DNA of 37,462 nucleotides from a virus, in the IMG/VR virus record IMGVR_UViG_3300020202_000166, positions 1 through 37,462 of that record. One strand, given 5' to 3'. The notes below the pieces were generated by a model. That model did not search any database and was not told where the DNA came from. It saw nothing but the letters and a program-made list of their open reading frames with translations. Below are positions 1 to 37,462 of the stretch, one piece after another. The translations under genes were made by a program, and so were the position numbers. How positions within the stretch are numbered: position 1 is the first letter of the stretch; every line of letters starts with the position of its first letter.

Positions 1-109
1 AAACATCTCCAACTTTATAATCACGATCATTCAGACGAACTTCACAAGTTTTCTTGCCTTCAAGAATTGGAAATAAGTTCTGCGGCCAAATTTTCAAATA
101 ATGTCTCAT
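1..109 (-). CDS. DUF3850/ASCH-like protein, N-terminal half (partial)
   Basis: The reading frame starts at the ATG at 109 and runs off the left edge of the window. Its 36 residues include the pattern L-K-I-W-P, then GKKT-EVR-NDRDYKVGD, which I recognise as the start of the DUF3850 (ASCH/PUA-like, probable RNA-binding) family. The missing C-terminal half appears to be the open frame at the right edge (37342-37462), so the window seems to cut a circular molecule inside this gene. Phages often carry this family; the function is unknown. Joining the edges directly gives a one-base frame discrepancy, so one base may be missing at the cut. Confidence 0.7.
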   Translation of the reverse strand, partial: MRHYLKIWPQNLFPILEGKKTCEVRLNDRDYKVGDV

Positions 110-115
110 AACTCC

Positions 116-406
116 CTATCCTTGGGGTGGGTGACTGGTATTTGGCATTGTTAATATTCCAGAATAAGGAACGTTAAAATGCAGGATTAGAGCCGTAAGC
201 ATTGCTTCAATTCGGTTCATCTGCTGATTCTTAAAATCATCCTGATTAACCTGACCTGCTTCTACTTTAGCCTTTAACTCATGCAGTTTATCCATCATTC
301 CGAAGTGCGTACCCTTCACGCTTTCATCGTTGGCTTTCTCTAGAAGTTCCTTAAAATCCGGTCTTGGTTCTCCAAAACTTCCATCTCTAAACTCTTGCAT
401 TCCCAT
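116..406 (-). CDS. hypothetical 96-residue phage protein
   Basis: Not recognised. It is a soluble, charged, mostly helical protein with many Lys/Glu/Met residues and ends in a Pro/Gly tail. The stop lies 6 bases from the start of the downstream DUF3850-like gene, so the two are probably cotranscribed. A purine-rich stretch (AAAGGAGA) precedes the ATG at good spacing, which supports this start. No motif allows a function to be assigned. Confidence 0.65.
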   Translation of the reverse strand: MGMQEFRDGSFGEPRPDFKELLEKANDESVKGTHFGMMDKLHELKAKVEAGQVNQDDFKNQQMNRIEAMLTALILHFNVPYSGILTMPNTSHPPQG

Positions 407-448
407 ATACCCAATCTCCTTTTTATTTATTCCGTGACCATCAAAGTT

Positions 449-715
449 TTACTTGCTGCTGACCGCTGATTCCTCACGGAAACGGCTACAGGTTTCCCAA
501 TTAGCCAAATGATCCGTTCCCGCACCTCTTGTAATTCCTCTTAACTTGCATTTGACATAAACCTTCGCCCCATGCTGATGCCATTCGGAATATTCACAGT
601 GCTTGCACCGCTTATCTTCCGGGCCGGGCCCATACTTAATGACCATCGGATTTACTTTCTTAAACCGACTCTTTAATTCTGGTACTGGCTTATCAAATTC
701 AAGCTCGAAGCTCAT
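449..715 (-). CDS. small Cys-rich putative zinc-binding protein
   Basis: An 88-residue protein with cysteines spaced C-KH-C, then a single C in KCKLRG and a C near WETCSRF, a layout compatible with one zinc site. Family unknown. It lies 15 bases downstream of the 56-residue gene at 731-901 and in the same direction, so it is probably in one operon with the SPFH gene. GGGAGTGGGT just before the ATG can serve as ribosome-binding site. The role may be nucleic-acid or protein binding; this is inference only. Confidence 0.65.
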   Translation of the reverse strand: MSFELEFDKPVPELKSRFKKVNPMVIKYGPGPEDKRCKHCEYSEWHQHGAKVYVKCKLRGITRGAGTDHLANWETCSRFREESAVSSK

Positions 716-730
716 TACCCACTCCCTCGG

Positions 731-901
731 CTATTGACTCACTTTGTTGTAAAGCTCTAAATGCTCAATGTAAATCGCAAAAGCCCGAGCTGTTTTTTCT
801 GCTGTAAATTGTGAAGGACACAGCGCATAAATAACTTCATCTACCAGAACTTTCCAGTATCTTAGCTCACCACTTGAAGGTCGCTCGATTCTTACTTTCA
901 T
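731..901 (-). CDS. small hypothetical protein (56 aa)
   Basis: A short frame from the ATG at 901 to a TAG at 731. It encodes 56 residues starting MKVRIERPSSGELRYWKVL, followed by a helical stretch with paired aromatic residues. It fills the space between the SPFH gene (ends 926) and the Cys-rich gene (starts 715) with small gaps and the same direction, which is why I accept it. Function unknown. Confidence 0.55.
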   Translation of the reverse strand: MKVRIERPSSGELRYWKVLVDEVIYALCPSQFTAEKTARAFAIYIEHLELYNKVSQ

Positions 902-925
902 ATCGCTATTGGGGTTGCTTACAAA

Positions 926-1771
926 TTAAATCTTTTCCAAAATACCATTTCCGATTCTTGAAACTCTATCGATCAAATCGGAAGACATAACTATCTTTGA
1001 ATTTGATGCCATTGATCTTTCGGCGGTCTCAAGTTTCTTTAATTCGATCGCATTGCCTTTAAAAAACTTATCAGCAGCCTCGTTTACAAGCTGAATAGCT
1101 TCTGCTTCGCCTTGAGCCTTTAAAATCGCTGCTTGTTTATATCCTTCAGCTTTTTTGATTTCAGCTCGCCTTACGCCGTCAGCTTCAGTTTCAGCCGCTT
1201 CAGCCAAATTCTTTGCTGCAATCTTTTGCTGTTCTGCTTTAATAATATTATTCATCGATGCCTGAACATCTTGCGGAGGGTCGATTCTCTGAATTTCGAC
1301 ACGCAAAACGTCAACCCCATAACTGGCGGTTTCTTTATCTAAAATTTCTTCAACCCTATGGTTGATTTCTGAGCGCTTCTCATTAGCCTCAGTTAATGTC
1401 ATCTGCCCAAGAACTGAGCGCAAAGTTGTCCTCGCAAGCGCTACAAGCTGCGCTTCGTGATCATCAATGTTGTAAAGTGCGTTTTTTGAGTCTTTTACCT
1501 TGTAATAAACCAAGGCGTCAACTTCAGCATTCAGATTGTCTTTCGTAATTACTTTTTGAGGTTCAACATCCACCATTTTTTCAGTAATCTCTAGAGTGAT
1601 CAAATTTTCAATAAACGGAATAATGATGTTCAAACCAGGACCAGCCATACGGGTAAACTTCCCAAGAGTTTCAATCACTCCATTTTCAGTTGGCCTTACG
1701 ATTCTAATCCCCATAAAAATAATCACTAAAACCAATAACCCGATTAAACCTAAAATGATTGTTATTAACAT
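926..1771 (-). CDS. SPFH/Band 7 (stomatin/prohibitin-like) membrane protein
   Basis: A 281-residue protein with one N-terminal membrane segment (about residues 2-23), then a Band 7 domain containing V-R-P-T-E-x-G-V, PGLN-IIPF, a D-x-x-Y-Y-K-V strand and the typical R-x-x-x-G-x-M-x-L-x-E helix. A long Ala/Glu/Lys coiled coil (about 165-240) includes the characteristic A-E-A-x-K-x-A-E-G-Y-K-Q-A pattern. Stomatin/HflK/prohibitin homologues form membrane scaffolds and can modulate membrane proteases such as FtsH. The full length fits slipin/stomatin proteins but is short of HflK. It overlaps the upstream 48-residue gene by 7 bases. In a phage it could protect CII-like factors, alter host membrane domains or act in defence; all of that is inference. 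The family call is strong. Confidence 0.93.
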   Translation of the reverse strand: MLITIILGLIGLLVLVIIFMGIRIVRPTENGVIETLGKFTRMAGPGLNIIIPFIENLITLEITEKMVDVEPQKVITKDNLNAEVDALVYYKVKDSKNALYNIDDHEAQLVALARTTLRSVLGQMTLTEANEKRSEINHRVEEILDKETASYGVDVLRVEIQRIDPPQDVQASMNNIIKAEQQKIAAKNLAEAAETEADGVRRAEIKKAEGYKQAAILKAQGEAEAIQLVNEAADKFFKGNAIELKKLETAERSMASNSKIVMSSDLIDRVSRIGNGILEKI

Positions 1772-1911
1772 GTTTTGATCTCCTTTGGTTTATCTTTAAG
1801 CTCCAGTTGCTTCCTATCTTCCTCTGTTAACCCTGCTTCCCACCAGGGGGCTAGGGATTTGTCGTCTACTAATTTTCTGCGGTCGATGAAGTGACCATCA
1901 GCGTTTCTCAT
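1765..1911 (-). CDS. small hypothetical protein (48 aa)
   Basis: A 48-residue frame starting MRNADGHFIDRRKLVDD and containing the W-W-E-A-G-L-T-E-E-D pattern, rich in acidic and basic residues. It overlaps the upstream HNH gene by 14 bases and the downstream SPFH start by 7, typical of translationally coupled phage genes. The coding region contains AAAGGAGAT, which serves as ribosome-binding site for the SPFH gene. Function unknown. Confidence 0.6.
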   Translation of the reverse strand: MRNADGHFIDRRKLVDDKSLAPWWEAGLTEEDRKQLELKDKPKEIKTC

Positions 1912-2365
1912 GCGTAACACCTTTGTTTTCCTCACGATTACCTAATAGCTCCGCTAATTCCTCTTTTAATTTCATGTTCTGTTGCTCTTGAAAAACTACT
2001 GATCGAAAACTTCCGCAGCATTGTTTAGATTTAAAAATATAATCCTCATATCGGTCATCACCAATGCGCCTTCGGCATATCTGCTGCACCATTAAATCAA
2101 CCCACTGGCCTTTTCTTTTACTTTTATGTGAGTGATGTGTTTTGCATAAGTAGCCTAAAATATCTGTATCTAAAAATGTGATTTTGCATCCTCGGCTGAT
2201 CACATGGTCAAGGTCTAAATTTTCTGTTTCTCCGCATCCGGGTATTTGACAAACATGACCGTCTCTTAAATCAACGATCTCATGGCAAAGAGTCCAATTT
2301 TCGTTTACCAACTTCCAGGCTGTTTTGTTCTGCCATGTTTTTTCTAAGATCCGGTACTTCTTCAC
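1898..2365 (-). CDS. HNH endonuclease-like protein (possibly NinG-like)
   Basis: A 155-residue protein. Its centre has an HNH-type core: C-x4-C (CQIPGC), then LDLDHVISRG with the DH metal/catalytic pair, then LGYLC-x-THH-S-H-K completing the zinc and metal site. The C-terminal third is helical and charged. HNH enzymes nick or cut DNA; in this position, next to replication genes, a NinG/Rap-like Holliday-junction or packaging/recombination role is possible. It is coupled by an ATGA overlap with the upstream small zinc-ribbon gene. Family confident, specific role not. Confidence 0.8.
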   Translation of the reverse strand: MKKYRILEKTWQNKTAWKLVNENWTLCHEIVDLRDGHVCQIPGCGETENLDLDHVISRGCKITFLDTDILGYLCKTHHSHKSKRKGQWVDLMVQQICRRRIGDDRYEDYIFKSKQCCGSFRSVVFQEQQNMKLKEELAELLGNREENKGVTHEKR

Positions 2366-2496
2366 TTTTTCTTGCTCCTTTCGTACTCTTCTCTCTTCAG
2401 TTTGTCAGCCATTTCGTAGCTATAGACATTGCAATACTCACAAAAAGGTCCATCAAACTTGTTTCTTCCACACTCACGGCATTGGATGGATTTCAT
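2362..2496 (-). CDS. small zinc-ribbon protein (44 aa)
   Basis: I place the start at the ATG at 2496, which overlaps the stop of the replication initiator (ATGA); a longer in-frame extension would run antisense-like through that gene. The product begins MKSIQCRECGRNKFDGPFCEYC, a two-knuckle zinc ribbon (C-x2-C and C-x2-C), followed by a basic/acidic helix. It could be a partner of the replication initiator, which itself ends in a cysteine knuckle. Confidence 0.65.
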   Translation of the reverse strand: MKSIQCRECGRNKFDGPFCEYCNVYSYEMADKLKREEYERSKKK

Positions 2497-3287
2497 GACC
2501 AACACCAGCATTTCCCGCGGCCGTCCGGGAGCTTCCCGGTCCCGTTGCACGTGGAACAATCCGGGTTCGGTTTTTTTTCCCGTTTTTCAAAGCCTGGTTT
2601 TTCAGGCTCTTTGTAGTTTTCCCAATCCGGCCAAGCCTCTAGCCAGTTTGGAAATTCCTGGGGCAGTTTCCAGTCGTTTGCCTTGAGGTGTTCGGCGTAG
2701 TTTTTGATGGATTTCTGCACACGCGAAACGATATCGCGGTTTACTGCAATTTCACACCATAGCCGAAGTGACGCAGACCTTTTCAGGCGGCCTCTGACGG
2801 GGTACTCGTTCCAGACAGTTTCAAACGCTTCAAGCTGGTTAAAATCTTCTTTCTTTACCGTTTCTTTTACCTTTTCCTTGTCCTTATCCTTTTCCTTGAC
2901 CCGTTCTAACGGGTCACTTAACGGGCCTCTAACGGGCGTCAAAGCTAACAATCCTTTTGCGTCAAGGTAAGCCCTTACAGCCTCGTGAAGTCGGTTTTTA
3001 GGGTTTAAATTACCGTATTGGAAGGTTACAAAAGGGATGATGAACCACTTGCGGCCAGCGTCGAAAATATGGATTCTCTTCTCATCCTCATTGAAGGCTG
3101 CTAGCGCAGAATCGAGGTTTATCTTTTCTCCGATCCTAATGGCTAAAATTTGTTCGTCTTCCACTTCCCACACGCCGTTATGGTCGCAGTCGTCAGTGAT
3201 AAAGTTCCAAAAGCATTTATAGGCCGGCGTCAACTTTTTATAAAAAGCCTTCTTCCACTTTTCGGTATCAGTGAATCTCTTAGCCAT
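2493..3287 (-). CDS. phage replication initiator / replisome organiser-like protein
   Basis: A 264-residue protein. The N-terminal part (about 1-125) resembles the winged-helix domain of phage replication organisers (F-x-D-T-E-K-W, then AYKCFWNFITDDCDHNGVWE and an IPFV-x-FQYG-L-N strand). A charged linker of K/E/D repeats follows (about 130-150), then a second helical domain (about 155-215). The C-terminus has a cysteine knuckle, C-x2-C-N-G-T-G-K-L-P-D-G-x-G-K-C-x-C, like DnaJ/primase zinc ribbons. These proteins bind the phage origin and recruit host helicase. The HNH, zinc-ribbon and SPFH genes follow in the same operon. No phage helicase, primase or polymerase was found, so host replication enzymes are presumably used. 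Confidence 0.75.
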   Translation of the reverse strand: MAKRFTDTEKWKKAFYKKLTPAYKCFWNFITDDCDHNGVWEVEDEQILAIRIGEKINLDSALAAFNEDEKRIHIFDAGRKWFIIPFVTFQYGNLNPKNRLHEAVRAYLDAKGLLALTPVRGPLSDPLERVKEKDKDKEKVKETVKKEDFNQLEAFETVWNEYPVRGRLKRSASLRLWCEIAVNRDIVSRVQKSIKNYAEHLKANDWKLPQEFPNWLEAWPDWENYKEPEKPGFEKREKKPNPDCSTCNGTGKLPDGRGKCWCWS

Positions 3288-3314
3288 TGGGGGTACTTTC
3301 TGTTATTTCAAAAT

Positions 3315-4151
<837 letters not shown>

Positions 4152-4195
4152 TCCGTCCTTTCCTAAGATTTTTCCTACTTCTTACTTCGGGGGAT

Positions 4196-4216
4196 TCCCT
4201 ATGTTTTTATTAGGGA
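4196..4216. other. short inverted repeat with flanking T-tract
   Basis: TCCCTA and TAGGGA form a perfect 6-bp stem with a 9-base loop, followed on the + strand by a run of T at 4222-4229. It sits between the methyltransferase and the wHTH-like gene. As a terminator it would work only on + strand transcripts, so it may stop antisense transcription. Confidence 0.35.
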
Positions 4217-4226
4217 CAAATTTTTT

Positions 4227-4541
4227 TTATGAAGCCAAAGGCAAATCAAGCTGTTTTAAAGGTTCCGTTCTTATCCTCCAAGCAATCGCTTTCTTTCCGG
4301 TGATCCGGCAAGTCCTTTTCTCTGGACATGGCTCAACTTTTAATCCGTACTCAACTGAGGAAAGCTCAAACCTGCGGGGCCTGACATAATTTGGATCACG
4401 TTTTCCAAGAAATACCGCAAGTTCATAGTCCGTCAGTCCTTGCGGATTCTTCTCAAGAGCCTTTAATATTTCATTATGCCGTTCAGACAGGCCCTTGCGC
4501 TTTTCTTCGTAATAGGATTGGGTGGAGGTTTCTTGGATCAT
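4227..4541 (-). CDS. winged-helix-like small phage protein
   Basis: A 104-residue protein. Residues about 18-60 look like a helix-turn-helix/winged-helix unit (ERHNEILKALEKNPQGLTDYELA, then RPRRFEL), and the C-terminal half is beta-rich with two cysteines (PCPEKRTCRITGKKAIAW). Such proteins occur in phage recombination/ninR-like regions and are often annotated only as hypothetical. Its start overlaps the stop of the upstream NinB-like gene by 4 bases. A DNA-binding role is inferred from the fold alone. Confidence 0.6.
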   Translation of the reverse strand: MIQETSTQSYYEEKRKGLSERHNEILKALEKNPQGLTDYELAVFLGKRDPNYVRPRRFELSSVEYGLKVEPCPEKRTCRITGKKAIAWRIRTEPLKQLDLPLAS

Positions 4542-4954
4542 GCTGCGCCGTAATTTGCCCGGTGTTCATCCCAAAAAGGAGTCGTATCAATCTCAAAAAA
4601 TTCTCTTACGAAAGCGTCAACCTTCTCGAAGTAGTCAGTAAATTCCGACTTCGTTAAATCCGTCGTTGTCACTTGCTCGATACTTTCGTGCTTATCTTTT
4701 GGTAAAATATGCTTCTTTAGGTTTTGATGAAGTTCTTCAGCGAAGAAATGCCCATGATCTTTTAGACCGGCGTCATTAATAAGCCAGTTCAAATAAACCC
4801 AATAAAGTGAGTTTTGAGGCAGGGTTCTGGTGCTTCCCCACTTGACCGTCAGTATTTCTCCAGATCTTGGCAGGGAGCCATTAAACTGTAATTTCGCCAG
4901 CATTTGGCCGTTATCAATCTTCGTGGCGAGGACTTTAGCTTTAACTCTAGGCAT
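4538..4954 (-). CDS. NinB-like recombination-associated protein
   Basis: A 138-residue protein. The segment STRTLPQNSLYWVYLNWL matches the S-x-x-QN-x-x-x-W signature of lambda NinB (Orf), and the C-terminal TKSEFTDYFEKVDAFVREFF plus W-D-E matches the second conserved helix of that family. NinB-like proteins bind single-stranded DNA and aid annealing recombination, which fits the ERF and YqaJ genes upstream. It overlaps the upstream gene stop by one base. I am fairly confident of a recombination role but not of orthology. Confidence 0.6.
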   Translation of the reverse strand: MPRVKAKVLATKIDNGQMLAKLQFNGSLPRSGEILTVKWGSTRTLPQNSLYWVYLNWLINDAGLKDHGHFFAEELHQNLKKHILPKDKHESIEQVTTTDLTKSEFTDYFEKVDAFVREFFEIDTTPFWDEHRANYGAA

Positions 4955-5172
4955 TAGAAATTAACATCGTTATCTGCGCCAAATTCGTCATACTTGGCTT
5001 GTTTCGACTCTTGTTTCTTTTCCTCATAAACATGAATCAAGGTTCCTGGCATGTGGTAAAGCTTGACGTATTGCTTACCGTTTTTTCCGACAAAGGTCTC
5101 GCCAATCCGCTTCCACGAAACCTTTTCTTCCCCATTAGATTCGTATTTTTCAGGCACACATAGATATTTCAT
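4954..5172 (-). CDS. hypothetical small protein (72 aa)
   Basis: The open frame extends to 5244, but I choose the ATG at 5172. It is preceded by AAAGGAAAAAGA, overlaps the end of the coiled-coil gene by only 23 bases, and gives a product starting MKYLCVPEKYESNGEEKVSW. The protein is rich in beta strands and charged residues and ends in an acidic tail (FGADNDVNF), like tails of ssDNA-binding partners. Function unknown; its location in the recombination operon suggests a role there. Confidence 0.6.
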   Translation of the reverse strand: MKYLCVPEKYESNGEEKVSWKRIGETFVGKNGKQYVKLYHMPGTLIHVYEEKKQESKQAKYDEFGADNDVNF

Positions 5173-6040
5173 TCTTTTTCCTTTCAAGTTGGAATTTGTG
5201 ATGACAAGAAGGACACTCAACTTGATTTTTAAGTAGCTCCGCAAGGCGTTCTTTTTCCTTACGTTCAGCGTCTAGCTTCTTTCTGGCTAACTCTTCAGCT
5301 TTTCGCTTTGCTTCTTCCGCTTTGGCTCTTTCCTCCGCAATCTTTTTTGCTTGATCTTCTTTTTCTTTACGGGCTTTTTCTTCCAAGGCACGTTTTTCAG
5401 ATTCAGCTTTAGCCTTTTCAGCATTTGCCCTCTCGCGTTCTTTAGCGAGGATAGATTCTTGCTTCTTTCGCTCTTCTTCCGCTTTAGCACGTTCAGCGGC
5501 TAATAAAGCTTCCTGTTTTTTGCGTTCTTCAGCGGCCTTTAACGCTTGCTCCGCAGCTTCTTTTTTAAGACGTTCGTTTTCTAATCTGATACGCTCCTGC
5601 TCCTCAGCTTCAGCCCTTTCCTTGGCTATTCGCTCTTCTTCCATGCGTTTTTCAATCTCAAGACGGATAGACGCTTCTTTCTTTTCTTGCTCAATCTCTA
5701 CAAAACGCTCCTGCTTATCTAGGTACTCTTCAATGGGAACAATCAACGCCTTTAGGACATTGGCGATTCCATCAATAGCCTTCCCCTCCCTTAAAGATTG
5801 TTCTTTAAGCTTCTTGCGCGAGCTCTCAACAGCAATGCGCTTTTCTCGTAAAAACAATCTCCCAGTCCTCGCCATCTGCATTTCTGCCGTTTGATCGGGT
5901 CTGCTAACCACAAGAGTTTTAGCCTTAGCCTCCCACTCTGCTGCAATAGCAAAATAGTCTTTGAAATTCTCTAAAATGTACTGAGCTTTTGAAGGTTCAA
6001 GTTGACTTTCTTTGACAATGACTTCTAATTGGTTTTCCAT
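5150..6040 (-). CDS. coiled-coil protein with DUF1351-like N-terminus and C-terminal zinc knuckle
   Basis: A 296-residue protein. Residues about 1-115 have the R-x-x-R-x-x-L-R-E-K-R pattern followed by a helix with R-K-K-L-K-E, typical of DUF1351-like proteins that sit beside phage recombinases. Residues about 118-270 form one long Glu/Lys/Ala coiled coil with heptad-like repeats. Near the C-terminus a CPSCHHKF zinc knuckle is present. It is coupled to the exonuclease by a TAATG stop/start overlap. It probably helps assemble the ERF/YqaJ recombination complex (inference from context). Confidence 0.7.
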   Translation of the reverse strand: MENQLEVIVKESQLEPSKAQYILENFKDYFAIAAEWEAKAKTLVVSRPDQTAEMQMARTGRLFLREKRIAVESSRKKLKEQSLREGKAIDGIANVLKALIVPIEEYLDKQERFVEIEQEKKEASIRLEIEKRMEEERIAKERAEAEEQERIRLENERLKKEAAEQALKAAEERKKQEALLAAERAKAEEERKKQESILAKERERANAEKAKAESEKRALEEKARKEKEDQAKKIAEERAKAEEAKRKAEELARKKLDAERKEKERLAELLKNQVECPSCHHKFQLERKKNEISMCA

Positions 6041-6639
6041 TATTTAATCCTTTCTACAACTTCCTCTAATTGCTTGCAAAAAACTTCAAGCTCAATTTCC
6101 AAAGCTTTGATAAATTTCTCATCCCTTTCAACCCGAACAATCAAAGGTTTAATACCCGGATAGTAAGAAATAAAATCCCACCACTTCCGACCCGTGACAA
6201 AAAGCTCGCCCTGGACTTGCTGGAAATAATCCATAGGAAGTTTGTTGTCTCGCAAATAACCAACATGAACCGCCATGCTAGGGCATTTGATCTGGATTCC
6301 ACCGTCTTCACCAACAAGACCATCCGGACTGCATGAGTATTTTTTATCTTCGTTCGCGTAACAAATTCCGACTTTTTGAACAACCGAGTCAGTGATTAGC
6401 TCGTAAAATTCTCTAGCTTCGGCCTCCACCTCGTTCCCTCTGTTCATGTACGCACTTTTAAAGCCTTCTTCCGTAGTTCCAGAAACCCTCTCCCCAGCAA
6501 GCTGATTAAGGTATTTCTCCGCTTGTTTTGAAGGCTCGCCCTTCGTAGTTATGATCTTGTCAAAACAGGAGGCTGTGGGGATTCCTCCTCTAGCAGCTCG
6601 CCACTCCTCGCTAAGTTGTTCGCAATCGAGAATAATCAT
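6040..6639 (-). CDS. YqaJ-family exonuclease (lambda Exo fold)
   Basis: A 199-residue nuclease of the YqaJ viral recombinase family (PD-(D/E)xK). Visible parts are the N-terminal SEEWRAARGGIPTAS segment, the helix with RGNEVEAEAREFYE (E70) and the core S104-P-D-G. The QIK triad at 116-118 stands where the family has E-x-K. The Glu-to-Gln change at 116 removes an expected metal ligand. The helix FQQVQGELFVTG is also typical. These enzymes resect double-stranded ends to give single strands for an annealing protein, here ERF directly upstream (4-base overlap). Confidence 0.88.
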   Translation of the reverse strand: MIILDCEQLSEEWRAARGGIPTASCFDKIITTKGEPSKQAEKYLNQLAGERVSGTTEEGFKSAYMNRGNEVEAEAREFYELITDSVVQKVGICYANEDKKYSCSPDGLVGEDGGIQIKCPSMAVHVGYLRDNKLPMDYFQQVQGELFVTGRKWWDFISYYPGIKPLIVRVERDEKFIKALEIELEVFCKQLEEVVERIK

Positions 6640-7358
6640 TTCTTTTTCTCCTTAGCCTGAAGTGCGGTTAAGGCCTTTTGATAAAGACTTTTTGGGATCA
6701 CTTCCAAAGACTCAACTCCTAACCATTTGAGAAACTTCTCTTCATTAGCTCCAGTAGACATAATGTAATCAGCTAATGTTGAGGCTTGAGCCTCAGTTAT
6801 GTATTCAACATCAACCGATTTAGCGTCATCATCTTGGTCATCAGTCGCTAATCCGGTTAAGGATAGGAGTGTATATCTCTGAAGGTAGGTATTCGTACTA
6901 CCAATGGCCTGAATCGAATTTTTAGATCCAGATGTATCAGCAGGAGCAGAAAGGGTTGTCTCTTCATAATGCCCCATTTCGTGAGTAATTCTGCAAGTCA
7001 CGGAAATGTGTCCGTTTTGCTGAGTACGCCAAGATGCGGATAAACCATATTTGCTTAACGCAGCATTAATCTTGTCGCACACATTCGCCAATGACGCATG
7101 GTTATAAGAGGTTTTTCCAGCTCCGAAAGAAACATGCTTATCTTTCTCAATTCTAGGGGGGGTAGCTTTAAACGCAGCCATTGCCTTATGGTAGGCCTTG
7201 CGAGCCTCATTCGCTTCCCACCGCTCTTGAAGATCCAGAAGCTTGGCTAACTTTTCAAGATCAGCTCCTTGACTTACAGCAACTCGGATCATTTCAGCCG
7301 GCGAATTATCCTGCGACAACTCAACCGGACTATTCTTAACCTCTATTTGCGTTTTCAT
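6636..7358 (-). CDS. erf: ERF-family single-strand annealing protein
   Basis: The frame is open to 7466, but the ATG at 7358 is right: it is preceded by a strong CAGGAGGAAAAA and does not run into the upstream gene. The 240-residue product has the ERF core: F-K-x-x-P-P-R-I-x-K-D, then ASLANVCDKINAALSKYGLSASWRT, then GHISVTCRITHEMGH, GSTNTYLQRYTLLSLTGLATDDQDDD. The acidic tail of that core is a hallmark. ERF proteins anneal complementary strands during phage recombination and circularisation. YqaJ and a NinB-like protein follow in the same operon. Confidence 0.93.
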   Translation of the reverse strand: MKTQIEVKNSPVELSQDNSPAEMIRVAVSQGADLEKLAKLLDLQERWEANEARKAYHKAMAAFKATPPRIEKDKHVSFGAGKTSYNHASLANVCDKINAALSKYGLSASWRTQQNGHISVTCRITHEMGHYEETTLSAPADTSGSKNSIQAIGSTNTYLQRYTLLSLTGLATDDQDDDAKSVDVEYITEAQASTLADYIMSTGANEEKFLKWLGVESLEVIPKSLYQKALTALQAKEKKK

Positions 7359-7380
7359 TTTTTCCTCCTGGGAATTTTGT

Positions 7381-7614
7381 TTAAGACTTGTAAAAACTAT
7401 CCTCAATCCGTTCCCACTCTTCAGCCGTGGAATGAACTTTATTTTTATAACTCTCCAAAAGATCAAGATCCGAAAGAAGGGCCAAGACTTGGATATGATT
7501 CATCTTCATCACTTCAGAGAGAGCCTTACGAATCGCCCGGATCTCAGCGGCAGACTTTTCAGCCATCGTGTGGCGAAACTTTCTCCGGATCATTTCAAAA
7601 AGCACGTCATCCAT
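7381..7614 (-). CDS. hypothetical helical protein (77 aa)
   Basis: A small all-helical protein with even charge distribution (MDDVLFEMIRRKFRHTMAEK and a C-terminal EEWERIEDSF). It lies 22 bases upstream of the ERF start and overlaps the upstream zinc-ribbon stop by one base, so it belongs to the recombination operon. No family recognised. Confidence 0.6.
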   Translation of the reverse strand: MDDVLFEMIRRKFRHTMAEKSAAEIRAIRKALSEVMKMNHIQVLALLSDLDLLESYKNKVHSTAEEWERIEDSFYKS

Positions 7615-7805
7615 TAGTCACCTCTCCAAGCTTCGTAAAGGTCATCCATTAAGTCACAAAGAAAATCCCCGTAATCCTCGAAAAGATTCTCTGTCCACTC
7701 CTTACCGCAATTCGAGCACTGGATATGAATATCCCCTTTGAATCCTTCCGGTACGTCCAATTCGTTTTCCCATTCGCAATCGAGGCAGTAGAAGGATTTA
7801 TTCAT
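7614..7805 (-). CDS. small zinc-ribbon protein (63 aa)
   Basis: Residues 7-10 (CLDC) and 30-33 (CSNC) form a two-knuckle zinc ribbon; the rest is very acidic, ending in an ED/YGDFL helix. It overlaps its neighbours by 1 and 4 bases. The acidity and zinc ribbon suggest a protein-interaction or DNA-mimic-like role, but this is inference. Confidence 0.65.
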   Translation of the reverse strand: MNKSFYCLDCEWENELDVPEGFKGDIHIQCSNCGKEWTENLFEDYGDFLCDLMDDLYEAWRGD

Positions 7806-8008
7806 GACAACGCCTCGGCTTTAACCTTGTCGCCACCATCAACAAGCCATAATTCAAATTGCTTGACGGTTTTTAATCCGTTAGGCGTCTTTAGTTGAAT
7901 ATCGATAACGCCCAAGGACTGCTTCGGGAACTTCACGACAACTTGAACCTGCGTAGCGTTTACTTTTGCTGTGAGCGTTCTTCGGATATGCAAAGTGGCG
8001 GTTTTCAT
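7802..8008 (-). CDS. hypothetical beta-rich protein (68 aa)
   Basis: The frame extends to 8068, but the ATG at 8008 overlaps the stop of the upstream 50-residue gene as ATGA, so I choose it. The product begins MKTATLHIRRTLTAKVNATQV and alternates beta strands, ending GGDKVKAEALS. Family not recognised. Confidence 0.6.
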   Translation of the reverse strand: MKTATLHIRRTLTAKVNATQVQVVVKFPKQSLGVIDIQLKTPNGLKTVKQFELWLVDGGDKVKAEALS

Positions 8009-8157
8009 GACTTCACCAATTTCACGCCATTCAGTTCTTGATAAACAATCCCATAAACGGCGTTCCACTCTTTAACCAAGTCTGGCTTTACAACCCGGTT
8101 TATGTCAGCTATCGCTTCTAGGTACATTTTGATTCTTGCGAGTTCTCCGCGATTCAT
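8005..8157 (-). CDS. hypothetical helical protein (50 aa)
   Basis: A 50-residue frame from the ATG at 8157 to a TGA at 8005, with product MNRGELARIKMYLEAIADIN and a second helix. It overlaps the end of the SleB-like gene by 4 bases and the start of the next gene by 4. The tight coupling is the main reason for calling it. Confidence 0.6.
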   Translation of the reverse strand: MNRGELARIKMYLEAIADINRVVKPDLVKEWNAVYGIVYQELNGVKLVKS

Positions 8158-8708
8158 TTTCCACCTCTGTAAAAGACATGCTTGCCAATCGTTGCGGTCT
8201 TAGTCATCTTCTTGGCCCAAGATGGGACTTTAAAATCAGTGGATTCCCAGTGATCCGCACCATTAACAAGATTCGTATGAGCAGATTCTCGCCATGCCTT
8301 TTCAGCGTCTTTCCATACCCATTTAGGGGACTTAGCCAGACGTAGAGAGTTAACGCCATATACACCCTTCAACGTTCCACGGTTACGGATCGCTTCAGCA
8401 ATCGCAACCTTGCCAACATAGGACTCTCCCTCCGCTTCCCCAACAATCGCCCTAATCGCCATCATCCGATCAATCTCAGCGAATCCCGACGAGTTCCAAA
8501 GCATCAGCAGAAAAATTACGAGACTTAGAAACCTGGTCCCAAAGGCTATTTTGTCTGGATGCGTATTCGAGGAGCTTACTGAGGTAAGATTGATCTCCCG
8601 TTTCCTGGTAGGCAGTAATAAGGAGAGCAATCCGCGCTCGGTCAATTTGGGATTGCATCTTGATTTCATCGATAAGCCCTTTGATTCCTGTTTTGTTTGA
8701 CACTTCAT
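8154..8708 (-). CDS. SleB-type cell-wall hydrolase (endolysin candidate)
   Basis: The C-terminal two thirds match the Hydrolase_2/SleB fold: AIVGEAEGESYVGKVAIAEAI (catalytic Glu in the GEAEGE element), RNRGTLKGVYG, then NGADHWES and a final K-H-V-F-Y-R. This family cleaves peptidoglycan glycan strands as a lytic transglycosylase. A hydrophobic stretch (about residues 59-71, FLSLVIFLLMLW, then SSGFAE) is a signal peptide or signal-anchor. The start is uncertain: from 8708 the first ~58 residues overlap another frame (8476-8712); the first ATG after that overlap is at 8504 but would truncate the signal. Export through Sec is likely in either case. Confidence 0.75.
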   Translation of the reverse strand: MKCQTKQESKGLSMKSRCNPKLTERGLLSLLLPTRKREINLTSVSSSNTHPDKIAFGTRFLSLVIFLLMLWNSSGFAEIDRMMAIRAIVGEAEGESYVGKVAIAEAIRNRGTLKGVYGVNSLRLAKSPKWVWKDAEKAWRESAHTNLVNGADHWESTDFKVPSWAKKMTKTATIGKHVFYRGGK

Positions 8709-8712
8709 TCAT
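8476..8712 (-). CDS. hypothetical helical protein overlapping the SleB-like gene
   Basis: A 78-residue frame in a different phase from the SleB-like gene, starting four bases upstream of it at the same AAGGGGGA site. The product (MNEVSNKTGIKGLIDEIK and so on) is balanced in composition and helical, more protein-like than the N-terminal part of the overlapping frame. It may be the first gene of the operon, with SleB translated by re-initiation from near its end. One of the two overlapping reading frames may be unused. Confidence 0.5.
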   Translation of the reverse strand: MNEVSNKTGIKGLIDEIKMQSQIDRARIALLITAYQETGDQSYLSKLLEYASRQNSLWDQVSKSRNFSADALELVGIR

Positions 8713-8735
8713 TCCCCCTTTTGGATTTAGGGGCC

Positions 8736-8776
8736 AAAAAAAAATGGCCCATCCAGGGTTGACCTAGATGAGCCAT
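8736..8776 (-). terminator. rho-independent terminator (proximal)
   Basis: On the minus strand a 10-bp stem (ATGGCTCATC with GATGGGCCAT, one G-U pair) is followed by nine T. Only about 24 bases separate its U-tract from the first start codon of the hydrolase/recombination operon. Confidence 0.85.
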
Positions 8777-8808
8777 AAAAAAAGCCCACCAGGATTGCCC
8801 TGGTGGGC
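8777..8808 (-). terminator. rho-independent terminator (distal, strong)
   Basis: A perfect 10-bp GC-rich stem (GCCCACCAGG / CCTGGTGGGC, 5-base loop) is followed on the minus strand by seven T. It is in tandem with the next terminator and would stop transcripts coming from the integrase/zinc-finger region. Confidence 0.92.
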
Positions 8809-8840
8809 CTCTAACATTTCCTAATTTTTTCTAACTACAA

Positions 8841-8872
8841 TCGGGGCGGCAGGATTTGAACCTGCGACGTCC
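8841..8872 (-). other. attP core: 3' end of a proline-type tRNA
   Basis: On the minus strand the sequence contains the T-arm GCAGG-TTCAAAT-CCTGC followed by the acceptor strand CGCCCCG and A. It matches the 3' end of bacterial proline tRNAs that start CGGGGCG. No anticodon arm or 5' half is present, so this is a fragment. It lies downstream of the integrase gene, as is usual for tyrosine integrases that insert into the 3' end of a tRNA gene and restore it. Exact core limits cannot be fixed without the host junctions. Confidence 0.85.
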
Positions 8873-8877
8873 TACTG

Positions 8878-9042
8878 TCAAACCCGATTAAGAGAGAAAA
8901 AAAGAGAGCGGTTAGAGGCCCTTGAGGGAGTAACGATTCCGACATGGGAGACAATCGGGCGAAAGTCTTTTGTGGAAACAAAACCCATGCCGGAAAACTT
9001 TTGCAAGGATTTGATCTTAACCGCCCGATTGGTTTTTTGCAT
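8878..9042 (-). CDS. possible small basic protein (54 aa) beside attP
   Basis: An ATG-started frame of 54 residues (MQKTNRAVKIKSLQKFSGMG...) that is basic and ends next to the attP core. A GGGAG lies about 12 bases upstream, which is long for a ribosome-binding site. Its position between the zinc-finger gene and attP would suit an excisionase or directionality factor, but no such motif is visible. The stretch also holds nested inverted repeats, so it may be a recombination-site arm instead of a gene. Confidence 0.3.
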   Translation of the reverse strand: MQKTNRAVKIKSLQKFSGMGFVSTKDFRPIVSHVGIVTPSRASNRSLFFSLNRV

Positions 9043-9060
9043 GTCAGGATTTTACTCCCT
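8908..9060. repeat. nested inverted repeats next to attP
   Basis: AGGGAGTAA at 8925-8933 pairs with TTACTCCCT at 9052-9060. CAATCGGGCG at 8952-8961 pairs with CGCCCGATTG at 9022-9031. GCGGTTA at 8908-8914 pairs with TAACCGC at 9018-9024, and CATGGG at 8943-8948 with CCCATG at 8984-8989. Some pairings exclude each other. They could be integrase or excisionase arm sites or an RNA fold. Confidence 0.6.
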
Positions 9061-9084
9061 TTCAAACTACTTTCAACAACAATT

Positions 9085-9204
9085 TTAGTCTTTTTTCAAC
9101 TGCCTTAAAGCCCAAGCAGCTTGACGGCATTTCCCCGAACAATACTTCTTCCAAGGAACCGTCTTTTCATACTTCTTTTTGCAAATCTCACAACTCGACT
9201 TCAT
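9085..9204 (-). CDS. 39-residue zinc-finger protein
   Basis: A frame from the ATG at 9204 to a TAA at 9085. The product starts MKSSCEICKKKYEKTVPWKK and continues YCSGKCRQAAW, giving C-x2-C ... C-x3-C, a compact zinc knuckle seen in many tiny phage proteins. It is followed by a basic tail. TAGGAG lies 7 bases before the start, and a promoter with a palindromic operator is just upstream. It could be a regulator, excision factor or nucleic-acid-binding accessory protein. Confidence 0.7.
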   Translation of the reverse strand: MKSSCEICKKKYEKTVPWKKYCSGKCRQAAWALRQLKKD

Positions 9205-9228
9205 CACTACTCCTACGCTGATGATATT

Positions 9229-9258
9229 AGTATAACGGTATCCGTTAGGAAAAGTAAA
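9229..9258 (-). promoter_or_regulatory. sigma70-like promoter with palindromic operator
   Basis: On the minus strand TTTACT (9253-9258) and TATACT (9229-9234) are separated by 18 bases. A perfect palindrome TAACGG-TAT-CCGTTA occupies 9233-9247, filling most of the spacer and touching the -10 box. This is the classic layout of a repressor-controlled phage promoter. It drives the 39-residue zinc-finger gene and, if the terminators are overcome, the region beyond. Confidence 0.65.
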
Positions 9259-9292
9259 GGTTATTTTTAAACTTTGTTTACTTAGAAACTAC

Positions 9293-10192
9293 TTAGGCCA
9301 ATCTCCCTACTGCCACAGGGCTTTCAGCGGGTTGTCGGCCTAAAGCGCGGTCGTATAGTGCGCGGGTTGAGCCTTCGAGGAGGTTTAAATAGCGGATGGT
9401 TTGATTGATGTTTGTATGCCCTAAGAACTTACTTACAAAGCCGATGTCTGCCCCGCCTTCAAGCATCCGGATAGCTAAGGAATGCCTTAAGGCATGGGGA
9501 CTTATCTCGATCCCTTTCATCTTGCCTATTTTGGTGACTAGCTTAGTGATGTCGTTTGGCATGAGCCTTAATCTGGATTCATTCATAAAAACATGCTCTC
9601 CTTTGGCTAGCTTCTCAGATACCCTTATTTGACGTTCTATTAATACGGCTGTTTTCTCGGTAAACGGGAGTATCCTGGGCCGGTATTCCCCTTTCGAGGT
9701 TTCCTGCCTTATGGCCACGTTCATTTTATCGAGTCTAATGTCTGGGCGGTCTAAGAATGATGCTTCCTCCCGGCAAATCCCGGTATCCCATAAAAGGTTC
9801 ATCAAAACTTCCCCTTGCTGATTCAGGATCGGGTTATCTGTAATAATGAAATCAAATTCCTTTTGCGAGATATGTTTAGGGTCTTTAGGTCTTGGTTTTC
9901 TGAACCTTGAAAAAACATAGGGATTAAAAGGAAGGATCTCTTCAACAACAGCCCACTTATAGAATGTCACAATAATCTTGGACATCCTATAGGTGTACTG
10001 TCTCTGCCAGTTGTTATCGGTCTCTAGTTTGACTAATACCTCATCAATATCCGAAGGTTTTTTAGCAGCTAGAAAATCAATATGAGGTAAGAAGTATTCA
10101 AGAGTCCTGACGTACTCTCTGACTGTTTTATCGGATAAACCTCGAATATCCCGACTGAAAGCCTCGTACTTTTTTATAAGTTCTGTATTCAT
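9293..10192 (-). CDS. int: tyrosine recombinase / phage integrase
   Basis: A 299-residue XerC/D-like tyrosine recombinase. Residues 1-95 are the SAM-like N-terminal DNA-binding domain. Catalytic residues are visible: R141 in TGICREE, K167 in TSKGEYR, H233 and R236 in PHALRHS, H259 in LGHTN and nucleophile Y268 in TIRYLNL. It would integrate the phage at a proline tRNA gene, judged by the tRNA 3' fragment downstream at 8841-8872. Its start is close to a 12-bp palindrome (10212-10223), which may control it. The family call is secure. Confidence 0.95.
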   Translation of the reverse strand: MNTELIKKYEAFSRDIRGLSDKTVREYVRTLEYFLPHIDFLAAKKPSDIDEVLVKLETDNNWQRQYTYRMSKIIVTFYKWAVVEEILPFNPYVFSRFRKPRPKDPKHISQKEFDFIITDNPILNQQGEVLMNLLWDTGICREEASFLDRPDIRLDKMNVAIRQETSKGEYRPRILPFTEKTAVLIERQIRVSEKLAKGEHVFMNESRLRLMPNDITKLVTKIGKMKGIEISPHALRHSLAIRMLEGGADIGFVSKFLGHTNINQTIRYLNLLEGSTRALYDRALGRQPAESPVAVGRLA

Positions 10193-10211
10193 CGGCGATT
10201 TTATAGCTTAA

Positions 10212-10223
10212 AAACTATAGTTT
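10212..10223. promoter_or_regulatory. 12-bp palindrome upstream of integrase
   Basis: AAACTATAGTTT is a perfect palindrome 20 bases before the integrase start. TATAGT within it and TATAAA just downstream could act as -10 boxes on the minus strand. It may be an operator controlling integrase transcription. The rest of 10193-10433 is AT-rich and holds no gene that I can support. Confidence 0.45.
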
Positions 10224-10433
10224 GTGGCTAATAAATGACGGGTTTATTGATCGTAAGGGGAAAACCTTAGTAGGATATCAGGGAAAATACTAGTCTCTAT
10301 TTACAAAAAATTAGGTCGATACCTATCAATGGTAGATAATTATCGTTCACTTTATAAATGTTATGAGTTTCAGCGAATCCAGAAAAATGTGCAGTTTTGG
10401 TGGTTATTTAATACGTTTTAACGTGCGGTATAG

Positions 10434-12269
10434 TTAAAAGAAATCCCCTGTCAAAAGAGACATTTTTACATAAGTGTATTCATGGTTGGCATCAGGCCGT
10501 TCCCTTACTGGTCTTAATCTTATAATAGGCGCCCCCAAGAAATTAGGCCGACCGCTAAAAGTAGGGACATATCCTTTAGTATCAGGCACCCATCCTTTTT
10601 GAAAAGACCCAGTTCTTACTAAAAGTCTCTCCTTTTGCTTTACTTTCATCCTTGAATCTAAATACATGGTAGACGGCATAGCTGCATTAAATTTATGGTC
10701 GTGACCTGAGTTGCCAGTAATAAAGACATACCCATTTCTACGCGCAATTAGACTTTCGTTTTTTGTATGAATACACCAGACATCACCGCTGTAATGCGCT
10801 TTACTAGCTCTTATTCTGGAAAAAGGGATATCGGTTGTTGATCGCTGGCAATATCCAATAACCCAGCAGCCGTTTTTAAAGCCGCCTTTTTTAAAATATT
10901 TCCTTGTTCTATAACCATGAATTGCCAAAGCCCACTGTAATCTGTCTATTAATGATTCATCACCTGAATAATATGTTCCAGCCGTGGGATACCTTGCGTA
11001 ACCATCCCCCAAAACAAGATTTTTAAAGAAAATGTCAAATTGTCGCTTGCTTAACTTAAAAACCCAATCAGGGATATTCTTCTTATCAACATATCTAAGA
11101 ACAAGTCGAGCAGATGCTTTTCTAATATGAAAGCTCGTAAGGCCATCGCATTTAACCCAAGACGAATAATCGTATCCAAGCCTATCCAAAATACTTTTAA
11201 TAATAGCTACCTTTTCATGAGATTTTTGATTAATATCAATTCCTTGGCCACGCTGCTTATCATAAATTCTGAAATGGCCTTCCGCTATCAACCATCCAGT
11301 TAATGCTATTTCATCGTCGCTCAAGTGATATTCAGACTCAACTATTCCAGCTAACGGGATCTGTGCTTGACATTGATAATTTACAAATTCAGAAGCATCC
11401 TTTTTAAGCCAATAACCCATTTTCTTTGTTTTGCAATTTTTAAGTCGATAAATAACTCTGTGGTTTGGCGTTAATAACATATCGACATTGCTATTTTTTA
11501 TATGAATCATTTCACCTTTATACGGTTTTTGATAGACATCAGTAGCGGTATCTTCATATATTGATCCGTCTTTATATGAAAATACGGGGTCGCCTTTTTT
11601 AATTTCACCTATAGATTTCCACCCATCTAAAGTAAGGATTTGAGTAGTTTTATCCAAACACAAGTATACATCAGCGTCCCAAACTGCTGTCATATCTTCA
11701 AGAGCATTTAATGAAGATCCTATTCTTCTGCCTCCACCAGCTTTTTTACCGGCTGTATGATGTGCGTAAATATCAACCCCGACAAGATGCTTTTTTCCGT
11801 ACCTGAAAATAAGTCTGATAACAGAAACCCCACCTAGATATTTACACCTTAGGGAATCACACATTTTCATCGTTGAAGTTTGCCCAGAGTCAAATTGATA
11901 GTAGTGGTTCCCTTCAATTAAACCGACCGCTCTATCTTTCATGAATGAGATTTCATCGATAAACTCAAGTGTCCTTTTTGCCATCAAATCATCTAAGGTC
12001 TTGATTGTTGTATCGTGTAATTTAGCGTGATAAAAAGCCTCTCTTTCCGATGTTGAGGCTAGATCGTCGTAGTCTCCTAATCCTAAGTAATAAACCTTCC
12101 CAGTTTCTTCCTGAAGTTTTTTACAGTAGTTTAAATACCCTTTCCACCTGTCCACATCGCAGTTATGCGCGAAGCGGTGAACATCTGAAAATATGCACAA
12201 ATAATAGTCTTCGTTAAAATGCTTTATGGGGATCTCGAAACGATGCACAGTAAATAGTGAATCGCTCAT
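10434..12269 (-). CDS. calcineurin-like metallophosphoesterase interrupted by an intein
   Basis: The 611-residue precursor has metallophosphoesterase motifs in order: SDVH (D29, H31), GLGDYDD (D66), EGNHYY (N121, H122), YAHHTAG (H170, H171). After residue 203 the domain is broken by a 317-residue intein. It resumes at S521 with SGHDHKF, the final G-H-x-H metal motif. The spliced product would be 294 residues. Members hydrolyse phosphodiesters or nucleotides; phage versions may act on DNA ends or signalling nucleotides. The unspliced protein lacks the final GHxH motif in place, so activity probably depends on splicing. Confidence 0.88.
   Translation of the reverse strand: MSDSLFTVHRFEIPIKHFNEDYYLCIFSDVHRFAHNCDVDRWKGYLNYCKKLQEETGKVYYLGLGDYDDLASTSEREAFYHAKLHDTTIKTLDDLMAKRTLEFIDEISFMKDRAVGLIEGNHYYQFDSGQTSTMKMCDSLRCKYLGGVSVIRLIFRYGKKHLVGVDIYAHHTAGKKAGGGRRIGSSLNALEDMTAVWDADVYLCLDKTTQILTLDGWKSIGEIKKGDPVFSYKDGSIYEDTATDVYQKPYKGEMIHIKNSNVDMLLTPNHRVIYRLKNCKTKKMGYWLKKDASEFVNYQCQAQIPLAGIVESEYHLSDDEIALTGWLIAEGHFRIYDKQRGQGIDINQKSHEKVAIIKSILDRLGYDYSSWVKCDGLTSFHIRKASARLVLRYVDKKNIPDWVFKLSKRQFDIFFKNLVLGDGYARYPTAGTYYSGDESLIDRLQWALAIHGYRTRKYFKKGGFKNGCWVIGYCQRSTTDIPFSRIRASKAHYSGDVWCIHTKNESLIARRNGYVFITGNSGHDHKFNAAMPSTMYLDSRMKVKQKERLLVRTGSFQKGWVPDTKGYVPTFSGRPNFLGAPIIRLRPVRERPDANHEYTYVKMSLLTGDFF
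10710..11660 (-). mobile_element. intein with LAGLIDADG homing endonuclease domain
   Basis: Precursor residues 204-520. Block A starts at C204 (CLDKTTQILTLDGWKSIGEI), block B is LLTPNHRVIYR with the T-x-x-H motif, and dodecapeptide-like segments LTGWLIAEGHF and FFKNLVLGDGYARY mark the LAGLIDADG endonuclease. Block F is DVWCIHTKNESLIARRNG and the end is YVFITGN followed by Ser+1. The usual penultimate His is Gly here. The insertion point directly before the extein GHDH motif is a conserved catalytic site, as is usual for inteins. Confidence 0.9.
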
Positions 12270-12294
12270 GCTAACCTAGGTAAGTCCTGGAGGT

Positions 12295-12612
12295 TCAATC
12301 AAATATCTTTTCGCATGCCTTTGCGAAATTTTTAGCGTACCGGCGTTTAAAAAATGGCCACTTCCATTGAAAAACTGGAATTTTCTTAAAATCTTCTTCT
12401 TTTAAATTCCTTATTCCTTCAACTAGCACCTGGTCGAAGACTTCTCTTTCTTCAGGAGTTTGAGCATATTTTATTTTGTCATGATCAAAAAAAAGCTGGT
12501 CTAGAGGGTCAAGTTCCTCTCTCTTAATTGCACAGTCCAAACGAGAGCCACCACAAACTCCATAAGTAGGAAAAAAATATCCTAATTTTCTAAACTTTTC
12601 CGCTAGGCTCAT
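12295..12612 (-). CDS. phospholipase A2-like protein
   Basis: The frame continues to 12699, but I start at the ATG at 12612, which overlaps the upstream holin-like gene by only 23 bases. The 105-residue product has YGVCGG (17-22), then DPLDQLFFDHD (35-45). The Y-G-x-C-G-G loop followed by a D-x-x-x-x-x-H-D helix is the calcium loop and catalytic HD pair of phospholipase A2-like domains, also seen in some viruses and phages. It would hydrolyse membrane phospholipids. Its place after holin and spanin-like genes suggests a lysis or envelope role. Assignment rests on the motif only. Confidence 0.55.
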   Translation of the reverse strand: MSLAEKFRKLGYFFPTYGVCGGSRLDCAIKREELDPLDQLFFDHDKIKYAQTPEEREVFDQVLVEGIRNLKEEDFKKIPVFQWKWPFFKRRYAKNFAKACEKIFD

Positions 12613-12784
12613 TTTTATCACCGTTTGACTTTTGGCCAAAATAAAAAGACACGATTGAGATAACAATAGTATAAAAAGGCTCGTCCACTTTCTTTCCAAG
12701 GTAAGCCATAATACAAAGAGTTAAAACCGTCACAACCGCAAGCCATCCCCTGATGCTAACTCCTAAAACATTAGACTCATTCAT
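12590..12784 (-). CDS. holin-like small membrane protein (64 aa)
   Basis: Two membrane segments are visible (about residues 12-29 and 37-51, GWLAVVTVLTLCIMAYLG and FYTIVISIVSFYFGQ) with a polar tail GQKSNGDKNEPSGKV. This fits a small class II holin or an antiholin that permeabilises the inner membrane. It is coupled to the upstream 43-residue gene by ATGA. The neighbouring spanin-like, coiled-coil and phospholipase-like genes support a lysis module. Confidence 0.65.
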   Translation of the reverse strand: MNESNVLGVSIRGWLAVVTVLTLCIMAYLGKKVDEPFYTIVISIVSFYFGQKSNGDKNEPSGKV

Positions 12785-12912
12785 GACAGATCCTTTTTGA
12801 AACGGACTATCACTTCCCCGTCCTTATTAAAAGAAACCTCGGCATGATCAACCACACCAGACAGCGCTTTTTTAATTTTATTCAAAATAGATTTTTTATT
12901 TTTTCTTTTCAT
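12781..12912 (-). CDS. small basic protein (43 aa)
   Basis: A frame from the ATG at 12912 to a TGA at 12781. The product begins MKRKNKKSILNKIKKALSGV and continues with a beta-rich half ending VIVRFKKDLS. It overlaps both neighbours (17 and 4 bases), which supports translation. Function unknown. Confidence 0.55.
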   Translation of the reverse strand: MKRKNKKSILNKIKKALSGVVDHAEVSFNKDGEVIVRFKKDLS

Positions 12913-13123
12913 TGCATTCACAGTAGAAGTTATCAGGTAGTTTCAGGTCATTTCGGTACTCAATGTCTTCCATCCGGTCAATCATAAGGTCGAGGGTGAA
13001 AGGATCTATGTCTAAATCTTGGGCTTTGAGGCTAATCAGAAAATCTAGAACCTCTTCATGGTTTTGACACATCGCCTCTATACATTCCCGTAGAATCGAG
13101 TTTTTTTCGCAGCAGGATTTCAT
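12896..13123 (-). CDS. hypothetical acidic helical protein (75 aa)
   Basis: A helical protein with several cysteines (MKSCCEKNSILRECIEAMC, and FYCEC near the end). It lies in the late operon between the spanin-like and 43-residue genes, overlapping both. No family recognised. Confidence 0.6.
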   Translation of the reverse strand: MKSCCEKNSILRECIEAMCQNHEEVLDFLISLKAQDLDIDPFTLDLMIDRMEDIEYRNDLKLPDNFYCECNEKKK

Positions 13124-13395
13124 GACTTAACCGCCCTCAATATGATTTTTAAGTCTCTTTGAAGTTCTTCCTGGTTCCGGTCGTATTTTTCCTGAAATTT
13201 AACAAATGTCTGGGCCTGGTTCTCAAGCTGCCTTTGAATCTCCGGAATAACAACCTCATGCTTTTGCGTTAACGCATTAGCCTGCTCAATGTCAGCTTTA
13301 GCACTTGTAATGAAATACCAAGTTACTCCAAAGGCAGAAGAAATGATTATCGTTAAAATCCATCTAGGAATTTTGACGTTTCCGTTTTCAGACAT
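13120..13395 (-). CDS. single-pass membrane coiled-coil protein (spanin-like)
   Basis: A 91-residue protein with one N-terminal membrane segment (about residues 12-30, WILTIIISSAFGVTWYFIT) followed by a helical, Gln/Glu-rich periplasmic part. The topology resembles i-spanins (Rz) or XhlA-type proteins that act with holins. It overlaps the upstream coiled-coil gene by 8 bases. There is no matching outer-membrane lipoprotein nested in it that I can find. Confidence 0.5.
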   Translation of the reverse strand: MSENGNVKIPRWILTIIISSAFGVTWYFITSAKADIEQANALTQKHEVVIPEIQRQLENQAQTFVKFQEKYDRNQEELQRDLKIILRAVKS

Positions 13396-14116
13396 TGGAT
13401 TTCTTTTTTTTCAGTTTTTCTTTTCCTGAAGCATCCAGTGGACTAGGGCTGGATGAAAGGATTTCCTTAACTTCATTTTCTTTGGATCGAATAGACTCTT
13501 GTAATACCTGTCTATCTGCTTCAAGGTCATTGGACTTTTTAGAGAGCTTATTTTTTTCATCTTCCAACCTCTCTTTTTCAAGGTTAAACTCAGAAATTTT
13601 GGCAGTTAGCTCTATCTTCTTATTATTAAATTCGGATTGTTTTGATTGAAGATCGGAGGCGTCCCTAACAAGTCTTGCCTCGATTAATTTTAAGGAATCT
13701 AACTTTTCTTCTATCTCAAGCTCTCGTTTTTTAAGAAACTCAACCTGTTTCAAATTCTCTTTTTCACTTAGCGAAAGCTTCTCTTCGCGTTCTTTGTAAA
13801 TGACGCGCTCTTTTCTAAATTCCTCTTTGTCTTTGTTGAAGCTATCTCTCAAAAAAGTGACATTAAATTTCTCGTCATTTAAAAGCTTTCTTTCGCTTTG
13901 AATCTCGGACCGAAGTTGCTCCAATTTCTTGCGGTCATTTTGGATCTCGATTCTTTCTCTCTCACACTCCTGAGCCGTTCTTTGCCTATGCGCGTAAGCC
14001 TCATTACATTTTTCTGCTAAATCAGCAATAACCTTCTCTAAAGCCTCTTTTTGGCTTTGAAGTCTTTGAATATCTGCGTCCAAAATGCCTTTTATTTGCT
14101 CCACCGTAATATCCAT
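13388..14116 (-). CDS. long coiled-coil protein (242 aa)
   Basis: Almost the whole protein is one coiled coil with Lys/Glu/Leu heptads (about residues 10-220); the end is polar and basic (PSPLDASGKEKLKKKKSNV). There is no signal peptide. GGAGAC is 6 bases before the start, and a GGCC-stem terminator hairpin sits just upstream (14133-14167). It is the first gene of the probable lysis operon. It could be a structural or scaffold-like protein; no family was recognised. Confidence 0.7.
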   Translation of the reverse strand: MDITVEQIKGILDADIQRLQSQKEALEKVIADLAEKCNEAYAHRQRTAQECERERIEIQNDRKKLEQLRSEIQSERKLLNDEKFNVTFLRDSFNKDKEEFRKERVIYKEREEKLSLSEKENLKQVEFLKKRELEIEEKLDSLKLIEARLVRDASDLQSKQSEFNNKKIELTAKISEFNLEKERLEDEKNKLSKKSNDLEADRQVLQESIRSKENEVKEILSSSPSPLDASGKEKLKKKKSNV

Positions 14117-14132
14117 ATGTCTCCTTTAATGT

Positions 14133-14167
14133 AAAAAGGCCATCCCGGACCTTCTCCGAAATGGCCT
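14133..14167 (-). terminator. GGCC-stem terminator/leader hairpin
   Basis: Minus strand: AGGCCAT and ATGGCCT form a 7-bp stem with an inner CGGA/TCCG stem, followed by TTTTT. It lies 17 bases from the ATG of the coiled-coil gene, leaving no space for a promoter after it. Confidence 0.8.
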
Positions 14168-14273
14168 GATTGGGCTAAATTGCCGAATGAGGTAAATAAC
14201 TTGTACTAAATGACTTACGCTATATTTTCATTTATTATCCACAAACTCAATTTTCTATTGTAGATTATTGCCC

Positions 14274-14612
14274 ATGAAAACAAGCGTCTTTACGGCCCTT
14301 CTTTTCCTTTTCTCTAGTCCGCTATTTGCCTGCATTGAGTTTCTTTCTAGCGATTACAAATTTATTAACGAAGACTCAAAAACCGCTGCCGTTAACTATC
14401 ACGGAGTTATCCGCAATAACTGCGGACGAGTTATTAAATTTCCAGTCATTCATATTATTACACTCGATGAAGATGATGTCCCTCGACATGTCTTTAAGCA
14501 TTTGATTGCTTATGAACTCGATCATGGCGAACTCCAGGAATACGATTACACGAGTCCATTAAAATACAATGTCCTTTCTGTAAAAACTGAAATAACCTGG
14601 GAAAATTCATGA
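14274..14612 (+). CDS. exported protein, first gene of a + strand cassette
   Basis: A 112-residue protein starting MKTSVFTALLFLFSSPLFAC with a clear Sec signal; L-F-A-C could be a lipobox, or cleavage may occur after the Ala. The mature part is beta-rich with two further cysteines (NNCGR) and acidic turns (TLDEDDVP). One of only four genes read on the + strand. Its stop overlaps the next start (ATGA). A promoter must lie in 14168-14273 (TTGTAC and TATATT are present but poorly spaced). A lysogenic-conversion or exclusion role is plausible, not shown. Confidence 0.75.
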   Translation: MKTSVFTALLFLFSSPLFACIEFLSSDYKFINEDSKTAAVNYHGVIRNNCGRVIKFPVIHIITLDEDDVPRHVFKHLIAYELDHGELQEYDYTSPLKYNVLSVKTEITWENS

Positions 14613-14899
14613 AGCAACTAGGTTTTTTCGTTGGAATTGGTTACCGTTTTGTTTGCGATTGTGGGAAAGATTTAAATCTGCGTCCTCAATCTTCTGATTC
14701 TCAAGAACCGATTCAAATATCTCACCTTTACAAACAATGTGAATGCTGTTACCGCACTTACAAAATTTCATTTGATAATGGGTTGAATCTAAAGGAAGAA
14801 GAATCGCAAAAGATTGCTTCCCTGTTCTTACAGGTGAGCAAGCTAAATTTAGAAGCTTCTCGACTGTCTGGTCTTGCCATGGTCGATCAAATGATATAG
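14609..14899 (+). CDS. zinc-ribbon protein, + strand cassette (paralogue 1)
   Basis: A 96-residue protein with C-x-C-G (FVCDCGKDLNL) and C-x-C-C (KQCECCYRTYKISF), then a C-terminal helix with LEASRLS. The layout (strand, Cys pair, spacer, Cys pair, beta strand, helix) repeats in the next + strand gene, so they look like diverged duplicates. It is translationally coupled to the exported protein. An antisense frame (14607-14963) exists but lacks an operon context. Confidence 0.65.
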   Translation: MKQLGFFVGIGYRFVCDCGKDLNLRPQSSDSQEPIQISHLYKQCECCYRTYKISFDNGLNLKEEESQKIASLFLQVSKLNLEASRLSGLAMVDQMI

Positions 14900-15005
14900 A
14901 TTTCAGTCTCAAAGAAAGACATTCTGTACAAAATTTAAGTTTTTTATTTTTCATATTAATCATTAAAGTCTATAGATATTATTCTGGATGGACGTTAAAT
15001 GAGTC

Positions 15006-15314
15006 ATGCGATCACATCCAGCGAGATTTCATTTGACGATTGTTTATTCATTTCATTGTGAAAATTGCATTCAGCAGATTCCGATAGATTTTCTTGAATG
15101 GTTTTCACTAAAGTCTGTTTCGGTTTTTGAAGTCGAATGCTCGAAGTGCGGGAGCAATTACAGCGTGAAATTTGAACCTCATCATCAGATTCCGGAAGCA
15201 CTATTGCAATGGAGTGAAGATTATAAACAACGATACGTATCTTTAAACGATGAAGCAGTTCGATTATCTGATTTGCTTCAAGTAACGGTAGAAAATCTGC
15301 CCCAGAATGAATAA
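15006..15314 (+). CDS. zinc-ribbon protein, + strand cassette (paralogue 2)
   Basis: A 102-residue frame with C-x2-C (FHCENCIQQIPIDF) and C-x2-C (VECSKCGSNYSVKFE), then a helix with LSDLLQVT, the same plan as the preceding + strand gene. The start at 15006 has no good ribosome-binding site; a TTG at about 15030 is another option. A 106-base gap separates it from the first paralogue. The function may be nucleic-acid or partner binding. Confidence 0.6.
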   Translation: MRSHPARFHLTIVYSFHCENCIQQIPIDFLEWFSLKSVSVFEVECSKCGSNYSVKFEPHHQIPEALLQWSEDYKQRYVSLNDEAVRLSDLLQVTVENLPQNE

Positions 15315-15350
15315 TACAGTCGCAGTTATTTTTCATAAGGAGGTGAAAAC

Positions 15351-15428
15351 ATGGAATGGATATTATTCATAATCGTTTTTGTTATTTGGTCAATTTGGAG
15401 ATGTTGGTTCACAACTTATAAAGATTAG
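15351..15428 (+). CDS. 25-residue single-pass membrane microprotein
   Basis: A perfect ribosome-binding site (AAGGAGGTGAAAAC) precedes ATG at 15351. The product MEWILFIIVFVIWSIWRCWF continues with TTYKD, one membrane segment rich in Trp and Ile. It ends in a 4-base convergent overlap with the minus-strand gene ending at 15425. The strong ribosome site is the main evidence. Small membrane peptides in phage accessory cassettes often act in superinfection exclusion or toxin roles; no direct evidence here. Confidence 0.65.
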   Translation: MEWILFIIVFVIWSIWRCWFTTYKD

Positions 15429-16780
15429 CCTCCAAATAATCGTCTTACACCTTCCGTTGTTCCCGTTACAACAGGTCGACCATATTTGATTCCAAATTTG
15501 TTTATTGGATCAAAAAACCTTTTAGCTTTTAATAAGTTAGATGCCGCTCCTGTAATAATAGGGGCTGATCTCATTCCTTCAGAGTAAGCATCTCCAGCTA
15601 AAACTCCTAATGCGCCCATGGGATGACCAGACAACGCTATTCCTCCTGCCCCCATATGTCCTAACTTTGAAAAAAGAACTTTCTTCTGCTCGTTAGCCAA
15701 AGCGTTTTCAAGAGCCTTTTTTGCTGTAATAGCCGTCGATTCTTTCTTTAAAATTGGCGCTACTTTTGGCTCCGCTCCAGCTATTTCTTTGCGGATACCA
15801 GAAGCAACAAGCCTTCTAGCTTCTGTAGCGCCTGGGTTTTCTTGCATGGAACGATTAAAAGCAGAATCTGGTGTCTCTGAGTAAATTGCCTTTTTAAGTC
15901 CTTGCCCCTTCTCGAGGTTCATTCCATGATAATCAGGAGCCGTCTTTTCACCTTTAATCGCCATCCCCAATTCGTCAATCTCAGATACGGGAACCTGTTT
16001 CTTGGGAAGCTGGTTTATAAAATTTTGCTTTACGGTTTCAATGGCGACAGCGTCCTCATTTTTCAAGCCTTTCACAGCAACTTCTTTTGCTCTGTCTAAT
16101 TGCTTAACAATAGATTCGGCATTTATGCGCTTATCACCTTTAAGCAACTTAGCCAATTCATCTTCGTATTGTTTTATAAGGGATTCTGACTTACCGAGCA
16201 TTTTTTCTTTACTTCCGACAATTCCTAGCTCCGCGGCATCTAATCCAAAACGAGGATTTTTTTTGATTACATCTCTGGAAGGTTTTAAAACGGAAAGCAT
16301 CATGCGATTTGCTGCGCCTGGGATTTTCCCAATCAACATACCAGGTGTTCTAAAAACACCTTCAACGATCCCGGTCCTGACACCCTCACCAAAAACACTA
16401 CCAGCATTTTCCATGATAGGGTTTATAGGTATTTTTCCTCTCCGTAAAGCCTTAATAGATTGACGGCCAGCCTCACCGGACATAGAACCAGCCACAGAAC
16501 TACCGAATGTATTTATCCCAGGAATACTTCCACCTATCGCTTGCCCCATAGCAGGTAAAATATCTTCTGAACCTGGCTCGGAGAAATATCCTGTTGGTCC
16601 AGCCACTCCAAATTTTTTGAAAGCTTTAGATCCGCCATAGGCTGGAATTTCTACTTGTTGAGTTTTTTCAATAGGAGGAAGATTTGCAAAAATCTCGTCA
16701 AGATCATCTTCAGTCGGAGGTGTTTCGCCTCTTAATGTAACTGTTCTTCCATCTGGTCCTTTTACTTTATACGTTGGCAT
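15425..16780 (-). CDS. virion/DNA-ejection protein candidate (451 aa)
   Basis: It starts with MPTYKVKGPDGRTVTLRGETPPTEDDLDEIF, an N-terminal peptide plan (beta strand, DG turn, TEDDL helix) common in internal virion proteins of short-tailed phages. A Gly/Ala-rich segment (50-115), a long helical region and a C-terminal Gly/Ala/Met-rich hydrophobic region (380-410) follow, the latter able to insert into membranes. Last gene of the late minus-strand operon. Probably ejected with DNA; no enzyme motif visible. Confidence 0.6.
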   Translation of the reverse strand: MPTYKVKGPDGRTVTLRGETPPTEDDLDEIFANLPPIEKTQQVEIPAYGGSKAFKKFGVAGPTGYFSEPGSEDILPAMGQAIGGSIPGINTFGSSVAGSMSGEAGRQSIKALRRGKIPINPIMENAGSVFGEGVRTGIVEGVFRTPGMLIGKIPGAANRMMLSVLKPSRDVIKKNPRFGLDAAELGIVGSKEKMLGKSESLIKQYEDELAKLLKGDKRINAESIVKQLDRAKEVAVKGLKNEDAVAIETVKQNFINQLPKKQVPVSEIDELGMAIKGEKTAPDYHGMNLEKGQGLKKAIYSETPDSAFNRSMQENPGATEARRLVASGIRKEIAGAEPKVAPILKKESTAITAKKALENALANEQKKVLFSKLGHMGAGGIALSGHPMGALGVLAGDAYSEGMRSAPIITGAASNLLKAKRFFDPINKFGIKYGRPVVTGTTEGVRRLFGG

Positions 16781-16786
16781 ATTAAG

Positions 16787-17074
16787 TTAGTCCTCTTGAA
16801 GTCGATAAATTATTCTAGATGACACAACATCAGAAATTAGACTTATGGCTTGAGAGAATAAAAAGTATAGGCACAATATTAATAATATATACGCCCATAT
16901 TTCGTTTGATTTTAAATATGCTTTCAAATATCCAACCGAAGCCCCCATTAGGATTATTGGATATATTGCGACATGGTACAAATATTTCAGTGGTTCTAGG
17001 ATTTTTTCTGACAAATATTTCATTAATAATGACCATAAATGACCGTTATCGTCTATCGGTGAAAGTATTTGCAT
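16787..17074 (-). CDS. small membrane protein (95 aa)
   Basis: Two hydrophobic segments (about 35-53 and 60-83, VAIYPIILMGASVGYL and IWAYILLILCLYFLFSQAISL) between polar ends. It ends 6 bases before the ejection protein start and supplies GAGGA as its ribosome site. The start is uncertain (17074 or the ATG at 17023) because neither has a strong ribosome-binding site. A hydrophobic antisense frame (16819-17151) exists, but operon direction favours this one. Confidence 0.5.
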   Translation of the reverse strand: MQILSPIDDNGHLWSLLMKYLSEKILEPLKYLYHVAIYPIILMGASVGYLKAYLKSNEIWAYILLILCLYFLFSQAISLISDVVSSRIIYRLQED

Positions 17075-17187
17075 ATAAGCTTTTATTTCATTTCTTTCTA
17101 TTCATCATTTGTTTTTATTATTTCTGCACTCCAAATTGGCCGAGATTCTAATCACTCAATCACCGATTTCCTATATTTGATGAGTTT

Positions 17188-18087
17188 CTATTCAACAGCA
17201 ACCACTTGGTATTTAACTTTTGGTTGGTTGTTTTGCACTTGTCCAAACCACTGTCTAGGATCTTCGCCGTAATTCCTTTCATAGGCCCCAAACATGCCGG
17301 ACTCTTCTGCATCTAGTGCTTTTGAAATCCTTTCGAGTACAGGCTTTAATCGAGGAACGCTTAGAATATCGTCATTAGCCGCCGCCTGAGCAAATAGGGC
17401 CATTTCTCTATCAGAGATAGCGCCCTTTGTTTTTGCCGTATTTAATAATTGAGCATCCGTCCCAATGATTTTAATTTTTTGCCAGTCTTCCAACATTGGG
17501 TCGTTTGGTTTAAAAGCCTTTTTCCATCCAACTTCCATCTTTCCCAAAATGCCCTGCGGAACGTTCGGCAAAGCTTTCGTGGCATCAGCTAGAGATTTTC
17601 TTTTCATTTTATTTGCTTCAACTGTTTCATATATTTTGTCTGTCGCTTTGACCTTTGCCATTTGCTGTCCTGGGGTTAATGAGTCTTGCCCCATTCTAGA
17701 CTTTTGGTAAGGTGTGATGAAATTCGGATCTTTAACTATTTTTTCTTCTCCCGTATTTGGATCTAAATAAGAGGTAAACCCTTCTGGGATGGCTCCGCTT
17801 CCGAAAGCTTTACTTCCGTCCTGCATTCTTTTTAATTTAATATCGTTTATCGAATTTTCTGTTTCAAGCTTCCTGCGTTCAAGACCCTTCGTACTAACAT
17901 AATCAGGTCTTTGAGTAATCATCTGACCGCCACCGAATATCCCAAATGCCGTTGGCTTATTCGTTACATCGTAGCCTAATTCACCAAGCTGAGCCCTCTT
18001 AACAAGCGCATCGATTGAATTTTCTGATCGTCTATCTTGAGCTTTTTGTTCTAAAAATTGTCTTGCTGCTGAAAATCTACTGGCCAT
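17188..18087 (-). CDS. internal virion/ejection protein candidate (299 aa)
   Basis: A soluble, mostly helical protein. The C-terminal part (about 205-270) contains IKIIGTDAQLLNTAKTKGAI followed by SDREMALFAQAA, a helical module I associate with ejection or injection proteins of podovirus-like phages, and a tail ending QWFGQVQ. It lies 2 bases downstream of the 264-residue protein gene, so they are cotranscribed. Assignment is from context and composition. Confidence 0.55.
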   Translation of the reverse strand: MASRFSAARQFLEQKAQDRRSENSIDALVKRAQLGELGYDVTNKPTAFGIFGGGQMITQRPDYVSTKGLERRKLETENSINDIKLKRMQDGSKAFGSGAIPEGFTSYLDPNTGEEKIVKDPNFITPYQKSRMGQDSLTPGQQMAKVKATDKIYETVEANKMKRKSLADATKALPNVPQGILGKMEVGWKKAFKPNDPMLEDWQKIKIIGTDAQLLNTAKTKGAISDREMALFAQAAANDDILSVPRLKPVLERISKALDAEESGMFGAYERNYGEDPRQWFGQVQNNQPKVKYQVVAVE

Positions 18088-18089
18088 AT

Positions 18090-18884
18090 TTACCTCATTA
18101 TGTTTCTTCGTAGTCTCGATCTGGTGAGTGGGTCATTAGATAAACTTGCAAAATTAACGTATCCACCATGTGGAGCAATTCCTTTTCCTGCTAACGCTTC
18201 TGCAGCTGCTGATGTGGTACCAGGAGGTACCCCTTTAGAGGTCATATAAATATCAGCACCAGCCAATGCAAGACCTGTTAAGTCATTAAATTGGTCGTCT
18301 GATCTATTTTGATTATATTGGTTAACACCTTCATTGATTCCAAATGCATCTCTCCTAAATCCTTGTTCAGCGTTGTAGGCATTTAGGTCAAAATCAGCAA
18401 CCCGGTTTTCCTGTCCAAAATTAAATTCATTAAGACGTTGTAAACGGGCTGTATTCGTGTCCCGCTCATCATTGGCGCGGGTTAAATGAGCTGCAGAGAG
18501 TTTTCCTATTTCATCACCTAATGTCCTTCCAATGTCTCTATTGACTCTTCCAGCGATAGCTTCCTGAGCCCTAACATTTCCAGAAAGTCCCCCTGAGGCA
18601 ATTCTTCCGCTTGCGTCTCTAATTTCATCAGCTTGTCTTTTCTGAAGCGCAGACTGGATCAATGCCTGTTGAGTGGCCATCATCTGGGGATCAAAGCCAA
18701 CTCCAACCCCTTTAGCCCGGTCCCGGATTATATTTTGGGTGTCTGTTTCAACCGGACGGAGATTTTCTACATGCGGAGGACGGTATCCCGTATATGGAGC
18801 AAATTCATAGCCACCGCCTTTATTTTTTCTAGACATTAGAGCCGATGCGCCACCTGTTAAAATTCCCTTCCATGTATTATTCAT
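18090..18884 (-). CDS. virion protein candidate (264 aa), probable ejection component
   Basis: It begins MNNTWKGILTGGASALMSRK with a Gly/Ala amphipathic start, then Arg/Gln/Asn-rich helices containing ALQKRQADEIRDASGRIASG and LSAAHLTRANDERD. This style is typical of phage internal head or ejection proteins annealing along the DNA exit path. AGGAGAT lies 9 bases upstream of the start. No catalytic motif was seen. Confidence 0.55.
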   Translation of the reverse strand: MNNTWKGILTGGASALMSRKNKGGGYEFAPYTGYRPPHVENLRPVETDTQNIIRDRAKGVGVGFDPQMMATQQALIQSALQKRQADEIRDASGRIASGGLSGNVRAQEAIAGRVNRDIGRTLGDEIGKLSAAHLTRANDERDTNTARLQRLNEFNFGQENRVADFDLNAYNAEQGFRRDAFGINEGVNQYNQNRSDDQFNDLTGLALAGADIYMTSKGVPPGTTSAAAEALAGKGIAPHGGYVNFASLSNDPLTRSRLRRNIMR

Positions 18885-18894
18885 TTCTATCTCC

Positions 18895-19113
18895 TTAAAA
18901 AGATGTTAACGCTACTCTGTACCGGCTTCCGCCGTATAAAAAAACCAAATAAAGTGTTCCGCTGTTCAATACCACTAAAAATTCAGGATTGTCCTGACTT
19001 GCATCTGGAAATGAATCTAAAACAGGAATATCTTTTAAATTTCCAATTCCTAATGTCTTTTCCATGTCCTCTAATTGTCTCTCAGACTGCATTCCTGGTC
19101 TAAAATTCCACAT
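18895..19113 (-). CDS. small virion-module protein (72 aa)
   Basis: A beta-rich protein starting MWNFRPGMQSERQLEDMEKT and containing PVLDSFPDASQDNPEFLVVL, then YLVFLYGGSRYRVALTSF. The short beta-hairpin C-terminus resembles head-tail or tail-needle accessory proteins in similar places. It overlaps the exported 124-residue protein by one base. Function inferred from position only. Confidence 0.55.
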   Translation of the reverse strand: MWNFRPGMQSERQLEDMEKTLGIGNLKDIPVLDSFPDASQDNPEFLVVLNSGTLYLVFLYGGSRYRVALTSF

Positions 19114-19487
19114 TAACGCACCAAGATTTCAATTTGTTTATCAGAAAACCCTAATGTTTTTAGTTTTTCTCTAAGGTCTTCTTCTTCTGAGATTTCTAAA
19201 ACTTTTTCTTCTTCATCATGTTGCTTCTTTTCTTCATCAATAACGATTTTATTACCTTCTCTTATCCAGTATTTCCTGTCCTCTTGGTTTTCAGGGATAC
19301 TCGATTCATCAGCCTTTACATATGTAAGTCCACCTAGCCCTGAGTCTTTTAAAAACTCCTCTAACGTATCTTCAGAACCAGGAAGATATTTAGCAATAGC
19401 CACAGAATTATTCGGTTTATCAACAAGATAAACTTCCTCTGCGTAAGCGTTAAAAGATAAAAGAATAAGTAAAATTAGAATCATCAT
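19113..19487 (-). CDS. exported acidic protein in virion operon (124 aa)
   Basis: MMILILLILLSFNAYAEE is a Sec signal peptide with a good cleavage site after NAYA. The mature part is very acidic (DEEKKQHDEEEKVLEISEEED) and ends with a helix-hairpin-like LKTLGFSDKQIEILVR. It overlaps the upstream exported fibre-like gene by 4 bases. Its product should reach the periplasm or outer membrane, unexpected for a virion operon. Confidence 0.65.
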   Translation of the reverse strand: MMILILLILLSFNAYAEEVYLVDKPNNSVAIAKYLPGSEDTLEEFLKDSGLGGLTYVKADESSIPENQEDRKYWIREGNKIVIDEEKKQHDEEEKVLEISEEEDLREKLKTLGFSDKQIEILVR

Positions 19488-20830
19488 CGTCTTGCGTCTC
19501 CTACGGCTATCATGCTAACCCTCGCGCTATCGGTTGCTGTGCTTGTTGTGTTTGATTTACAAACTCCGCGAATTGATCCCGCTGCAACGGAAGATGTCAC
19601 AAACTCACCTGCATCCGCTACGTTTTCACATGTTCCAACTACTCCATAGTTGGAATTGTTAAAATCAGAATCAACAGTGCAAGTCCAGTCCCCGGCTCCG
19701 TTATCAACCGTTCCGGAGACGTTGTAAGAATCTAAAATTGTTGCCGAGGCATTAATAACGCAGTACGCCCCGATTAATTCCCTATCAAAAATACCATGAA
19801 CGGTTACAGTGTCCCTTGAAGTAAATAGGCTTGTCGCATCAGTATTAATTGATCCAATAAGCCTGTAATTAGTTACCCCAGAAGGGCCTGTTGTGCTAGT
19901 TGAATAAGTAACAGAAAATGACTTTGTAGAGTCCTGATCCGCAACACCGTAAACATAATATTTTGTAGATCCAGAGATTGATCCAGTATCTAATCCTGAA
20001 ATCCCGTTTGCGGGGTCATCATTTCCTGTTGTAACCGAGATATCTGAGCTTACGGACCTGTATTTTCCGTTTATATAAAGCACTCCCGGAGTAACTTTAA
20101 ATGTCGTAAATCCGTCATAGGAAACAAACGCCCCTCTTGCGAGTCCTACAGGAGTCCTGCCAGCTGGTGAAAAACGTCTGACGGTCGACCCATTAGATAG
20201 AACATCATTTAGATTAGCCTCACCAGCCGCACTTGATATATTTGTAAAAGGACCATTTGTGCAGGAGGTTGTCCTTAAATCTTGAACCGAAACAACCGTA
20301 GAAGAATCCGTTGAGACACGGGCGAGCCTGATAGAGTTAGTTGCTACGGACGGGGCTGCTGCTCCAATCGCAACCTCGGAGTATTGAAAATCTCCATTAA
20401 TATCAATATCAACGTAAGTCCATTTTGAGGCGGTATAAGTATTCGGGGTTGAGCTCGCTTTGTTAATTCTATATCCTCTTGGATAAGCTGTCCCCGATGA
20501 TGTGCTAGTCGTAAGACTCGCCGAAGTACTAGGCAATAGCCCTGTATATACAAATTCACATCCAGCACCTTCATAAGTCCTAATCCTTGGATTGATTTCA
20601 TCGGCCATCTCAGCTTCCCCGATTGAGTCATCCACTACGTTGGCCGCATTTATCGAATTAACACCTCCAATTAGAACCTGGGTAAAGTTTCTATTTAACC
20701 GGGTATGAAAATCCGATGAATAAATGTCATTTTGTACAAATGTGTTATCAAGGCTGGTTACTGCTGAGTAGCAATGGCTATTAATGGATAGTAATGACAT
20801 GATAAGGAACGCAATGAATTTAAATCGCAT
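19484..20830 (-). CDS. exported fibre-like protein (448 aa)
   Basis: I start at the ATG at 20830 (AAAGGTTGAAAACT before it), which overlaps the gp10-like gene by 11 bases; the frame is open further up. MRFKFIAFLIMSLLSINSHC-YSA is a signal peptide. Next comes FHTRLNRNFTQVLIGGVNSI, like the conserved head of phage fibres, then VDDSIGEAEMADEI and long Ser/Thr-rich beta repeats. The composition is like receptor-binding fibres. The C-terminus has several cysteines, unusual for a cytoplasmically assembled fibre but normal for an exported protein. Confidence 0.7.
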   Translation of the reverse strand: MRFKFIAFLIMSLLSINSHCYSAVTSLDNTFVQNDIYSSDFHTRLNRNFTQVLIGGVNSINAANVVDDSIGEAEMADEINPRIRTYEGAGCEFVYTGLLPSTSASLTTSTSSGTAYPRGYRINKASSTPNTYTASKWTYVDIDINGDFQYSEVAIGAAAPSVATNSIRLARVSTDSSTVVSVQDLRTTSCTNGPFTNISSAAGEANLNDVLSNGSTVRRFSPAGRTPVGLARGAFVSYDGFTTFKVTPGVLYINGKYRSVSSDISVTTGNDDPANGISGLDTGSISGSTKYYVYGVADQDSTKSFSVTYSTSTTGPSGVTNYRLIGSINTDATSLFTSRDTVTVHGIFDRELIGAYCVINASATILDSYNVSGTVDNGAGDWTCTVDSDFNNSNYGVVGTCENVADAGEFVTSSVAAGSIRGVCKSNTTSTATDSARVSMIAVGDARR

Positions 20831-22385
20831 AGTTTTCAACCTTTCGGACTTTGTAAAGTTCTCTCGGTTCAATCGAATAACCCTCTATAGATAACCTCTG
20901 CCCTGGAGTTTCACATCCAATCTCTATTTGAATGCTGGACCCTCTAGCATCTACCCCAGGACGCTCAATGTGCATTGATAATGCAGGACCACCAAAAATA
21001 AGACTCTCATAAATGTCATATTCCCCAAAATAACTGTCTTGCTGAATGGATGGATTAAACACACCAGGGAATGCGTACCCTCCAAATGATAGATAATATT
21101 TAAGTTTTGCCTCAAAATATCCAGTTGGACGGAAGAAGACTAGAATCTCAGGGAAATGAAACATCATGTTTGCTGGTTCGCCCATATGAACCCTGGATAA
21201 AAACCGAGTAGGAATTAAAGATCCATCCACACCATTTGAGCTTTTAAGTGTGTTTCCGTTCTCGTAATAAACAAACCCATCCGATTCATCACCCATCAAG
21301 AATTGATTGTTTGCTTGACGCCCGTTTAAAACACATGAAGATATAAACCCGAATGTATGCGGCCCATAAATAGCCGGGGTTCCTTCAGGTTTAAGATTAA
21401 GAATATCTAAATCCAATGAAATATTATTAGTAGTTGAAAATCCCATAGCTAAAGAAATGGTATAAAGATCTCCGTGCACATCCGCACACGCATTTCTTAA
21501 ATTGTTCTTATTTGCTCCCTCTAAATAAGGAGTAATATCATCGGTCAAAAGCCGGCAAGTTGATCCATTAAAGGCATAAATCCCGAGTGGAAATTTATTT
21601 CCAACACCTTGACCTAAGAACCAAATTTCATTTCCCACTTTTTTAATCGTATTCGGGGCCACACATCCTACAGTGGTAGGAGCTTGCTCTAGTCTCCAGT
21701 TTTCTTCGTTTCCAGAGACGTAGTAGATCCAAATTGAGTAAGTATTAAATATAATGAGTTTTCCATATAGAACTTCTCCGCCTTCGGTTCTTTCCCCATC
21801 TTGGAGTTTCATTCTGTCAACATTGGCAGCGTCCCATGTCTCAGGATCGCTTAAATCGCACCAAGTTATCTGTCCCAAAATAGCGTCATCTGAAATTCCA
21901 AACATCCGGTCAATTTCTTTCATGTACACAATAACCCGGAAATTTCCTGGCTCTGTGATTCCTCCTCCAACGTTATAAATAGTATTTCCGCCAAGATATT
22001 TCATGAGCCCATCAGAAACAGAGGCAATATACATAACCCCGTTTCTAATCGTGGATGTAAAAATACTATTAGGAGTTAAGCCGCCCTTTAAAATGGACCA
22101 CTCGTTAGTTTGGAAATTTTTCTTATAAATTCCGTCCTCAAAAGAACATAAAAGCTCAAATTGGTCCGTCTGGTCATTGTAATAAGGCATGATCGCGGTA
22201 ACTTTTCCAGAACCCAAAGATGAGGACTGAAATTTCCTGGTCCCTAAGATTAAATCTAAGCTTTGGTATTGATATCTAAAGTTCTGCATCAAAACGCACT
22301 GTTTCTTTTCAGCAAGTTCTGGTCTCCAAGCTTGGAGCTTTAAATTAATTCCACCCGAAAAATCTAAAACTTCGATGTTTTCCAT
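20820..22385 (-). CDS. P22 gp10-like DNA-stabilisation / tail-hub protein candidate
   Basis: The ATG at 22385 overlaps the stop of the LamG gene (TAATG), giving 521 residues. Features are a beta-propeller-like pattern: MENIEVLDFSGGINLKLQ at the start, then R-x-G-V-M-Y-I-A-S, W-C-D-L-S-D-P-E-T-W-D, G-E-V-L-Y-G-K-L-I-I-F-N and W-I-Y-Y-V-S-G. These are typical of the packaged-DNA stabilisation proteins or tail hubs that plug the portal in short-tailed phages. No signal peptide, unlike its neighbours, which fits a cytoplasmically assembled virion part. Confidence 0.65.
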   Translation of the reverse strand: MENIEVLDFSGGINLKLQAWRPELAEKKQCVLMQNFRYQYQSLDLILGTRKFQSSSLGSGKVTAIMPYYNDQTDQFELLCSFEDGIYKKNFQTNEWSILKGGLTPNSIFTSTIRNGVMYIASVSDGLMKYLGGNTIYNVGGGITEPGNFRVIVYMKEIDRMFGISDDAILGQITWCDLSDPETWDAANVDRMKLQDGERTEGGEVLYGKLIIFNTYSIWIYYVSGNEENWRLEQAPTTVGCVAPNTIKKVGNEIWFLGQGVGNKFPLGIYAFNGSTCRLLTDDITPYLEGANKNNLRNACADVHGDLYTISLAMGFSTTNNISLDLDILNLKPEGTPAIYGPHTFGFISSCVLNGRQANNQFLMGDESDGFVYYENGNTLKSSNGVDGSLIPTRFLSRVHMGEPANMMFHFPEILVFFRPTGYFEAKLKYYLSFGGYAFPGVFNPSIQQDSYFGEYDIYESLIFGGPALSMHIERPGVDARGSSIQIEIGCETPGQRLSIEGYSIEPRELYKVRKVENYAI

Positions 22386-23188
22386 TAAAATACCGTTGAA
22401 GAAATTCTTCTTCTTGCTGTAGTGCAAGCCGTATACTCTGCCGCTGGCCCGCCAGATGGAGGAGTAACCGCAGTACCTTTTACCCATCGAAACTCGTCTA
22501 AGCGCCCATTAAGGTCATCAATAACCGAACTACAATTTGTTCTATCAGATTTACCAAGCGATAAAGAAGCGGCAATATCAGGCCAGGAATCAGAGTCAGT
22601 AAATGTTCCACCAGAAATAGCACTTCCATCAACGTAGAATGTCCAAGAGCTTCCACTTCGTTTTTTAGCTATGTGATACCAAGTTCCAGCCGATGGAACA
22701 AAAGACCCGGCAGAACTTTCCATATTGAAGACAGTTGAGCCACCGCTAGCTGCCGTAAATTGAATACTGTCGTCTGCTCCAGCCTTGTGATAAAAATGCA
22801 CAAAATTACTAGTGTTATTGCATTGCTGGTAGAAAACTTGAATATTGTTTGTGCTTGTCAATGAGCCGTATTTAACCCAAAAATCAATCGTTGCATCTGA
22901 TGCCCCATTAGACCAATCTGCACTATCAGCAGCATTTACCCCATCATCGGTTCCATCCAAAAAAAGTGCTGCAGTTCCAAATTTAGGAGATGTGGTACTT
23001 AACTGAGCGTTATTAACAAAATTAATGGTGTGCGCTGAAGAACTTGAATCGGTAGTCGAAGTTGCTCCGTCTGATCCGTTAAAAGGAAGCATCAACTTAC
23101 AGTCAGTATCGAAGCAGGTATCTGTACTTGCTGCAAAGATCGGGCTACAAATCAAAGTAAAAATAACTAGTAGAATTAATTTCTTCAT
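22385..23188 (-). CDS. exported LamG/concanavalin A-like protein
   Basis: The ATG at 23188 overlaps the fibre stop (ATGA), so the upstream six residues are not used. MKKLILLVIFTLICSPIFA is a signal peptide. Residues about 28-235 form a LamG-like jelly roll: LMLPFNGSDGATSTTDSS, then PKFGTAALFLDGTDDGV, TIDFWVKYGS, GTWYHIAKKRSGSSWTFYVDG and RLDEFRWVKG. This domain binds glycans or other surface ligands. It sits between fibre and hub genes, so it may be a receptor-binding or host-coating adhesin. Confidence 0.85.
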   Translation of the reverse strand: MKKLILLVIFTLICSPIFAASTDTCFDTDCKLMLPFNGSDGATSTTDSSSSAHTINFVNNAQLSTTSPKFGTAALFLDGTDDGVNAADSADWSNGASDATIDFWVKYGSLTSTNNIQVFYQQCNNTSNFVHFYHKAGADDSIQFTAASGGSTVFNMESSAGSFVPSAGTWYHIAKKRSGSSWTFYVDGSAISGGTFTDSDSWPDIAASLSLGKSDRTNCSSVIDDLNGRLDEFRWVKGTAVTPPSGGPAAEYTACTTARRRISSTVF

Positions 23189-24747
23189 ACTCTGTCGTAT
23201 TCCCATAGAACTAATAGAGAATAGTCATCCGTTGTTGGAGAAGGAGTATTAGTGACATCAAATTTAAGACCTTCACCGCTAACCAGTGACCCTCCTGCTG
23301 TCACGCTCACAAAAGCCGCAGCGGTATCACCACTAACGCAAGTCGGGGTTGCATGAGTCATTACGTTTCCACCACCGTCCTCTAATCTAAACTGGGCCGT
23401 TGTGGTTCCAGTTCCCTCATACCTACAGGCAAAGTCTGTAATTGTGATTGCCCGTCTTGGGGCCATGAAAAATAGAAAGTTGTCATCAGTAGCAGAAACG
23501 TCTGGAACGGTTACACTAGCTCCACGTTTAGAGGTTAGAACTTTTGCTGAAGACCCGTATACAATGTCATTGCTTGTCGTATCTTCAGCAATCATCCCGG
23601 CAGTGTTAACAGTTGGATTGGTTCCTGTGTTAATCAATGCCCCTGAAAATAAATAATTAGCAGTCTCATCAATTTGGTTCGGTCCGATTCCGTCATTGTT
23701 AATTGAAATCGCTGCAGCTCCACCAATCACTTGACGAGTCGCAGAGACAGCCACAGGAGATGTAGCTGTTAAATTTCCAGTTGAAAGAGTCGCTTGATAT
23801 CCACTACAAACTTGTGAAGTGTCACAAATAACATTTCCGTTTTTTGTAACAGAAACAGAAAGATCAAGAGACGGGTTATTCCCCGATGTCATGGTCATTA
23901 AATCCGTATAAGATCCTCCGTCCACGTCATAGCCTTGTAATTTAACTGTCTGCGAACTAGCGGCAGGTCCCTTGATTAACCCGGAATTATCAAAACTTAC
24001 GCTTTGAACTCGCGTCATGTTTCCAGAGTCGTCAATGATTACTTGAGAATTATCAATACTTCTCCCAGTTGCTCCTCTAAATCGTGATAACTGGTTATGA
24101 GAAGATGAGGAAGGTCCAGAGACGTTTCCAATCACGTCACCGTTTTTAGTAACCACAGAAGAAAAATCTAAAGAAGGAGAGTTTCCAGATGTTACAGTAA
24201 CTAAGTCCGTATAAGCCGCACCGCTTACGTTATAACCTTGAATTTTTAAAGTTTGGCTCGCTGCCGCCGGCGCTTTAATTGTCCCGGAGTTATCAAAACT
24301 AGCTGATCCGATCCTGGTGATATTCCCAGAGTCATCAATAATAACTTGTGAGTTTTGAACAAGTTTTCCAGTAGTTCCATCAAACCTAGTAACAGCGTTA
24401 TCTGTTGCACTAGACGGCCCTGAAACATCCCCAGGAGAAGATGCAGAAATTCTCGTAGAGGTCCCTGCATCGTTTTGATAATAAAGCTCATTATCAATCG
24501 AGACATACACAGTCCCGTAACTTGAAATAGTAGATGGGGCTTCACCACGCTCTGAAAACCGGATATTCTTAAAAAATCCGTTTAACCAGTTCGTTCCAGA
24601 TTTTCCAACATCATGAGAGTCCGAGCTAGTAGCTAGAACGTCCTGAGAAGCGACAAAATTAGATGTTGGGAGTGGAGTAGGCCAGCTTCCAGCGGTTTTG
24701 TTAAATATTCCTAAGACAAGGATGATAATAAGCAGCTTTTTCTTCAT
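23185..24747 (-). CDS. exported tail-fibre-like protein with tandem repeats (520 aa)
   Basis: MKKKLLIIILVLGIFNKTAG is a signal peptide. Then LATSSDSHDVGKSGTNWLNG, a common entry motif of phage fibre head domains, and two tandem repeats of 101 residues (about 106-206 and 207-307), each with VSGPSS, NSQVIIDDSGN, SFDNSG-IK, SQT-K-QGY. The C-terminal 120 residues are a beta-rich knob (ITDFACRYEGTGTTTAQF ... VLWEYDRV). It overlaps the O-antigen polymerase end by 47 bases. Confidence 0.78.
   Translation of the reverse strand: MKKKLLIIILVLGIFNKTAGSWPTPLPTSNFVASQDVLATSSDSHDVGKSGTNWLNGFFKNIRFSERGEAPSTISSYGTVYVSIDNELYYQNDAGTSTRISASSPGDVSGPSSATDNAVTRFDGTTGKLVQNSQVIIDDSGNITRIGSASFDNSGTIKAPAAASQTLKIQGYNVSGAAYTDLVTVTSGNSPSLDFSSVVTKNGDVIGNVSGPSSSSHNQLSRFRGATGRSIDNSQVIIDDSGNMTRVQSVSFDNSGLIKGPAASSQTVKLQGYDVDGGSYTDLMTMTSGNNPSLDLSVSVTKNGNVICDTSQVCSGYQATLSTGNLTATSPVAVSATRQVIGGAAAISINNDGIGPNQIDETANYLFSGALINTGTNPTVNTAGMIAEDTTSNDIVYGSSAKVLTSKRGASVTVPDVSATDDNFLFFMAPRRAITITDFACRYEGTGTTTAQFRLEDGGGNVMTHATPTCVSGDTAAAFVSVTAGGSLVSGEGLKFDVTNTPSPTTDDYSLLVLWEYDRV
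23827..24432 (-). repeat. two tandem 303-bp coding repeats in the fibre gene
   Basis: Residues 106-206 and 207-307 of the fibre protein align without gaps over most of their length; shared blocks are SGPSS, NSQVIIDDSGN, SFDNSG, SQT, TSGN-PSLD and VTKNG. They are diverged enough that slippage is unlikely to be recent, and they probably arose by duplication. Confidence 0.85.
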
Positions 24748-25912
24748 GTACTTCCTCGTTTTTCAACATTGAAAAGTGTTCGTATAAAACCTTGTTAACC
24801 GCCATTACTGTAAGCATCACCACTGAGAACCGCCCCAAATGAAACGGAAAATTAATCAAAGAACAAAACAAAATTGAGAATAAACTTGATATCCATGCCC
24901 GGTATTCCATGTTATGAGAAAACTTTGAAAACTCTTTGAACCTTTCTTTGATCCACATAAAAATTAGGGCCACTCCAAACGCTCCAAACTCAAAAAAAGC
25001 TTGGATAAACTCGTTATGAACCCAAATCCATTGAATCGGTTCACCATTGTTTTGAATAGTCATTACATTTGTCTTGGCAAATGAGGAAATTCCAAGCCCG
25101 ATAAAAGGATTGGATTTAAGAACATGCGAAAACGCAAAAAACCAAACTTTTGGACGTTCTAAAAATTGACCCGTCGGCATGTCGTAGAGAAAAACGTATA
25201 AACCTGATAAAACAAGCACTAAAAGAGACGAGATCCAGAAAAGTTTTTTATTTCTAAACATTGGATAGATAAGAAATCCGAATGTTAACGCGACAGATAC
25301 CACTGCAACGGATGACTTAGAGAACCAAATCAAAATAAGACATAAAGGAATGGATAAAGGAGTCAGATAAGCGACAAGTGGAAATAAAATAGCCGTGATA
25401 GTCCCTAAATGAGCCGGAAGTTTCATCATCCCAGTAGGATCTGACTTAGGAATCAAATCAGGTCTAATATGCTGGAACACTGGATCAATACCAAACACCT
25501 GAAAAGCACACATGATCCCGTTTATAATCAAAATCAAAGCGGCGAGATTGATTAAAAGATTAGTCTTAGAGGCATCTAAATAACTCACTACCGAGTAATA
25601 AAAAATAAGAGCTGTAAAAATATTAAGTAATGACCTTCTAGCTGAAAGATCCATTGAAATGATGAGAGATGTGAAGAGAACATAAATCACAAAGATAGGA
25701 AAAATCCTGTCTTTAAATTGCCGCCTATGAACCATCAGACACCCAATTCCAAAAACCGCAAATGCCCCATACCTAAAAAATGATTCCTGAATGTTATAGA
25801 GGTATTCAATCGGGTTTCCTTGAAAGTCCTGGTTAACAGCTCGAAAAAACATAGTCGAGACCACAAACACAAAACCCAAAACGAAATTAAAAATTTTAGA
25901 AGGAGTAATCAT
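24701..25912 (-). CDS. O-antigen polymerase/ligase-like (Wzy/WaaL) membrane protein
   Basis: The frame extends to 26101, but I take the ATG at 25912 (MITPSKIFNFVLGF), overlapping the adaptor gene by 17 bases. About ten membrane segments span the 403 residues. In the second half are NPFIGLGISSFA and WVHNEFIQAFFEFGAFGVAL, the P-x-G-x-G and H-N-x-x-x-x ... E-x-G-x-x-G pattern of the Wzy_C/O-antigen ligase family. These inner-membrane enzymes join or ligate surface glycan repeat units. Its position inside the virion operon, with overlaps on both sides, implies late expression. A seroconversion role is inferred. Confidence 0.88.
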   Translation of the reverse strand: MITPSKIFNFVLGFVFVVSTMFFRAVNQDFQGNPIEYLYNIQESFFRYGAFAVFGIGCLMVHRRQFKDRIFPIFVIYVLFTSLIISMDLSARRSLLNIFTALIFYYSVVSYLDASKTNLLINLAALILIINGIMCAFQVFGIDPVFQHIRPDLIPKSDPTGMMKLPAHLGTITAILFPLVAYLTPLSIPLCLILIWFSKSSVAVVSVALTFGFLIYPMFRNKKLFWISSLLVLVLSGLYVFLYDMPTGQFLERPKVWFFAFSHVLKSNPFIGLGISSFAKTNVMTIQNNGEPIQWIWVHNEFIQAFFEFGAFGVALIFMWIKERFKEFSKFSHNMEYRAWISSLFSILFCSLINFPFHLGRFSVVMLTVMAVNKVLYEHFSMLKNEEVHEEKAAYYHPCLRNI

Positions 25913-27083
25913 CGGTATAAGGATAGTTATTAGGTAAATTGCTTCTAAATTCGGTCTGGTCAGAATCTTGTAAGATTGTCCAGTTGTCCGTGTTGTTATC
26001 ATTAGCGATAAGATTTTGAAACATCTGGTCTCTTCGCCGTAAAGTCTCAGATGAAACTTCTTTTTTGTTCCACTCAGTCTGAAGTTTGATATAAAGATCA
26101 AGAGCTAAAAGCGGATGCCACTGCGAAGGGAGCAAAGGCGAGTCTGTGTTTTTGTATAAATAGGGGTGCTTTGATCCAGCTTCGTAGCTAATCGCCTCCC
26201 CCTTTGTCGGAATAGGGTAAAGTTTCACACTTTGAAAGTCTGCCTCCGTCTCTCCTGGATCAAGCGTAATATTTGTAATTAATCCGTTATTTGAAGTAGC
26301 CGTTACATAACCTCCTGTTTTGTCAGACTTTGAAATCCTGACAACCATTTGATAAAAATTAACGGTGGAAACCGAAGTCGCCCCATTTAATTGGACTTCT
26401 TCTTCATACAAAGATCCATTATTTAAGTACCCTAATACGATCCCTTTTTGCTGAACGTCTCCTATCACATAAGAAGCTGTTGAATTATTTGTGCCCTCAT
26501 AAGGAGCATCTAATATTGCAACCGTTGAAGACTCCATTTTTATGATTTGATACCGTCTTTGGTCAGTTCCAACCCTGAACCATCTTCCCAGAACATCAAT
26601 CGTGATAACTCCAGAGCTAAAAACAACTCTGTTTGATCCATAAGTGACGTTAACTGTCCCTGTAGATATGTTCGCAAGAGAAGACTGGAATTTAATAAGA
26701 CTGGAAGCGCTTACTTGAGTTTGAAATCCTCGATATTCTCCGTCCCAAAATATATACGGATCTCCGCTTGATAGTTCATAAGGATGAGTCTTTAAAAATT
26801 CAGTGGATGGTTTAAAAGAAATTCTTCTAATAGGGTCACTTCCGCGCATAGTCCCATTTAAAATTGATTTAACGCCAGCGCAGTATTTGCTTAATGAGTA
26901 CTCTTCTATGTTTTGGGCTGTTTGAAGGTAAAAAGTGCCTTTTTTAAATCCGAAATTCTGATACTCCCAATGCTCCTGTATGATTTCGTTTAAGAAATCA
27001 ATTCCAAGGGACCGGAATGAAAAATCTTTTACGGATAAATCCGCTTTTCTTAATCCTGATGTAACTATGTTTCCAATGTTCAT
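25896..27083 (-). CDS. head-to-tail adaptor candidate (395 aa)
   Basis: It starts MNIGNIVTSGLRKADLSVKD with the N-terminal helical adaptor plan and has beta-rich central segments (TGTVNVTYGSNRVVFSSG, SSTVAILDAPYEG), then a C-terminal helix (PLLALDLYIKLQTEWNKK, SSETLRRRDQMFQNLI). The ends resemble P22 gp4-like adaptors; the middle is an insertion domain. Its ATG follows a G6/C6 hairpin with no visible Shine-Dalgarno sequence. Confidence 0.65.
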   Translation of the reverse strand: MNIGNIVTSGLRKADLSVKDFSFRSLGIDFLNEIIQEHWEYQNFGFKKGTFYLQTAQNIEEYSLSKYCAGVKSILNGTMRGSDPIRRISFKPSTEFLKTHPYELSSGDPYIFWDGEYRGFQTQVSASSLIKFQSSLANISTGTVNVTYGSNRVVFSSGVITIDVLGRWFRVGTDQRRYQIIKMESSTVAILDAPYEGTNNSTASYVIGDVQQKGIVLGYLNNGSLYEEEVQLNGATSVSTVNFYQMVVRISKSDKTGGYVTATSNNGLITNITLDPGETEADFQSVKLYPIPTKGEAISYEAGSKHPYLYKNTDSPLLPSQWHPLLALDLYIKLQTEWNKKEVSSETLRRRDQMFQNLIANDNNTDNWTILQDSDQTEFRSNLPNNYPYTDDYSF

Positions 27084-27088
27084 AAAGA

Positions 27089-27112
27089 ATGGGGGGTGTT
27101 GCCACCCCCCAT
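27089..27112. other. perfect G6/C6 intercistronic hairpin
   Basis: ATGGGGGGTG / CACCCCCCAT, 10-bp perfect stem with a TTGC loop, is located between the decoration and adaptor genes, 5 bases from the adaptor ATG. The minus-strand tail TTCTTT is a weak U-tract. It could be a partial terminator or an RNA-stability stem setting high capsid expression relative to tail genes. Confidence 0.8.
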
Positions 27113-27116
27113 CTCG

Positions 27117-27614
27117 TTAAATGACCGTGATGTAAGCGTCAGTCGTAGCTGCAGCTGTCTCAGTCTTTAAAGCAAAGGCAACGTTGGGATCACGGCTTGC
27201 TACCGTATTTCCAGCGTAAATACCCCCACCTAAAGCACCAGCCGTCGAAGAAGCAAACAACCTGTCGCCACTCGTGATAGCACCAGCGAGCCGGACTTTT
27301 CCTTTACCACGCACCAAGATCATGCCTTCATCACCCGTTGCGATGGTGTTTTGAGCAACACCAGCAATTAGGTAGGCATCACCCGAGGCTGTGGCAACAC
27401 GGACTTGAAACGATGAATCATCAGCACCTGTTGAGGATGTGAAGTCGTATCTCAATACCGTTCCGGAAATAACCGGGGTTGTTTCGCTATTTGAAACTTT
27501 AACCACTGTCCAGCACTCATCACTTTGATTAGATTGCGAGGTCTTGCAATTCAAAGCCCACGCATTCTGAGTCAAAAGGAGAAGCGCAATTACGAGAAAT
27601 AAAAATTTCTTCAT
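27117..27614 (-). CDS. decoration-like protein with signal peptide (165 aa)
   Basis: MKKFLFLVIALLLLTQNAWA is a signal peptide with cleavage likely after AWA. The mature part has the beta-tulip-like plan of capsid decoration/DUF2190-like proteins: G-T-V-L-R-Y-D, DAYLIAGVAQNTIATGDEGM, V-R-G-K-G-K-V-R-L, ITSGDRLFASSTAGALGGG and a final FALKTETAAA. It sits directly after the major capsid gene, the usual decoration gene place. The signal peptide conflicts with that role. Confidence 0.7.
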   Translation of the reverse strand: MKKFLFLVIALLLLTQNAWALNCKTSQSNQSDECWTVVKVSNSETTPVISGTVLRYDFTSSTGADDSSFQVRVATASGDAYLIAGVAQNTIATGDEGMILVRGKGKVRLAGAITSGDRLFASSTAGALGGGIYAGNTVASRDPNVAFALKTETAAATTDAYITVI

Positions 27615-27626
27615 TGTGTCCTCCTA

Positions 27627-28619
27627 TTAACCTGTGATGTTAGTGATGACCCCGTTAAGATAAGGGGCATCGGTACAGAGCTGGCCAGCAGTAAGAACCT
27701 TAGCGATTCTCTTATCTTGGTCAGCAGGCTCGATGAACTTACCTAACGAGAAGTTGCGTTCTTTGGAAATGCAGAGGAAGATACCGCCGTCCGTTTTTGG
27801 TTTCGCCACACGAAGCATGTACATGTGGTTAGGAAGCAGGTTGCTTCCGTCAGAAAACACAACGGGACAATCTCCCATGAAAACGATGCTCTTAAAACCA
27901 GCGCTCGCTAGTTTCTTATCCGCACCTTCCATCACAAAACGTTCGTTCTGTGTTAAAGAAAGCTGGAAAAGAACCCAGATTGCTTTGGTCGTAATCGCAT
28001 AATTCGGAGAACGGTTTCCTTTCGTGCAGTCAGCATATAACCGGGTCATGGCGTTACGGCCAGCTTGATTCGTGTTAAATGCGGTAACTGCAGTTGAGTA
28101 AACCTGGTTGCGGAGTTGGGCGTAGGTAACACGGGAAAGACCGCCGATAGATCCTGTCGTGGGATCATCCGCGACAAGATTCTGAAGACCATTCCAGTCT
28201 TTTGAGTTATTCCCAGTTCCATCACCTAAAAGCATGTTCTCGAACTTATTTCCAGTCGTTACTTCTGACTGTTTCATGCGTCCTTCTAAAACATCCGCAG
28301 CAGCTTCCGGGCCGGTGTTCATCACTTCTTCCAAGCCGTCAATGACGACAGTGGAATAGAATTGTTTCCAGCTAAACGTTAGCGGCTGTAGACCTGCGGG
28401 ACGGCTCACGTTGAGCGGATCATCCCCGTAATAAGATCCCGCGTTTCCATCATCAAGGATCACTGGAAAGGTAAGTTCCTTACCACCGTTCACCAGAACT
28501 TTTCCTTCTTTCTCAGCAAACTTTAAGAAAGTTGGATTCTGTTGACTTAGGTTGTCTTGAAACTTCTTCTCAATCCGAGCATGGGTTGACGCGAGAATGG
28601 CATCTAAGTTGTAAGCCAT
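27627..28619 (-). CDS. major capsid protein (HK97-fold type)
   Basis: A 330-residue protein with MAYNLDAILASTHARIEKKF, a long N-arm, W-K-Q-F-Y-S-T-V-V-I-D-G-L-E-E as the spine helix region, NKFENMLLGDGTGNNSKDWNGLQNLV, AMTRLYADC, then GFKSIVFMGDCPVVFSDG and an axial C-terminal beta region. This pattern is familiar from phage major capsid proteins near this gene order (scaffold upstream, decoration downstream). It is probably processed or assembled around the scaffold. Strong assignment from sequence style and synteny. Confidence 0.88.
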   Translation of the reverse strand: MAYNLDAILASTHARIEKKFQDNLSQQNPTFLKFAEKEGKVLVNGGKELTFPVILDDGNAGSYYGDDPLNVSRPAGLQPLTFSWKQFYSTVVIDGLEEVMNTGPEAAADVLEGRMKQSEVTTGNKFENMLLGDGTGNNSKDWNGLQNLVADDPTTGSIGGLSRVTYAQLRNQVYSTAVTAFNTNQAGRNAMTRLYADCTKGNRSPNYAITTKAIWVLFQLSLTQNERFVMEGADKKLASAGFKSIVFMGDCPVVFSDGSNLLPNHMYMLRVAKPKTDGGIFLCISKERNFSLGKFIEPADQDKRIAKVLTAGQLCTDAPYLNGVITNITG

Positions 28620-28630
28620 TTTCTACATCC

Positions 28631-29500
28631 TCATGTTTGAGCCCCAAGGAAGATTTCCTTGTAGCTCATATCGCTATCAGTCTTCTGTGGGTTCTTGGGA
28701 TTGATCTTTGGAGGATTGGTTTCTTTGGATTTATCCGCGCTCTTGAGAAGTTTTGACCGAAGCTGCGTCTCAAGTTCTCCAATAGTGGCATGTTTATAAG
28801 CTTCATCGAGAACTTGCATGTCGTTCCAATCCGGATGTTTTTTAGTGATGGCGTCAATAAAAACTCCCATCGCTTGATCTACTTCCGGAGTTACCTGAAA
28901 AGACTTATTCTCTTGTTGCTTTTTTGCCACCCAGGATTCCCAGGTTTTCTGAGACTCGGCACTTAGCTTCTGCATTTCACGTTCCTCAATGGACTGCGTG
29001 AATTTTGAAAGCTGCTCTTCGAGAGTCGCGATTTTCTGCTCTAAAGCTTGAGTGTTTGAGTCTTTAGCCTGGTTACTTGGTGCTTCTGGTTTAAAATTTC
29101 CTGACAAGATCGCATTGATAACTTCTTGAGCCTTTGGGTCCCGGTAATAACTTTGAACGAGTTTTCCAAGGGCCTTGATTTCATCAATTTGCGGTTGTCT
29201 TCCAAAAGATTCCTCTAAAGATTTCCTGAACTCAGAGATTTCCTGAGTTTTTTTAGTGTAGTCCTGTTGGCGAAGGTATCCTTTTTGCCATTCCAAAATT
29301 TCCGAGAGTTTCGCTTTTTTTCCCTCCTGCAAAGTGAACTCTGGATCTTGTGGAGCTGGCTGGACCTCTGCTTCAGGCTGCACTTCGTCAGTAGCTTGCG
29401 GGGTACTGGCTTCCCCGGCGAGTATCTCCCGGTATGAAGAGTCCTCAGAAGTGGCCGCCTCTGGGGTTGTTCCTTGCTCCGTTTCGATTTGCTCAGACAT
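28631..29500 (-). CDS. capsid scaffolding protein
   Basis: I start at the ATG at 29500 (GAAAGGGAAAAATCA before it) for 289 residues. The N-terminal third is acidic and low complexity (TPEAATSEDSS, PEAEVQPAPQDPEF), followed by the EGKKAKLSEILEWQKGYLRQ block and QDYTKKTQEISEFR common in phage scaffold/capsid assembly proteins, and a coiled-coil middle. It lies 11 bases upstream of the major capsid gene. It should build the procapsid and leave. Confidence 0.8.
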   Translation of the reverse strand: MSEQIETEQGTTPEAATSEDSSYREILAGEASTPQATDEVQPEAEVQPAPQDPEFTLQEGKKAKLSEILEWQKGYLRQQDYTKKTQEISEFRKSLEESFGRQPQIDEIKALGKLVQSYYRDPKAQEVINAILSGNFKPEAPSNQAKDSNTQALEQKIATLEEQLSKFTQSIEEREMQKLSAESQKTWESWVAKKQQENKSFQVTPEVDQAMGVFIDAITKKHPDWNDMQVLDEAYKHATIGELETQLRSKLLKSADKSKETNPPKINPKNPQKTDSDMSYKEIFLGAQT

Positions 29501-29545
29501 TGATTTTTCCCTTTCTGTGACTCCCTTGCTTCGAGGGTTGGTCAA

Positions 29546-29586
29546 TAAAAAAGGCCGCCAAAGGATTTTTAGTCCTCTAGCGGCCT
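29546..29586 (-). terminator. GGCC-stem terminator/leader hairpin before scaffold
   Basis: Minus strand: AGGCCGC and GCGGCCT form a 7-bp stem with an inner AGGA/TCCT stem, followed by six or more T. It sits between packaging and capsid genes, about 45 bases before the scaffold ATG. Confidence 0.85.
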
Positions 29587-29618
29587 GATTGATGCTAATT
29601 AGCTGAATGAAGCCAGTC

Positions 29619-29711
29619 TTACTTAATTTTTTGTAATGCTTCTAACACCCGGTTCTCAAATCCGGGAAATAACCTCTCAAAAGTCTTGATTAATCCTATG
29701 GTATGCGCCAT
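29619..29711 (-). CDS. possible microprotein (30 aa)
   Basis: A frame MAHTIGLIKTFERLFPGFEN with a helical end and stop at 29619; a TTG at 29744 could extend it to 41 residues with overlap into the DUF4177-like gene. There is no good ribosome-binding site. It fills the gap between the DUF4177-like gene and the terminator. Low certainty. Confidence 0.3.
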   Translation of the reverse strand: MAHTIGLIKTFERLFPGFENRVLEALQKIK

Positions 29712-29727
29712 CGCTTGGCGCAACTCG

Positions 29728-29919
29728 TTATTTTTCGCGCTCAAAAAATGCAACGCTTCCTGTTTCTGGGTTGAGACAGCGCCAACCATCTTTTCCCATC
29801 TCGTTTATAAACTCAAAAAATAAAACTTCATCACCTTCATTAGACCTTGCGTTATTACTATTTCTAATAGCTTCAACTTGAAGACGAATGTTTACTTGCT
29901 TATATTCAAATTTTTTCAT
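29728..29919 (-). CDS. DUF4177-like small protein (63 aa)
   Basis: The MKKFEYKQVNI start and INEMGKDGWRCLNPETG-x-V-x-FFERE end match the DUF4177 pattern (W/F-E-Y-K, then L-N-x-x-G-x-x-G-W). The family is widespread in phages and bacteria with unknown role. One-base overlap with the 107-residue gene. Confidence 0.7.
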   Translation of the reverse strand: MKKFEYKQVNIRLQVEAIRNSNNARSNEGDEVLFFEFINEMGKDGWRCLNPETGSVAFFEREK

Positions 29920-30242
29920 TAGCCAGCCTCAACTAACCCCAATGCTTTAGCAGAACGTTTTTCATCTGACCTTGACTCCACCAATCCACCAAGACCAATA
30001 TTGAAATAAGGCTTAAAATCATTCAATTTAGTTTGTCGGCCAATTTCACACTGATGGCACGCTCTAACCTTGTAATTCTCAACAATCCAAATTCCATGTT
30101 CACAAAGCTTATGTTTTAAGTTGGTTCCGAACCTGACTTTTCTAGCCTTTTGGGCTCCAGTTTCGCCTCTTTGAGAATGAACCGCCATTTCAACAGCCTT
30201 ACTTTTCCCATATTTTTTAACCATATCCTGAAATGGAATCAT
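29919..30242 (-). CDS. hypothetical basic protein with Cys/His motif (107 aa)
   Basis: The first 40 residues are basic (MIPFQDMVKKYGKSKAVEMA, ARKVRFG), followed by CEHGIW-x9-ACHQC, a C-x-H ... C-x2-C layout that can bind zinc. It is translationally coupled to the portal gene (ATGA overlap). It could be a packaging accessory protein; no family was recognised. Confidence 0.6.
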   Translation of the reverse strand: MIPFQDMVKKYGKSKAVEMAVHSQRGETGAQKARKVRFGTNLKHKLCEHGIWIVENYKVRACHQCEIGRQTKLNDFKPYFNIGLGGLVESRSDEKRSAKALGLVEAG

Positions 30243-32020
30243 ACTCTTTGCGCTAGTCCTAATTCAGTTGCCAAGGGATCACGTTCTCCAGTGATAGCCG
30301 CTTCTTCTTGGGCAGGAGGTATGCCTTGGGGAGTATTCATAATCCCTAGAGCGTTCTGGAGGTCCATAATCCCTTGGTCAGCATTTCGGATTGCCATCGA
30401 ATCCATAAGTTTTTCAATCCAGAACTGGGCGTTTAATGTTTTCCCTGCTCTATTTAAGATTGGTTCTAATTTTGTAAGCATTCCCAGTGCGTCAATGATC
30501 TGGCGTCTGAATACATCTTTATTTTGGGCCTGCATGGACTCCACATCGACATCCACTATTACACTCGATGTAAATCCTTCTTTTCCAACCTCCTGAACTA
30601 TTTCTTCCTCAACCATCAATCCAGTATTAGGGTCTTGAACTTCGACCGTCTTTGTAACAGACATCGTGCCGTTTATCTGTGTAAGGATTCCAACAATATC
30701 CAGGACTATATCCTCGATAAAATCACGGACATCATCAATTCTTGCTTCTATGTCAATAGTCTCGCCAGTGGCAATAATCTTTGCTTCAGTAGCAGAGTCC
30801 GGCTTTGCGTCCTGTGCACCTCTTGTTAACCCACTTTTTGGCGCAAGCTCAGAAAGTAACTGCCTTGAAACAGTAAAGAAGTTTGTAACATCTTGATTGA
30901 CTTGAGCCCGTTCTTTCTCGTAAAAAAGTGTGGATATAGGGGTCCCTGCTTTATTGGAAACTCCAACCCACTCAAGATCATTATTTGATTTGAGTTTTTC
31001 AGCTTCCTTATCAGTTATTTTCCCTGAATCGTATATGGTTTTAGGATTACATCGTTTGACGTGGTTTAAATAAACCTTCCACCACTGATCTACAGCAGAT
31101 AACTGAGACTCCCATATCCAAGGATCTCCATTAGGGTAAGGAGAATCATCATCTAAGGGATTAAAGACTAGGAATTTAATAGGGTATCCAACATGCCCTT
31201 TGCTGTATTCAACCTGCTGAAGAGGGCTCGTGCAGCTCTTAGAAAAAACAAGAAGCTGATATTTCCCGTCTTTTTTCTTAGGTTTAATAAAACAGTAGTG
31301 AATTAAGACATATAACTCTTCAGAATCGTCCGTGATATCTGAGTTTTTGGAAATCTTGCTATATTTCTCACCTTGTAATCGGTCCCTTTGTGCCTGGTCC
31401 CAGTTTGGGACTTCTTTTGCCTCTTCGAGAGGCATGATAATGTCAAATCCGATCCAAGGAGAATCTTGGAAATCATAGAAATCAAAACCCCGTGGAAATC
31501 TAACTAAATCAGGGCGAAGTCTTTTGATATAAATATCATTCTCTAAAACAATTCTTTCCTGAGTAGGGACTGACTCACCAGTTATGGGATCAATCGTAAA
31601 TCCAGCCGGTTTATCATCGTAGATATAATCCGTATATACACACCCAAACCCGCCTAAATAAGCGTCCCAAATTGACCTTTCAATGGTCCTTTTTACTTTC
31701 AGGTCTTTTAGGATGTCATTGACCTTAACTTCCGTGTTTTCAACATAATCATGGTTTTGTTCTTCACGGGCCTTTAAATTGACATTCGGAGACTTGAAAT
31801 AAATGGAGTTTTTAAGGGCCGTTCCAATCGAATAGACAAGATTCACCTGTTTATGGCTCATCCTATCTGTATTTTTATTGCTAACTAGATGTTCAGATCG
31901 GAGTCTTTTCTTAGCGATTAGATACTTGAAAAGAAACTCCTGACGCATAAGCTTTTCGGAAGACTTAAACTTACTTATCCACTTTTCAACAATCAAATCA
32001 TCTTTTACTTCTTCAATCAT
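30239..32020 (-). CDS. phage portal protein
   Basis: A 593-residue protein with a helical start (EKLMRQEFLFKYLIAKKRLR), the tryptophan-rich core FDFYDFQDSPWIGFDIIMPL, a WESQLSAVDQWWKVYLNHVKR segment, a stem-helix region DVTNFFTVSRQLLSELAPKS and an acidic C-terminal barrel with VDVDVESMQAQ. This length and plan match dodecameric portals of short-tailed phages. It forms the DNA entrance vertex and docks the terminase, whose genes are directly upstream (8-base overlap). Confidence 0.88.
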   Translation of the reverse strand: MIEEVKDDLIVEKWISKFKSSEKLMRQEFLFKYLIAKKRLRSEHLVSNKNTDRMSHKQVNLVYSIGTALKNSIYFKSPNVNLKAREEQNHDYVENTEVKVNDILKDLKVKRTIERSIWDAYLGGFGCVYTDYIYDDKPAGFTIDPITGESVPTQERIVLENDIYIKRLRPDLVRFPRGFDFYDFQDSPWIGFDIIMPLEEAKEVPNWDQAQRDRLQGEKYSKISKNSDITDDSEELYVLIHYCFIKPKKKDGKYQLLVFSKSCTSPLQQVEYSKGHVGYPIKFLVFNPLDDDSPYPNGDPWIWESQLSAVDQWWKVYLNHVKRCNPKTIYDSGKITDKEAEKLKSNNDLEWVGVSNKAGTPISTLFYEKERAQVNQDVTNFFTVSRQLLSELAPKSGLTRGAQDAKPDSATEAKIIATGETIDIEARIDDVRDFIEDIVLDIVGILTQINGTMSVTKTVEVQDPNTGLMVEEEIVQEVGKEGFTSSVIVDVDVESMQAQNKDVFRRQIIDALGMLTKLEPILNRAGKTLNAQFWIEKLMDSMAIRNADQGIMDLQNALGIMNTPQGIPPAQEEAAITGERDPLATELGLAQRV

Positions 32021-32933
32021 CGTTATCTCTGTACTGGGTTCTCTCTAGCGCCTCGAAATAAGCTACCGTGTTTTTCTTTTTCGGCACTGACACCGGAACG
32101 GGGTCATCCGGTAAACTTAAAATCCAGTATTTGAACGCATCCCACGCGTGGTTATTTACCTGCTTGATCGTTTCCTTCTTTCCCCGATTCTGCTCAACGG
32201 AAGGACTAAAATCATCCCATCGAAGGTTCTTAATCTCATCCCATAACGGAAGACACGTTTTAAATATCTTTAGCCTAGGGTCTGCCTTCGGTGTCCGGAT
32301 CTCTTCACCTTTTTCATCAATCCGGATATCGAATAACATTCCGATGGTTCTATCCACGGCAGAAATGTCATCGGTACGCCCCTTGATAAAACTGATGCCC
32401 TCATCAGCAAATAACTTTTGCTTTGAGGTGTAACTTCCGTCCTTTTGTGCATCCGTTTCGGTCCATATCGAAGGGTCTGCATATCGAAAATCAACTCTTG
32501 AGACCCACGGGGACCGTTTTATGAGTTGCACTTGCGTCGGGATCTCATAACCGGACCCATACGCACAATAAGTTATGTACTTCTCCGAATCCGGCCCGAC
32601 AGTCCCCTCAATGTATGCAAATGGGTTGCTCTTCCCCCAATCGTAACCGCCGCCAATTTGCCACCATTCAGGAACATCAAACGGATTAATCAGAATCTTG
32701 TCCTCTAGTTCTTCAATCCCATCAAATATTTTCCGTCCGGCTGCGGCCTTGAAGTTTATTTCCATTTCCCTTTGCCACTCGGGTGAACGCATTCCGCCTT
32801 TATAGCCTTTAATCTCTCTTGATAACCATTCACGGCCCTTTGGCGTGGATGGGTCCTTATCACTATCCGCGGTATAATGCACACGGGCAACCATGTAGCC
32901 GGACGGTGTTTTTCTAGTAAGTAGTCCCTTCAT
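32013..32933 (-). CDS. large terminase, nuclease domain (split reading frame)
   Basis: A 306-residue C-terminal half of TerL with an RNase H-like nuclease: GGYDWGKSNPFAYI (first Asp), RYADPSIW (second Asp) and NNHAWDAFKYWIL (third Asp). It begins at the ATG at 32933, overlapping the ATPase frame by 20 bases in the +1 phase; an in-frame TAG lies just upstream. There is no clear ribosome-binding site. Cuts concatemeric DNA during packaging. The split may be natural, need frameshifting, or be an assembly error. Confidence 0.85.
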   Translation of the reverse strand: MKGLLTRKTPSGYMVARVHYTADSDKDPSTPKGREWLSREIKGYKGGMRSPEWQREMEINFKAAAGRKIFDGIEELEDKILINPFDVPEWWQIGGGYDWGKSNPFAYIEGTVGPDSEKYITYCAYGSGYEIPTQVQLIKRSPWVSRVDFRYADPSIWTETDAQKDGSYTSKQKLFADEGISFIKGRTDDISAVDRTIGMLFDIRIDEKGEEIRTPKADPRLKIFKTCLPLWDEIKNLRWDDFSPSVEQNRGKKETIKQVNNHAWDAFKYWILSLPDDPVPVSVPKKKNTVAYFEALERTQYRDNDD

Positions 32934-33648
32934 GCACTAGCTCGCAAAAGTAACCTTCATTCGCTGAACTGACAGCTGTAAATCTCCCGCCGCCCTTAAT
33001 ACATGCCTGCACTGCTCCAACAGCACCTTGAAACTCCGGCTGAAATGCAGCTTCGTCGCTGAATAAACCCGATGGAACTTGTGACCGAATCTGATCTCCG
33101 CCTTCCGGTATTCCAACAATGTAGCTCTTCTGCGATTCAAACTGGATCTTGCAGAAGGAAACGTCTTTCGCGTAATCAAAGCCGCGCGGCCAAAGAAACC
33201 TCGGCTCATTCTCAAGAATAAAGCCGGCCCGGTCTCGAACAAGATAGTCTGCATCGTCCTCTTTCTTGGACTGAAAATAAATATAGCGCCCATAATGAAA
33301 TTGAGCATCCCACAGAAAAAGCGCACTGAATAACCATGAACACAAAATTTGGCGGCTTTTAGGAACCAAAAGAAGCGGTTCGTTAAGCCATAAATCCACC
33401 AGGGCCGAAAGATATTCCTTTTTCGGTAACCGTTTAATCGGACTCTCCTGGTCATGTGTGTCGAGCGTAAAAACATATCCGTCATGCCTATACCCATCAC
33501 CCCATAACCAATATTTAGGATTCTTTGCACAGCGAGCCCTTTCAATTTTCTGTAGCGTGGAATCCGTTTTTAGCTTTGCCAAAAATTCGCGTTTCGTAAC
33601 TTTCAAGCTCTGACTCGGCAAGCTCAAAGAATCGGTCACTGAACTCAT
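32914..33648 (-). CDS. large terminase, ATPase domain (split reading frame)
   Basis: A 244-residue N-terminal half of TerL. The adenine-binding/Walker A area is LLLVPKSRQILCSWLFS (a degenerate P-loop usual in phage TerL), Walker B is SGLFSDEAAF and the coupling motif area is FTAVSSANEGYF. The frame then reads ELVHEGTTY and stops. The start at 33648 overlaps the upstream gene by 107 bases; TTG codons further in are other options. It powers DNA translocation into the procapsid. Confidence 0.87.
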   Translation of the reverse strand: MSSVTDSLSLPSQSLKVTKREFLAKLKTDSTLQKIERARCAKNPKYWLWGDGYRHDGYVFTLDTHDQESPIKRLPKKEYLSALVDLWLNEPLLLVPKSRQILCSWLFSALFLWDAQFHYGRYIYFQSKKEDDADYLVRDRAGFILENEPRFLWPRGFDYAKDVSFCKIQFESQKSYIVGIPEGGDQIRSQVPSGLFSDEAAFQPEFQGAVGAVQACIKGGGRFTAVSSANEGYFCELVHEGTTY

Positions 33649-33805
33649 GCTCTAATTTTCCTTCAATTTTGCTCGGCATTTCCTTTGCCAAAAGCGCACA
33701 CCAAATTCTTGTTTTATTCGCTTCTTTGATCTTGGACCAATTCTCACCGGCCCAATTTAAAATTTTTCTTTTGTGCTTTAATTCAATGCTATTTAATTTA
33801 GGCAT
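33542..33805 (-). CDS. terminase small subunit candidate
   Basis: An 87-residue helical protein placed directly before TerL. It contains KRKILNWAGENWSKIKEANK and TRIWCALLAKEMPSKIEGKL, which may form a helix-turn-helix, followed by an acidic coiled-coil stretch (ELAESELESYETRI). Small terminases recognise the packaging site and are typically found here, but they are usually longer. The assignment is mostly positional. Confidence 0.45.
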   Translation of the reverse strand: MPKLNSIELKHKRKILNWAGENWSKIKEANKTRIWCALLAKEMPSKIEGKLEHEFSDRFFELAESELESYETRIFGKAKNGFHATEN

Positions 33806-33846
33806 GATAATTTTTATAAATTATTTCTAAGTAATAACTTACGATC

Positions 33847-34128
33847 TCACTCATTCCTTAATCTTTCCCACTGAACTAACTTTCTAAGCAAAAGCCCAAA
33901 AAATACAAAAACAAGTAAAGCCTGCCCTGTCCCGAAGCTTTGGGGATGATTAGGGGAAATTAACTTAATCGCAAAGTCCTGTATAAGCGCTCCTAAGATG
34001 ACTGCTGTATATACAATCAAGTCTTCTAGATAAAATGCCTTGGCTATAGCCTTAAATTTGCTCGCTTCCTCGTTAAAAAACCGTAGCCTGCTAGATAGGG
34101 TGTCTTTTCTCGTTTGGATTCCGTTCAC
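33847..34128 (-). CDS. two-pass membrane protein with GTG start (93 aa)
   Basis: A GTG at 34128 overlaps the stop of the upstream membrane peptide as GTGA and has GAGGG 7 bases before it. This is better than the TTG at 34152 that also opens the frame. Membrane segments: about 37-57 (VYTAVILGALIQDFAIKLI) and 68-85 (ALLVFVFFGLLLRKLV). It may be a holin-like protein or a membrane partner of the preceding peptide. Confidence 0.55.
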   Translation of the reverse strand: MNGIQTRKDTLSSRLRFFNEEASKFKAIAKAFYLEDLIVYTAVILGALIQDFAIKLISPNHPQSFGTGQALLVFVFFGLLLRKLVQWERLRNE

Positions 34129-34268
34129 TTCATAACCCTCATAATCACCCAATCAAAAAACAAAAATAAAATACAAACTATTAAGATTGCCGGGGCGTAA
34201 GACTGGGCAAGATACTCAAGCTCTGTAATAAATTTACAAATCGCATATACAACAGGGCTAATTTCCAC
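34125..34268 (-). CDS. single-pass membrane protein with GTG start (47 aa)
   Basis: A frame beginning GTG at 34268, product MEISPVVYAICKFITELEYL then a membrane segment (APAILIVCILFLFFDWV). It couples to the next membrane protein by a GTGA overlap. Paired overlapping small membrane proteins are often holin/antiholin pairs, but they are far from the lysis genes here. Confidence 0.5.
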   Translation of the reverse strand: MEISPVVYAICKFITELEYLAQSYAPAILIVCILFLFFDWVIMRVMK

Positions 34269-34333
34269 TTTCGTAGTCTTCTTCTTAGGTATCTTTTTAG
34301 GTTGTAATAAGGCTTAAACCTTGAAGGATGCAT

Positions 34334-34371
34334 AAAAAAAGGCCGCAGACACTTTTGATGTCATACGGCCT
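34334..34371 (-). terminator. GGCC-stem terminator/leader hairpin before packaging genes
   Basis: Minus strand: AGGCCG / CGGCCT stem with an inner GACA/TGTC stem and a seven-T tract. It lies about 65 bases upstream of the GTG start at 34268. Confidence 0.85.
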
Positions 34372-34387
34372 AAAGACCTGCACTATT

Positions 34388-34464
34388 TTGCTTAGGAATA
34401 ATGCCTAAATAAATGATGGTAATTCCCCTGATGTTTTCAGAGTTTACGCAATATTCCTAAGCAA
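34388..34464. promoter_or_regulatory. 13-bp perfect inverted repeat, candidate operator pair
   Basis: TTGCTTAGGAATA (34388-34400) is repeated as its exact reverse complement TATTCCTAAGCAA (34452-34464). A third half-site CCTAA lies at 34404-34408, forming TTAGG-x7-CCTAA with the first. The region is AT-rich intergenic DNA between the terminator and the next gene, which suits a late-promoter control region. No protein is known to bind it. Confidence 0.65.
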
Positions 34465-34503
34465 TTAAATTTTAATATGGAGTTGAGTTATCGCAAGGGG
34501 TTT

Positions 34504-34755
34504 TTAACCGATTTTTTTCTTGGAGTGGATTGTTTTATAATTGCGGGTGTCTTTTGGTTCTTTCGCGGAAATTATTTTTATTACATAATCTAAGCCTTTA
34601 TGCTCTAAAGCTACGCTTAAATACTGAAAAGCAGCTGTAACACTTATCCCCACCGATTGTCGATCTATTCCGTGTGCTTCATGTTGTTGAGAGATAATAT
34701 ATTCTATCGCCTCGTATTTTTCTTTGTTATATACACTGGCAGGAATATCAATCAC
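34504..34755 (-). CDS. hypothetical protein (83-85 aa)
   Basis: A helical protein with DIPASVYNKEKYEAIEYIIS and AAFQYLSVALEHKGLDYVIK. Start is GTG at 34755, or TTG at 34761; AAGG lies upstream, 9 or 3 bases away. It overlaps the end of the 41-residue gene. Family unknown. Confidence 0.55.
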   Translation of the reverse strand: MIDIPASVYNKEKYEAIEYIISQQHEAHGIDRQSVGISVTAAFQYLSVALEHKGLDYVIKIISAKEPKDTRNYKTIHSKKKIG

Positions 34756-34873
34756 TTTCAAGAACCTTATCTAAAGACTTGTAGTTTCCTTGGTATTTAG
34801 GCAGGCCCCATGACCAAAATAAAGGGTTAGGGCCTTCTTCTTCAATTTCTAACTTCGGGCAGGGGAGGGTCAT
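34748..34873 (-). CDS. small acidic protein (41 aa)
   Basis: The product MTLPCPKLEIEEEGPNPLFW continues SWGLPKYQGNYKSLDKV. The ATG overlaps the upstream stop (ATGA) and AAGGAA precedes it. Aromatic and Pro-rich with no known motif. Confidence 0.5.
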   Translation of the reverse strand: MTLPCPKLEIEEEGPNPLFWSWGLPKYQGNYKSLDKVLESD

Positions 34874-35013
34874 TCCTTCCTCTCCGAGCCCCCGCTGGCT
34901 TTGTAGAGGGCAACCCTGCTGGCATCAGTCCTCGATGGAAGAACTAAGCATATTTGACATCTGCAATACGGAGCATGACCTACTGGTTGAATAATTTCTT
35001 CTAATGGACTCAT
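34870..35013 (-). CDS. small Cys-motif protein (47 aa)
   Basis: The product MSPLEEIIQPVGHAPYCRCQ continues ICLVLPSR, giving C-x-C-x2-C, a partial zinc knuckle, then a basic tail. Overlaps its upstream neighbour by 4 bases, with AGGAGA upstream of the ATG. Function unknown. Confidence 0.55.
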   Translation of the reverse strand: MSPLEEIIQPVGHAPYCRCQICLVLPSRTDASRVALYKASGGSERKE

Positions 35014-35213
35014 ACGCTTTCTCCTAGGTCGTTACTTTGCAATATCATATTGATGGCTGTGCATAATTCGCATTGATACAAGCCTTCGCAATCTTTTAGG
35101 CTTATATGCCACTCTCGCACCGCTTTCAGGGTGGCTTCGGTGGCAAAATCTACTGGACAGGCTTGATCGTAAAGCGTAGTTGCTATCTCTCTAATCCGCT
35201 GTTTTAGGTTCAT
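35010..35213 (-). CDS. hypothetical protein (67 aa)
   Basis: MNLKQRIREIATTLYDQACP with helices and C-x2-C (YQCELC). The first 23 bases overlap the exported small protein gene upstream. No family recognised. Confidence 0.55.
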   Translation of the reverse strand: MNLKQRIREIATTLYDQACPVDFATEATLKAVREWHISLKDCEGLYQCELCTAINMILQSNDLGESV

Positions 35214-35358
35214 ACATCTTCTCCGCTATTTTCTCTAATGCGTTTGCGATTCGGCATTGTTGTTTCGCTTCAGGAAAACCACGCAAATTGAAGCGTTCAC
35301 AATCCTCCGCGAAAACATTCCCACTCACTAACATCATTACGATCAAGATTAGTTTCAT
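35191..35358 (-). CDS. small exported protein (55 aa)
   Basis: MKLILIVMMLVSGNVFAEDC is a Sec signal peptide with cleavage after VFA. The mature part has two cysteines (C20 and C35) and is otherwise helical (NALEKIAEKMYEP). One of several tiny exported proteins here. Possible periplasmic effector or exclusion factor. Confidence 0.6.
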   Translation of the reverse strand: MKLILIVMMLVSGNVFAEDCERFNLRGFPEAKQQCRIANALEKIAEKMYEPKTAD

Positions 35359-35364
35359 GGTTCC

Positions 35365-35580
35365 TTATCGCTCATGCTTTCCTTTCTTCCTCTTGGTGGA
35401 GGGAATGGCGTAGATTATGGTGCAGGGGACAGCTACATGCCCTTCGCAATAATCCCAAGAAAGATTTCCGGCAACCCAATCGGTATGTTCTTTTGTTCTA
35501 TAAATTCTGTCCAGTAAAGGGCCAGTGAACTCGTTTATCACGATCCACGCCTTAACCTTCCTCACCCTCGGCTTGCTCAT
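35365..35580 (-). CDS. hypothetical basic protein (71 aa)
   Basis: MSKPRVRKVKAWIVINEFTG with beta strands and a basic tail (STKRKKGKHER). It overlaps the upstream gene by 4 bases. No family recognised. Confidence 0.55.
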   Translation of the reverse strand: MSKPRVRKVKAWIVINEFTGPLLDRIYRTKEHTDWVAGNLSWDYCEGHVAVPCTIIYAIPSTKRKKGKHER

Positions 35581-35864
35581 ACTTCATCACAGACTGTTTG
35601 ATATTGCGGGATGTGTATAAACGTTGTCATCTTTCCGATTCTTTGCGGAATCAGCATGTTGTGACTAAACACTCTTCTACACTCTTCTTTTGCATGCCCC
35701 ACAGCAGGGAAGAGAAGGAGGAGGATCAATATTCCAAAATACATTCTCGGCCAATAAATAATCTTCTCAAACCAGTTAAGATCTCTTACTTCGATATCTT
35801 CCCAATGAACTTTTGTCATTTTCCAACCATCACTGAATCTGCTTAATTGCCATTCTCCGTCCAT
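35577..35864 (-). CDS. membrane/exported protein (95 aa)
   Basis: A central hydrophobic segment (about 42-58, MYFGILILLLLFPAVGHA followed by KEEC) looks like a signal anchor or late signal peptide preceded by a polar ~38-residue cytoplasmic part. Two cysteines lie after the segment. The ATG at 35819 is an alternative start. Same operon as the basic protein. Confidence 0.5.
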   Translation of the reverse strand: MDGEWQLSRFSDGWKMTKVHWEDIEVRDLNWFEKIIYWPRMYFGILILLLLFPAVGHAKEECRRVFSHNMLIPQRIGKMTTFIHIPQYQTVCDEV

Positions 35865-35962
35865 TCTCCATCATCTCTATATGTTTTAAGATATACTCGG
35901 CTTTAGAATTATCGGTTTAAACATATATAATAAGGTTGACAGTCCATTAAGTTTAGGTTTAC

Positions 35963-36300
35963 AAAAAAGCTGGCTCGGCCCCGCCACCGGAGGACTTTCA
36001 CCTCGTTCGCCGAAACTCACACCAGCTTTAACTTTGGGCTGACTGGCAGTTTGTCTGCAAGATTAGCGTTTCCCTACTCATGGTCATGACTCCACCCCTC
36101 GGTACTTAAACGCCTGTTATTACAGGTTCTTAGGCTACAACGCCACAGCCAGCCTTTAACTCTGCCGGGGGATAGCTCTAGCATCTTCCTTTATCCTGAA
36201 TACATCAGGCCCGGCATAACTCATTCCTTGAGCGGCAGGAGTCGATGTACCTGCTACCCTCTGAAACGAGAGCCACAGACAGGGAAAACTTATTTACCAT
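35963..36300 (-). ncRNA. candidate large structured RNA, family unknown
   Basis: The region 35865-36421 has no convincing gene. On the minus strand it can fold into many perfect stems: 36163-36169 with 36210-36216; 36195-36199 with 36205-36209; 36037-36045 with 36146-36154 (9 bp, one G-U); 36066-36071 with 36108-36113; 36113-36117 with 36122-36126; 36235-36239 with 36250-36254; 35990-35993 with 36001-36004. A stem at 35968-35973 with 36022-36027 is followed by six U, like an intrinsic terminator. I do not recognise RNase P, tmRNA, 6S, a group I intron or a riboswitch. Confidence 0.65.
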
Positions 36301-36421
36301 GCTTCCAAAACACACTCTTACACCTTCCGCATACATAAAACCCAGGCTGGATTGCCTTAAAATAAGTATGAATACCAATAAAACAAAGCAGCCTTTTCAT
36401 CTTCCCTCCACTCATGCGGGG

Positions 36422-36526
36422 TTACTCAGATTCATTTACCCATTGCTGTAAATAATAAAGCCCATCATCAATCATCTGATTCATGCGGTTAACAAAATCT
36501 TCCTGACTTTCGGTATAAGTTCCCAT
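36422..36526 (-). CDS. small acidic protein (34 aa)
   Basis: GAGGGAGAT precedes the ATG at 36526. The product MGTYTESQEDFVNRMNQMID continues DGLYYLQQWVNESE, helical and acidic. The good ribosome-binding site and the position right after the 104-residue gene support it. Confidence 0.55.
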   Translation of the reverse strand: MGTYTESQEDFVNRMNQMIDDGLYYLQQWVNESE

Positions 36527-36533
36527 ATCTCCC

Positions 36534-36848
36534 TCACTCCTTTATTTGAGACTGCTTTTTGTTCTTTAATGCTCTAAAGTAAAAAACGCCTTGGATTTCC
36601 TCAATAGCACCTTGGTAGCAAATAATATCGTTTTCAATTTCTTGAGACTTTTCCATTCTGTCTTTCGTGGAAATGCTTAAATACTCTTGCCTTTCCTTCG
36701 CCGTTGTGTCTGATAATGGTTTAAGCATCCAAAGCTCATCTGACTTTATTCTAAGTTTGTTTATTTTGTCCCTGAGTTTTTCCAGAGCATCATTAATGGA
36801 TTCAGCTATAATCTCATCCCGTTTGCTCGCATAATTGAAAGCCTTCAT
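36534..36848 (-). CDS. hypothetical coiled-coil protein (104 aa)
   Basis: A Lys/Glu-rich helical protein (ALEKLRDKINKLRIKSDELW, TKDRMEKSQEIENDI) with heptad-like spacing. Four-base overlap with the upstream gene. No family recognised. Confidence 0.6.
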   Translation of the reverse strand: MKAFNYASKRDEIIAESINDALEKLRDKINKLRIKSDELWMLKPLSDTTAKERQEYLSISTKDRMEKSQEIENDIICYQGAIEEIQGVFYFRALKNKKQSQIKE

Positions 36849-37174
36849 TCTCCCTTACCTGCTTTCGCTTCTGCTAGGATTGATTGGACTAAATGCTTAA
36901 TGACGTTGTCGAAGGCGTATTCGATAGCTTCAACTCTTTCAGCGTAATCGTCATCCCCACCGCAATTTATCGGAGGTCTTTTATATCTTCGCTCAATTTC
37001 TGCATTACCTATCTCCGCAGCCCTCTGAAGTCCGCGAATGTAGGAGGCGCGAAGTTGTTCAGCCAGTTCATTAGCCGCATCTTCCCGACAAGCCTTTCTT
37101 GTTCCGGTATCGTTTAAAGAACCTACGTTCCACCATTCACAGAAATCCTTAGCGATCTTCGCTTCTTCCATCAT
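36845..37174 (-). CDS. hypothetical helical protein (109 aa)
   Basis: A helical protein with KIAKDFCEWWNVG, AANELAEQLRASYIRGLQRA and INCGGDDDYAERVEAIEYAF. The ends suggest a small early phage protein. It overlaps the downstream coiled-coil gene by 4 bases and follows the zinc-ribbon gene closely. Function unknown. Confidence 0.6.
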   Translation of the reverse strand: MMEEAKIAKDFCEWWNVGSLNDTGTRKACREDAANELAEQLRASYIRGLQRAAEIGNAEIERRYKRPPINCGGDDDYAERVEAIEYAFDNVIKHLVQSILAEAKAGKGE

Positions 37175-37185
37175 GGGGTGGTCCT

Positions 37186-37323
37186 TTACTTACCGCACTT
37201 ATCGCATTTGGTTTTCTTTAACACTTTCAAAGTTGCACAATCAATACACTGATTGAATGCTTCTAGAAATCTTTTGTCTTTATCACGCTTTGGCTCATTC
37301 CCGCACTGTTGGCATTTCTTCAT
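37186..37323 (-). CDS. two-knuckle zinc-ribbon protein (45 aa)
   Basis: The product starts MKKCQQCGNEPKRDKDKRFL and continues FNQCIDCATLKVLKKTKCDKCGK; three C-x2-C pairs are visible. A likely nucleic-acid or protein-binding microprotein. GGGGGTAGG lies upstream of the ATG. Confidence 0.6.
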   Translation of the reverse strand: MKKCQQCGNEPKRDKDKRFLEAFNQCIDCATLKVLKKTKCDKCGK

Positions 37324-37341
37324 CCTACCCCCTAGCTTCCT

Positions 37342-37462
37342 TCATACTAAGGACTCCTTAACTTCTTTGATAGATAAACATACAAACTTTGAACCGGGTA
37401 CTAAATTGATCCAAGTTACTTCTCTTTCAAATTCCATTTCATTTATCCAATCTGCTTTTTCT
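37342..37462 (-). CDS. DUF3850/ASCH-like protein, C-terminal half (partial)
   Basis: The frame enters from the right edge and ends with a TGA at 37342. It reads EKADWINEMEFEREVTWINL then VPGSKFVCLSIKEV. The REVTWI ... G-x-x-F-V-C-L-S-I pattern is the C-terminal part of the same family seen at 1-109. The combined length (about 77 residues) fits the family. Confidence 0.7.
   Translation of the reverse strand, partial: EKADWINEMEFEREVTWINLVPGSKFVCLSIKEVKESLV

Follow-up and report, generated by a model that had tools for sequence, protein, structure and literature searches.

The 37,462-base virus record IMGVR_UViG_3300020202_000166, referred to here over its full length as the window, contains a gene that resembles those of capsid decoration proteins in family and position, but whose product begins with a putative export signal. 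This raises the question of whether a protein directed out of the cytoplasm could belong to the virion of a tailed phage, since tailed phage virions are, to our knowledge, held to assemble wholly in the cytoplasm. Sec signal peptides (SP) do occur on virion proteins of filamentous phages (the coat proteins pIII and pVIII), but there the coat is assembled at the membrane during extrusion and, unlike in tailed phages, there is no cytoplasmic head. P1 Sim-type exclusion proteins are phage-coded and Sec-exported; they are encoded outside the virion gene block and have no decoration domain. Among the titles and abstract openings covered, which included few subscription journals, no signal peptides were reported on tailed-phage decoration or fibre proteins. 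A review of decoration proteins (PMC7602432) contains no occurrence of signal peptide, signal sequence, periplasm, disulfide, secret or DUF2190, and in passages of PMC8144416 signal peptides are named for cellular targets and in the methods.

The decoration-like gene and its signal peptide

The first-pass annotation had placed the gene directly after the capsid gene, and this was accurate: the ORF, on the minus strand, lies downstream of the capsid gene (27627-28619) and its ATG is separated from the capsid stop codon by 12 bases. The product has 165 amino acids. The relevant features are as follows.

27117-27614, minus strand: decoration-like (Phage_cement_2) protein with a predicted N-terminal Sec signal peptide, identified by PF09956 match, SP score and orthologues with SP
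27620-27625, minus strand: Shine-Dalgarno sequence AGGAGG of the decoration gene, in the upstream sequence 5 bases ahead of the ATG
27555-27614, minus strand: signal peptide MKKFLFLVIALLLLTQNAWA, codons 1-20, with predicted cleavage before L21; A|LxC junction kept in three of three orthologues

The protein begins with MKKFLFLVIALLLLTQNAWA followed by LNC, which corresponds to a Sec/SPI-type signal without a lipobox: an MKK start is followed by a nine-residue core (mean Kyte-Doolittle 3.6) and an A-W-A cleavage site. Signals were called by a home-made heuristic (charged start, hydrophobic core, -3/-1 rule) rather than by SignalP, and under this rule the n-region charge, hydrophobic core and AxA site were all present. 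The score of 6.09 was reached by none of 5000 shuffles of residues 2-31; among internal Met starts in the window ORFs (n = 106), six passed the rule and none scored 4.6 or more, while shuffled N-termini of all 54 window ORFs passed in 4.0% of trials.

Searches with capsid and fibre sequences recovered two further distinct members of this lineage, G001/G002 (capsid 65% identical; these two are identical over 20,507 bases compared and were counted once) and a contig, L033 (34%). L031 was left out of the counts because its sequence matched the window at 100% identity across 11,235 bases. Viral scans with the Wzy_C, decoration and stabilisation genes returned the same members only, and the lineage therefore rests on three distinct viruses. 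In both relatives the decoration gene occupied the corresponding position and carried an SP, so that the signal was present in 3/3 orthologues. The signal sequence had diverged among them while its character was retained: all had the A|LxC junction, Ala at -1, Ala or Ser at -3, and exactly two cysteines, at mature positions 3 and 14 or 15. Cleavage was predicted after Ala in all three, with Cys at +3 and not at the +1 position of a lipoprotein (SPII) signal. On this evidence the ORF, its start site and its predicted signal peptide were confirmed as real, and the 20-residue signal peptide of the first-pass annotation was upheld by score, shuffles, Shine-Dalgarno sequence and conservation.

Two readings would deny the signal its usual function. 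That it is inert, or an artefact of annotation, is hardly credible; the SP rule was home-made, but a Shine-Dalgarno sequence precedes the ATG, no other Met occurs before residue 98, signal character was kept in divergent sequences, and cysteine parity (below) is a further point against it. Very unlikely, too, is an uncleaved N-terminus anchoring the protein in the membrane, as had been proposed earlier: the highly hydrophobic core would suit an anchor, but in all three orthologues the core is followed by the same type of predicted cleavage site, and the cysteine pair, whose +3 Cys is not that of a lipobox, begins just past it.

The decoration-like identity of the body received marginal support from sequence tools. 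The PF09956 (Phage_cement_2) match was 24.3 bits against a cut-off of 24, exceeding it by 0.3, and PHROG head families were matched at E values from 8.8e-4 to 0.26; to this extent the description 'decoration-like' stands. Placement is as expected for Phage_cement_2, since the gene adjoins the major capsid gene in the window, L015 and L033. The G002 orthologue had no Pfam match, and that of L033 matched another cement family, PF22758, below cut-off. A beta-rich fold, as first suggested, was not established: AlphaFold2 models had mean pLDDT of 32.0 with two sequences and 45.7 with three, nothing in PDB or BFVD matched these low-confidence models at E 0.001 or better by Foldseek, and the decoration profile matched solved structures at E 1.6 at best. 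A profile of two orthologues showed no significant similarity to the Mx8/Mx9 decoration proteins or to a 259-aa group. When a profile of the three mature proteins was used, SP-less phage cement proteins and Mx8p49 ranked above secreted cellular proteins, in a set of 13 sequences and at low bit scores (13.7 at best).

The protein is therefore like Phage_cement_2 decoration proteins in its over-cut-off match and its gene position directly after the capsid gene, but unlike them in having its own conserved Sec signal and cysteine pair. Mx8p49 and Mx9p82, virion structural proteins of Myxococcus phages, occupy the same place after a homologous capsid protein and show weak profile similarity, but they begin directly at the mature domain, with no SP and no cysteines. 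Scanning 294 genomes of one phylum with PF09956 gave 10 places in seven genomes. None of the eight phage-type proteins had a convincing SP (L069 passed weakly at an alternative start, L067 at an internal start only, and none of the others in the right frame), so that phage cement genes with an SP are unusual in that set. The other two were long proteins, L071 and L070; the latter (L070:1096-2316, 24.0 bits, at the cut-off) is a 406-aa protein of a bacterial genome with a clear SP and the look of a secreted cellular protein, and suggests that exported host proteins may contain domains of the cement type.

Signal peptides across the virion block

The decoration gene was not alone in carrying a signal: beyond what the first-pass annotation had described, it is one of a set of SP-bearing genes in the virion block, and a membrane Wzy_C gene lies in the midst of this set. 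The genes of the window block are listed below; all are on the minus strand.

30239-32020, minus strand: portal-like protein, no SP; homologous to portal-position genes elsewhere (E to 2e-12 outside the lineage), no family match
28631-29545, minus strand: scaffold-like protein, no SP; PHROG 3927, E 1.5e-7
27627-28619, minus strand: major capsid protein, no SP; PHROG 9953, E 2.6e-53, and relatives
25896-27083, minus strand: adaptor-position protein, no SP; 26-34% identical to the genes at this position in SP-less L018-L021, L023 and L024
24701-25912, minus strand: multi-pass membrane protein of the Wzy_C (O-antigen ligase) family; PF04932, 41.5 bits against 31.7; its ATG at 25912 overlaps the adaptor gene
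23185-24747, minus strand: SP-bearing fibre-like protein; SP score 4.69, orthologue L015:12891-13190 with SP
22385-23206, minus strand: SP-bearing LamG/concanavalin-like protein; PF13385, 59.2 bits, SP score 4.97, five Cys
20820-22487, minus strand: stabilisation or head-closure-like protein, no SP; PHROG 3287, E 6e-14, and PHROG 578 (head closure)
19484-20839, minus strand: SP-bearing fibre-like protein; SP score 3.61, orthologues with SP; start at TTG 20839 or an ATG just inside (MRFKF)
19113-19487, minus strand: small protein with an SP by eye, MMILILLILLSFNAYA; its orthologue L015:16093-16494 is called by the heuristic

The signal of the last gene was missed by the heuristic because it contains no Lys or Arg. 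The L033 orthologue of the 19484-20839 fibre had a match to the Mtd second domain just under cut-off. Gene order was common to the three phages: portal, scaffold, capsid, decoration, adaptor, Wzy_C, SP-bearing fibre, LamG (window only), stabilisation, SP-bearing fibre and SP-bearing small protein. No second gene lay between capsid and adaptor in any of them, and so the earlier proposal of an export-targeted, repurposed copy of a decoration protein gained support as to export, given the SP and cysteine pair in two divergent relatives, but not as to a repurposed copy.

Within block limits of our own choosing, 19 of 64 virion-block CDS carried an SP (window 4/20, G002 8/23, L033 7/21); these 19 leave out the Wzy_C membrane protein, which also passed the rule in the window, and the window gene at 19113. 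The corresponding value for five related phages (Mx8, ppBjS10J-1, ctMlz233, BUCT555 and ctKR88) was 0/95 (singly 0/14, 0/18, 0/18, 0/19 and 0/26), a highly significant difference (Fisher p = 5e-9). Carriers in the lineage were the decoration protein, fibre-like and LamG-like proteins, and small proteins; an SP was lacking from the capsid, portal, scaffold, adaptor and stabilisation proteins. Set against the controls, this pattern indicates that the signals mark the former genes and not the head-neck core. In seven partial viral loci with capsid identity of 29-34%, no decoration, adaptor, stabilisation or fibre gene passed the rule; the few ORFs that did were short, overlapping or read from an alternative start. 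The window genes that follow the stabilisation gene included no recognisable candidate for an SP-less fibre; this is weak evidence, because most of the genes there lack a family match. Homology between the N-termini of SP-bearing and SP-less fibres had seemed plausible by eye and was dropped after hhalign returned E 0.35 over five columns. A tail-spike gene of a distant capsid relative (L004:8878-11217; PHROG 2234, E 5.5e-27) has a long hydrophobic start that is SP-like by eye and fails the rule.

Comparison of the stabilisation profile with the 294 genomes gave three distant matches. One, L050, lay in a prophage-like block whose decoration and fibre genes were all without SP; another, L051, was a short contig (C88 of G074). 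L051 encodes an SU10-type head-tail adaptor (2853-3587; PF24175, 56.4 bits) with a strong SP and a stabilisation-like protein (3606-5147) with a weaker SP and a C-terminal repeat that many other proteins of that phylum share. If the L051 adaptor gene is functional, export of outer parts only is not a general rule. At least three other PF24175 genes in the 294-genome set had no SP, the family search not having listed the L051 genome.

The capsid profile found no relative in bacterial and archaeal genomes, a search for the host in plasmids gave no match, and relatives of the SPFH protein pointed three ways as to host. This phage-coded SPFH/Band 7 protein (926-1771) shares 48% identity with a protein of a Woesearchaeota assembly. 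Elsewhere in the window, a phosphoesterase-like gene, so judged by eye (10434-12269), seems to be interrupted by an intein (LAGLIDADG_3 over cut-off, HINT-type match below it), a DNA methylase (3315-4151; PF01555) has a long mid-protein run of Cys and then four Gly, and an endolysin-like protein (8154-8708; PHROG 938, E 1.2e-5; orthologue L027:527-1078) has a hydrophobic, export-like stretch about 60 residues in.

Cysteine parity and the Wzy_C gene

Among mature SP proteins (n = 20, including window 19113), the number of cysteines was even in 16, odd in one (the window LamG protein) and zero in three. This differed significantly from the SP-less genes of the same blocks (n = 40, leaving out window 16787, judged by eye to be a membrane protein, and the three Wzy_C genes), where 9 were even, 12 odd and 19 zero (Fisher p = 0.0015), and from position-matched SP-less decoration and fibre genes of other phages (n = 32; 6 even, 12 odd, 14 zero; Fisher p = 3e-4). 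Because orthologues are not independent, parity was also counted by family, where 7/8 were even (p = 0.035). Decoration genes did not stand out in cysteine density, which was 1.23 per 100 aa in those without an SP. The even counts agree with disulfide pairing outside the cytoplasm and with folding in an oxidising periplasm.

The Wzy_C gene lay between adaptor and fibre in 3/3 SP phages (PF04932 at 41.5, 47.6 and 35.3 bits against a cut-off of 31.7), and it is this place between phage genes that distinguishes it from other members of its family. The other loci compared yielded no Wzy_C relative; L023, an SP-less locus, has its adaptor gene next to its stabilisation gene. An H-N-E motif and other residues were invariant in the three enzymes. 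The family includes WaaL, Wzy and PglL-type transferases, and no relevant NCBIfam subfamily, PglL-like included, was matched. The enzyme may act on host surface glycans or on glycans carried by the exported proteins. Ser+Thr averaged 20% in SP proteins and 12% in SP-less genes, an enrichment confounded by fold, because 20-25% is also attained by several fibres elsewhere that lack an SP. In L042 (MW202524.1, 3147-11978), a phage whose adaptor gene is related, an annotated glycosyltransferase and methyltransferase block follows the capsid gene.

Export and the virion

Sec export of the decoration protein is very probable, and the chances are about even that the exported proteins serve on the virion once the cell has lysed. 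The explanation that we tentatively prefer, and to which we would give slightly less than an even chance, is that outer virion proteins are exported, fold with disulfides in the periplasm and are then used on the virion, while the head and neck core stays cytoplasmic. The decoration-type protein would be Sec-exported and cleaved after Ala20; it would leave the cytoplasm together with the fibre-like and LamG-like proteins, all folding in the periplasm with disulfides, and capsid, portal, scaffold, adaptor and stabilisation proteins would remain behind. Docking would take place when lysis mixes the two compartments. We infer this step, and virion use generally, because of gene position, the weak similarity by profile to cement proteins without SP and the failure to recognise an SP-less fibre; decoration proteins of other phages are able to bind finished capsids.

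The main rival, which we regard as somewhat unlikely, is that the SP proteins are not on the virion but are displayed in the envelope of the host and would there, together with Wzy_C, alter the surface, through superinfection exclusion, adhesion or lysogenic conversion. The window encodes an integrase, so lysogeny is possible; Wzy_C-family enzymes act on surface glycans, LamG and fibre-like folds suit surface proteins, and the secreted cellular protein L070 of a bacterial genome has a marginal Phage_cement_2 match. However, the SP genes lie scattered among those for head and neck within a single late-type block of conserved order, the decoration gene occupies the place of a virion structural protein (Mx8p49) in related phages, the decoration profile is unlike the secreted cellular protein, and the phage would then seem to be without fibres. 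A further proposal, quite improbable, makes the exported outer-layer proteins substrates of Wzy_C, acting as a protein O-oligosaccharyltransferase of the kind represented by PglL, so that the virion surface would be glycosylated in the periplasm. The constant place of Wzy_C in the SP phages, the failure to find a relative in the other loci compared, the invariant motif and the Ser+Thr content agree with this, but no NCBIfam match names the enzyme, the family also holds O-antigen ligases and polymerases, and the Ser/Thr enrichment has the confounding noted above.

In its widest form, the preferred explanation of export followed by use on the virion would describe a two-compartment tailed phage, with head and neck made in the cytoplasm and a coat that is exported, disulfide-bonded and perhaps glycosylated by Wzy_C, the two being joined at lysis; as a whole, this is unlikely. 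A conserved lineage whose surface proteins bear export signals and have their cysteines in pairs would mean either that the rule of wholly cytoplasmic assembly is broken or that a phage has converted its coat and fibre proteins to envelope proteins of the infected cell, and a categorically new assembly route is possible.

Follow-up and report, generated by a model that had tools for sequence, protein, structure and literature searches.

The noncoding stretch at 35963..36288 on the minus strand of the virus record IMGVR_UViG_3300020202_000166 is best read as the untranslated tail of a run of small ORFs that ends in an intrinsic terminator and lies upstream of the terminase operon; we put the probability of this reading slightly below one half (roughly 0.48). 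The window analysed was the whole record of 37,462 bases. Under this reading, transcription of the very small minus-strand ORFs would continue into the stretch and the transcript would halt at a putative intrinsic terminator at about 36029-35963. The terminator would separate the small-ORF unit from the ORFs toward the terminase, portal and capsid operon. Most of the stems inside the stretch would be those that any sequence of like composition forms, and no separate RNA function would be needed.

On the minus strand, the small ORFs were followed by the terminase region (33805-32013, minus), a portal-like gene (30239-32020, minus), a scaffold-like protein (28631-29545, minus; PHROG 3927) and the capsid protein, which was 24-36% identical to the capsids of several phages. 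A lysis-type hydrolase, a tyrosine integrase and replication-type genes were found beyond the capsid gene. The stretch was located on the strand of the terminase genes, approximately 2.2 kb upstream of the ORF taken as the terminase small subunit. Small ORFs were packed tightly upstream of it on the same strand, consistent with the tail of an operon. The last of these (36289..36399, minus; read from the sequence) comprised 36 codons with a CxxC motif (MKRLLCFIGIHTYF...YVCGRCKSVFW) and an RBS-like GGAGGGAAG in front; its codon score was -0.14 and it had a weak match to PHROG 15735 (E 0.075). The noncoding stretch began directly past its stop. The preliminary description had placed the boundaries at 35963-36300; the former was retained, whereas the 5' boundary at 36300 falls inside this ORF, near its end (36399-36289). 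The next downstream ORF (95 codons; 35577..35864, minus) was the first of a run of small ORFs toward the terminase genes and had no homolog among the phages searched; neither this ORF nor a downstream ORF of 71 codons had family matches.

As separate observations in the same region, the terminase large subunit of the window was present as two overlapping minus-strand ORFs (32914-33648 and 32013-32933), each matching a terminase PHROG in its own right, versus a single 436-codon ORF (4976-6286) in the relative L026; a frameshift, a sequencing error or a programmed event is a possible cause of the split. A 13-bp inverted repeat (TTGCTTAGGAATA/TATTCCTAAGCAA; 34388-34464) was located upstream of the terminase genes. 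Past it in minus-strand order, at about 34387-34330, AGGCCG...CGGCCTTTTTTT makes a strong hairpin that resembles a terminator. The minus-strand tile at 34492 had a folding z of -3.4, and L026 carried a terminator-like hairpin (about 4053-4100) at a place similar to that of the window's 34387-34330 hairpin.

The preliminary description had noted approximately 340 bases without a gene, and the codon scores bore this out. There was no convincing gene in about 36288-35865, a gap of 424 bases without a gene-like frame between the CxxC ORF and the 95-codon ORF. Over the RNA candidate, sliding codon-usage scores stayed at or below 0 in almost every frame, and no conserved protein frame covered the stretch; the lack of a coding frame supports an untranslated tail. 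The GC content of the gap was 0.47, the highest of the larger gaps, compared with 0.29-0.46 in the other gaps of more than 100 bases in the window; a value this high among this genome's noncoding DNA speaks against an operon tail. A tail of approximately 260 untranslated bases is also long for a compact phage and counts against this reading, though gaps of 350-580 bases occur elsewhere in the window.

It is improbable that the stretch encodes tiny overlapping proteins of 36 and 19 codons and not an RNA. The possible 36-codon ORF (36074..36184, minus) had AGGAAG just upstream, and the possible 19-codon ORF MTMSRETLILQTNCQSAQS (36028..36087, minus; read from the sequence) was located behind GAGGGGTGGAG, so that both overlapping frames had RBS-like sequences. 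Moreover, neighbouring small ORFs that look acceptable were also scored poorly in codon usage. However, both frames were otherwise unsupported: the codon score of the 36-codon frame was -0.16, with no match among PHROGs, that of the 19-codon frame was about 0 (for its 17-codon part), and no protein relative was found.

The gap probably ends in an intrinsic terminator, as judged from its sequence. The longest perfect stem in the region was formed on the minus strand by AAAGCTGG and CCAGCTTT (35963..36029; z -2.47, p 0.02), with 8 perfect pairs enclosing a 48-base loop with further pairs inside, followed by T-rich DNA. A GC-rich stem and a T run, the features by which intrinsic terminators are recognised, were both present at these positions, and the terminator-like 3' end of the preliminary description was confirmed at 36029-35963 on the minus strand. 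The simple terminator scan covered loops of 3-8 bases only; this stem, with its 48-base loop, was therefore unlisted. Intrinsic (Rho-independent) terminators after phage operons likewise consist of a stem and a T run that close a run of same-strand genes, and the stem and T run found here support the operon tail. Compared with the usual phage terminators, the candidate was a long stem-loop with a 48-base inner part and not a short hairpin.

A terminator-like end on a GC-rich, noncoding stretch also speaks for a real structured RNA gene of an undescribed class, approximately 250-330 nt long, with a multi-branched centre and a 3' terminator, whose transcript would be made during infection and function as RNA. 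We consider this possible, though doubtful. In its favour, the predicted domains were tidy. A hairpin TGCCGGG...CCCGGCA (36163..36216, minus) had a pair probability near 1 (z -2.15, p 0.035), and a predicted multi-branched domain with small hairpins inside (36037..36154, minus; z -2.29, p 0.02) was closed by the helix GGCTGGCTG/CAGTCAGCC with a pair probability of 0.89. The p values of the sub-domains (0.035, 0.02 and 0.02) are weak evidence because the domains were hand-picked after the fact, with the selection uncorrected.

The preliminary description had reported at least eight perfect stems, nested for the most part. We counted 12 perfect Watson-Crick stems that were 6 bp or longer, a number not above chance: dinucleotide shuffles had 8.9 ± 3.0, with 26 of 150 shuffles reaching or exceeding the region. 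Among 110 other tiles of this strand with the same length, 67 equalled or surpassed the region in their number of 6-bp stems. Nine short hairpins were observed, compared with 6.4 in shuffles (equal or higher in 24 of 150). The minimum free energy of the whole stretch was -116.4 kcal/mol (z -1.68) and 5 of 100 shuffles folded as well. The plus strand had a z of -2.23, about equal to the minus strand relative to its own shuffles. In a coarse scan of the whole window, at least 15 of 113 minus-strand tiles were below the z of -2.0 of this region; the attP-like region near 9082 led the scan with a z of -7.2. The stretch was weakly more structured than chance at best, and this marginal folding supports the operon tail. 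The large structured RNA of the preliminary description was left without support, because the stem count and energy were near chance and no homolog was available for covariation; such an RNA is possible, and the structure statistics do not favour it. The main value of the case is one of calibration, showing that, unless a shuffle control or homologs accompany it, a tally of perfect stems from a GC-rich gap of a phage is weak evidence of a structured RNA.

Relatives of the virus were searched for in IMG/VR and in deposited phages, using the portal, the capsid, a 395-aa virion gene and a neighbour ORF as queries. One independent close relative was recovered, together with one distant contig and distant isolates. 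The close relative was represented by two contigs, which did not differ across the 21 kb compared, and its capsid was 65% identical to that of the window. Searches of phages, plasmids and 398 genomes sampled from one phylum yielded no copy of the stretch itself, and an exact 18-base core of it was absent elsewhere in IMG/VR. No search returned an alignable homolog, hence there was no alignment for covariation, which counts against an RNA gene. The absence of copies elsewhere, and the fact that the sequence was not kept in a relative with so similar a capsid, favour an untranslated operon tail. The 16-mer of the GAGGTGAAAGTCCTC hairpin was carried by ten IMG/VR contigs and was rejected as a family marker: in none of the ten did similarity to the window extend past the motif itself, and in two of them (L014 and L018) it was inside the coding frame of the same protein. 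These matches are most simply explained by chance. Two matches to GGTGGAGTCATGACCATGA in bacterial genomes were also rejected as homologs, neither being similar beyond the motif.

The gene order of the close relative was comparable, with a homolog of the window's HNH gene (31% identity) upstream and the terminase genes downstream. Between them, L028:6191-6540 was GC-rich and without a convincing gene, at the equivalent map position and on the equivalent strand. It was the most GC-rich 320-base tile in the examined part of the relative's genome. A long-range helix closes its first 200 bases, which had a z of -3.2. This slot speaks against an operon tail and for an RNA gene. However, it was rejected as a homolog of the stretch: alignment showed no similarity (67 of 300 shuffles scored as well), blastn returned nothing, and a covariance model built from the central domain of the window's stretch had no match in it. 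No U-tract terminator was seen in L028:6191-6540, and it had no match in Rfam or deposited phages. The shared GC-rich slot may be a coincidence of variable cassettes, because none of the window ORFs in 34504-37325 was matched in the close relative. It is unlikely that the two slots hold the known members of a new class of approximately 300-nt RNAs that have evolved past alignability, kept in a fixed position with the HNH/replication genes on one side and the terminase operon on the other, in a rare podovirus-like group. A real RNA class here would extend the short list of structured phage RNAs of unknown role.

The whole window had no Rfam match at gathering scores. At E values up to 10, nothing was found in the stretch and two chance-level matches were found elsewhere in the window, in agreement with the preliminary description, which could name no matching RNA. 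The models of GOLLD and ROOL had no match to the stretch at the gathering score or at E 10, nor had those of group I and group II introns at E 10. The stretch is therefore not a HEARO/omega-RNA, an intron, GOLLD or ROOL, and the lack of an Rfam family is in line with an operon tail. GOLLD and ROOL are large RNAs of phages and prophages, and many GOLLD members are longer than 800 nt (PMC12286853). The candidate is likewise noncoding, phage-borne and without a known role, but spans only approximately 330 nt or less. GOLLD and ROOL also frequently adjoin tRNA genes, whereas the candidate had no tRNA island nearby; ARAGORN found no tRNA in the window.

The stretch had a superficial motif resemblance (CAGCC... 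GGCGA) to the HEARO/IscB omega-RNA (RF02033). This assignment was rejected, as RF02033 had no match in the stretch at E 10 while six phage IscB loci used as a positive control all matched it at 72-144 bits. The six loci had no useful similarity to the window. Furthermore, an IscB-type ORF lies directly downstream of HEARO/omega-RNA, in contrast to the 95- and 71-codon ORFs downstream of the candidate, and no IscB-like nuclease was noticed among the window's ORFs.

The position of the stretch, upstream of the terminase operon and on its strand, would also suit a leader whose conditional termination controls the late operon downstream, acting either by a terminator/antiterminator switch or as a site recognised by a phage antitermination factor. 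The lambda PR' leader/6S RNA (Q/PR'-tR') and the HK022 put RNAs are untranslated, with a terminator upstream of late genes, and the candidate similarly combines an untranslated RNA and a terminator ahead of such genes. In addition, GCTGGCT (36153-36147) could pair alternatively with the 3' arm of the terminator, AGCCAGC, in a fold only 1.9 kcal/mol less stable. This alternative fold carries no weight, because an equally good one was available to 112 of 200 sequences whose upstream part had been shuffled, and the switch was rejected as being at chance level. Unlike in the lambda and HK022 systems, no antiterminator gene was recognised, and no sigma-70-like promoter was found just upstream on the minus strand. 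Several ORFs also separate the stretch from the terminase genes. We regard such a leader as very improbable.

By far the strongest minus-strand fold of the window was at 8713-9110 (z -6.2; best tile -7.2). This region, beside the integrase gene, had a tRNA 3' end resembling tRNA-Pro (CGTCGCAGGTTCAAATCCTGCCGCCCCGATT), repeated AATCGGG/CCCGATT segments, long inverted repeats and two T-tract terminators. The attP-like tRNA end had no exact copy in 398 sampled genomes of one phylum. The region is probably a phage attachment site in a tRNA gene, together with terminators. An intein carrying a LAGLIDADG-type domain (PF14528, PHROG matches) apparently splits a phosphoesterase-like protein (10434-12269, minus), and in a DNA methyltransferase (3315-4151, minus) four glycines come after ten consecutive cysteines. 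Another phage contig, IMGVR_UViG_3300010413_000009 (L012), encoded a Ro60-like protein of 571 codons. Approximately 300 GC-rich, strongly folding and apparently noncoding bases followed this gene (about 714-1045, minus); they had no Rfam match and are possibly a Y-like RNA.
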